38,941 nucleotides of DNA from Treponema sp. (GTDB taxonomy: Bacteria > Spirochaetota > Spirochaetia > Treponematales > Breznakiellaceae): assembly GCA_031254315.1 (NCBI GenBank), contig JAIRUQ010000107.1:1-38941 (forward strand), given 5' to 3'. Within the stretch, counting starts at the first letter, position 1, and the number at the start of each line of letters is the position of its first letter. Under the pieces are notes generated by a model. It was given only the letters and a program-made list of their open reading frames with translations, was not told where the DNA came from and searched no databases. The translations under genes and the position numbers were made by a program. Below, in pieces: positions 1 through 38,941 of this stretch.

Positions 1-310
1 TAACGGAATACAGTATGCCGCCTTTAATGCCAAATGAGCGCATCAAAAGCAGGGAAACGCCGTCCAGCCGCGCCGCATCATTCGCACCGGCTTTTTTCGG
101 CAGCCAGTTACGTTCCGCCGCATAACGGAATGCCACATTCGGGTCAGAAGTTGCCATTGTGTCAGACGCCTCCAGCAAAAACCGTGCCGCAGCCGCATAG
201 GTGACGGCGTTGGTTGACAGCAGGGTTTCAATTTCTTCCGCCGGTGATTGGGCGAAGCAAATGAGAAATGAGAAATTAAAAATGAAAAATGTAAGACAAG
301 TTGTTTTCAT
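1..310 (-). CDS. Secreted hypothetical protein, 3' end cut off by window
   Basis: The ATG lies at 310-308 and the frame stays open for 103 codons to the window edge. The first 21 residues form a signal peptide (hydrophobic core FFIFNFSFLICF, cleavage after FAQ). The mature part (EEIETLLSTNAVTYAAAARF, then ARLDGVSLLLMRSFGIKGG) matches residue by residue the gene at 4553-5113, which reads EIETLIDTQAVTYGQAARF and ARLDGISLLLMCSFEMRGG. The two are therefore paralogues placed at either end of one operon. The start codon overlaps the stop of the upstream beta-helix gene in an ATGA, so translation is probably coupled. No function is recognised; the protein is presumably periplasmic or envelope-associated. 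Confidence 0.85.
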   Translation of the reverse strand, partial: MKTTCLTFFIFNFSFLICFAQSPAEEIETLLSTNAVTYAAAARFLLEASDTMATSDPNVAFRYAAERNWLPKKAGANDAARLDGVSLLLMRSFGIKGGILYSV

Positions 311-2625
311 TGCACTATATTCCCGTTTTCCACCTTTATCGTATTGTTACCTGCAGCCAAACTGTTTTTAGACTCCCATTTTTCGCCGTCGAATGTACCG
401 CGTTGGGCTGAAAAAAAAATAAAAAAATGCAATGCCGCGCCGCCGTTGTTTGAGGTATTTCTGAGCGTCTCATCTACAGCATTCTCTGAGCCGTAAATTG
501 TTCCTGCGCTTATGCGGAAAGTAGCATTATCCAAACATACACCGCCGCAGAAGCGAGCGGCGTTATTGCCGGAAATTACCCCGCCATTCATGGTAAAGGT
601 TCCGTTGACTTCGCCCTCTTTCTTCACATACACACCGCCACCATCGCCAACAGCGCCACCACCAGGGCGGGTAGCTTCATTACTGTAGATATTTCCACAT
701 TCCATGGTAAAGGTACCTCCATATAGAACCACCCCGCCGCCTTGACCATCGATAGCTTTATTACTGTAGATATTTCCGTCTTCCATGGTAAAGGTACCTC
801 TATATACACCTACCCCGCCACCGCTGTTGCCATCGGCTGTATTATTAGAAATTTCCCCGATTTCACCGTCTTTTTTCATCATATTAAAGGTTCCGTTTTC
901 GCCCACACCTACACCGCCACCGTTGTTGCCATTGGCTTTATTGCCAGAAATTACCCCGCCGTTCATCGTAAAGATTCCGTAATTTTCCACATACACACCA
1001 CCACCGCCGCCGCCATTACTGTAAGAACCAGGGACACTAGTGATGGCTTTATTGCCGGAAATTACCCCGCCGTTCATCGTGAAGATTCCACTGTCAACCA
1101 CACATACACCGCCGCCGGAACCGCCGAAGGCTGTATTGTCGGAGATTACCCCGCCGTTCATTTCCAAGGTTCCGCCATCCACATACACTAAACTGGTATT
1201 GTTTGTTGTTTCGTTGCCCTGCCCCTTCAGTGCCAAACCTTCCAGTTTCACGGTTTGACCGTTTCCTATGCGTAAAATGTTTCCGCTGTCTGACAGGGTC
1301 AGGGTCATGCCAACGCCCTGCAGGGTTACCTCAATACCGCTTGCACTGCCAAAGGTGTTGTTGGTACTGCCATTAACATAAAAGTTATTTGTAACATTGA
1401 TGATAAACACATCGTCATCAATGCCGCAAAAGCCAATGTAACTGAGAACGCTGTTCCATTGGGCTGTACTGGCTACATCGAACTCTTTGGGCATTGACGT
1501 TTTAGCCATCATCCCACTCACTACACGCATTGTGTTGTTGGTTGTATTCAGATCGTCGAATCTGGTCCATGTGATACCGCTATCTGTTCCGCGCTGGGCT
1601 GTGCCGTTCAATATATACAATGCCGCTCCTACAGTGGCTTTATTGCTGTCATCACCCAAATCACCGTGGATTGTTCCATTAATTATATGGAAGGTTCCGC
1701 CATTATTCACAGACACACCGCCGCCGTCAACTGCGGTATTATTGGAAATAGTCCCGCCATTCATGGTAAAGATTGCGCTAGCGCCGGACACATATACCCC
1801 ACCGCCGAAATTAGCGTTATTACCGCTGATGGTTCCGCTTTGCATGTTAAAGGTTCCGCCATCAACGTACACACCGCCGCCATCGCCGTCATTAGTATTA
1901 TCACTGATAGTTACGCCGTCCATTACCAGTGTCCCGCCATTTCCGATATTTATCAAAGGGGTATTATTATTTTCATTACCTTTTAATGTTATGTTTTCGG
2001 ACATACCTTCCATACCAAGCCGGAGAATCGCGCCATCATTTATTTCAAACATACTACCGGTATTGTTCCATTTTATTCCTACAGGTACTTTAGCTTCAGT
2101 AATCAAGGTAACATCTACGTTATTGTCTAACGTTACCGGATTGCTCTGTCCATCTATAGTTATTTCTTTATTAAGAAAGACATATAGCTTCCTGCCTAAA
2201 TTATCCCCAAAATTCTCTGAGCTTAATTCCGACCAGTTTTCTTTTGTTAATTCCAAAGCGGAATACATTTCTATGTCTACAGATGTATTCCTCCCCGGAA
2301 TTACCTCTACAGGTTCCGCTCCGTAAGAGCATAGGGTTTCTTCCTTAGACCCCTTAACCGTTACCGTATATGCACCTGACGGAACGCTTATGGTTACTGA
2401 GCCTGAAAAAGGTTGATTTCTGACTGGCGTTCCATTGGCATTTCTCAAGGAAACCGTATGGGAAAAATTATCTACATCTTCAAGATCATAAAACGATGAC
2501 CGTGCAGAGCCACCAATGCTAATAGTCAGCGAGCCTTCACCTCTGTCTCCTTCCCACGGGCTAAAACACGTACTTAAATTTAATATACAGAAAACCGTAA
2601 GCCATCCTAAAAATGTTTTTTTCAT
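307..2625 (-). CDS. Repeat-rich beta-helix surface lipoprotein
   Basis: The product has 772 residues from the ATG at 2625, chosen because an AAAGGAGTG ribosome binding site sits before it; the frame is open further upstream but without a site. The N-terminus has a spirochaetal lipoprotein signal (KTFLGWLTVFCILNLSTC, lipid Cys at about residue 20). Most of the rest is built of repeats of about 20-30 residues of the type GGGVYV.GGTFTMNGGVISGN, in two arrays at about residues 225-320 and 470-740. Such glycine, threonine and asparagine ladders are typical of right-handed parallel beta-helices, including polymorphic-outer-membrane-protein-like surface proteins. There is no clear C-terminal beta-barrel, so surface exposure would depend on the lipid anchor. 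The near-identical DNA repeats could recombine and change the array length. It lies 34 bp after the FecR gene and overlaps the next gene by 4 bp. The exact role, perhaps adhesion, is inference. Confidence 0.8.
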   Translation of the reverse strand: MKKTFLGWLTVFCILNLSTCFSPWEGDRGEGSLTISIGGSARSSFYDLEDVDNFSHTVSLRNANGTPVRNQPFSGSVTISVPSGAYTVTVKGSKEETLCSYGAEPVEVIPGRNTSVDIEMYSALELTKENWSELSSENFGDNLGRKLYVFLNKEITIDGQSNPVTLDNNVDVTLITEAKVPVGIKWNNTGSMFEINDGAILRLGMEGMSENITLKGNENNNTPLINIGNGGTLVMDGVTISDNTNDGDGGGVYVDGGTFNMQSGTISGNNANFGGGVYVSGASAIFTMNGGTISNNTAVDGGGVSVNNGGTFHIINGTIHGDLGDDSNKATVGAALYILNGTAQRGTDSGITWTRFDDLNTTNNTMRVVSGMMAKTSMPKEFDVASTAQWNSVLSYIGFCGIDDDVFIINVTNNFYVNGSTNNTFGSASGIEVTLQGVGMTLTLSDSGNILRIGNGQTVKLEGLALKGQGNETTNNTSLVYVDGGTLEMNGGVISDNTAFGGSGGGVCVVDSGIFTMNGGVISGNKAITSVPGSYSNGGGGGGVYVENYGIFTMNGGVISGNKANGNNGGGVGVGENGTFNMMKKDGEIGEISNNTADGNSGGGVGVYRGTFTMEDGNIYSNKAIDGQGGGVVLYGGTFTMECGNIYSNEATRPGGGAVGDGGGVYVKKEGEVNGTFTMNGGVISGNNAARFCGGVCLDNATFRISAGTIYGSENAVDETLRNTSNNGGAALHFFIFFSAQRGTFDGEKWESKNSLAAGNNTIKVENGNIVQ

Positions 2626-2659
2626 AATATTCACTCCTTTTCTCTGAGGTTCACACGTT

Positions 2660-3292
2660 TTAATTACCACCATATCCGGTAGTAATAGTTACTTCGGTAG
2701 TTTCAGAAGACAGAGCGCCGATAGGCGAAGCGGGAGCAAAAGACACTTCCGCAACTTCCACGGGGTTTGCCGGTGTTCCGTCTATATCTATATAGCTGGA
2801 ATTCCCGCCTGTTACTATCGCGGCAGTTCCGGCGGTTCCGTTGTAAATTACTCTGCCTTCACTGACAGTCAGGGTTTCTGTATCCATTTCAAAACTTGTG
2901 CCGCGTACAGAAGCAACCGAAGCTGGGCTTTGTACGCGAAAACTAGCCCTTGCCCCGGCAGGTGGATTTACATCAACACTTACCCTTCCCGCCTGTAGAT
3001 TTACATTTACGTTCTCTGTGTTTCCCCTAGTTTGTATTTCGGCAAGGGAAAGGCGGGTAAGAGGATGAACGGTAATAACTGAATTGCCTACCTCAATGAT
3101 CGCAAAGCTTCTAAAGCCTGTAGAAACAATTGTACTGGACTCAATTGTGTCCCCTGCGTTAGCCGGAACAAAAACGGACGCTCCTGAGTGTTTTAATTCT
3201 ACATTTCCGGTTAATTCGCGTATTACACCGTTTTGGCAGAATGCTCCTGCCGCTGTAATTAATGTCAGAAAAATCATAATAATTTTTTTCAT
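2660..3292 (-). CDS. FecR-domain secreted protein
   Basis: The product has 210 residues with an N-terminal signal peptide (MKKIIMIFLTLITAAGAFCQ). A strong AAGGAGG site lies 7 nt before the ATG. From about residue 20 to 140 the sequence follows the FecR domain: RELTGNVELKHSGASVFVPA, then GDTIESSTIVSTGFRSFAII, then LQAGRVSVDV and SVASVRGTSFEM. FecR domains occur in signalling anti-sigma proteins but also, as here without a membrane helix, as stand-alone periplasmic domains in spirochaete envelope operons. The gene sits between a barrel protein and a beta-helix lipoprotein, so a periplasmic scaffold or assembly partner is more likely than sigma-factor regulation, and no sigma factor lies nearby. 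That role is inference. Confidence 0.85.
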   Translation of the reverse strand: MKKIIMIFLTLITAAGAFCQNGVIRELTGNVELKHSGASVFVPANAGDTIESSTIVSTGFRSFAIIEVGNSVITVHPLTRLSLAEIQTRGNTENVNVNLQAGRVSVDVNPPAGARASFRVQSPASVASVRGTSFEMDTETLTVSEGRVIYNGTAGTAAIVTGGNSSYIDIDGTPANPVEVAEVSFAPASPIGALSSETTEVTITTGYGGN

Positions 3293-3339
3293 CGTTCTTC
3301 CTCCTTATTCAGTACCGAAATTCTTCTGTGCCGGGCTGT

Positions 3340-4551
3340 CTAAAATAACGCTATAGTAGCGGTCAACTCAACGCACCACCGTAACTTTTCTTCACTCCCG
3401 GCATCTCCTAACGCCGGAACAAATGCTCCGCCTATAAGGTTAAATTGTAAATCGGAAGCGGGACTCCAGATTATCTTTGCAGAAAAATCAGGTCCAAGAA
3501 AATATCCGTCCTTACTTACGGGATAACCGTTATAAGTTCCAAGATCACTACGGACAAAGTACGCCGCAGTTATCGAAACGCCCAACGCTTTAGTCAGCCG
3601 TCCTGAATAGTTGAGCGTAAATACCGAAAGACCGGACAGTGTATGTTGAAATATATATCCATAATATTTTGTTGTGATTGGGACAAACGCGCCGCAAGAA
3701 TTTTCTATTACTCCGCTTGCGATTCTTCCTGTCAGCGAAAGCCGACTGTTAAATTTTTGTGAAAACTGCCAATACAAGCCGAACTCTCCTGCAAGCGCAA
3801 TATTAGACTCGTCTGATGTCTGATAAATTTCCAGACTGCCGCCAAGTTCAAGAAAAAAGTTTTTCACAGGGATTCCGGCTTTAAGGATTAAATACTGGCT
3901 ATGGTATTTTTCGTTCTCTTCCGTCAAATCAAATTGTCCGATAAGCTCGGCGTTCAAATGCACAAACTCACCAACCGACAGATGCTCCCATCCTATAGAT
4001 GCTAATGCTCTTTTGGGGGCAAAGTAAGTGTTTAAAAAATCCCCATAATCTACAAATGTACTATAGATGTCTCTATCGTTATCTGTCATTAAAATATTGG
4101 TATTATTTTTATACATAAATCCGGTATACCACGCGCCTATGTGAAAGTTTCCAATGTCTGAGTTGTAAAAAAATTGAAAGCCGTCAAAAAGTCCGTCCGT
4201 AACAAAAGGTAGCGGGGCTGAATAATTAAAACGCCCAACCCTTATTCCCGAATTTCCAAAACGCATTGTAAGTACGGTTTGCAGGAGTTCGGGAACATAG
4301 TAAAATTCATCATACTCCATCCCGAAGGTAAAACCTGCCGACATCTCAAATTCGCCGTTATCGCCGATAAGCATTGAAAAGCGGGGCAAAATATCAATCT
4401 GATAATCAAAGCTGTTCTCTCCGGTTTCGGCGTTTCCGTAACCCGCACCGGCATTTAATGCAAGACCAAAATTAGCGGCAAAAAGAGCGGATGGAAGCAG
4501 TGTAAATGCTATGAGTGTCAGTAGTATTTTCTTTATGTGCGTACTTTTCAT
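3340..4551 (-). CDS. Outer-membrane beta-barrel protein
   Basis: The product has 403 residues from the ATG at 4551. GGAG lies 8-10 nt before it and the preceding gene stops 1 nt upstream, so the two are tightly linked. A signal peptide (KKILLTLIAFTLLPSALFAA) is followed by alternating aromatic and polar stretches of barrel-strand type (FEMSAGFTFGMEYDEFYYV, LSLTGRIASGV, FTLNYSGRL). The chain ends in TATIALF, a terminal phenylalanine as in many proteins folded by the Bam complex. No Pfam family is recognised with certainty. Together with the downstream FecR-domain and beta-helix lipoprotein genes it looks like part of an envelope display or transport set. Confidence 0.75.
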   Translation of the reverse strand: MKSTHIKKILLTLIAFTLLPSALFAANFGLALNAGAGYGNAETGENSFDYQIDILPRFSMLIGDNGEFEMSAGFTFGMEYDEFYYVPELLQTVLTMRFGNSGIRVGRFNYSAPLPFVTDGLFDGFQFFYNSDIGNFHIGAWYTGFMYKNNTNILMTDNDRDIYSTFVDYGDFLNTYFAPKRALASIGWEHLSVGEFVHLNAELIGQFDLTEENEKYHSQYLILKAGIPVKNFFLELGGSLEIYQTSDESNIALAGEFGLYWQFSQKFNSRLSLTGRIASGVIENSCGAFVPITTKYYGYIFQHTLSGLSVFTLNYSGRLTKALGVSITAAYFVRSDLGTYNGYPVSKDGYFLGPDFSAKIIWSPASDLQFNLIGGAFVPALGDAGSEEKLRWCVELTATIALF

Positions 4552-4552
4552 T

Positions 4553-5113
4553 TCAATTCTCCAATATGGTATTCTCAACGGAAAACGATTGGTGTTCCGT
4601 TGCGGCGTCTTCGGACTCGCTACCTCTTTCTTGTCTTATTGTTTGGGCGTACATTCCCTGCATAGCAAGAATTCTGCCGACATAAGAAAGTAGTTTTGCG
4701 CCGGATACCGCCATAGCCGGATCGTGCCTTCCCAGAATCACATTGTTGCAAACAAGCTCAAGGTAGGCATAATGGGAATTTTTTGTGAGCGAATAAAAAA
4801 TACCTCCGCGCATTTCAAATGAGCACATAAGGAGAAGGGAAATTCCATCAAGACGGGCATTGGCGTTGGCGCTGACATTCACCGGAAGCCAGCGCTGTTG
4901 TACCGCATAGTTAAACGCTTCTTCCGGGCTGTCTGTTACAAAGACCTCTGACGCTTCAAGTATAAAACGGGCGGCTTGTCCGTAGGTAACCGCTTGGGTA
5001 TCAATGAGCGTCTCAATTTCCAGAGCCACTGACTGAGCGGACAAAAACCCCGTACCTGCCAAAAGGCAGATTATAACAAATAGAGCGTTTCTGCTAAGAA
5101 GCGGCAAAAACAT
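4553..5113 (-). CDS. Secreted hypothetical protein, first gene of envelope operon
   Basis: I place the start at the ATG at 5113 because the protein then begins with a classical signal peptide (RNALFVIICLLAGTGFLSAQ), giving 186 residues. The frame is open further upstream to an ATG at 5200 and a TTG at 5209. The TTG has an AAGGGA sequence 5 nt before it, so an N-terminal extension of 29-32 residues cannot be excluded. The mature region is helical in character and is a paralogue of the truncated gene at 1-310. No catalytic motif is visible. It is the first gene of a minus-strand run followed by barrel, FecR-domain, beta-helix and paralogue genes. Function unknown. Confidence 0.75.
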   Translation of the reverse strand: MFLPLLSRNALFVIICLLAGTGFLSAQSVALEIETLIDTQAVTYGQAARFILEASEVFVTDSPEEAFNYAVQQRWLPVNVSANANARLDGISLLLMCSFEMRGGIFYSLTKNSHYAYLELVCNNVILGRHDPAMAVSGAKLLSYVGRILAMQGMYAQTIRQERGSESEDAATEHQSFSVENTILEN

Positions 5114-5163
5114 TTTTTGAGAAGAGAATTGATAATTTAAAGCAGTGTTATATGCAAGGGGGG

Positions 5164-5238
5164 AGGCGTTGATATTTCTGTAATTTCTAATAGTAGTCAT
5201 ATTATCCAAAACATTCCCTTGTTTTTAGCACAATACAG
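5164..5238. repeat. Direct repeat copy 1 (pair with 5354-5428)
   Basis: About 75 bp that match 5354-5428 at an offset of 190 bp, with shared blocks such as AGTCATATTAT and AATACnnnA. Copy 1 covers the possible upstream starts of the 4553-5113 gene. Read on the minus strand, both copies contain an AAGnGAAT..TTTTG.ATAATATGACTA core, so the repeat probably preserves a 5' region (promoter and translation start) of a duplicated gene rather than protein sequence. Confidence 0.6.
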
Positions 5239-5353
5239 AAAAATCTTTTTTGTTGTTTTTTCCATTTATTAGCACATATATCGCAAAAATATTTTTTTGT
5301 CAACTTATATCGCTTCACCTAACCCAGCATATAAAAATTTAGGTGCTATGCAT

Positions 5354-5428
5354 GGCGTATGACATTTCCGTAGTTATTAAAATAGTCATATTATTCAAAA
5401 TATTCACTTGTTTTTTGCAAAATACGCC
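5354..5428. repeat. Direct repeat copy 2 (pair with 5164-5238)
   Basis: This is the diverged second copy of the repeat at 5164-5238. On the minus strand it still has a TTG and an ATG at the corresponding places, but the frame ends after about 19 codons. It looks like the 5' remnant of a lost gene or a duplicated leader. Confidence 0.55.
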
Positions 5429-5437
5429 AGACGTAAC

Positions 5438-5616
5438 GGTATCAGCTACCACGACAGTGCGGCAGAAAAACGCACGGTGAAACCGTGTTGATGAATTATT
5501 CTGCACGGCGTGGCGCTAATGCAGGTCAACGTAAAGTAATGACCTTGATTTCTCCATGACAACAGGGAGTAGCGAGCAGGGTTATCGTTTTTCCGATAAG
5601 CGTGTTTGTACACGGC
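5438..5616. ncRNA. Candidate structured RNA or DNA element with serial hairpins
   Basis: Perfect inverted repeats follow each other: GGTA/TACC (5438-5450), an outer CCACG/CGTGG (5449-5512) that encloses GCAGAA/TTCTGC (5463-5504) and CACGGT/ACCGTG (5473-5487), AGGTCA/TGACCT (5523-5544), TTATCG/CGATAA (5582-5598) and GTGT/ACAC (5602-5613). The nesting of three stems favours a folded RNA. No RNA family is recognised; RNase P, tmRNA, SRP RNA and the common folate riboswitches do not fit by eye. The strand is unknown. It lies about 240 bp before glyA and could be independent of it, for instance a remnant of an intron or a mobile element. Confidence 0.4.
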
Positions 5617-5667
5617 GCGATATTTATAATCCTTAGGGGTTACTTCAAATTGTATAATTTCATTAGA

Positions 5668-5698
5668 ATTGTTCGGTAACTTCAGTTTCTAAACAACT
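5668..5698. repeat. Dispersed palindrome A, copy 1
   Basis: An imperfect inverted repeat of the pattern GTTGTTCGGAAAC, TTCA, GTTTCCGAACAAC. This copy reads ATTGTTCGGTAAC, TTCA, GTTTCTAAACAAC. Other copies lie at 14941-14970, 30514-30545 and 33341-33371. Confidence 0.75.
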
Positions 5699-5851
5699 TC
5701 TAATTGTAAAATTAACCAAACCTAAAATGGTAATGCTTGGATTCTCTGTCCTTGAGAAACCTGTATATGAAATATCCGGTTATTTGGATAAGGGGGAAGG
5801 TCGCAAACCGCAGCCCTTGAATCTTCTTCCCTTTGAGTGTACCATGTTGCC

Positions 5852-7363
5852 ATGAGCATAAACCCCGTCGCGGAGTATCTGTCCGCTGTTGAACCAAACA
5901 ATATTGATACAAGTCTGCTTGCCTATCTCTGCAATTTAACGGAGATTTCAAAAGTTACGCCGGAGATTGCCTCTTCTATCGTAAAAGAACTGGAAAACCA
6001 GCGCAAACGGATAAAACTTATCGCCAGTGAAAATTACTGCTCAATGGCGGTACAGCTTGCGATGGGCAATCTTCTAACCGACAAGTACGCCGAGGGTATG
6101 CCCCAGCACCGTTTTTATGCCGGGAACGAAAATGTTGACGCTATCGAAACTGTTACGGCACAGGAAGCGAGAGAGCTTTTTGGCGCACAATACGCTAATG
6201 TACAGCCGCACTGCGGCGCGGACGCTAACCTGCTTGCGTACTGGGCGGTCTTAACCACACGGATAGAAAATCCCGCGCTGGAAAAATGGGGAGAGACAAA
6301 CCTCTACAAACTTAACGATTCCCAATGGAAGGAGCTTAGGGCTGTTCTTGGAAACCAGCGCCTTTTAGGGCTTGACTACTATTCCGGCGGACATTTAACG
6401 CATGGTTACCGTAACAACATTTCAAGCCGTCTGTTTGACGTACACAGTTATTCTGTTTCCGCCGAAGACGGATTGCTTGATTACGACGATATTGAAAAGC
6501 AGGCTATGCAGGTGCGCCCGCTCATTCTGCTTGCCGGGTATTCCGCTTATCCGCGCAAGATAAACTTTAAGCGCATGAGGGAAATCGCCGACAAAGCCGG
6601 AGCGGTCTTTATGGTAGACATGGCTCACTTTGCCGGTCTTGTCGCGGGCAAGGTTTTTACAGGAGAGTATGATCCCGTCCCTTGGTCGCACATCGTAACA
6701 AGCACATCGCACAAAACTTTGCGCGGTCCAAGAGCCGGGTTTGTGCTTTCTACAAACGAATTCGCAGAAGTACTGGACAAGGGCTGTCCTTTGACAATGG
6801 GCGGACCTCTGCCCCATGTGATCGCGGCAAAGGCTGTCGCTTTCCGTGAAGCCGCCGCCCCGGAATTCAAGCAGTACGCGCAAAAAATAGTTGATAACAG
6901 CAAAGCCCTTGCGGACTCATGCATGAAAAGCGGTCTTGATGTACTGACGGGCGGAACCGATAATCACCTTCTGCTTGTAAATGTTCACAAAAACGGTCTT
7001 ACGGGCAGACAGGCGGAAAGCGCGTTGCACGAATGTCGCATAACTCTTAACCGGAACAGCCTCCCGAAAGACCCAAATGGTCCGTGGTATACATCGGGGA
7101 TCAGGTTTGGGACAGCCGCAGTTACCACGCTTGGCATGGGAGAGGCGGAAATGACGGAGATAGGTCAATTAATAGCGAAGGTTATAAAAGGGACAACTCA
7201 GTCGCAAGACATAAAAGACCCGTCTAAGAACAGCAAGGCGAAGTACAGCGTTGATCCGTCTGTAAAGAGCGAAGTTCACGCACGGGTTAAAGTCCTGATG
7301 GAGAAGTTCCCTGTTTACCCGCAGTTAGATTTGGAATTACTAAAAAAACATTTTGTAAAATAG
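5852..7363 (+). CDS. glyA: Serine hydroxymethyltransferase
   Basis: The product has 503 residues from the ATG at 5852; a GTG at 5837 is an alternative, and neither has a good ribosome binding site. The PLP enzyme converts serine and tetrahydrofolate into glycine and 5,10-methylene-tetrahydrofolate in the cytoplasm. Visible family motifs are IASENYCSMAVQLAMGNLLT, the aspartate in FMVDMAHFAGLVAG, and the PLP lysine at about residue 288 in TSTSHKTLRGPRAG. At about 500 residues it is longer than the usual 415-430 because of an insert after the NVQPHCGADANL motif, a form seen in spirochaetes and chlamydiae. The gene stands alone on the plus strand, facing the HD genes. Confidence 0.95.
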   Translation: MSINPVAEYLSAVEPNNIDTSLLAYLCNLTEISKVTPEIASSIVKELENQRKRIKLIASENYCSMAVQLAMGNLLTDKYAEGMPQHRFYAGNENVDAIETVTAQEARELFGAQYANVQPHCGADANLLAYWAVLTTRIENPALEKWGETNLYKLNDSQWKELRAVLGNQRLLGLDYYSGGHLTHGYRNNISSRLFDVHSYSVSAEDGLLDYDDIEKQAMQVRPLILLAGYSAYPRKINFKRMREIADKAGAVFMVDMAHFAGLVAGKVFTGEYDPVPWSHIVTSTSHKTLRGPRAGFVLSTNEFAEVLDKGCPLTMGGPLPHVIAAKAVAFREAAAPEFKQYAQKIVDNSKALADSCMKSGLDVLTGGTDNHLLLVNVHKNGLTGRQAESALHECRITLNRNSLPKDPNGPWYTSGIRFGTAAVTTLGMGEAEMTEIGQLIAKVIKGTTQSQDIKDPSKNSKAKYSVDPSVKSEVHARVKVLMEKFPVYPQLDLELLKKHFVK

Positions 7364-7411
7364 CGGCTTGCAAGAAAATTAATTAAAACTGAAAGTACGT
7401 GTTTTCTATGT

Positions 7412-8869
7412 TTAATCTTTTGCAGAGCTTGCTTTCTTTTCATTTATAAAGCCGGTAAACAATTCAAAAAGAATCGGGTCTATCTTTAGTTTTTTCGTGA
7501 TAAATTCTTCACGCATTAAAGCAAGAGCTTCATTAGAAGTCAGCGCTTTACGGTAACCGCGATTGGGGTCTGTAATACTGTCATAAACATCAACCAATTC
7601 CAAAACTTTCGCAGGGAAATAAGCAAGCGCCTGATAATTCATTATGGGTTCTAAATCAAAAGTCATGCAATAATCCTGTTTTGCCTGAGGGTTTGTTTTT
7701 TTGAAACGTTCAAGAGAATCACGAAAATAACCATAACCTTCAGGATTGCCGTAGTATTCATGATGATACCCTGTGATAAGCGCGGCTTCTTTCGGGTAGT
7801 TGGTCTTGTTCATAACTGAATTGTAACCCAACTTAACATGATTCATTACAATATTACGATTATAGGATTCTTCACCCTCATGATATTCTATAGCGGCGGC
7901 TTTTCCAATATCGTGAATTAAAAAACCTACAGCCCATTTTACAAAAAGATCGGGAGGTATGGGTATCATGCCGTTATGAAAAACGCGCTCCAGAACTATA
8001 TCATCGGTAGAAATGTGCGGAAGAAGATTTTGATAATACTGCCGGTACTTTGCGTTTAAGGATTTCCGCATATCAATTATAGATATTCTGTTTGATACAA
8101 AATTATTATAATAAGCAAGAAAAGAAATCCCGCTAAGATACACCCTTGTCATGTGCTGAACTATAATACCATTGGATTTCTCAACAAGCCTGTTCATCAG
8201 CACATTATCAAAAATATTCTGGGAAATAAGCTGAGTATTTGCCTTTACCATTTCCTGTGTAGTAATTACAAACGATTGTGTTGCCCTTTTTGCTTCCGCG
8301 TCTCCAAGGTCAAAAACATTTTCAAGCGCGGAGTGATTTATCATTACAACATCTCTTGTGGTTTCTACCATCGCCTTAGTTGAGCTTGATCTGTCTTTTG
8401 ATTTCTTGGAAATGGAGATAAGAGTATCCATCTTGCTCTTTATGTTATGAAGGTATTTTACCTTTTCTGTGTTTGACATTGCGGCAATAGATTCATATTC
8501 CGTTCCGAATCCCCGCACAACAGGGGTTTCCGGTACGGCAGGGCTTTCGGCTTTTTTTGGCTCTTCCGGCTCTTTTTGTTCTTTTGGTTCTTCAGCAGAC
8601 GGTTTAACAACATTTTTCTCTTTTAGTTTTTCCAGAGTATCTTTGGTAAAAAAATACTTCCAGTTTTTTTCCTGTAGCCAGAAAGTATTGTTTTTTTCAT
8701 AAATAGTTTTAAAAGACATAAGCCGGAATATTTGATCTTTTTTGTTTTCACAGTAAACGGAAATGTTTTCGTTAAGGATAATATCTACATAGTCTTTATT
8801 TACGGTAATGCCGTCCGGCATCATCAAAATTTCAGAAACAGGAGTATTATAATTATACTTCTCTGACAT
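7412..8869 (-). CDS. HD-GYP-like phosphohydrolase, paralogue 1
   Basis: The product has 485 residues. An N-terminal region of about 75 residues (VNKEYVDIILNENISVYC type, shared with paralogue 2) is followed by an acidic, Pro/Lys-rich linker (85-115), helical segments, and from about residue 310 an HD domain. Motifs are LIHDIGKA (HD at about 318), MNHVKLGY, GYHHEYYGNPEGYGYF and VDVYDSITDPNRGYRKAL. This order is that of HD-GYP cyclic-di-GMP phosphodiesterases, but the GYP signature reads GYG and the spacing after HHE is altered. Activity on cyclic di-GMP is therefore plausible, not shown. There is no membrane segment or receiver domain. The ATG has no ribosome binding site and lies 6 nt after a TATAAT box, so the mRNA may be leaderless. 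Confidence 0.85.
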   Translation of the reverse strand: MSEKYNYNTPVSEILMMPDGITVNKDYVDIILNENISVYCENKKDQIFRLMSFKTIYEKNNTFWLQEKNWKYFFTKDTLEKLKEKNVVKPSAEEPKEQKEPEEPKKAESPAVPETPVVRGFGTEYESIAAMSNTEKVKYLHNIKSKMDTLISISKKSKDRSSSTKAMVETTRDVVMINHSALENVFDLGDAEAKRATQSFVITTQEMVKANTQLISQNIFDNVLMNRLVEKSNGIIVQHMTRVYLSGISFLAYYNNFVSNRISIIDMRKSLNAKYRQYYQNLLPHISTDDIVLERVFHNGMIPIPPDLFVKWAVGFLIHDIGKAAAIEYHEGEESYNRNIVMNHVKLGYNSVMNKTNYPKEAALITGYHHEYYGNPEGYGYFRDSLERFKKTNPQAKQDYCMTFDLEPIMNYQALAYFPAKVLELVDVYDSITDPNRGYRKALTSNEALALMREEFITKKLKIDPILFELFTGFINEKKASSAKD

Positions 8870-8875
8870 ATAAAA

Positions 8876-8903
8876 ATTATACCATAATATGACGGCATTG
8901 CAA
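8876..8903 (-). promoter_or_regulatory. Promoter of HD paralogue 1, probably leaderless
   Basis: On the minus strand TTGCAA (8903-8898), a 16-nt spacer and TATAAT (8881-8876) form a sigma-70-type promoter. Six nucleotides separate the -10 box from the ATG at 8869, so transcription would begin at or next to the start codon. Confidence 0.7.
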
Positions 8904-8952
8904 GGAAATAGTTTAAAAATATCGCGGCAAAAGTATACGGTTTTGGACGGCT

Positions 8953-10416
8953 TTAAGCGGCGGCTTGAGCCTCTTTTTCATGAATAAAGGAGGAAAAGAG
9001 ATCAAACAGGATTATATCGATTTTAGGGCGTTTTTCTATAAATTCTTCCCTCATCATTTTTAATGCGTCTTCTGGGAGCATCGCCTTGCGGTAGACGCGG
9101 TTAGGGTCTGTCAAACTGTCAAATATATCGACTATTTCCAGAACTTTCGCGGGGAAATAAGCAAGAGCCTGATAATCCATCATTGGTTCCAGTTCGTAGG
9201 CAATGCAATAATCCTGTTTTGCTTGCGGGTTGTCTTTTTTGTACCGTTGAAGATATGCGCGGAAATATCCATAACCGTCGCTATCGCCGTAGTATTCGTG
9301 ATGATACCCGGTAATAAGAGCCGCTTCTATTGGATAGTTTGTTTTGGTAGTGATGGATTTGTAACCCTGCTTTACATGATCAATTACAATTTTTCGATCA
9401 TAAGCGGCTTCGCCTTCATGATATTCAATGGCGGACGCTTTCCCTATATCGTGAATTAAAAAACCGACAGCCCACTTAAAGTAAAGATCGGGCGGGACAG
9501 CTCTCATGCCTCCGCAAAATACGCTTTCAAGGTCTATATCTTCAAGATGCATATGCGGAAGCAGGGGGGAATAAAATTTACGGTATGCGGAGGCAAATTT
9601 TATTCGAATTTTTTGAATCGCGCTGGATGCGGAAACCAGTTTATTATAATAGGAAATAAACGCTATTCCATTAATGTATACCCGCGTCATGTGTTGAATA
9701 ATAGTGCCTTTGGATTCTTTCACTAGGGTATTCATCAATTCATTGCTAAAAATACTCTCCTGTATAAGCTGAGCGGATGACTTTACCATTTCTTGCGTAG
9801 AATCTACCATTTCCTGTGTTGCTTTTTTCGCTTCTTCGTCCGTAAGATTAATCACTTCTGAAATAATTGTATGGTTAACTAATGCGGCATCCTTTGTTGT
9901 GTTTACAAGCGTCTCGGTTATCTTAGTTTCATCCCTGGGTTTGGAGGAAAGGAGGTCCAGTAACATACGTTTGTTCTCATTAAGACATTCAATTTTTTCT
10001 TCCGTAGACATTTGGGCGAAGGATTTATATTCTTTTCCGTAACCTACTTCGACTTCTATTTCTTCCAGCTCTTCTTCGTCTTTATTTACTTGGGTTAGTT
10101 TATCTGTCTTGGCTGTTTTCTTTGCCTTGGGCACTTCTTTATTCCAGCCGGCGGACGCGGCAGTTGCCTTTTCTTTTAGTTTTTTATAATCATCCCCGGT
10201 AAGATAATATTCCCAACCCCCTCCGGGCTTCTGCCAAAAGTCTCCGTTATTATCGTACAATACCTTAAAGGGCATAAGCCGTTTTTTTTGCGAGCCGCGG
10301 TTTAAGCACAAAACGGGTATATCCTCTTCCAGTATGATATTTATATATTCTTTATTGACACTTTGTCCGTCTGGCAAGACCTTTGAAAGGGATATTGCCA
10401 TATTCTTTTCTGTCAT
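8953..10416 (-). CDS. HD-GYP-like phosphohydrolase, paralogue 2
   Basis: The product has 487 residues and is alignable over its whole length with the gene at 7412-8869, so the pair arose by tandem duplication. The same parts appear: an N-terminal region (VNKEYINIILEEDIPVLC), a charged linker with EEELEEIEVEV, and an HD domain with LIHDIGKASAIEYHEGE, IDHVKQGY, GYHHEYYGDSDGYGYF and VDIFDSLTDPNRVYRKAM. The HHE..GYG variation is the same as in paralogue 1, so it is a conserved property of this subfamily and not a chance mutation. The linkers differ most. The protein is cytoplasmic. Its own promoter lies directly upstream, so it is not dependent on another gene. Confidence 0.85.
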   Translation of the reverse strand: MTEKNMAISLSKVLPDGQSVNKEYINIILEEDIPVLCLNRGSQKKRLMPFKVLYDNNGDFWQKPGGGWEYYLTGDDYKKLKEKATAASAGWNKEVPKAKKTAKTDKLTQVNKDEEELEEIEVEVGYGKEYKSFAQMSTEEKIECLNENKRMLLDLLSSKPRDETKITETLVNTTKDAALVNHTIISEVINLTDEEAKKATQEMVDSTQEMVKSSAQLIQESIFSNELMNTLVKESKGTIIQHMTRVYINGIAFISYYNKLVSASSAIQKIRIKFASAYRKFYSPLLPHMHLEDIDLESVFCGGMRAVPPDLYFKWAVGFLIHDIGKASAIEYHEGEAAYDRKIVIDHVKQGYKSITTKTNYPIEAALITGYHHEYYGDSDGYGYFRAYLQRYKKDNPQAKQDYCIAYELEPMMDYQALAYFPAKVLEIVDIFDSLTDPNRVYRKAMLPEDALKMMREEFIEKRPKIDIILFDLFSSFIHEKEAQAAA

Positions 10417-10423
10417 AGATTAA

Positions 10424-10452
10424 ATTGTACTATATAGAAAAAAGCCTTACAA
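10424..10452 (-). promoter_or_regulatory. Promoter of HD paralogue 2, probably leaderless
   Basis: On the minus strand TTGTAA (10452-10447), a 17-nt spacer and TACAAT (10429-10424). Seven nucleotides lie between the -10 box and the ATG at 10416, and no ribosome binding site fits. The layout is the same as for paralogue 1. Confidence 0.65.
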
Positions 10453-10487
10453 GATAGAAATTTACATTAAATTGAAAAATCCGCCAG

Positions 10488-11396
10488 CTATTCTTTGATT
10501 TTTTCCAAAATCTCAGAAACGATCCTCTCAGCGTCATCATAGGCAACTTGGCAAGTCCCGACCTGTTTGTGACCGCCGCCGCCGTAATAAAGCAACATGG
10601 AGCCGACATCGGTAGAACAGGAGCGGTTAATTATACTGTGCCCAACCGTAATCGCGCAATTTGCCTTATTTCTGCCGTCTACAACCCACAAAGATATGTT
10701 CTGTTCGGGAAAGAGCGTATAGATAATGAACCTGTTTCCGGCATAGATGGTATCTACATCACGCAGATCGACCATAACGATATTGCCAATAACTTTTGCG
10801 TGGCTTTTTACCATTTCTGTAAAAAGGTCTCTTTGCTGAAAGTACAAGTCTACACGGTCTTTTACATCAGGTATTTCCATTATTTCATAAATTGTCTTTT
10901 CGGAACATGCCTTTGCCAGATTTGTCATTAAGTCATAATTGCTGATAGTAAAACTGCGGAAACGACCAAGTCCGGTGCGTGGGTCCATTATAAATCCTAA
11001 AAGAATCCATCCCTTTGGATCCAAAATCTCATCTTTTGAAAGGTTCCCCGAATCTACTTTATCAACATAATGAAGCATTTCCGAAAATCTGCTTAGCCTG
11101 CTGTCGCCGCCATAGTATTCATAGACTACGCGTGCGCAACTTGGAGCCTGTCTGGAGACGCCCTCAAAATAAGAATTACTGCCCAAACGCTCGGATTCGC
11201 TGGAATGGTGGTCAAACCAAAGTTTACAACCTTTGATGTAGGGAATATTCGCCAAAATATCATTGTCTGTGGCTTCTATTAAGCCATCCTGAATATCCTT
11301 GGGGTGGACAAATTTCCAGTCATCAATGAGACCTAAATATGATAAAATCGCTCCGCAAGCCAGCCCGTCAAAATCAGACCTGGTAAGTAACCTCAT
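10488..11396 (-). CDS. DHH-family phosphoesterase
   Basis: The product has 302 residues. The N-terminal DHH domain starts TRSDFDGLACGAIL (metal-binding Asp 8 and Asp 10) and carries the family's DHH triad in LWFDHHSSE at about residues 62-64. The C-terminal DHHA1-type part ends in GGGGHKQVGTCQV, the substrate-binding glycine-rich loop. DHH/DHHA1 proteins include nano-RNases, pAp phosphatases and exopolyphosphatase-like proteins; which substrate this one uses cannot be told from sequence. It is cytoplasmic. A weak AAGGATGG site lies 7-12 nt before the ATG. It is transcribed in the same direction as the HD genes, which have their own promoters. Confidence 0.88.
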   Translation of the reverse strand: MRLLTRSDFDGLACGAILSYLGLIDDWKFVHPKDIQDGLIEATDNDILANIPYIKGCKLWFDHHSSESERLGSNSYFEGVSRQAPSCARVVYEYYGGDSRLSRFSEMLHYVDKVDSGNLSKDEILDPKGWILLGFIMDPRTGLGRFRSFTISNYDLMTNLAKACSEKTIYEIMEIPDVKDRVDLYFQQRDLFTEMVKSHAKVIGNIVMVDLRDVDTIYAGNRFIIYTLFPEQNISLWVVDGRNKANCAITVGHSIINRSCSTDVGSMLLYYGGGGHKQVGTCQVAYDDAERIVSEILEKIKE

Positions 11397-11503
11397 CTAA
11401 TACCATCCTTAAAAAATGAATCCTTATATGAATTTCGGCATACTAAGTGATATTCTACAATATATATACATAAAAAGAAACCGAAAAACCATAAAAATGA
11501 TTA

Positions 11504-12313
11504 TTATTGTACGTTAAATTCCCTATTTAGCCTGTTTATAAACCAGTTTAAGACAGCAGACGCCCTGTTACTAATAGAATTGCTAACTCGCTCCGATGCG
11601 CCGGGCAGGGAAACTGCCTTTGCCATGGAAGCGGAATAAATCAAAATTGAGTCGCCGCAGTCAATTACCGCCATAACAGAGCGCAGGTTTCCCCTTCCGA
11701 TTACCCGAACAATCCCGTAACTGAGAGCGGTTACATTTTCCTGAGTGAAAAAGAGAGCATCACGGGTAATGCTGTAATTATAAGCGTAAATATTGTCGCC
11801 AAAGGTTAAATCTCTCTGCCTTGCGTGTATTGAAAGGGTTAAATTTACGTCTGTATGGGCAAAAACGGGATCGGCGATGGGGTTCTTGGTATTCGGTCCG
11901 TCAATTACTCTGGAGTATTCATAAAAAGTACGCATTTCTCCCCTACTCGCCGAATAATACTGAACCCCTGTCAGCGTACTGATAGCCAATATCTGGTTAA
12001 AAACTCTTGTTTTTTGCGCCTCGTCCCAAATGTTTGAATTTGTGCGTAAATGTGCGGGCTTTCTGTAAAGATAAATAGTTTCCGCAAGCAAAGTTGGGGC
12101 TATCGTTCTCATAGCACCTGTAACAAGCTGTTGCAATTCTCTGTTTTGCGGCAATAATCTTGGCGCGGGGTTCCTTAACTGCGTCTCTATTATGGGGTCG
12201 CCGCTATTAAGCCGTGCCGCTAAATCCGGCGAAATCAAGCTCTCAAGCGGCGCTGAAAAACCGCATACAGCGGTTAATGAGAAAAATATCAATAAAAACA
12301 GCCGTCTTTTCAT
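11504..12313 (-). CDS. Secreted hypothetical protein behind jag
   Basis: The product has 269 residues with a clear signal peptide (KRRLFLLIFFSLTAVCGFSA). The rest is a mixed alpha/beta protein without a cysteine motif, repeat or catalytic signature I recognise. Segments such as LLAETIYLYRKPAHL, LAISTLTGVQYYSASRGEMR and AVIDCGDSILIYSASMAKAV look well folded. The start codon overlaps the jag stop by 4 nt (ATGA), so it is the last gene of the rpmH-rnpA-yidD-yidC-jag run and probably translationally coupled. Membership of a membrane-biogenesis operon hints at an envelope role, but that is inference. Confidence 0.75.
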   Translation of the reverse strand: MKRRLFLLIFFSLTAVCGFSAPLESLISPDLAARLNSGDPIIETQLRNPAPRLLPQNRELQQLVTGAMRTIAPTLLAETIYLYRKPAHLRTNSNIWDEAQKTRVFNQILAISTLTGVQYYSASRGEMRTFYEYSRVIDGPNTKNPIADPVFAHTDVNLTLSIHARQRDLTFGDNIYAYNYSITRDALFFTQENVTALSYGIVRVIGRGNLRSVMAVIDCGDSILIYSASMAKAVSLPGASERVSNSISNRASAVLNWFINRLNREFNVQ

Positions 12314-13047
12314 TTTAACCCGCGATAATAAACTCTTACCTGCTTATATAAACCATCTCCCTCGCTTTTGGTTTCAACATCTCCTATATCATTTAAGGTG
12401 GTGTGGATAAGCCATCTTTCAAACTGGTTCATCGGTTCAAGCAAAATTGAGCCCCGGCTTTCACGGACTTTTTCCGCGACGCTGTAGGCAAGGCGAACAA
12501 TGGACTCTTCCCTGCGTACACGGTAGTTTTCTGTATCAAGGATTACACGAAGGTCTTCCCTGCCCAGGCGCGCCGCATAAATATTTAACAATAACTGAAG
12601 GGCGTCAAGATTTTTGCCTTTTTTTCCTATCAATATTGATGAAAAACTCGAATCAATTTTAACTCCAAGTTTGTTCTTTTCCCTGAACAGAATTGTAACA
12701 CTACCGGGATAACCCATATGTTCGATCAATTCGGTTGTAAATGCGATCATCTTCTCTTCAAATTCGTTCTGAGGAGCAGGCTCTCCAAATGTCGCTTTGC
12801 TTGCGCTTATGCTGATCGCGTTGCCATCCCTCTCTCTCTTTACAGGCGCTGTATCTGCGGATGGTCTTGAACTTGCCCCGAAAGTATTGGGGACATGCAC
12901 CCTTATCCGTACCAAACCTTTCTTGAATAAACCGCTCTTTTGGGTTTCAAGAATCTCAACATCAAAATCGTCTTTTTCAAGACCAAGTTCTCCCGCCGCC
13001 CTGTCGATTGCTTCTTTTTCGGTGCGACCCTCAAATTCATATTCCAT
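12310..13047 (-). CDS. jag: Jag/KhpB RNA-binding protein
   Basis: The product has 245 residues from the ATG at 13047, chosen because AAAGGAG stands 8 nt before it and family members start MEYEFEGRT. Domains in order: Jag N-terminal domain (1-50, EFEGRTEKEAIDRAAGELGL), a variable linker (55-95), a KH domain (about 105-165, with ILIGKKGKNLDALQ as its GxxG loop), and an R3H domain (about 170-245, with ESIVRLAYSVAEKVRESRGS and FERWLIHTTLND). It is a cytoplasmic RNA-binding protein, known in other bacteria to pair with KhpA and to affect cell division and envelope growth. It directly follows yidC, the usual order. Confidence 0.93.
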   Translation of the reverse strand: MEYEFEGRTEKEAIDRAAGELGLEKDDFDVEILETQKSGLFKKGLVRIRVHVPNTFGASSRPSADTAPVKRERDGNAISISASKATFGEPAPQNEFEEKMIAFTTELIEHMGYPGSVTILFREKNKLGVKIDSSFSSILIGKKGKNLDALQLLLNIYAARLGREDLRVILDTENYRVRREESIVRLAYSVAEKVRESRGSILLEPMNQFERWLIHTTLNDIGDVETKSEGDGLYKQVRVYYRGLK

Positions 13048-13066
13048 AATATAATCTCCTTTAAGA

Positions 13067-14920
13067 TTAAAATTTCTTTTTTTTCTTCTTACCCGGCGCA
13101 ATTACAGGCTGTTGTTCCGCCTGCGCCTGCGCTTTTTTTGCAATAATAAACTTGTTAATTATCAACTGCTGAACCAGCGTAAGAAGGTTCGAGAAAATCC
13201 AGTATACTAAAAGCCCGGATGGGACATTGTAAAGTACAAAGAAAAATACTATCGGCATGACGTATAACATCATCTTCATCTGGGTATTTGACTGTTGTCC
13301 CGGCATCTGTGTAACTTTGCCGTAAATAAGCTGGGAGCCGACATAAAGGAACGGCAATGCCCTAAGCGCTGTCCAGCCGAAAACCGGCATTCTAAAATCT
13401 CCGGGGAATTTCCAGATATATTCGGGGACGGAAAGGTCGGGAATCCAGCCGGGAATAAATCCTGCGCCGCGAAGATCAAAGTGATTGTTAAACAACTGAT
13501 ACATAGCGATAAATATCGGGAGTTGTAAGAGCATCGGGAGGCATCCTGAAAGCGGATTATAACCTTCCTTCTTGTAAAAGTTTCCCATTTCTATCTGCAG
13601 TTTTTGCTGATTGCCTTTATATTTTTCCTGTATCTCTTTTATTTTTGGCGTAAGGGCTTGCATACGCAAAGTCGCTTCCGAACCTTTTTTGGTCAATGGG
13701 AAGAAAAGAATTTTTATTAACAATGTAAGGAAAATGATCGCCACGCCGTAATTGGGAATAATTGCGTAAAAACCGAGAAGAAGCCACTTCAACAATTTTT
13801 CAAGCGGCGATAAAATCGCAAAACCTGATTTTGCCAATTCATGAAGGTTCTCGTCTTTTATGCCAAATTCATTTTTGCCTGTACTGTAGTTTGAAAGCAC
13901 TTCATTAGTCTTTGGTCCAAGATAGAAGAAGTAAACATCCTCAACTTTGGATATGTTCGCCGCAGGACGAAGTATATAGAGACGTGAAGATGACAAAACT
14001 CCGGGTTCAGATTTTTCCGAAAAGCTCATGCTGTACTGCGCGAGGCGGGGAATCGCTATAAAAGCGAAATATTTGCCGGCGATTGAAGCCCATGCGGGAC
14101 GGGTGTCTATAACTTTGTTGAGGTCTCCTTTTTTGCGTTTGCCGTTGGAAAAAATAAAATACTGTCTGTAATCGTAATAGTTGTCCAGTTTTTCAAACGT
14201 GGGACCAATCTGCGGACCAAATGACAATGTATAAGCGTTACCCGAAAAATTAAAACCGGGTACGGAAAAACCGCCGTCCAGAGTTACCGTCAACTTAAAC
14301 ATATAATCCTTAGGCATAAAATCATAGCGTTTTGTTAAGCGAAATCTTCCGTCTGTTCCGGCAAGAGCGGAAGGTGTAGTAAAATCACGGTAAAATTCAA
14401 CAGAGTATTCCGATATGCGGTTCACGTTAAAATTTGAAGTAATAGGCTGGGCGTCAGTATTGCCAAATGCGACGGCAAAAGCGTGCGCCTCATTATCGCC
14501 TGAAAGGATCAGGTCGACATAAGAGTTACTTCTGGAATCATACCATTTTAGTGAAACCATGTCGCCGCCTGAGCTTGTAAAGACGACACTCATCAATTCT
14601 GTTTTTATTTCTACATATTCAAGAGTTTGCGAGTCCTGCGCAGATGCGCTCTGTACATCCGCTATCCAGTCGCTGACGGCGGTAGCGCCGCCTTGAGCGT
14701 TTTGCGTATCTGTTACAGAAGGCGCGGTCATCACCGGAGTCTGCTCTGTTTGCGGCGCTCCTTGGAAGTGTTCGTCCGTTTCAACTGCGGTAACAGGAGA
14801 CTGCGGAGTAACGGCTGGTGTCTGAGCCTGCTGTTTTGACGCAAAGTAACCCTGTATCAAAAAGGAACCTATCAACACAACTGTAGACAACACTACAGCC
14901 AAAATTGTATTTTTTTCCAT
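13067..14920 (-). CDS. yidC: Membrane protein insertase YidC
   Basis: The product has 617 residues. A GAAGGAAG site precedes the ATG. The N-terminal membrane anchor (about 5-27) is followed by a Gln/Thr/Pro-rich linker, a large periplasmic beta-domain (about 100-370, family form of Gram-negative YidC), and the conserved Oxa1 core with TM segments starting at GFYAIIPNYGVAIIFLTLLI. The core includes TKKGSEATLRMQALTPKI and GCLPMLLQLPIFIAMYQLF; the tail is basic (GKKKKKKF), as in members that bind ribosomes. It inserts inner-membrane proteins alone or with SecYEG. It is preceded by yidD and followed by jag, the usual arrangement. Confidence 0.96.
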   Translation of the reverse strand: MEKNTILAVVLSTVVLIGSFLIQGYFASKQQAQTPAVTPQSPVTAVETDEHFQGAPQTEQTPVMTAPSVTDTQNAQGGATAVSDWIADVQSASAQDSQTLEYVEIKTELMSVVFTSSGGDMVSLKWYDSRSNSYVDLILSGDNEAHAFAVAFGNTDAQPITSNFNVNRISEYSVEFYRDFTTPSALAGTDGRFRLTKRYDFMPKDYMFKLTVTLDGGFSVPGFNFSGNAYTLSFGPQIGPTFEKLDNYYDYRQYFIFSNGKRKKGDLNKVIDTRPAWASIAGKYFAFIAIPRLAQYSMSFSEKSEPGVLSSSRLYILRPAANISKVEDVYFFYLGPKTNEVLSNYSTGKNEFGIKDENLHELAKSGFAILSPLEKLLKWLLLGFYAIIPNYGVAIIFLTLLIKILFFPLTKKGSEATLRMQALTPKIKEIQEKYKGNQQKLQIEMGNFYKKEGYNPLSGCLPMLLQLPIFIAMYQLFNNHFDLRGAGFIPGWIPDLSVPEYIWKFPGDFRMPVFGWTALRALPFLYVGSQLIYGKVTQMPGQQSNTQMKMMLYVMPIVFFFVLYNVPSGLLVYWIFSNLLTLVQQLIINKFIIAKKAQAQAEQQPVIAPGKKKKKKF

Positions 14921-14940
14921 TCTACTTCCTTCTAAAGCAG

Positions 14941-14970
14941 TTATTCAGAAACTGAAGTTTCCGAACAACT
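14941..14970. repeat. Dispersed palindrome A, copy 2, inside yidD 3' end
   Basis: On the minus strand the copy reads GTTGTTCGGAAAC, TTCA, GTTTCTGAATAA. It supplies the last ten or so codons of yidD, including the stop TAA. The palindrome therefore became part of the reading frame. Confidence 0.75.
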
Positions 14971-15204
14971 CTCTTTCATAAAATTTTTGTCCAATTCAGG
15001 AACAGGATCATAACCGCCCCTTCTCCATGGATGGCAACGGAGTATCCTTTTGACTGCCAGCAAACTGCCGCGCAGAAAACCGTATTTACTGACAGCTTCG
15101 TAGGCATAAGCCGAACAAGTCGGATAATACCTGCAAGCCGAAGGCAAATGAGGAGAAATCGCTTGTTGATAAAAACGAATAAATAAAAGCGCTATCTTCT
15201 TCAT
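14941..15204 (-). CDS. yidD: Membrane insertion efficiency factor YidD
   Basis: The product has 87 residues. Family motifs are plain: [38 protein letters not shown] and [15 protein letters not shown], with the conserved cysteines. YidD assists YidC at the inner membrane. The start codon overlaps the rnpA stop in ATGA, so the genes are coupled. The family normally ends soon after GGYDPVP; here a tail of about 17 residues follows, and its last part (SCSETSVSE) is encoded by a copy of dispersed palindrome A. Confidence 0.94.
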
Positions 15205-15605
15205 TTTAATAAACCGGCTTTTGTAAAAAGGAAGTTAAGCTGTTCGGCTCTGTCACAAAGAGATATTTTTTTGGGGTCGCCTTCGGTTTCAGGATAAACC
15301 AGTAAAATTAAATCATGCCCTCCCGAAAGACGGCACTTTAACAGCCTGAAAGCCTCTCGCCCAAGACGCCTTGCGCGGTTTCTGGAAACTGCGTTCCAAA
15401 AACTCATATCTCTTTTAGAAACCTTGGAAAAGGTAAAACAAATACGGTTATAAGGCAAATCGTTCTTTAATACAAAAAGTTTCGCGCCCCGGCAGTTATA
15501 TCGTTTACCCTTGCCAAATACTTCCTTGATCTCCTTCCTTCCCTTTAGATGCTCTTCCCGCCTAAAGCGAAAAGAGCCTTTTTCCCCAATCAAGCGGGCA
15601 TCCAA
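15201..15605 (-). CDS. rnpA: Ribonuclease P protein component
   Basis: The product has up to 134 residues and is the protein subunit of RNase P, which matures the 5' ends of tRNAs. The core is typical: [20 protein letters not shown], the aromatic pocket strand [12 protein letters not shown], and the RNR signature [18 protein letters not shown]. The longest frame begins with TTG at 15605, the very next base after the rpmH stop codon; no ATG stands in frame before the conserved domain, so a non-ATG start is needed, and a second TTG five codons later is possible. The adjacency suggests translational coupling to rpmH. Confidence 0.92.
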
Positions 15606-15761
15606 CTAATAAGGCTTCTTCTCGTTAGAAACTGAAAGCTTAATTCTGCCCTTTGCTCTGCGGCGTTTTAAAACAAGCCGCCCGCCCCTCGTTTTCATAC
15701 GGGCGCGAAACCCAAATTTGCGATTCCTCTTCACTTTACTGGGTTGATAAGTACGCTTCAT
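15606..15761 (-). CDS. rpmH: 50S ribosomal protein L34
   Basis: The product has 51 residues from the ATG at 15761, with GGAGAGGAT just before it. It begins [20 protein letters not shown] and continues [19 protein letters not shown], the L34 signature. The family usually has 44-46 residues; a short tail (SVSNEKKPY) follows here. L34 is a protein of the large ribosomal subunit. In most bacteria rpmH lies next to dnaA at the origin; here the upstream neighbour is instead the divergent aat-like gene. Confidence 0.96.
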
Positions 15762-15921
15762 GGTATCCTCTCCTATATATTTAATGGTTCTTGAAAACAA
15801 TTATAAAAAAACACAGTTTTTCTTAATTTTAGCCAAAAACTGTACAGCCCAAGCAAAACCTAACCGCATTTTGCAAGGGGTTAAATTTACTATAGAATAT
15901 TGAGAAAGATAGGTCAAGCGT
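15762..15921. promoter_or_regulatory. Divergent rpmH / aat-like promoter region
   Basis: For the plus strand TTGCAA (15871-15876), a 16-nt spacer and TAGAAT (15893-15898) give a credible promoter 23 nt before the ATG at 15922. For rpmH a TATAAT box is visible on the minus strand at about 15803-15798, without a good -35. An inverted repeat ACAGTTTTT/AAAAACTGT spans 15813-15843. No DnaA boxes were seen here. Confidence 0.5.
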
Positions 15922-16647
15922 ATGGACTTAAAATATACCCAATCCGGGTTCATTTATATCTCCCCTTCTGACGATTGTAAGGCGGTTGTCTCTGCAATGC
16001 TTGAGACGGATTATAACGAAGAATTCTGCCTTGCCGTGGATTTTAGCCCGGAATTCGTTGTCAGATTGATGGAAGCCGGGTTTTTGGTGATGTCTATGCA
16101 GTTTCCCGAAGATGAGGAGACCAAAAAGGAGGGCTTCTATATTTTGCTCCCAAAACTGCACCTCGTCCGTTCCGCTCTTTTTTACGAAAACCTACACATA
16201 AAAAGGTCTGTCCGCAGGCTGTTAAAAAAGTACGAATTGAGGGCGGACGCGGACTTTGACCTTGTTATTGACCGTTGTGTTGAAAAGCACGGTACTGAAT
16301 GGCTCACCCCTCCGCTGATAAAATCAATTAAAACGATTCGCGAATACGAAGGCACAGGTTCTCCCTTAAGCCCCACTTCAAACGCCTACCCTGCTTCATT
16401 TGCCCTTTACAGGGACGGCGTTCTTGTTGCCGGAGAATTTGGCGTGGTCTGCGGAAAAGTCTACACCAGCTATTCCGGTTTTTATGACGAGAATAACGCC
16501 GGTACGGTGCAGATCATTCAAACTGTCCGCTATTTACAGGAACACGGATTTTCTTTTCTTGATATGGGGATGCCGCTGGATTACAAAAACGACTTAGGCG
16601 CGGTAGATATAACCCCGCGCGAATTTGTCAGATTGTTCAGATCATGA
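15922..16647 (+). CDS. aat: Leucyl/phenylalanyl-tRNA-protein transferase-like protein
   Basis: The product has 241 residues. It aligns by eye with Aat, which transfers Leu or Phe from tRNA to the N-terminus of proteins for N-end-rule degradation. Shared blocks are ENLHIKRSVRRLLKKYE (Aat SLHISRSMKR), DRCVEKHGTEWLTPPLIKSI (WITRGVVEAY), GVVCGKVYTSYSGFY (GVAQGTLFCGESMFS) and the C-terminal LDMGMPLDYKNDLGAVDITP ([20 protein letters not shown]), including the catalytic-type aspartate. The N-terminal part is strongly diverged: the usual GGDLSP and YRxGIFPW motifs read AVDFSPEFVVRLMEAGFLVM. It may therefore be a spirochaete-type Aat with a changed amino-acid pocket. It ends 6 bp inside the convergent gene. 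Confidence 0.8.
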   Translation: MDLKYTQSGFIYISPSDDCKAVVSAMLETDYNEEFCLAVDFSPEFVVRLMEAGFLVMSMQFPEDEETKKEGFYILLPKLHLVRSALFYENLHIKRSVRRLLKKYELRADADFDLVIDRCVEKHGTEWLTPPLIKSIKTIREYEGTGSPLSPTSNAYPASFALYRDGVLVAGEFGVVCGKVYTSYSGFYDENNAGTVQIIQTVRYLQEHGFSFLDMGMPLDYKNDLGAVDITPREFVRLFRS

Positions 16648-16932
16648 GTTAGGCTTTTTAGTGGGACGTTTTACAAAGAGGGGATCGAAATATTTTTCTA
16701 TTTCGATTTTGTCTAAAAAATATCTTAACACAACGCGGTAAACCGCGATAGAAATAGCAATAGAAGACAAAAAGATAAGCGTGAAACCCCATTGATAACC
16801 TGTTGGCGGTATCAACGGCGTAATAAATTTTGTGAATAGAATTAATAATATAATAAAACTAATGACGGCGACAATAACATTAAAAAGAGTCGCTCCCAGA
16901 ATGAACAATACCGTATTTAACTTTTTATTCAT
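16642..16932 (-). CDS. Small inner-membrane protein behind lspA
   Basis: The product has 96 residues from the ATG at 16932, with GAGGA about 8 nt before it; a TTG at 16947 is a weaker choice. Two long hydrophobic helices (TVLFILGATLFNVIVAVISF with IILLILFTKFI, and GFTLIFLSSIAISIAVYRVV) separate a short basic N-terminus from a charged C-terminal tail (KIEIEKYFDPLFVKRPTKKP). The gene overlaps the end of lspA by 8 bp and so is in its operon, and it overlaps the aat-like gene tail to tail by 6 bp. Function unknown; the arrangement suggests a membrane role tied to LspA. Confidence 0.75.
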   Translation of the reverse strand: MNKKLNTVLFILGATLFNVIVAVISFIILLILFTKFITPLIPPTGYQWGFTLIFLSSIAISIAVYRVVLRYFLDKIEIEKYFDPLFVKRPTKKPNS

Positions 16933-17536
16933 TTGTTCGATCCTCAATTACTTTTTTCTCTTCCGTTATTTGCGGCTTTTCTGTCTTTTTTAGAGGAACA
17001 AACATGGTAATAAATAAAAGAATACAGCTTACAACAACAGATGAATCGGCGATGTTAAACGTGGGCCAGCGGGACATACCAAGAAGTCCGTACAAATTAA
17101 CACTTATAAAATCTACAACACCGTCTATCCTGAAAATACGGTCGATGATATTTCCAAGACCGCCGCCGATAATACCTGCCGCCGCCCATCGCTGTAATTT
17201 GGAAAATTCATTGGATTTAAAATAGTACCAGAGTAAAAAGCCCAAAACCAAAAGCGGAACAACTACAAAAATAAAAGGCTTTATAACTTCGGGGAGATTG
17301 TCTCCAAGGCTAAACGCTATCGCTTTGTTTCGCACATGATAAATCCATATAAAACCGTTGTTAAAAACATCTTTTATAAGCCCGTATTCCGGCTTTGCTT
17401 TTACAATAATCATTTTTACAATCTGATCCGCCAAAATAACAAACGCCGTTAACGACAATGGCAGAAATTTCCCTTTTAAACTTAAAAGTTTTTCCTTTAA
17501 ACTTAACATTTTTTCTTTTAAACTCTGATTCACCAT
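16925..17536 (-). CDS. lspA: Lipoprotein signal peptidase
   Basis: The product has 203 residues with four hydrophobic segments. LspA is the inner-membrane aspartic protease that removes signal peptides from lipidated prolipoproteins, of which this window encodes several. Catalytic aspartates are visible in GGLGNIIDRIFRIDGVVDFI and in PTFNIADSSVVVSC. The usual NxGaaFS motif reads HVRNKAIAFSLG. AAGGAG stands 4 nt before the ATG. The N-terminus carries a threefold SLKEKxL-type repeat before the first helix, and the C-terminus a charged tail of about 22 residues; with these it exceeds the usual 160-170 residues. Confidence 0.94.
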   Translation of the reverse strand: MVNQSLKEKMLSLKEKLLSLKGKFLPLSLTAFVILADQIVKMIIVKAKPEYGLIKDVFNNGFIWIYHVRNKAIAFSLGDNLPEVIKPFIFVVVPLLVLGFLLWYYFKSNEFSKLQRWAAAGIIGGGLGNIIDRIFRIDGVVDFISVNLYGLLGMSRWPTFNIADSSVVVSCILLFITMFVPLKKTEKPQITEEKKVIEDRTNE

Positions 17537-17544
17537 TTAACTCC

Positions 17545-18318
17545 TTACAACCCTGTGGGAATATCTAAAAATTCAACGTCAATCCCTGTCTCCGCCGCGC
17601 AATGGCGCATAACAGCCTGAAGTCCCCAGACTTCGGTACTGTAATGTCCGCCCGCAACCATATTAATCTTCGCTTCAAGACAATCATGATAAACCTGATG
17701 AGAAGACTCACCTGTTACAAACATATCCACTCTCTCATCAATCGCTTCCCTTACGCTCTCAGGTGAGCCGCCCGATACAACCGCCGCAGTGGAACTTTCC
17801 TTTTTCCCAAACGGAAAAACACCTAAAGGCGGTCTTCCCATAAAGCTGATTTTTTTTACCGCTTCATCAACTGTAACGGGTTTTGGGAATGTCCCTTTAT
17901 AACCGATTTTACCTCCGTGGTAAGACCCAAACGGTTCAATATTTTCCAGCCCCAAAAGACCGGCAAGGCAGGCGTTGTTCCCAAGTTTGGGATGCTTATC
18001 AAGCGGCAGATGAACCGCATACAGACAGATGTTATGATCGAGCAGAAACTTGAGCCGCCCTCTAAGGTTCCCGCAGACCCGTAATGGCTCGCCCCAAAAT
18101 AGTCCGTGGTGAACAAAAAGCATACCCGCTCCAACGGCGGCTGTCTGTTCAAAGGTCTCCATTGCCGCATCCACACCAAAGGCAATTTTCCGAACCGCAG
18201 TCCCGTCATTATCCACCTGAATTCCATTCAAAGACCTGTCAATAGAAGCAAACCCTTCTATCTCCAAAAACTCTTTGAAAAAAGTGTCCAATTGGGTTGT
18301 TGTCAAATCCGCACTCAC
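17545..18318 (-). CDS. Nif3/YbgI-family dinuclear metal protein
   Basis: The product has 257 residues if the GTG at 18318 is the start, the position where family members begin (SADLTTTQLDTFFKEFLEIE). The frame is open upstream into a terminator, which cannot be coding. Metal-ligand motifs are FVHHGLFWG, AVHLPLDKHPKLGNNACLAG, VTGESSHQVYHD and VAGGHYSTE near the C-terminus. The family forms hexamers with a two-metal site and is annotated as a GTP cyclohydrolase I type 2 homologue, but its reaction is not settled. It stops 8 bp before lspA and is probably in the same transcript. TACACT 6 nt before the GTG may be the -10 box of a leaderless mRNA. Confidence 0.9.
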   Translation of the reverse strand: MSADLTTTQLDTFFKEFLEIEGFASIDRSLNGIQVDNDGTAVRKIAFGVDAAMETFEQTAAVGAGMLFVHHGLFWGEPLRVCGNLRGRLKFLLDHNICLYAVHLPLDKHPKLGNNACLAGLLGLENIEPFGSYHGGKIGYKGTFPKPVTVDEAVKKISFMGRPPLGVFPFGKKESSTAAVVSGGSPESVREAIDERVDMFVTGESSHQVYHDCLEAKINMVAGGHYSTEVWGLQAVMRHCAAETGIDVEFLDIPTGL

Positions 18319-18384
18319 CTGAAAAGTGTAGCATGGAGAGAAAATATATTCCAGTACCGGAAAATTATCAAATTTTATAGAATA

Positions 18385-18436
18385 CGGGAGAGAAAACAAC
18401 AAAGCCGCATACGTCTATAAGAACGTGTGCGGCTCT
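18385..18436 (-). terminator. Rho-independent terminator after the 18460 gene
   Basis: On the minus strand AGCCGCACACG (18434-18424) pairs with CGTATGCGGCT (18413-18403) with one G-T pair, followed by TTGTTGTTTTCTCTC. The hairpin plus U-rich tract follows the end of the membrane-protein gene by about 25 bp. Confidence 0.8.
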
Positions 18437-18459
18437 GTGAATAGATACTGCTCTATATC

Positions 18460-18852
18460 TTAGCCAAATTTCCTGCTTGCAATCATGAGAGAAGCGAGAA
18501 CCATTAAATGTACCGCCAGTCTCTGTAATGAAAGTAAGCTGAAGCCTTCTTTAAGCCAAACAATAATTTCAATTACAACGTAAACAATCCAGATAATCGC
18601 AATGATTAATATCAGGGTGCTAAGGAAAGAAACCTGAACATCAAACATTTCCAGCAGAATCGCTATACCAGCTATTAACGCAATAACACCGGCAATCACT
18701 GTAAAAGTACCTATAGCGTCGCCTCTAAACATCCTACTGAAAATAATCATGAAATCTCCAGCCGCCGCTTTCTGCACTCCTAAAATACCATTAGCGATAA
18801 GATACAAAGCTACAGAAAGTTTCCAAAGGAAAATACCTATTCCTGCTTTCAT
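18460..18852 (-). CDS. Small multi-spanning membrane protein
   Basis: The product has 130 residues from the ATG at 18852, with GAGG 5 nt before it. Four hydrophobic segments are visible: LWKLSVALYLIANGILGV, TFTVIAGVIALIAGIAILLE, STLILIIAIIWIVYVVIEII, and LQRLAVHLMVLASLMIAS. No family motif is recognised. It is a single-gene unit: its own terminator follows, and the upstream region carries two palindromes (18918-18936 and 18950-18963) that may be operator sites, so expression could be switched. Function unknown. Confidence 0.75.
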   Translation of the reverse strand: MKAGIGIFLWKLSVALYLIANGILGVQKAAAGDFMIIFSRMFRGDAIGTFTVIAGVIALIAGIAILLEMFDVQVSFLSTLILIIAIIWIVYVVIEIIVWLKEGFSLLSLQRLAVHLMVLASLMIASRKFG

Positions 18853-18917
18853 AAAAACCTCACAAAATATAATTTTTTTGAAGATAAACAAAATACTCTA
18901 TATTTTGCTATCCTCCT

Positions 18918-18963
18918 TATAGCTCAACGAGCTATATTAGGGTATTTTACGGTATATATACCG
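18918..18963. promoter_or_regulatory. Two palindromes upstream of the membrane-protein gene
   Basis: TATAGCTC, AAC, GAGCTATA (18918-18936) and the perfect 14-mer CGGTATATATACCG (18950-18963) lie 66-111 bp before the ATG at 18852. Their size and position fit binding sites for a dimeric repressor. No regulator gene of this unit is in the window. Confidence 0.45.
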
Positions 18964-19111
18964 AAAAGTCAATGTATTATTTTAGCTTTTACTCATGTTA
19001 CACAAGTTGTTGTTTATAGAAAAAAAGCAGAAAAACATCCCAAAAGGGCATTTTAACACATTTTTTGTGTGCCTTTAATTATAGTGCCGTTTTAATGGCG
19101 CAAACTTAGTT

Positions 19112-21259
19112 TTATATTTTGTTGACTTTTTCATATTCTCCGGCAAAATATTCATCCAGATACGAATGTCCCTGAATAAACCTATCCGGGTCCATTATGG
19201 CATAATATGCTTGCGATGCTTTTTTCTCATGATCAAACGGTACATAACTGCTCATCCAACTCGCTCCAAATTGCCCCCAAAAGATTACATGATCTATGTA
19301 CTTTTTATATTTTTCGAGCAGTTTAAAAAGAAGAGCGTACTGGTAACCTATAGCGTCAGCTTGTTTTTCATTCAAAACAGCGGGAGCGCGGGCATTGCCG
19401 CCGGGAGCATCATATTGCTGTCTCATATCAATTTCTGAATAACAAATACAATCAAGCAGACCATCATCAATTAGATCAACAAACATAGCCACAGTTTGCA
19501 GGTTCTGATCGGACATTACCGGAGTAACAACATCATGCCCCTGTATTCCCATGCACTCAATTAAATTTCTGCCGTCGTAGAGCGGGTCTGCCTTCCATGC
19601 GTTATTTATTTCCTCAATCATATTGCAAGCCGTCTTCGCTTTTGACCAGAGATTGATCTCATAGTCGTTGTAAGTCAGAATTGGCGGCTTTTCAGTTATG
19701 TAAGCGTCAATGCTTCCGTTGTCATCATGGCTGTCCATCTTCATGTATTCGGGGACGATATTAGAATCGTTATAACCTGCTTTATACTTCGCCGCCATCT
19801 GTGCGTTTGGAACTGCAATATGGGCGTATTTAAAAAGCAGATATATGTAGTTATCCTTTAGATCGATATCAGTGTCTGTCATCGCCATAAGCCATGAAAT
19901 ATGTCTTAACGTAGATTTCCATTCATCGGGATTTTCTTTAATGGCGATGCTGTGCCTGCTTTCATGTAATTCTACATTAATCACATCAAATGAATGGAAG
20001 GGAATAATACCGCGTTCTTCACTGGAACCATATCTCGTACTTGTAGTCATAAAGTGCCGCATAATATAAACGATATGGTTAAAATAAATCCTTCTAGCTG
20101 AATCTTTGTTTAATTTTAGATACGGACCTGTAGCATTATTCGCGCCGGCGAAAAAAAGACCGTCTTGGCGCCACTGCATGGAAGTAACATTTTCGGGTAC
20201 GATCTGCCTCATCCAAGGGGGGGATTGATTTATCCATGCCAGACAGTGACCGTGAACTTTATATTCGCCGCCCTTACCCGAATCTCTGATGGCTACATAA
20301 TCACCGGTTGGGATGCTCCATTCATTTTCTGAACCTTCGCTTTTTTGGGGATCGATCTTAAAAACAAAACTAGGGTTTTCATTTTTTAGCCATTGCGGGG
20401 GATTAATATGACATTCAGGCTTAAGATAATTGTCATCAACAAAAATTTCATAATGATGCCCTCTGATAGAATCAGGTTCAACCTTCCCTATTCCGACAGT
20501 ACCCATTAAAAAATAACCGTCTTTTTTATTATATTTACTTTTAAAAGGCTCAACTTCATTAAAACTTTTTATGTTAATTACATCAGGGATTGCCGTTCCA
20601 TTGACATCAATCTGCGTTATTCTGATGTTCCCGATCATAAGCTGATCTCCGTTAAGTTTTGTAGCTACTTCCGTATGCAAATCTAAGTTTAAATATTCCC
20701 ATCTTCCGGTTGACACAGGAGTTACAACGCAGATGGATTTCTTAAACCATGTTTCTCCGTTATAAAAGCCAATCCAATCCGGCAAAACATTGTTCAAATC
20801 ATCTAAATCCGCTGTTCGAATATAAACCTGGTTTCTGCTGTCCCCTGTAATACCGGCGACTCCCTGAGAGCCCGCTCCGCCGGAAGAGGTTGACCAGATT
20901 TCAAACCTCATGTATTTTCCGGCGGCGCTTTTGGGGTAATAAAGATCGAACTCTACAAATGTTTGGCTGTTTATCTCAACGGCGGGACTGACAGGAGCCC
21001 TCATTCCAAAGCCGCCAAACGACTTTCCGGCAACAGCAGGATCAAAGTAAGTTGTAAGGAGGAGCAAACTGCCAACCTCAAAAGGATTGTTCACAAGCTC
21101 AAAACTGCTGTTGACGTTGGGCAGAATACGCCCGTCATTGGTTCGCCATGACTTCCATAAGGAAAAGTTCTGATCTAGCTCAAACTTATGAATCGGAACC
21201 CTTTGGAAACCCACGCCGGGATCTTCTCTAAAATAGGGGTCATTATTATTTTTATCCAT
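19112..21259 (-). CDS. GH10-like protein (xylanase family) without signal peptide
   Basis: The product has 715 residues. Residues 80-270 look like a beta-sandwich carbohydrate-binding region (FVEFDLYYPKSAAGKYMRFE). From about 315 the chain follows glycoside hydrolase family 10: VHGHCLAWINQSPPWM, FDVINVELHE, CMGIQGH, YSEIDM (nucleophile-type Glu at about 609), IFWGQFGASW, VPFDHEKKASQAYYAIM. Family 10 enzymes cut beta-1,4-xylan. The acid/base motif, normally DVVNE, reads DVINVE, so the Glu (about 430) is displaced by one residue and activity is uncertain. The N-terminus MDKNNNDPYF has no export signal. The gene starts 10 bp after leuS without a clear ribosome binding site. Confidence 0.82.
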   Translation of the reverse strand: MDKNNNDPYFREDPGVGFQRVPIHKFELDQNFSLWKSWRTNDGRILPNVNSSFELVNNPFEVGSLLLLTTYFDPAVAGKSFGGFGMRAPVSPAVEINSQTFVEFDLYYPKSAAGKYMRFEIWSTSSGGAGSQGVAGITGDSRNQVYIRTADLDDLNNVLPDWIGFYNGETWFKKSICVVTPVSTGRWEYLNLDLHTEVATKLNGDQLMIGNIRITQIDVNGTAIPDVINIKSFNEVEPFKSKYNKKDGYFLMGTVGIGKVEPDSIRGHHYEIFVDDNYLKPECHINPPQWLKNENPSFVFKIDPQKSEGSENEWSIPTGDYVAIRDSGKGGEYKVHGHCLAWINQSPPWMRQIVPENVTSMQWRQDGLFFAGANNATGPYLKLNKDSARRIYFNHIVYIMRHFMTTSTRYGSSEERGIIPFHSFDVINVELHESRHSIAIKENPDEWKSTLRHISWLMAMTDTDIDLKDNYIYLLFKYAHIAVPNAQMAAKYKAGYNDSNIVPEYMKMDSHDDNGSIDAYITEKPPILTYNDYEINLWSKAKTACNMIEEINNAWKADPLYDGRNLIECMGIQGHDVVTPVMSDQNLQTVAMFVDLIDDGLLDCICYSEIDMRQQYDAPGGNARAPAVLNEKQADAIGYQYALLFKLLEKYKKYIDHVIFWGQFGASWMSSYVPFDHEKKASQAYYAIMDPDRFIQGHSYLDEYFAGEYEKVNKI

Positions 21260-21269
21260 AATAATATAT

Positions 21270-23723
21270 CTAATTTATCACAATATTGACTAATTTGTCA
21301 GGTATTATTATAACTTTTTTTACAGTTTGACCTTCAAGCCATTTTTGAACCCCGCTTAAGGAAAAAGCGGTTTTTTCAAGCTCGTCCTTGCCTGTCCCTG
21401 CCTCAGCGGTAAACTTGTCGCGGATTTTACCGTTCACCTGAACTACGATGTTAACCTGATCGTCATGTGTCAATTTTTCATCGAAAACTGGCCAGTTAGA
21501 GACGGACACAGAGCCGCTATGTCCCAATTTTTCCCATAGTTCTTCTCCTAAATGCGGCGCATACGCACTGATCATTATCACCAGCGGCTCCCACATGACG
21601 CGCGGAATTTCAGCTAACTTTGCAAGATCATTGGAGTAGATCATCATCGCGCTGATTGCCGTGTTTAAGTTAAGAGTTGCCGTGTCTTCTGTTACTTTTT
21701 TTATTGTCTTGTGTAAGAGCTTTTGCAAATCAGCGCCTCCCGCTGTTTCACTTCCGCCCGCCGCTTCGCAAATTGGCTTCTCGCCTATTGCCCACAGCCT
21801 CTCCAGAAAACGAGACACACCGACAACGCCCGCCATGTTCCAAGGTTTGCTCACTTCCAAAGGTCCCATGAACATTTCGTAGATTCGCATGGAATCCGCT
21901 CCGTACTCTTTCAATACATCATCCGGGTTGATAACATTGCCCCGGCTCTTACTCATCTTCTGGTTGTCTTCCCCTAAAATCATCCCCTGATTGATAAGCC
22001 GCTGGAACGGTTCAATTGAATTTACAAGACCGAAGTCGTAAAGCACCTTGTGCCAGAAACGGCTGTACAGCAAGTGAAGTACCGCGTGTTCCGCGCCGCC
22101 AACGTATAAATCAACGGGAAGCCAATAGTCGATTTTATCCTTTGCAGAAAAAACCTTTTCGTTTTTTGGATCGAGGTAGCGAATGTAGTACCAGCAGGAA
22201 CCTGCCCACTGAGGCATTGTGTTTGTTTCGCGCTTTGCTTTTCCGCCGCACTTAGGGCAAGTAGTGTTTACCCAGTCTTCAATTCCGGCAAGCGGAGACT
22301 CGCCTGTTCCGGTAGGCGTGTAAGATTTAACTTCCGGCAATTTCAGCGGCAAATCATTTTCAGATAACGGGACAATACCGCACTTGGCGCAATGCACAAC
22401 GGGAATCGGCTCCCCCCAGTACCGCTGACGGGAAAAAATCCAGTCCCTTAGTTTGTAGTTTACCGCCCGTTTGCCAATTCCCTTTTCTTCGAGCCAAGTT
22501 GTTACGCGCTTTTTTGTCTCGGCGGTAGGAAGACCGTTAAATTGGGCGGAGTTTACGGAATAACCGTCTGCAGAAGTACATTCCGCAGGTTCGCCGGAAT
22601 AGTCTTTTCCCGCTACCGGCTTTTCATCAGCTACGACCAAAATAATTGGTAAATTAAACGCTTTTGCAAACTCCCAGTCTCTTTCATCATGAGCGGGAAC
22701 AGCCATGATCGCGCCGGTTCCGTAGGAAATAAGAACATAGTCGGCTATCCATACCGGAATTTTTTGATCGTTTACGGGATTAATTGCATACGCACCGCAA
22801 AAGACGCCGGTCTTTTCTTTCGCCAAATCGGTGCGTTCCAAGTCGCTCTTTCTTGCCGCAGTTTCTATGTACGCGGTTACCGCCTGTTTTTGTTCCGGCG
22901 TTGTAATTTTTTCAACCAGCGGATGTTCCGGCGAAAGAACCATGTAGGTCGCACCAAAAAGAGTGTCGGGGCGAGTCGTGTATATTTCCAGTGCGTCATT
23001 ATATCCTTCGATCTTAAAGGTAACATTCGCGCCCTCGCTTCTGCCGATCCAGTTGCGTTGCATGAGTTTTACAGGTTCGGGCCAGTCGAGGGTTTCCAGA
23101 TCGGCAAGCAGTCTTTCGGCATAAGCGGTTATTTTGAGTATCCATTGGCGTATTCGTTTGCGCGTAACTTTTTCACCGCAACGGTCGCAAAGACCGTCTT
23201 TTACTTCTTCGTTGGCAAGTCCGGTCTTGCAGGACGGACACCAGTTGATGGGGCTTTCCGCTTCATAGGCAAGTCCCTTTTCAAAAAGTTTGAGGAATAT
23301 CCACTGTGTCCAGCGGTAGTAGTCTTCTTTGGAAGTATCGACTTCGCGGTCCCAGTCATAAGAAAAACCAAGCGCTTTTATCTGCGTGCGAAAACGTTCT
23401 ACATTAGCCGCTGTAGTAACGGCGGGATGCGTCCCGGTTTTTATTGCATAATTTTCGGCGGGAAGACCGAAGGCGTCAAACCCCATCGGGTGAAGTACAT
23501 TGTACCCGTTCATGCGAAGATAACGGCAGTAAATGTCGGTAGCCGTATAGCCTTCGGGATGCCCTACATGGAGACCCTGGGCGGACGGATAGGGAAACAT
23601 ATCAAGGACATAGCGGCGCTTATCCTTGGGAATTGCGGGGTCTTCCACCGCCTTGAAAGTCTTGTTGTCCGCCCAATATTTTTGCCACTTGGGTTCGATT
23701 GTTTCAAAAGGGTACTTTGCCAT
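21270..23723 (-). CDS. leuS: Leucyl-tRNA synthetase
   Basis: The product has 817 residues, the usual length for bacterial LeuRS. It charges tRNA-Leu with leucine. The class I signatures are HVGH (52-55) and KMSKS (about 589-593). Two zinc-type knuckles are seen, [21 protein letters not shown] cut short here as CPSC..CDRC and CAKC..CPKC, and the editing domain has the [20 protein letters not shown] block. The C-terminal domain ends [10 protein letters not shown]. The ATG lacks a ribosome binding site but stands 8 nt after a TATAAT box, so the transcript is probably leaderless or nearly so. The GH10-like gene follows after 10 bp and must share this transcript unless it has a hidden promoter. 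Confidence 0.96.
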
Positions 23724-23731
23724 AATAGGGA

Positions 23732-23760
23732 ATTATAGGGAAATTACAAAACTCTGCCAA
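23732..23760 (-). promoter_or_regulatory. leuS promoter, leaderless layout
   Basis: On the minus strand TTGGCA (23760-23755), a 17-nt spacer and TATAAT (23737-23732), nearly the sigma-70 consensus. Eight nucleotides separate the -10 box from the ATG at 23723. No ribosome binding site can fit in so short a leader. Confidence 0.75.
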
Positions 23761-24014
23761 TGGCTATTTTTGTAATTGTTATGGCATGGCGTTACCGCGC
23801 CAGACAAAGACCGCGTTATCTTTTTTTCCTTCTGCTTCCAGTTCTACCCATAGTTTTTCACGGCTTGGTTTTCCTGTACCGCTCTGTTTTTAATATTTTG
23901 GGTATTTGGCTTGTTTTGAGCATCGGCTTTTCCGCCGCTCTTGCCGTATATATTGCTACGCTTGCCGTAACATTATTTATCTCGTTGATAGCCCTGTCCG
24001 CTCAGCATAGTTAA
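23760..24014 (+). CDS. Possible small membrane protein
   Basis: An 84-codon frame begins with ATG at 23760, at the -35 box of the divergent leuS promoter. The predicted chain is strongly hydrophobic after a basic stretch (WRYRARQRPRYLFFLLLPVL), with two to three possible membrane helices. No ribosome binding site is present and no family is recognised. It could be real, as leaderless genes seem common here, or a chance frame. A second ATG at 23781 is possible. Confidence 0.45.
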   Translation: MAIFVIVMAWRYRARQRPRYLFFLLLPVLPIVFHGLVFLYRSVFNILGIWLVLSIGFSAALAVYIATLAVTLFISLIALSAQHS

Positions 24015-24107
24015 TGAGGCGATGTATGCTTGGAAGCATAATAATATATCGTTTAACGTTCATTTTTAAAATAATTTGTTTTAAAATATTAAAATGTTTT
24101 ATGTTAG

Positions 24108-24138
24108 GGAGATGCCTTGAAAGTTTCAAGGCATCTCC
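24108..24138. repeat. Perfect 15-bp-arm palindrome
   Basis: GGAGATGCCTTGAAA and its exact complement are separated by a single G. The following bases are not T-rich enough for a confident rho-independent terminator on either strand. It lies between the small membrane protein frame and the convergent SH3 lipoprotein gene, so it may serve as transcription punctuation. Confidence 0.6.
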
Positions 24139-24171
24139 TGAATGTTTAATAATATCCGCTATATGTTATTC

Positions 24172-24969
24172 CTAAAAGCTTCCTATTCTTCTGAGAAATA
24201 CGTTCCCATTTGTTGGAAAAAATTCCCAAAAATGATCATCGTTGTTTGAAACATCAAAAACAATAGTATCATTGTCAATAATAAAAATTGGAACATTATA
24301 AATATAAGGACCTCTAGAAATAGTTTTCGTACCATAACCGCCGCCAGAGCCGGTCACCTGATTTTCTGTTAAGGTGAGTGTATTCTGATTTAATTGCCAA
24401 ATACCATGAAAAGCGCCTTCTACAAGAATTTCTGTGTATTTATTATCTGGCTCAAATAGAAATCCCTTATCACCGTTACTTACGTTTTCCCAATTTCCTA
24501 TGAGTATTCCTAAAATTAATTCTTCCGATACCTGGTTTTTAACAAGCATTTCTTCCGATAAATCTCCGCCAAAAATCCAACCGGAGAGGTGCATAAAATT
24601 TACAAAATACCATCTATCTTCTATACCATCTATGACAGTAAAATCCGGTGTACTGCCAATTATTTCTACCGCTTCTTTATTGCTAATAGTCGTTATTATA
24701 TCAGAACCTATATTTGCAGAACGTCTTAATGTTCCCTCAAGTGAATTTATATATCTAAATTTTAGAGATGTTTCACCTATGTAAAACTGTTCAGTATTAA
24801 TTTCGTTGTTTTCGCTTATTATTGGAGATATTTCATCTATGTAAGACTGTTCAGAATTGTTTTCACTTGTTATTGTTTTTTCACCATCTAAATTTTTTTT
24901 ACTTTTATCGCAGGAAAAAAACATCATAAAAACAAATAACAGCAAAATCATTCCAATACTGCGTTTCAT
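24172..24969 (-). CDS. Lipoprotein with bacterial SH3 domain
   Basis: The product has 265 residues. GAGGG stands before the ATG. The signal ends in a lipobox (LLLFVFMMFFSC, Cys at about residue 20). A duplicated Asn/Glu-rich segment follows (SEQSYIDEISPIISENNEIN, then TEQFYIGET). Residues 78-137 resemble an SH3b-type domain (LRRSANIGSDIITTISNKEA, then WYFVNFMHLSGWIFGGDL), which in other lipoproteins binds cell-wall or protein ligands. The C-terminal half (GNWENVSNGDKGFLFEPDNK) resembles small lipocalin-like or DUF lipoprotein domains but is not assigned. It is probably anchored in the envelope. It is followed by the convergent region with the 24108-24138 palindrome. Confidence 0.8.
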   Translation of the reverse strand: MKRSIGMILLLFVFMMFFSCDKSKKNLDGEKTITSENNSEQSYIDEISPIISENNEINTEQFYIGETSLKFRYINSLEGTLRRSANIGSDIITTISNKEAVEIIGSTPDFTVIDGIEDRWYFVNFMHLSGWIFGGDLSEEMLVKNQVSEELILGILIGNWENVSNGDKGFLFEPDNKYTEILVEGAFHGIWQLNQNTLTLTENQVTGSGGGYGTKTISRGPYIYNVPIFIIDNDTIVFDVSNNDDHFWEFFPTNGNVFLRRIGSF

Positions 24970-24998
24970 AAACCCTCTTTTTCATTTTACATCTACTC

Positions 24999-25460
24999 TT
25001 AACTTTTTTCAAGTTTCAGTAGTTTTTGTTTTAATTCTAATCCACCGGCATAGCCTGTTAAACTGCCGTCATGCCCGATAACACGGTGGCAGGGGACAAT
25101 AATCGAAATTGGATTACGGTTGTTCGCCATACCTACAGCACGGCTTGCCTTTGGGTTTCCAATCATCGCCGCTAATTGTCCGTAACTGCGCGTTTCTCCG
25201 TAAGGAATGGTTTTCAGCGCTTCCCAGACCATCACTTGAAAGTCCGTCCCGTGCAGATTAAGCGGCAAATCAAAGCGCTTTCTTTTTTCGTTGAAATATT
25301 CGTCAAGTTGTTTCGCCGCCTTCTTTATAAGGGGAGTTTCGCTTTTTTCAATAGTTTTTGGTATTTTTTCCTTCTTAAAGTAAATGCCGCAAATGCAGGC
25401 GTTTTCTTCTATAATGAAAAGGTTACAGAATTTATAGCTATAAATGTAAAAATATTTCAT
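24999..25460 (-). CDS. ogt: Methylated-DNA-protein cysteine methyltransferase
   Basis: The product has 153 residues. It repairs O6-alkylguanine by transferring the alkyl group to its own cysteine (Cys 124 in IIVPCHRVIG). Other family blocks are GTDFQVMVWEALKTIPYGET, SYGQLAAMIGNPKASRAVG, and the C-terminal GYAGGLELKQKLLKLE. It is of the short Ogt type without the Ada N-terminal domain. TACACT stands 7 nt before the ATG and no ribosome binding site is seen. It is transcribed divergently from the secreted protein gene at 25554. Confidence 0.95.
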   Translation of the reverse strand: MKYFYIYSYKFCNLFIIEENACICGIYFKKEKIPKTIEKSETPLIKKAAKQLDEYFNEKRKRFDLPLNLHGTDFQVMVWEALKTIPYGETRSYGQLAAMIGNPKASRAVGMANNRNPISIIVPCHRVIGHDGSLTGYAGGLELKQKLLKLEKS

Positions 25461-25553
25461 CCGGTACAGTGTAACACAATTACCCGTTTTTGGTTATATG
25501 TATAGAATTATTACATGGAACCTGCGAATGCAGGTTTCCAAACGGAGGTTTTT

Positions 25554-26138
25554 GTGAAGAAGTTAATAGTTTTATTGTTTGTTGCCGTCTTGGTTATTGG
25601 CACGGTTTCGGCTGAGGGAATCAGCGAAAGTCAGAATGAGACCAATTCTCAAAATAGAAATGAAAGACGGCGGGATGCAACTCCTCAAGTCAGGAATGAA
25701 AGGCAGAGGGAAGCTAATTCTACGGCGAGGGAAACCCGTCAGCGTGAGGTCAATACTGTAACGGTAGACGGAACCTTAAAGTTAGAGAATGGATTTGTTG
25801 CAGTGCAGAGCGGCGATTCTGTCTATTTGGTTCCGATGTTGAACCGCTATATCGGTTTTATTAACGGCTTGAGAGAAGGCACAAGAGTTTCTGTTGAAGG
25901 TCGCGGATTTAGAAACTTTATCCATCCAACGACGGTAACAATTGACGGCACTGCTTATAACTTTGCCGCGCCTGTACCCACCGCCCACCGCGGACCGAAC
26001 ATTACTCCGAATGGCGGCAATTTTAACAACAGGCAAAACATGTCTCCGGATCGCAGAAACTATTTGCCCGGACGCAACAATGCACCTAGCCGCAATAATG
26101 CTCCCGCTCAAAGAAATGTACCTCGCTGTTGCCGGTGA
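25554..26138 (+). CDS. Secreted Arg/Asn-rich protein
   Basis: The product has 194 residues from the GTG at 25554, with GGAGG 5 nt before it. A signal peptide (KKLIVLLFVAVLVIGTVSAE) is followed by an Asn/Arg/Glu-rich region (about 24-65), a small beta-domain (about 66-135, VTVDGTLKLENGFVAVQSGD, then GLREGTRVSVEGRGF), and a low-complexity Asn/Pro/Arg tail ending in two cysteines. The beta-domain resembles an OB-like fold of secreted bacterial proteins, but no family is assigned. A hairpin formed by CCTGC and GCAGG (25520-25534) sits in the leader before the ribosome binding site. A strong terminator follows the gene. Confidence 0.75.
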   Translation: MKKLIVLLFVAVLVIGTVSAEGISESQNETNSQNRNERRRDATPQVRNERQREANSTARETRQREVNTVTVDGTLKLENGFVAVQSGDSVYLVPMLNRYIGFINGLREGTRVSVEGRGFRNFIHPTTVTIDGTAYNFAAPVPTAHRGPNITPNGGNFNNRQNMSPDRRNYLPGRNNAPSRNNAPAQRNVPRCCR

Positions 26139-26160
26139 TAAAAAGAGTGTTTAGAGAAAA

Positions 26161-26187
26161 GCCCTGTCGTTGACAGGGCTTTTTTTG
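26161..26187 (+). terminator. Rho-independent terminator
   Basis: GCCCTGTC, GTT, GACAGGGC followed by eight T. It follows the stop of the secreted Arg/Asn-rich protein gene by 22 bp. Confidence 0.95.
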
Positions 26188-26235
26188 TATCAGAATATTT
26201 AATAATAGAATAATTAAGCGACATTTTAAAATTTA

Positions 26236-26264
26236 TTGACAAATAAGACCAGAAATGATAAAAT
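26236..26264 (+). promoter_or_regulatory. Promoter of the 26315 lipoprotein gene
   Basis: TTGACA (26236-26241), a 17-nt spacer and TAAAAT (26259-26264). The start codon lies about 50 bp further on, with a GGAGG site, so this gene has a normal leader. Confidence 0.75.
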
Positions 26265-26314
26265 CAAAATGTTCATTATTTAATCTTGGATATATTTTTT
26301 AGCGGAGGTTTTAA

Positions 26315-26704
26315 ATGAAAAAAACAGGAATTTTTGTTATTTCAATGATTATTTTCGGACTCCTTTTTATTGGTTGTGCCACAACAAATAAATCTGAAGC
26401 GGAGAACCATTATTATTATGAAATGTTTGTGATTTCAATTGCTAATTACAATTCGGTCGTAGCGCCATCAATAACGTATGAAGCTATATTGGCATATAAA
26501 AATTCATTAAAAAATTATTCTGAAGAATATATTGGTTCTGGTTCAGATGAAACTCGAAAAGGTATTTATGATTTTTTTATTGAACGTGGATTAACTCCAA
26601 AAGAGGCAAATGATTTTATTTCTAAAATAAATTCCGTTGGAAACTATTTGTTTACAGTAGGTTCCGAAGAATATTATGTTGTTTTATATATTGAAAAATT
26701 ATAA
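26315..26704 (+). CDS. Small lipoprotein of unknown function
   Basis: The product has 129 residues; GGAGG stands 6 nt before the ATG. The signal ends in a clear lipobox (MIIFGLLFIGCATTNKSEAE, Cys at about 21). The mature part is short, aromatic and charged (NHYYYEMFVISIANYNSVVA, LAYKNSLKNYSEEYIGSGSD, FFIERGLTPKEANDFISKIN). No family is recognised. The codon use is AT-rich compared with feoB next to it. Own promoter and shared bidirectional terminator make it a single-gene unit. Confidence 0.8.
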   Translation: MKKTGIFVISMIIFGLLFIGCATTNKSEAENHYYYEMFVISIANYNSVVAPSITYEAILAYKNSLKNYSEEYIGSGSDETRKGIYDFFIERGLTPKEANDFISKINSVGNYLFTVGSEEYYVVLYIEKL

Positions 26705-26755
26705 AAGTAAAGAAGCCGCCACGCAGGGTAAACCGCGTGGTATGCTCTTTACTTT
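26704..26755. terminator. Bidirectional terminator between lipoprotein gene and feoB
   Basis: AAAGTAAAG (26704-26712) pairs with CTTTACTTT (26747-26755) and CCACGC (26719-26724) with GCGTGG (26735-26740). The A-rich and T-rich ends give U tracts on both strands, suiting the convergent genes. Confidence 0.75.
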
Positions 26756-26758
26756 TAA

Positions 26759-28762
26759 TCACCAAATCAATCTTCCAAGCTGATACACGCAAAAGGCGGC
26801 AAACCACGCAAAACCGGTTTGATACAGTATTACAAAAACCGTACCTTTTACACTTCCAAGTTCGCGCTTTACCGCCGCAACCGCCGCTACGCAGGGCGTA
26901 TACAGCAATGTAAACACCAGAAAACTTATGGCGCTTAACGGAGAGAACAATGTGTGCATTACATCCTTTAGTTCCGCGATATTCGCTCCTGTTAGAACCG
27001 CTAAGGTGCTTATAACCGCTTCTTTGGCGGTAAATCCTGTAATAAGCGCGGTAGAAATGCGCCAGTCAGAAAAACCAATGGGGACGAATATGCCGCTGAT
27101 TAAACGCCCGATTAGCGCAAGTATGCTGTTAGTACCGTCCTCGACATGATTCAAACGTATATCAAAAGATTGTAAAAACCATATTATCACGGTTGCCAGA
27201 AAAATGATCGTAAACGCTCTTTGAATAAAGTCCTTCGCTTTTTCCCACATTAGCAGTAAAACTGATTTTAGCGAAGGGAAACGATAATTGGGAAGTTCCA
27301 TAACAAAGGGAACAGGTGCGCCCCTAAAGATAGTTTTTTTCATTATAAAACCTGAAAGTACGCCAAGAATAATTCCCGTTATGTACAAACAGATCATCAC
27401 AAGCGCCTGATTTTTCGGAAAAAATGCGGCGGTAAACAGGGCGTATATCGGAAGTTTTGCGCTACAACTCATAAATGGCGTAAGAAGAACCGTCATTTTT
27501 TTGTCACGTTCACTCGCAAGTGTCCGCGTTGCCATTACCGCCGGAACGGTACAGCCGAAACCCATAAGCATCGGCACAAAACTGCGCCCTGAAAGACCGA
27601 TTTTCCGTAGCGGTTTGTCCATCACATACGCTACACGCGCCATATATCCCGAATCTTCCAGCAGGGACAGAAAGAAAAACAGCACAACGATTATCGGGAT
27701 AAACATTAAAACCGCGCCCACTCCGGCGAATATACCGTTAATAATAAGCGAATGAATGACTGGATTTATTCCGTATGCGGTTAAACCTCCGTCAACGACA
27801 GTGCTTAAGTTTTCAAGACCAATTTCCATCAGCTCGCTAAGTCTGTTTCCGATAACGCCGAAGGTGAGCCAAAAAACCGTGAGCATAATTCCCAGAAAAG
27901 CCGGAAACGCCCACACCTTGTGAGTCAGCACCGTATCTAAACTGACACTGCGCCGGTACTCTCTGCTCTCTTTTGGTTTAACCACGCATTTTGTGCACAC
28001 ATCTTCTATAAACTGATAGCGCATATCAGCTAACGCCGCTTCGCGGTCGGTGTTCAACTCCGTTTCCATTTCTTTGACAGCGTGTTCAATCATGTCAGTT
28101 TCGTTCGCGTCAAGAAAGAGGCTTTTTAGAACAGGGGCATCTCCTTCAACCAGCTTTGTAGCCGCGAAGCGCATTGGGAATCCCTGCTTTTGGGCGTGAT
28201 CCTCGACAAGGTGCGCAACCGCGTGTATGGCACGGTGTACTGCCCCCGAACAAAAATCGATACGCTCCGGTTTTTTCTGCTGATGCGCCGTCTCAATCGC
28301 CTGTTCCATAAGCTCCGCCAGCCCATGTTTTTTCACTGCCGAAATTGGCACAACCGGAATGCCCAGAGCTTCCCTTAAATGCTGTATGTCGATACTGCCG
28401 TTATTCGCCTGTACCTCGTCCATCATATTGAGGGCAAGCACCATCGGGATTTGCAGTTCTACCAACTGCATTGTCAAATAAAGATTGCGCTCGATATTGG
28501 TCGCGTCAACAATATTGATAATTCCGTCCGGTTTTTGTTTGAGCAAAAAATCACGGGTGATAATTTCTTCGCTTGTGTACGGCGACAGCGAATAAATGCC
28601 GGGAAGGTCTACTATTGAAACGTCCTTTTTACCGGTAACTTCCCCGATTTTTTGCTCAATCGTAACGCCGGGAAAATTTCCCACGCGCTGATTAGAGCCG
28701 GTAAGCTGATTGAACAGCGTAGTTTTGCCGCTGTTCTGGTTTCCCGCAAGTGCGAATATCAT
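26759..28762 (-). CDS. feoB: Ferrous iron transporter FeoB
   Basis: The product has 667 residues. The N-terminal G domain has G1 GNQNSGKTT (7-15), G3 DLPGIYSLSPYTSEE and G4 NMMD. After a helical GDI-like region come the membrane part and the two Gate domains, with FGVIGNRLSELMEIGLENLS, SGYMARVAYVMD, GFGCTVPAVMATRTL and TPFMSCSAKLPIYALF; the conserved cysteines are present. It imports Fe2+ across the inner membrane. GGAG lies 8 nt before the ATG, within the end of feoA 2 nt upstream. Length is somewhat below the E. coli protein (773). Regulation by the adjacent DtxR-type protein is likely (see operators). Confidence 0.96.
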   Translation of the reverse strand: MIFALAGNQNSGKTTLFNQLTGSNQRVGNFPGVTIEQKIGEVTGKKDVSIVDLPGIYSLSPYTSEEIITRDFLLKQKPDGIINIVDATNIERNLYLTMQLVELQIPMVLALNMMDEVQANNGSIDIQHLREALGIPVVPISAVKKHGLAELMEQAIETAHQQKKPERIDFCSGAVHRAIHAVAHLVEDHAQKQGFPMRFAATKLVEGDAPVLKSLFLDANETDMIEHAVKEMETELNTDREAALADMRYQFIEDVCTKCVVKPKESREYRRSVSLDTVLTHKVWAFPAFLGIMLTVFWLTFGVIGNRLSELMEIGLENLSTVVDGGLTAYGINPVIHSLIINGIFAGVGAVLMFIPIIVVLFFFLSLLEDSGYMARVAYVMDKPLRKIGLSGRSFVPMLMGFGCTVPAVMATRTLASERDKKMTVLLTPFMSCSAKLPIYALFTAAFFPKNQALVMICLYITGIILGVLSGFIMKKTIFRGAPVPFVMELPNYRFPSLKSVLLLMWEKAKDFIQRAFTIIFLATVIIWFLQSFDIRLNHVEDGTNSILALIGRLISGIFVPIGFSDWRISTALITGFTAKEAVISTLAVLTGANIAELKDVMHTLFSPLSAISFLVFTLLYTPCVAAVAAVKRELGSVKGTVFVILYQTGFAWFAAFCVYQLGRLIW

Positions 28763-28764
28763 AG

Positions 28765-28992
28765 TTAAGCTCCTTGTTCAATTGTAATTTTTTCAGCGTC
28801 TTCCAGACGCAGAGATAAAACATAACCGCGAAGAAACAGTTCAATAGGGTCGCCCATAGGCGCGGCTTTCTTGACTGTTACGCTTGTGCGCGGAGTGATA
28901 CCCATTTCTAAAAGCCGATGTCTAAGCGCCTTTTCGCCGCCCACCGTTAAAACGGTTCCGCTTTTGCCGATTCCAAGGTCTTTTAAAGTCAT
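28765..28992 (-). CDS. feoA: FeoA, small partner of FeoB
   Basis: The product has 75 residues with an SH3-like fold: LGIGKSGTVLTVGGEKALRH, then MGITPRTSVTVKKAAPMGDP and LFLRGYVLSLRLEDAEKI, the FeoA pattern. It acts in the cytoplasm together with FeoB. AGGAGA precedes the ATG by 6 nt. Two GTTA-N8-TAAC operator sites lie 20-60 bp before the start codon. Confidence 0.95.
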   Translation of the reverse strand: MTLKDLGIGKSGTVLTVGGEKALRHRLLEMGITPRTSVTVKKAAPMGDPIELFLRGYVLSLRLEDAEKITIEQGA

Positions 28993-29010
28993 ATTTGTTC
29001 TCCTGTATGT

Positions 29011-29063
29011 AGTTAGTCATCGCTAACTATTTATAGGTTAGTCAATCCTAACTTATTTGTCAA
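29011..29063 (-). promoter_or_regulatory. feoAB operator/promoter with two DtxR-type sites
   Basis: GTTAGTCATCGCTAAC (29012-29027) and GTTAGTCAATCCTAAC (29037-29052) share the form GTTAG-N6-CTAAC with centres 25 bp apart. The pattern resembles DtxR/IdeR/MntR boxes (TTAGG..CCTAA type). TTGACA (29063-29058, minus strand) may be the -35 box. The sites lie between feoA and the divergent DtxR-type gene, so metal-dependent repression of feoAB is a strong inference. Confidence 0.75.
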
Positions 29064-29116
29064 GCATTTTTCCGGTTTTTTTCAAAAATTTTTCAATTTT
29101 TTTATGGATATTTTTG

Positions 29117-29145
29117 TTGCTTTTTTGGCGATTTTGCTCTATTAT
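29117..29145 (+). promoter_or_regulatory. Promoter for the DtxR-type gene
   Basis: TTGCTT (29117-29122), a 17-nt spacer and TATTAT (29140-29145). Palindrome B copy 1 and the third operator lie between this promoter and the start codon. Confidence 0.5.
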
Positions 29146-29157
29146 CTACTATATATG

Positions 29158-29196
29158 GGGAACTTCTAAAAACCCCGGTTGGGTTTTTAGAGGTTT
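29158..29196. repeat. Dispersed palindrome B, copy 1
   Basis: An inverted repeat with arms GGAACTTCTAAAAACC and GGGTTTTTAGAGGTT. The related copy 2 is at 30226-30266 in opposite orientation. It lies in the 5' leader of the DtxR-type gene. Confidence 0.7.
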
Positions 29197-29202
29197 TCTA
29201 GA

Positions 29203-29218
29203 GTTAGTCCTGAATAAC
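29203..29218 (+). promoter_or_regulatory. Third DtxR-type operator, before the regulator gene
   Basis: GTTAGTCCTGAATAAC has the same GTTA-N8-TAAC frame as the two feoA sites, and it lies 17 bp before the TTG start of the regulator. This suggests autoregulation. Confidence 0.55.
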
Positions 29219-29235
29219 CATAAAGGGGTGGGGTA

Positions 29236-29640
29236 TTGAAGGTACATGAATCGGCGGAGAACTATCTGGAGACAATTCTGGCTTTAGGCTTGAAGGACAA
29301 AAGGGTTCGTTCTATTGATATCGTCAACGAGCTTGGCTTCAGCAAACCGAGCGTAAGCGTCGCCATGAAAAATCTTCGTGAAAATGGCTGTATTTTAATA
29401 GACTCCGACGGCTATATAACGCTGACCGCCAAAGGACGAAAAATAGCCGGTTCAATGTATGAAAGGCATGTGGCGATTTCAGATTGGCTCATTTCTTTAG
29501 GTGTTGATAAAAAAACCGCGATACAGGACGCATGTAAAATGGAGCACGTTATGAGTGAAAAAAGTTTCCTTGCGATAAAGAGCCATATAAAAAGCCATAA
29601 GCGTAGCGGTGACAGGACAAAAGAAAGACGGGGAACCTGA
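29236..29640 (+). CDS. DtxR/MntR-family metal-dependent regulator
   Basis: The product has 134 residues from the TTG at 29236, with a GGGGTGGGG stretch just before it. The N-terminal winged helix (ESAENYLETILALG, then SIDIVNELGFSKPSVSVAMK and DGYITLTAKGRKIAGSMYER) is followed by the metal-binding dimerisation helix region (HVAISDWLISLGVDKKTAIQ, DACKMEHVMSEKSFLAI), with the Glu-His pair of the family. It lacks the C-terminal SH3-like domain, as MntR-type members do. The basic tail (KSHKRSGDRTKERRGT) is unusual. Divergent feoAB and three shared operator sites argue that it senses Fe2+ (or Mn2+) and represses iron uptake. Confidence 0.88.
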   Translation: MKVHESAENYLETILALGLKDKRVRSIDIVNELGFSKPSVSVAMKNLRENGCILIDSDGYITLTAKGRKIAGSMYERHVAISDWLISLGVDKKTAIQDACKMEHVMSEKSFLAIKSHIKSHKRSGDRTKERRGT

Positions 29641-29741
29641 TACAATTATACGTCAACCTTATAAAACTCGACTTTCCGAATGGTCTGATGAGCCTCCGCA
29701 GAGCATAGAAAAACCCTATTAATTTATGATATGATCCCCTT

Positions 29742-30239
29742 ATGAAAACGGCAGGGAACATTCTTTCAACTCTCTTTGATGAGGGATTTGTAAAAAAAGC
29801 TCAAGGGTACTCAAAACTTTTTGATTCTTGGGTGGATATTACCACAAAAAACGGAATTGCCGCCGCCGCAGATCACTCCCGAATAAAAGACTTGGACAGG
29901 GGCATTTTGTTAGTTGAAATGGATCACCCCGGCTGGAAACAAATACTCCAGACAAAACAGGCAAAACTGCTCAATGATTTTCGCTACCGCTTCCCGGATA
30001 TGGACATAAGCGGAATATCCCTCATGCTTGGGCGAAGCGAGCCGCAGGAGGAAACAATCTCCGGCAAGGAGCAAAATGAAGAAACAGCGAAGAGGGAAAC
30101 CATGACCGAAGACCCGCCTCAAGCTGATTTTGTTGGAGAGCCTATTGCCGGCTATGACGCTATTAAGGACGAAGAGTTTAAAGAAATGCTAAAAAAATTA
30201 GGGCAGTCCATTGCCGTAAAAGAAAAGAGGAACCTCTAA
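29742..30239 (+). CDS. DciA-like (DUF721) protein, probable replicative helicase loader
   Basis: The product has 165 residues. The central part ILLVEMDHPGWKQILQTKQA with LLNDFRYRFPDMDISGISLM is the DUF721 pattern. DciA proteins load the replicative helicase in many bacteria that lack DnaC/DnaI. The gene usually stands near dnaA-dnaN-recF and gyrB; gyrA follows here 3.3 kb on. The N-terminus (AGNILSTLFDEGFVKKAQGY) fits too; the Glu/Lys-rich C-terminal part (100-165) is variable. TATGAT stands 6 nt before the ATG and no ribosome binding site is seen. The final codons and stop are supplied by palindrome B copy 2. Confidence 0.75.
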   Translation: MKTAGNILSTLFDEGFVKKAQGYSKLFDSWVDITTKNGIAAAADHSRIKDLDRGILLVEMDHPGWKQILQTKQAKLLNDFRYRFPDMDISGISLMLGRSEPQEETISGKEQNEETAKRETMTEDPPQADFVGEPIAGYDAIKDEEFKEMLKKLGQSIAVKEKRNL

Positions 30240-30266
30240 AAACTGAAATTTTTAGAAGTTCCCAAA
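30226..30266. repeat. Dispersed palindrome B, copy 2, over the dciA-like 3' end
   Basis: Arms GGAACCTCTAAAAA and TTTTTAGAAGTTCC with a short loop. It starts within the last codons (Arg-Asn-Leu-stop) of the DciA-like gene. It is the reverse-orientation relative of 29158-29196. Confidence 0.7.
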
Positions 30267-30401
30267 AACGAAAAATCTGTAATTAAAAGCCAACCTTTAG
30301 AAATTTTGTCAAAAATAAAAAAAGGGAATTTTCTTGCCGCAAAGTAAAAAAGTTCTTAGCTTATATAGATAAGACTTTTCTCAAAATCTGGAGGTGGTAT
30401 C

Positions 30402-30479
30402 ATGAAAGGTGTTTTATCATTAGCAATTCTTGCTTTACTTTCAATAATTCTTCTTGCAGTAGTTTTTTATGCTGTCTGA
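30402..30479 (+). CDS. Hydrophobic microprotein, 25 residues
   Basis: A GGAGGTGG ribosome binding site stands 6 nt before ATG AAA GGT. The peptide begins MKGVLSLAILALLS and is hydrophobic to its end (AVVFYAV). It is homologous to the 31-residue peptide at 33233-33328, which begins MKGILLLAIFTLVS. After the TGA the same frame goes on SKKTKK, resembling the basic end of the longer paralogue, so the TGA may be a recent truncation. A single membrane helix is likely. Function unknown; toxin of type I systems, small membrane regulator, or signal-peptide-like relic are all possible. Confidence 0.65.
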   Translation: MKGVLSLAILALLSIILLAVVFYAV

Positions 30480-30513
30480 AGCAAAAAGACAAAAAAATGT
30501 GTCCCTCAAAAAG

Positions 30514-30545
30514 AGTTGTTTGGAAACCTCAGTTTCCGAACAACT
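30514..30545. repeat. Dispersed palindrome A, copy 3
   Basis: Reads AGTTGTTTGGAAAC, CTCA, GTTTCCGAACAACT. It follows the first microprotein gene by 35 bp. Confidence 0.8.
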
Positions 30546-30792
30546 TTATTAAAAACGCATGAGAGTCCCCTCTTTTTACTCGTAAAAAGTAAACGCTTTT
30601 ATATAATCATTTTACTAAATTTAAGGCTATTTTAATCTTGTAGTAAAATCATTAAAAAAACAGTTGTTTTTTCTTGTCTCTTTAGAAGAAAATTCTTAAT
30701 TTATATATAGAAACTAGATATTGTATTATTTTGCGTTATATTTGAATCAGCGATGTTTTAATGGCAGATACTAAGATTTAAAGGAGAACATT

Positions 30793-31662
30793 ATGCGTTT
30801 TAATTTCTATCGACTAACAATCCTATTGTTATGTGTTTTTACAATCGTTGTTTTTTCCGGTTGTATAATTACATTTGGTGAGCGCCCGTCTTCTGCCATG
30901 GAAGTCAAAGACCATTCTTTCCCCATTACAGGAGAGGTTCGTGAGGTAAATAATGTTGTCAGTATAATTGAGCGTACGCTACCGTGGAAAGGAAGAACGG
31001 CTTTGCCGCGAGCAGGCATTTCTCTTACAGGAGTTGTAGGACAACCTTTTTTCAGTTTTAGAACAACTATAACTCCACGAATAATTAGACTAAAGTATCA
31101 GGAAGATGACACCATTTGGCTTATGCCGGGAACAAAACAGCCGTACTTTTGGAGGGGGGATATTATAATTGAGGGTTCTTCGGTAGAAACAACCATTGAA
31201 TTTGATGTCCTTGCTACGGAGAATGGTGAGGATAAGAACTTTATATTAACTAAGGCGTCTTTAGGACAGGCAAGGCTGGAATTTGATGATCCTTTAGAAG
31301 TCCTTACCGGAATAACCATGCCTCCCTATCCTTTCCTTATTGGATATGTTCATATATCAAATAGTAAATACAGGGTATATGCGGTTATTGACAATCCTCC
31401 TAGGTACAGAATGAGTCTGCCTGAGATTTTCTTTAGTCCTAAGCAGAAATTCCAGTTTCTTGACGGGCAGGGCGCTGTTATAGCTGAACTGGAAGCAGAA
31501 AGAGGACAATACACCATATATGATAATCTTCCGGCGGCTGAAACTGGAGGTCTAAAAAACGCCATTGCTCTTCTGGTTGGCTTTAGACATGCCACATCAA
31601 TATTGAAAAATATAGAAAATTCATGGGATCCTCCCATGTTTTATAATTATGCTTTTCCGTAA
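30793..31662 (+). CDS. Lipoprotein of unknown function, first gene of omptin operon
   Basis: The product has 289 residues; AAGGAGAA precedes the ATG. The signal ends in a lipobox (LLCVFTIVVFSGC, Cys at about 24). The mature chain appears all-beta (VVGQPFFSFRTTITPRIIRL, TIEFDVLATENGEDKNFILT, YVHISNSKYRVYAVIDNPPR). No family is recognised. It is followed after 14 bp by the omptin-like gene and then by a small barrel protein, with the last two overlapping, so the three form an envelope operon. AT-rich base use sets this operon off from dciA and gyrA on either side, which suggests insertion. Confidence 0.8.
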   Translation: MRFNFYRLTILLLCVFTIVVFSGCIITFGERPSSAMEVKDHSFPITGEVREVNNVVSIIERTLPWKGRTALPRAGISLTGVVGQPFFSFRTTITPRIIRLKYQEDDTIWLMPGTKQPYFWRGDIIIEGSSVETTIEFDVLATENGEDKNFILTKASLGQARLEFDDPLEVLTGITMPPYPFLIGYVHISNSKYRVYAVIDNPPRYRMSLPEIFFSPKQKFQFLDGQGAVIAELEAERGQYTIYDNLPAAETGGLKNAIALLVGFRHATSILKNIENSWDPPMFYNYAFP

Positions 31663-31676
31663 GAAGGATATGAATT

Positions 31677-32636
31677 ATGTATAAATTTTTAACCTTTTTA
31701 TTATTATTTTTATTTCTATGCGGTATACAAGCCCAATCTTATTGTTTAGAAGTTGATTTTTCTTTTGACATTGGCTTAAAAGGCGGAACGACACAGGAAT
31801 CTGTATACGAAGATGAAACCTGTATAAGCCGGTCAGATTGGATGGATAAAGCTGTTCCATTTACTAATTTTTCAGGAATGTTCAGAACAAATAATTTTCT
31901 ATTTAAATTGAATCTGACATTAGCCGCTCCTCTCATAAGCGGAGAAATGGAAGATTATGATTTTTTAATTCCTGATAACGAAAATCCATCCCGTTACGCA
32001 TGGCATACTGCTTACCTTGACAAGGATTTTTCTTGCGGCGCAGAAATAGGATATGAGTTCCTTTTTAACTATTGGTATATAACACCAAAAATTGGTTTCC
32101 AGTACCGTAGCCTCAAGTGGACAGCTTCAGACGGCTATTTGCAATATCCGGCAACAGGACAATGGACAGGTGACGAACAGAAAGTATATGTCATTGGTTC
32201 TGTTGCCAGCTATGAGCAGGCTATTTGGTTTCCTTATGCGGCTGTAGAAGCGGGTATTCATTACACATTTCCGTATGAAGGCAAATTGCAAATAGCTGTT
32301 GGCGTGGGAGTATACCCGTATATGTGGGCGGAGACGAATGATACACATTTTTTGCGCAATCTGCAATTTAATAACTCTCTTAGCGGAGGATTAGGCTTGA
32401 ATTACGAATTAACTGTGAGCTTTTTTCCTGAACATACAAACGGGATTGGGTTCATTATTCGTTACAAAAACGAAAACATTCTCAACATGAAGGGGAGTGC
32501 AACCTCAAATGAGACGGGTATATCATCGGGTTCTTTACTCATAACTGAAGGTTATGGTAGCAGAATAGAAACAATGCAAAGCTCTTATACAATGGGGATA
32601 ATAATTCCGGTTTATAATATAGGAGATAAATCATGA
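31677..32636 (+). CDS. Omptin-family outer-membrane protease-like protein
   Basis: The product has 319 residues with a signal peptide (KFLTFLLLFLFLCGIQAQ). It follows the ten-stranded omptin barrel (OmpT, Pla): RSDWMDKAVPFTNFSG near the start, then GEMEDYDF with Asp 93 and Asp 95, WYITPKIGFQYRSLKW, YEQAIWFPYAAVEAGIHYTF, and AETNDTHF with Asp 222 and His 224. OmpT has its catalytic residues at Asp 83, Asp 85, Asp 210 and His 212, so spacing and order agree. Omptins cut between basic residues on the cell surface and are best known from Gammaproteobacteria. The C-terminal end lacks the usual terminal aromatic residue, ending in NIGDKS. Substrate unknown. Confidence 0.8.
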   Translation: MYKFLTFLLLFLFLCGIQAQSYCLEVDFSFDIGLKGGTTQESVYEDETCISRSDWMDKAVPFTNFSGMFRTNNFLFKLNLTLAAPLISGEMEDYDFLIPDNENPSRYAWHTAYLDKDFSCGAEIGYEFLFNYWYITPKIGFQYRSLKWTASDGYLQYPATGQWTGDEQKVYVIGSVASYEQAIWFPYAAVEAGIHYTFPYEGKLQIAVGVGVYPYMWAETNDTHFLRNLQFNNSLSGGLGLNYELTVSFFPEHTNGIGFIIRYKNENILNMKGSATSNETGISSGSLLITEGYGSRIETMQSSYTMGIIIPVYNIGDKS

Positions 32637-33193
32637 AAAAATTAATTGTTGTTTTTTTACTTTTTTTATTTTGTTTTCCTGTGATAAATTCGTATGCGGA
32701 AGATGTAAATTTTGGCTTTAGCCTCGGAACTATATGGACTTATTATGATATATCAGCGGATAAATTCAATGTAGATGCTGATCTATTTCATTTTAACTGG
32801 TTATTACACGATAAATTCATTATAGGTGTTAATTTGGCGAGAGCTATTGGCTCTCCTGATAATCATAACACACAAGTTATTCTTCTTCCTGTGGAACTGG
32901 GATTTATTCCGTTAAGTTATAATTTAAACGCTAACCATCAGCTTTGTCTTTCAATCAATGGGAAGATGGGCTGGCATTTTGCATACAGAAATGAAGACCT
33001 AATTAGTAATCAATTTTATGGTTCGATAGGCACTCAATTATTTTTACAATTCAGAGAACCCGGCTCCCAAATACCATATTCCCGATATTTGTCGTTATTT
33101 GTTGAATATAATACCTTACAGGAATTTAAAGTGGGTATTGGGGTGGATTTATCTCTTATCCTTTTGGGTATATTTCTATGGGGAGCATTGTAA
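32633..33193 (+). CDS. Small outer-membrane barrel-like protein
   Basis: The product has 186 residues. The ATG overlaps the omptin-like stop by 4 nt. A signal peptide (KKLIVVFLLFLFCFPVINSY) is followed by amphipathic beta segments (FGFSLGTIWTYYDISADKFN, LCLSINGKMGWHFAYRNEDL, RYLSLFVEYNTLQEFKVGIG). The end (LSLILLGIFLWGAL) is more hydrophobic than a barrel strand. Family not recognised. Its coupling to the omptin-like gene suggests they act together. Confidence 0.75.
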   Translation: MKKLIVVFLLFLFCFPVINSYAEDVNFGFSLGTIWTYYDISADKFNVDADLFHFNWLLHDKFIIGVNLARAIGSPDNHNTQVILLPVELGFIPLSYNLNANHQLCLSINGKMGWHFAYRNEDLISNQFYGSIGTQLFLQFREPGSQIPYSRYLSLFVEYNTLQEFKVGIGVDLSLILLGIFLWGAL

Positions 33194-33232
33194 CCTTTTA
33201 GAAATTATTATGTTAAAAATATAGAGGTATTT

Positions 33233-33328
33233 ATGAAAGGCATTTTATTGTTAGCTATTTTTACTTTGGTTTCAACAATTCTTTTTGCGGTAGTGGATCA
33301 GGCTTTTAGCAGTATGAAGAAACGGTAA
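33233..33328 (+). CDS. Hydrophobic microprotein, 31 residues
   Basis: AGAGG stands about 6 nt before the ATG. The peptide starts MKGILLLAIFTLVSTILFAV and ends DQAFSSMKKR, i.e. one membrane helix plus a short basic tail. It is the paralogue of 30402-30479 and is likewise followed by palindrome A (33341-33371) within 15 bp. The two units flank the omptin operon. Conservation of the start, the helix and the ribosome binding site argues that it is translated. Confidence 0.65.
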   Translation: MKGILLLAIFTLVSTILFAVVDQAFSSMKKR

Positions 33329-33340
33329 TCCGCTAAATAG

Positions 33341-33371
33341 AGTTGTTCGGTAACTTCATTTTCTGAACAAA
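33341..33371. repeat. Dispersed palindrome A, copy 4
   Basis: Reads AGTTGTTCGGTAAC, TTCA, TTTTCTGAACAA. It follows the second microprotein gene by 12 bp and could act as terminator-like hairpin before the gyrA promoter. Confidence 0.75.
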
Positions 33372-33416
33372 TTCCTTTTTTAGGCTCATAATCAAGCCCT
33401 CCCCTCCCCATACCTT

Positions 33417-33445
33417 TTGACTAAATCCTTCTAAAATAGTAAAAT
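33417..33445 (+). promoter_or_regulatory. gyrA promoter
   Basis: TTGACT (33417-33422), a 17-nt spacer and TAAAAT (33440-33445), about 45 bp before the gyrA start codon. Confidence 0.75.
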
Positions 33446-33490
33446 AAGGCAGTAAAATTTTGATTTTCTCAATAATAAAGGATAAAAAAA

Positions 33491-35941
33491 GTGGCTGATA
33501 CGACCGGTGAATTGCCTTTGGGCAAAGTTATTCCCATAGCAATAGAAGACGAAGTAAAAACCGATTATCTCAATTACGCAATGTCTGTCATTGTCAGCCG
33601 CGCCCTGCCCGATGTCCGGGACGGACTTAAGCCCGTACACAGACGGCTTCTCTATGCGATGGACACACTTGGATTGCGACCGGGCGGAGGCACAAAAAAG
33701 TGCGCCCTCATCGTTGGTGAGACAATGGGTAAGTATCACCCGCACGGCGACCTGTCGCTTTATGACGCTCTTGTGCGCATGGCGCAGGACTTTTCCCTTC
33801 GCTATCCGTTGATAAAAGGGCAGGGAAACTTCGGCTCCATAGATGACGATCCCCCGGCGGCAATGCGCTACACCGAAGCGAAAATATCCAAAATTGGCGA
33901 TGAAATGCTTCTAGACCTCCAGAAGGAGACCGTGAACTTTGTCCCCAACTATGACGAATCTTTTGATGAGCCGGAAGTTTTGCCCTCGGCAATTCCCAAC
34001 TTGCTGATTAACGGCTCCAGCGGAATTGCGGTCGGTATGGCGACAAATATGGCTCCCCATAACCTCGGCGAAATTTGCGACGCAATCTGTTTCCTAATCG
34101 ACAATCCCGACGCGAATAACGAAGACCTTATGCGTCTTGTGCAGGGACCCGACTTCCCCACAGGCGGCGTAATTTTTGGCAGGCACGGTATTCGAGACGC
34201 TTACAAAACGGGGCGTGGCAAACTCCTCGTTCGCGGCAAATTCAATGTTGAGACCACAAAACAGGGCAAGGAAAAAATCGTCTTTACAGAAATTCCTTAC
34301 AATGTGAACAAAGCCCTTCTTCTTGAAAAAATCGGGCAGTTGATGCGTGATAAAGTAATTGACGGCATAGCGAACGCAAACGACGAATCAGATCGTGACG
34401 GCATCCGCATCGTAATTGAACTGAAAAAAGGCGCTATTTTAAAAGTCATTTTAAATCAGCTTTTCTCGAATACTCAGCTTCAAACAACCTTCGGAATCAT
34501 CAATTTGGCTCTCGTTGGGGGCAAGCCGCAGTTACTCACTATGAGAGAATTGGTTCACTATTTTGTGGAACACCGCATTGAGGTCGTAACCCGCCGAACA
34601 CGGTACGACTTGCGCAAAGCCGAAGAACGCGCCCACATACTGGAAGGGCTAATCATCGCCCTCGCTAATATTGATGAAGTTATCGCCGTGATCAAAGCAA
34701 GCAGAGATGTTGCCTCAGCACGGCTCAAATTGCAGGAGCGTTTCAAACTTTCAGAAGCGCAGTCCGAAGCAATTGTCGAAATGCGTTTAGGTCGCCTGAC
34801 CAGCCTAGAAGTCGAAAAAATTCAACAGGAACTTGACGAACTGAAAGCCCGCATCGCTTACTATAAATCTCTGCTTGCCGATGAAAAAAAATTGCGTGGA
34901 GTAATCAAGGACGAAACGAAAGAAATTGCCGAAAAGTACAGCGAGCCGAGGCGCACGGAAATAGTCGCAGGAGAAGTTGAAAACATCAATATAGAAGACT
35001 TAATTAAAAAAGAAGAGATGATGATCATTATTTCTAATCTTGGGTATGTTAAACGGATACCTGTATCCGCATATAGAAATCAAGGAAGAGGAGGCAAGGG
35101 TATGCAGAGTGCAAAACTTGCGGAAGACGATTATGTAAGACAGATTTTTGTCGCATCAACACATGAGTATGTCATGTTCATCACGAGTGCGGGAAAAGCG
35201 TACTGGATGAAAGTCCACGAACTGCCGGAGGGCAGTCGGACAAGCAAAGGCTCTCACATTAAGAGCCTGCTTACGGTTTCGCCGAACGAAGACATTACAG
35301 CGATTGTTTCGCTTAAAGACTTCAGCGACAGCGAATATCTTTTTATGGGAACTGCTTGCGGCGTTGTAAAAAAGGTCAAAACAAGCGAGTTTGCCAACGC
35401 TAAAACGAGAGGCATTGTAGCGATAAACCTCGACGAAGGCGACAAACTGGTCAGTGCGCTTTTAACAAAGGGCAACGACGAAGTTGTGCTGATTTCTCGC
35501 AGAGGACAGGCTCTCCGCACCCACGAGGATCATGTCCGCGCGATGGGACGTTCTTCACGGGGCGTAACCGGAATGAAGTTGTCAAACGGCGATGAATTGT
35601 CAGGAATGTTGAGGGTAGTTTCCGAAGAAAAGATGCTGATTATCTCCGAGTTCGGTTACGGCAAGCGTGTCGATTTCAGCGAATTTTCATCGCACGGGCG
35701 AGGAACCGGCGGCCAGAAGATTTACTCTGTGGCTGAAAAAACCGGAGAACTCGTTGGCTGTGTCAGCGTTCTGGACAATGAGGACATCATGTGTATCACC
35801 AGTCAGGGCAAATCGATCAAGCTGAAAGTGAGCGAAATTCGTGTCATGGGACGCTCCGCTCAGGGCGTGCGCCTGCTCAGTATCGACAAACCTGACTTTG
35901 TAATCGGACTGGACAGAATTGTCAAAGAAGACGAAGCATAA
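33491..35941 (+). CDS. gyrA: DNA gyrase subunit A
   Basis: The product has 816 residues from the GTG at 33491, with AAGGA 8 nt before it. GyrA cuts and rejoins DNA in the A2B2 gyrase that introduces negative supercoils. The winged-helix region has the catalytic tyrosine (about 127) in AAMRYTEAKIS. The C-terminal beta-pinwheel carries the GyrA box as QGRGGKG (about 539-545), which marks it as GyrA and not ParC. In the quinolone-resistance region HPHGDLSLYDALVR, the position of E. coli Ser 83 is Leu 88, while Asp 87 is kept as Asp 92. The gene is alone on its transcript; gyrB is not in the window. Confidence 0.96.
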   Translation: MADTTGELPLGKVIPIAIEDEVKTDYLNYAMSVIVSRALPDVRDGLKPVHRRLLYAMDTLGLRPGGGTKKCALIVGETMGKYHPHGDLSLYDALVRMAQDFSLRYPLIKGQGNFGSIDDDPPAAMRYTEAKISKIGDEMLLDLQKETVNFVPNYDESFDEPEVLPSAIPNLLINGSSGIAVGMATNMAPHNLGEICDAICFLIDNPDANNEDLMRLVQGPDFPTGGVIFGRHGIRDAYKTGRGKLLVRGKFNVETTKQGKEKIVFTEIPYNVNKALLLEKIGQLMRDKVIDGIANANDESDRDGIRIVIELKKGAILKVILNQLFSNTQLQTTFGIINLALVGGKPQLLTMRELVHYFVEHRIEVVTRRTRYDLRKAEERAHILEGLIIALANIDEVIAVIKASRDVASARLKLQERFKLSEAQSEAIVEMRLGRLTSLEVEKIQQELDELKARIAYYKSLLADEKKLRGVIKDETKEIAEKYSEPRRTEIVAGEVENINIEDLIKKEEMMIIISNLGYVKRIPVSAYRNQGRGGKGMQSAKLAEDDYVRQIFVASTHEYVMFITSAGKAYWMKVHELPEGSRTSKGSHIKSLLTVSPNEDITAIVSLKDFSDSEYLFMGTACGVVKKVKTSEFANAKTRGIVAINLDEGDKLVSALLTKGNDEVVLISRRGQALRTHEDHVRAMGRSSRGVTGMKLSNGDELSGMLRVVSEEKMLIISEFGYGKRVDFSEFSSHGRGTGGQKIYSVAEKTGELVGCVSVLDNEDIMCITSQGKSIKLKVSEIRVMGRSAQGVRLLSIDKPDFVIGLDRIVKEDEA

Positions 35942-35989
35942 AGCTGAAACTTCTAGCGGGCAACGTTGTTTAATCATCAGGAGAAAAAT

Positions 35990-36511
35990 ATGAAGAAATT
36001 TTTAGTTTTATCGATATTCGCTCTTCTAATGAGTTGGACAACCATAAATAGCCACGCTCTTGCGATTGCGGAGCGTGACAGAAGCGTGACGGATTTTTAC
36101 GAAATTACCGGAAAAGAGTGGAAATTAATCGAGGTTTATATTGATAGGGAAAAAACTCAATTTAACCGTGATGATTTTTTAAATGAGACCTATGTTGAAG
36201 GGCAAACTTTTATACTTCACCGCTTTTCGCCGGAGACATTCACCCTGACATTTGACGAGCAGAGGCTCAGCGGAACAGGAGCGCCAAACCGCTACTCTGC
36301 CCCGTATACTTTGGGCGATAAGCAGACAATCAGCATTATGCCCATGCTCTCAACTATGATGGCTCCTCTTTTTGAACTGGAAAGTCTTAGAGAATACGAC
36401 TTCTATGTTTATTTGACAGGTGTCCAAAAATGGGACTTGGTAAACGGCAACTTTGAGCTTTACTCAAAGACCGAAGACGGGCGCGAAATACGGCTGGTAT
36501 TTGGGCTATGA
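35990..36511 (+). CDS. META-domain secreted protein 1
   Basis: The product has 173 residues from the ATG at 35990, with CAGGAGA before it. A signal-like N-terminus (KKFLVLSIFALLMSWTTINS) lacks the lipobox cysteine that its paralogue has (MSW in place of MSC). The META/HslJ-type domain follows: ITGKEWKLIEVYIDR, FTLTFDEQRLSGTGAPNRYS, APYTLGDKQTISIMPMLSTM and LVNGNFELYSKTEDGREIRL. The gene overlaps the next META gene by 4 bp (ATGA). It lies 48 bp after gyrA. META domains are found in stress-related envelope lipoproteins; the function is unknown. Confidence 0.88.
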   Translation: MKKFLVLSIFALLMSWTTINSHALAIAERDRSVTDFYEITGKEWKLIEVYIDREKTQFNRDDFLNETYVEGQTFILHRFSPETFTLTFDEQRLSGTGAPNRYSAPYTLGDKQTISIMPMLSTMMAPLFELESLREYDFYVYLTGVQKWDLVNGNFELYSKTEDGREIRLVFGL

Positions 36512-36978
36512 AAATGAAGAGACTTTTAGTTTTTTTGACCGCCGTTTTAATGATGAGTTGCGCCACTACTTCTGCCGACCGCAGGAGCGTGGCGGACTTT
36601 TCCGATATTATCGGGAAACAGTGGAAATTGGTTGAAGTCTACGTTGGCGGAAGAAACACCCAATTTAGCCGCGATTCTTTACGAACTGATTTTGCAAGGG
36701 AGATGTTCACCCTGACCTTTGACGGGCAGACTCTCAGCGGAACAGCCGCACCCAACCTCTTCTCTGCCCCGTACACCTTAGGCGACAACCAAGCTATCAG
36801 CATAATGCCCATGCGCTCAACCTTAATGGCGTCTTTTTTTCAACCCGAAAACATAACTGAACCCGACTTTTTTGCCTATATGCAAAATGCCCAAAAATGG
36901 GGCTTGGCAGACGGCAACCTTGAACTCTACTCAAAAACCGAAAACGGTCGTGAAGTGCGGCTAGTTTTTGGGCTATAA
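36508..36978 (+). CDS. META-domain lipoprotein 2
   Basis: The product has 156 residues, with a lipobox (VFLTAVLMMSC, Cys at about 18). The META domain reads IIGKQWKLVEVYVGG, FTLTFDGQTLSGTAAPNLFS, APYTLGDNQAISIMPMRSTL and LADGNLELYSKTENGREVRL. It is a tandem duplicate of the gene upstream, and a third copy begins beyond the right edge of the window on the minus strand. One nucleotide after its TAA stands a perfect parS palindrome, and the last 16 bp of the gene belong to the long inverted repeat. Confidence 0.9.
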   Translation: MKMKRLLVFLTAVLMMSCATTSADRRSVADFSDIIGKQWKLVEVYVGGRNTQFSRDSLRTDFAREMFTLTFDGQTLSGTAAPNLFSAPYTLGDNQAISIMPMRSTLMASFFQPENITEPDFFAYMQNAQKWGLADGNLELYSKTENGREVRLVFGL

Positions 36979-37217
36979 TTGTTTCACGTGAAACACGGCA
37001 AAGAAAGCGCCCGTAGGGCGTCCCCCCGAATAAGTCAAAACGCCGTAGCCTCAAGAAATTAAAACCCTTGAAAAAGGCGGGCTTGCTTTAGCAAGACCAG
37101 CAGGCGGCAAAGTCTGCGCCCGTAGGGCGTCCCCCCAAATAAGTCAAAACGCCGTAGCCTCAAGAAAGTTAATACCCCCGAAAAAGGCGGGCTTGCTTTA
37201 GCAAGACCAGCAGGCGG
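36963..37217. repeat. Long inverted repeat, left arm
   Basis: This arm begins in the last codons of META gene 2 and ends in AGCAGGCGG at 37217. Its complement runs from 38941 back to 38685 with few differences, and continues outside the window. The arm holds a parS site and two tandem units of 109 bp (36996-37104 and 37105-37213). The units contain small hairpins such as CGCCC/GGGCG and CTTGC/GCAAG. Confidence 0.9.
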
Positions 37218-37304
37218 CATTTTTTTCCAAAAGAACCCACACAAAGGCACGAAGACACAAAGAGAGCAAAAGAAGAGAAAAGCGCCGTAGCATCCACAAT
37301 ACCC
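36979..37304. other. Gene-free stretch made of repeats
   Basis: The stretch is filled by the left inverted-repeat arm and by a fragment of a further unit at about 37280-37310 (AGCGCCGTAGCATCC.CAATACCCC). Short open frames in the repeats are by-products of the sequence and not taken as genes. Confidence 0.7.
36980..36995. promoter_or_regulatory. parS centromere site 1
   Basis: TGTTTCACGTGAAACA, a perfect 16-bp palindrome identical to the widely conserved ParB binding site. It is 1 nt downstream of the META gene 2 stop. parS sites cluster near the chromosomal origin in most bacteria. No parA or parB gene is in the window. Confidence 0.9.
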
Positions 37305-38057
37305 CTACGGAAAGTCAAGAAGCATTTGAGTGTGTATACTCAGATATATACTATTAATTCCATTTGTGTTTTTATATCCAGCCTCAAAAGTGAAATTTGG
37401 CGTAAAAAAACGCCATTCCGGGTCATTGTTTAAAATATTTAATGAAAAATAACGTATTCCTATTTTGAAGTTGTAATTATAAAACATCGTAATAAATGGT
37501 TCTGATAAATTCCAATTTAAATAATCAAATGAAAAACAAGGACCCAAAATTGAATGATTGATAAATCTTTTGTTGCTATCTATTAGACTAAATATATTCC
37601 AATAAATATTTAATCCAAAAAAACTGATTACATGATTGTGAAAATTATAATAATACTTAGGTATTATAAATCTAGTATCAAAGCCAAGTCCTGTTTTAGA
37701 ATTCTCAAAATAGTAATTTATTAAACCTATGCTAAATTCATGATTTAATTGAACCCCTTCAGATATATCAAATTCATATTTTATAGGAAGTACATCTACT
37801 CCTCCAACATTGAAAATACGCCCTAAAGCTTGTCTAAGAAATAATGGACCAAAAAGTAAATCAGTTAAAGGATCAGGATAATCGTCATTCATTAAACCTA
37901 TGCTAAATTCATGATTTAATTGAACCCCTTCAGATATATCAAATTCATATCTTAATGGGAGTACTTCTAGTCCAAAATCATCGAAAATGGGCAAGTCTTG
38001 CCCAAATAGCGTATTTGTACAAAGAATTAAAAATATCGCTAAAAACAACTTTTTCAT
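37305..38057 (-). CDS. Secreted beta-rich protein with internal duplication
   Basis: The product has 250 residues with a signal peptide (KKLFLAIFLILCTNTLFGQ). The segment VLPLRYEFDISEGVQLNHEF occurs a second time as VLPIKYEFDISEGVQLNHEF. At the DNA level 37720-37779 and 37891-37950 are identical over 60 bp, offset 171 bp (57 codons, in frame). The C-terminal half has aromatic-rich beta segments (YYYNFHNHVISFFGLNIYWN, TMFYNYNFKIGIRYFSLNIL). Possibly an outer-membrane or periplasmic protein; no family recognised. It follows the hemerythrin gene by 15 bp, sharing its promoter. The DNA is AT-rich. Confidence 0.75.
   Translation of the reverse strand: MKKLFLAIFLILCTNTLFGQDLPIFDDFGLEVLPLRYEFDISEGVQLNHEFSIGLMNDDYPDPLTDLLFGPLFLRQALGRIFNVGGVDVLPIKYEFDISEGVQLNHEFSIGLINYYFENSKTGLGFDTRFIIPKYYYNFHNHVISFFGLNIYWNIFSLIDSNKRFINHSILGPCFSFDYLNWNLSEPFITMFYNYNFKIGIRYFSLNILNNDPEWRFFTPNFTFEAGYKNTNGINSIYLSIHTQMLLDFP
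37720..37950. repeat. 60-bp perfect direct repeat within a gene
   Basis: 37720-37779 and 37891-37950 are identical. Both copies lie in the same reading frame, so recombination between them would delete or add 57 residues without a frameshift. Confidence 0.9.
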
Positions 38058-38069
38058 AAAAACCCGATT
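38042..38069 (-). other. Hemerythrin / secreted-protein gene junction
   Basis: Only 15 bp separate the hemerythrin stop (38073) from the ATG at 38057. CGGG stands 5 nt before that ATG. No terminator or promoter is seen, so the two genes form an operon. Confidence 0.6.
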
Positions 38070-38072
38070 GTT

Positions 38073-38522
38073 TTAGCGTTTCGTTTTTGCAGAGGGGCGT
38101 GCTTCATTTATCTTATTCCCTTCAATAAAGTGTTTTTTTGCGGCTACATCATGTTTTTTTATGTGCTTCATAACCCGTTCTTTTACAAATGCCGTTACAT
38201 AGAATAAGTTCAATTCGATTTTTTTCTTTTCAATATCTTCAGTCATTTTTGTTATTTCATCCAATATTTTCTTATGGTCTGCTTTATGTTTTTCGGTATT
38301 TTCATAGTCTGTCTTACATAATATTTTTTCTTCCAGATCAAAATGACTTTTCAGAAATTTAATCGAGTAGTCTATATTTTCATAATAAAATTTATCTTCG
38401 TCCTTTTTTTTACCGGTACAATGTTTTATTGCATTATTTAATCGTTTCGCTAGTTCTTTATGCTGATTATCTATTTCCGGGACGCCTAATAAATATTCAT
38501 AACCTATTTCAATGAAATCCAT
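38073..38522 (-). CDS. Bacteriohemerythrin
   Basis: The product has 149 residues from the ATG at 38522, chosen because AGGGA stands 5 nt before it and the family domain begins there (DFIEIGYEYLLGVPEIDNQH). The diiron ligands appear in order: EIDNQHKEL, SHFDLEEKIL, KHKADHKKIL, and MKHIKKHDVAAKKHF. Hemerythrins bind oxygen reversibly and in bacteria serve in O2 or redox sensing, storage or delivery. The tail NKINEARPSAKTKR is basic. In an anaerobe an oxygen-scavenging role is plausible. The gene lies in the AT-rich cassette between the inverted-repeat arms. Confidence 0.92.
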   Translation of the reverse strand: MDFIEIGYEYLLGVPEIDNQHKELAKRLNNAIKHCTGKKKDEDKFYYENIDYSIKFLKSHFDLEEKILCKTDYENTEKHKADHKKILDEITKMTEDIEKKKIELNLFYVTAFVKERVMKHIKKHDVAAKKHFIEGNKINEARPSAKTKR

Positions 38523-38541
38523 TTTTTCCCTGTAAACATAG

Positions 38542-38569
38542 TTTATAACATGAAAAACCTTCCGATCAA
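38542..38569 (-). promoter_or_regulatory. Hemerythrin promoter
   Basis: On the minus strand TTGATC (38569-38564), a 16-nt spacer and TATAAA (38547-38542), 19 nt before the ATG at 38522. It supports the short start rather than the frame's upstream extension to 38627. Confidence 0.6.
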
Positions 38570-38908
38570 GTGTTTTTTCTATAATAATATTCATAAATTT
38601 TGTGGCAATATATGACAACTGTCTCACTTGAGAGCAACAAGCCTTCTGCTTCCGAAGCGTCCTGTCCCTATAAAAATTCCCTTCCCGCCTGCTGGGCTTG
38701 CTAAAGCAAGCCCGCCTTTTTCGGGGGTATTAATTTTCATGAGGCTACGGCGTTTTGATTTATTTGGGGAAACGCCCTTACGGGCGCAGGCTTTGCCGCC
38801 TGCCGCTCTTGCTAAAGCAAGAGCGCCTTTTTCGGGGGTAATGATTTTTATGAGGCTACGGCGTTTTGACTTATTCGGGGGGACGCCCTACGGGCGCTTT
38901 CTTTGCCG

Positions 38909-38924
38909 TGTTTCACGTGAAACA
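38909..38924. promoter_or_regulatory. parS centromere site 2
   Basis: TGTTTCACGTGAAACA, identical to site 1 and 1929 bp from it. It is again 1 nt from the stop codon of a META-type gene, here on the minus strand. Confidence 0.9.
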
Positions 38925-38925
38925 A

Positions 38926-38941
38926 TTATAGCCCAAAAACT
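38926..38941 (-). CDS. 3' end of a third META-domain gene (partial)
   Basis: The last 16 bases read on the minus strand as Val-Phe-Gly-Leu-stop, identical to the end of META gene 2. Because the inverted repeat continues beyond the window, a third META-domain lipoprotein gene facing left is very likely. Only the last codons can be seen. Confidence 0.6.

Follow-up and report, generated by a model that had tools for sequence, protein, structure and literature searches.

One or multiple parS sites near the replication origin are common, their numbers ranging from one to 20–23, according to a passage of PMC7333895, and in the spirochaete Borrelia burgdorferi an excerpt of PMC9712426 places an oriC-proximal parS inside a broad ParB ChIP-seq peak. 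The locus considered here lies in a Treponema contig of 38,941 nt (JAIRUQ010000107.1, contig C111 of the assembly), the whole of which is referred to as the window. Scanning of the window identified the 16-mer TGTTTCACGTGAAACA at 36980–36995 and at 38909–38924, both with 0 mismatches. It was judged against TGTTNCACGTGAAACA, the consensus of chromosomal ParABS/parS systems, and the match to this palindromic ParB site is exact in both copies. The earlier note on this DNA had reported two perfect parS sites in an inverted repeat, and had proposed a centromere duplicated by that repeat together with a gene family. The two sites and, as letters, the inverted repeat are real, the latter comprising 91 exact nt inside larger inverted arrays of ~110-nt units; the proposed duplication fares worse, as described below.

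An exact 16-mer is expected by base composition ~0.001 times per 3.1-Mb genome, and at up to three mismatches shuffled controls yielded 0.29 matches on average, with 4 out of 100 shuffles reaching two. In the entire genome (3,104,717 bases in 127 contigs) only two sites are found at up to two mismatches, both of them on C111 and 1.93 kb apart. As the same pattern read backwards gives four matches at this threshold in the same genome, the weight lies on the exactness of both matches. The parS copies are thus few and clustered, and the even scatter over the genome named in the earlier note as contrary evidence is not observed; nor is parB lacking, the other such circumstance it had named.

The first site (36980–36995, a palindrome assigned to neither strand) is predicted to be a genuine, ordinary chromosomal ParB site, common at the same place in relatives, that is, 3' of gyrA and often after META-domain genes. 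The profile search yielded one ParB_N match above the cut-off in the genome, encoded on contig C9 (PF02195, 107 bits; TIGR00180, 179.5 bits against a cut-off of 58.45), and this parB gene directly follows a gene for a ParA-like ATPase; none of the 22 NCBIfam models listed for this ATPase reaches its cut-off. The presence of both genes agrees with the identification of the 16-mer as a ParB site. By analogy with the known family, ParB would nucleate on parS at 36980–36995 and then spread, ParA would move the ParB–parS complex, and SMC would load at the same site.

The neighborhood of the first site is that of an origin region, with gyrA (33491–35941, forward strand; PF00521, 541 bits, and PF03989) and dciA, both identified by Pfam, adjoining it. 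The other neighbors named by the earlier note also look right, rnpA and yidC, as well as yidD, being recognized from their translations, and rpmH from a short frame. An omptin-family outer-membrane protease-like gene is located upstream of gyrA, at 31677–32636 (PF01278, 67.8 bits). Downstream of gyrA, two META-domain genes on the forward strand, at 35966–36511 (PF03724, 33.6 bits) and 36508–36978 (PF03724, 41.2 bits), constitute a direct tandem duplication, with direct repeats of 278 nt (77%) and 108 nt (71%). They account for both META matches in the genome at E ≤ 0.001, and this direct pair, lying wholly upstream of the first parS, speaks against a gene family duplicated by an inverted repeat. 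The gene dnaA is found on contig C83 (TIGR00362), ~20 kb from parS if the proposed adjacency of C111 and C83 holds; in two single-contig relatives (G065 and G066), taken as circular, parS lies ~7–8 and 16 kb from dnaA. Along C111 and C83, GC skew calculated every 3 kb is weak and of mixed sign, with no clear switch at parS.

For comparison we used 80 gyrA loci of relatives, and 116 relative genomes for the copy number. The closest named GyrA matches are from Treponema metagenome-assembled genomes (91% identity), which probably originate from termite guts, judging by isolate names and the listing of PMC7024585. Exact parS sites are present in 25 of the 80 loci, and in all 25 every site is 3' of gyrA, at a distance of 78–5453 nt, in line with the origin-proximal position suggested in the earlier note. 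The note had also asked whether other copies follow META genes: this is the case in relatives, a META gene preceding parS by at most 2 kb in 18 of the 25 loci, while the source genome has no third copy. The arfB gene is seen in 15 of these loci and unseen in ten; in ten loci parS is within 150 nt of it, in twelve it lies right of parS in reversed orientation, the arrangement that C83 would give, and in three it is found between META and parS (L095, L102, L107). The full order dnaA–dnaN–recF–dciA–gyrA–META–parS–arfB, with arfB reversed, is present in six loci (L090, L091, L097, L098, L100, L167). Out of the 55 loci with no exact parS, 26 end at most 3 kb past gyrA, 16 reach 3–9 kb, and 13 reach at least 10 kb; sites with one or two mismatches occur in six of the 55 (L094, L101, L115, L122, L127, L128).

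Exact copies number zero in 40 relatives, some of which are incomplete bins, one in 46, two in 26, three in one, and four in three, that is, one or two in 72 of the 116 genomes and two or more in 30. As 40 relatives have no exact site, an exact parS is common here and not universal. For 18 pairs of exact sites, drawn from 14 loci that comprise ten of the 30 relatives with at least two sites and four named loci, the spacing is 41–2050 nt. With 20 shuffles of one flank as a control, the only clear case of shared flanks is a direct repeat in G011 (L065, 9924–10980), where two of three exact parS sites form a perfect 41-nt direct tandem repeat and the third shares an adjoining near-palindrome. This near-palindrome, GGTGCCTGGCACC, has 14 matches in G011, one in G021, and none in the source genome (G000) and G008. 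The direct tandem in G011 suggests that in this genus parS can be multiplied together with a neighboring repeat, by direct duplication. In one further pair (L158, 13205 and 13617) the flanks on one side score 21 against a shuffle maximum of 13; the score of 47 in L125 stems from a 23-nt inverted repeat that lies between the two parS sites and is clear of both; and a few other pairs exceed the control by 1–3 points. An inverted parS–META copy, or inverted flanks adjoining the sites, was observed in none of the 18 pairs. In two relatives, G033 and G069, multiple parS sites are on separate contigs; those of G033 form two parS–arfB loci (L063 and L064, on its contigs C31 and C44), perhaps reflecting a mixed bin.

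In the window, the sequence past the first parS is of a different kind. Repeat searches and alignment reveal an array of two ~110-nt units directly after the site (36996–37214, forward strand), and an inverted array at 38688–38908, ~90% similar and ~1.5 kb away, whose part at 38688–38881 (reverse strand) probably continues into nt 1–414 of C83. Between them lies a 1.47-kb cassette (37220–38687) with 30% GC, compared to 42% for the window, containing two genes on the reverse strand. The gene at 37305–38057 has an internal 109-nt direct repeat (87% similar) and no Pfam or NCBIfam match at E ≤ 0.001, hence its family is unassigned; the gene at 38073–38627 is hemerythrin-like (PF01814, 29.4 bits; TIGR02481, 63 bits). 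Homologs of the cassette genes are absent among the matches listed for the relatives' loci at E ≤ 1e-8. The gap between parS and what would be arfB is filled by two inverted ~110-nt arrays around a low-GC, hemerythrin-like cassette.

The array unit has nine matches in the source genome, and the GC-rich array of ~110-nt units occupies 36996–37214, 38688–38908 and C83 nt 1–414, where it overlaps the 3' end of arfB, in addition to a 53-nt piece at 77% identity on C35. A two-unit query matched in eight of 38 same-genus relatives, mostly as pieces of 26–38 nt, the longest matches covering 138 nt at 69% (G030) and 83 nt at 78% (G003); in a few genomes the scoring extended to 20 candidates. These short or weak matches speak against a widespread repeat family, and, as far as sequence comparison goes, the search shows high-identity ~110-nt arrays in this genome only, among 39 same-genus genomes including itself. 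A repeat unit that itself carries parS was rejected: no other parS is found in the genome, yet C83 has at least four further units and C111 another two. Within 36900–38941 the gathering score is reached by no Rfam family, and the predicted fold of the array is not clearly better than that of shuffled sequences (z = –1.45; 15 of 200 shuffles as good).

The second parS (38909–38924, likewise assigned to neither strand) is exact, and doubtful as a site because of where it stands. It falls within the last 33 nt of the contig, which ends at 38941, so that the supposed second META gene amounts to 17 nt. The placement of both copies 1 nt past a META stop codon, as stated in the earlier note, therefore holds for the first copy, which follows the gene ending at 36978, and is unproven for the second. 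The segment 38851–38941 is the exact reverse complement of 36963–37053 (91 nt) and has a mosaic structure. The window is identical to nt 1–55 of C83 from 38827 to 38881, and from 38882 it switches to the reverse complement of 36963–37022. By exact-match comparison and alignment, the switch point is a 31-nt block (38851–38881, on neither strand in particular) common to the C83-type array and the parS-side unit, and the tail 38882–38941 (reverse strand) is probably a chimeric extension. Private k-mers of the tail, i.e., those absent from both C111 1–38881 and C83, number 0 out of 114 at k = 21, 27, 29, and 31, one at k = 33 and 60 at k = 119. As all short tail k-mers are found elsewhere, the tail has no sequence of its own and represents a switch between two known stretches. 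Neither a third META match nor another copy of the META 3' end was found in the genome.

Contig C83 is most likely the continuation of C111, since arfB often follows parS in relatives; the adjacency is deduced from gene order and continuity of the array. C83 starts with 3.7 copies of the ~110-nt array in the same orientation as the right-hand array of the window, followed by arfB (NF006718) and, further on, recF and dnaN (named from translations) and dnaA. We considered the 55-nt identity between C111 and C83 as a graph overlap at k = 55 and dropped this idea, shared contig ends being mostly 117–119 nt; the identity carries little weight in any case, as array units have stretches of similar length in common (alignment by eye). 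On C83, dnaA–dnaN–recF is reversed (14265–18509, considered together with 29742–36978 of the window; loci L016 and L250), and in many same-genus relatives dnaA–dnaN–recF is upstream of dciA–gyrA and co-oriented with it. Provided that C83 is the continuation of C111, the reversed order could be accounted for by a single inversion that has a breakpoint between recF and dciA.

How the tail arose can be judged in part from the assembly itself. Out of 83 contig ends examined (of 254), nine have 117–119 nt in common with another end, and in one further pair the shared stretch is 46 nt, which suggests a final k of ~119. As the 91-nt repeat is shorter than this, either the tail is backed by reads spanning the junction, or the contig comes from a smaller k. 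A mosaic tail would be produced by an assembly step at small k, by a chimeric read, by variation between strains or by recombination in vivo, and since recent recombination in vivo produces the same mosaic, the lack of private k-mers cannot alone distinguish an artefact from a rearrangement. Assembly-type origins are the simplest, as the array must also reach C83. A search for literature on assembler joins at inverted repeats found no paper.

We consider it likely that the locus has one true parS, at 36980–36995, and that the second is a false assembly join through the repeat. Under this reading, an assembly path in the right-hand array would cross the 31-nt block common to the left-hand array and would then run into the first parS and the META gene end on their reverse strand, the false path stemming from rare reads or from a previous step at smaller k. 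The position in the last 33 nt, a tail consisting wholly of sequence found elsewhere and the probable continuation of the array into C83 and arfB all argue against a duplicated centromere. A special case counted within this reading, and in itself improbable, is a strain mixture, where another strain has a C83-type unit directly after parS and the graph joined the parS side with the complement of the other array; it would fit the contamination estimate of 5.85% and the appearance of array units as shuffled variants of each other, but no second-strain contig with the parS locus is seen in the bin.

Less favored, and in our opinion unlikely, is a real junction from a subpopulation where the 1.47-kb cassette is flipped by recombination between the forward and the reverse array. 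Such a flip would put META–parS beside the hemerythrin end, parS remaining single and only its neighbor changing. The tail has exactly the expected recombinant order (META/parS, the 5' half of unit 1, the reverse array, the hemerythrin side), and the inverted orientation, similarity and spacing of the arrays suit this exchange. However, none of the nine array-unit matches shows the reciprocal junction, in which the left end of the cassette would be joined to the array on the arfB side, although short contigs may be missing from the bin; neither cassette gene has a recombinase match in Pfam or NCBIfam; and the switch block is only 31 nt. Quite unlikely, too, is the broader proposal of an invertible centromere-side locus, where the cassette between the arrays abutting parS flips and can also copy parS to its far side; if true, ParB loading and the neighbors of the centromere would vary among cells. 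Should reads support the tail, cassette inversion, rather than centromere duplication, would be its natural reading. That the META 3' end and parS are truly duplicated, in inverted form, past the right-hand array, with two functional ParB sites 1.93 kb apart, is very unlikely: the contig letters read that way, closely spaced multiple parS sites are common in relatives, and a final k of ~119 would resolve the 91-nt repeat, but the genome holds no further META match or 3' end, the reverse array would be needed again after the duplicate to reach C83 and arfB, and none of the relatives' pairs has inverted adjoining flanks, the clear case of G011 being direct.

The first parS adds a well-placed site to this group of Treponema, and the recurrent gyrA–META–parS–arfB neighborhood can serve as a guide to the origin region in draft assemblies. 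The second copy, in turn, warns against taking a perfect motif for a duplicated centromere when it stands in a repeat at the end of a contig; if nevertheless true, it would be a natural case of parS moved by repeat recombination.

Compared to chromosomal ParABS systems, the first site shares the exact palindrome, the location in the origin region and the presence of parB and a ParA-like gene in the genome, and no difference was found for it; the par genes are here on C9, a contig other than that of parS. Borrelia burgdorferi is likewise a spirochaete with parS near oriC, and differs in that its parA and parB are close to parS and ParZ controls ParA (PMC9712426). Within the genus, the locus resembles contig C88 of G011, which has several exact parS sites within ~1 kb between META and arfB; in G011 two copies form a direct 41-nt tandem inside the contig, whereas in the window the additional copy is inverted and located at the contig end.
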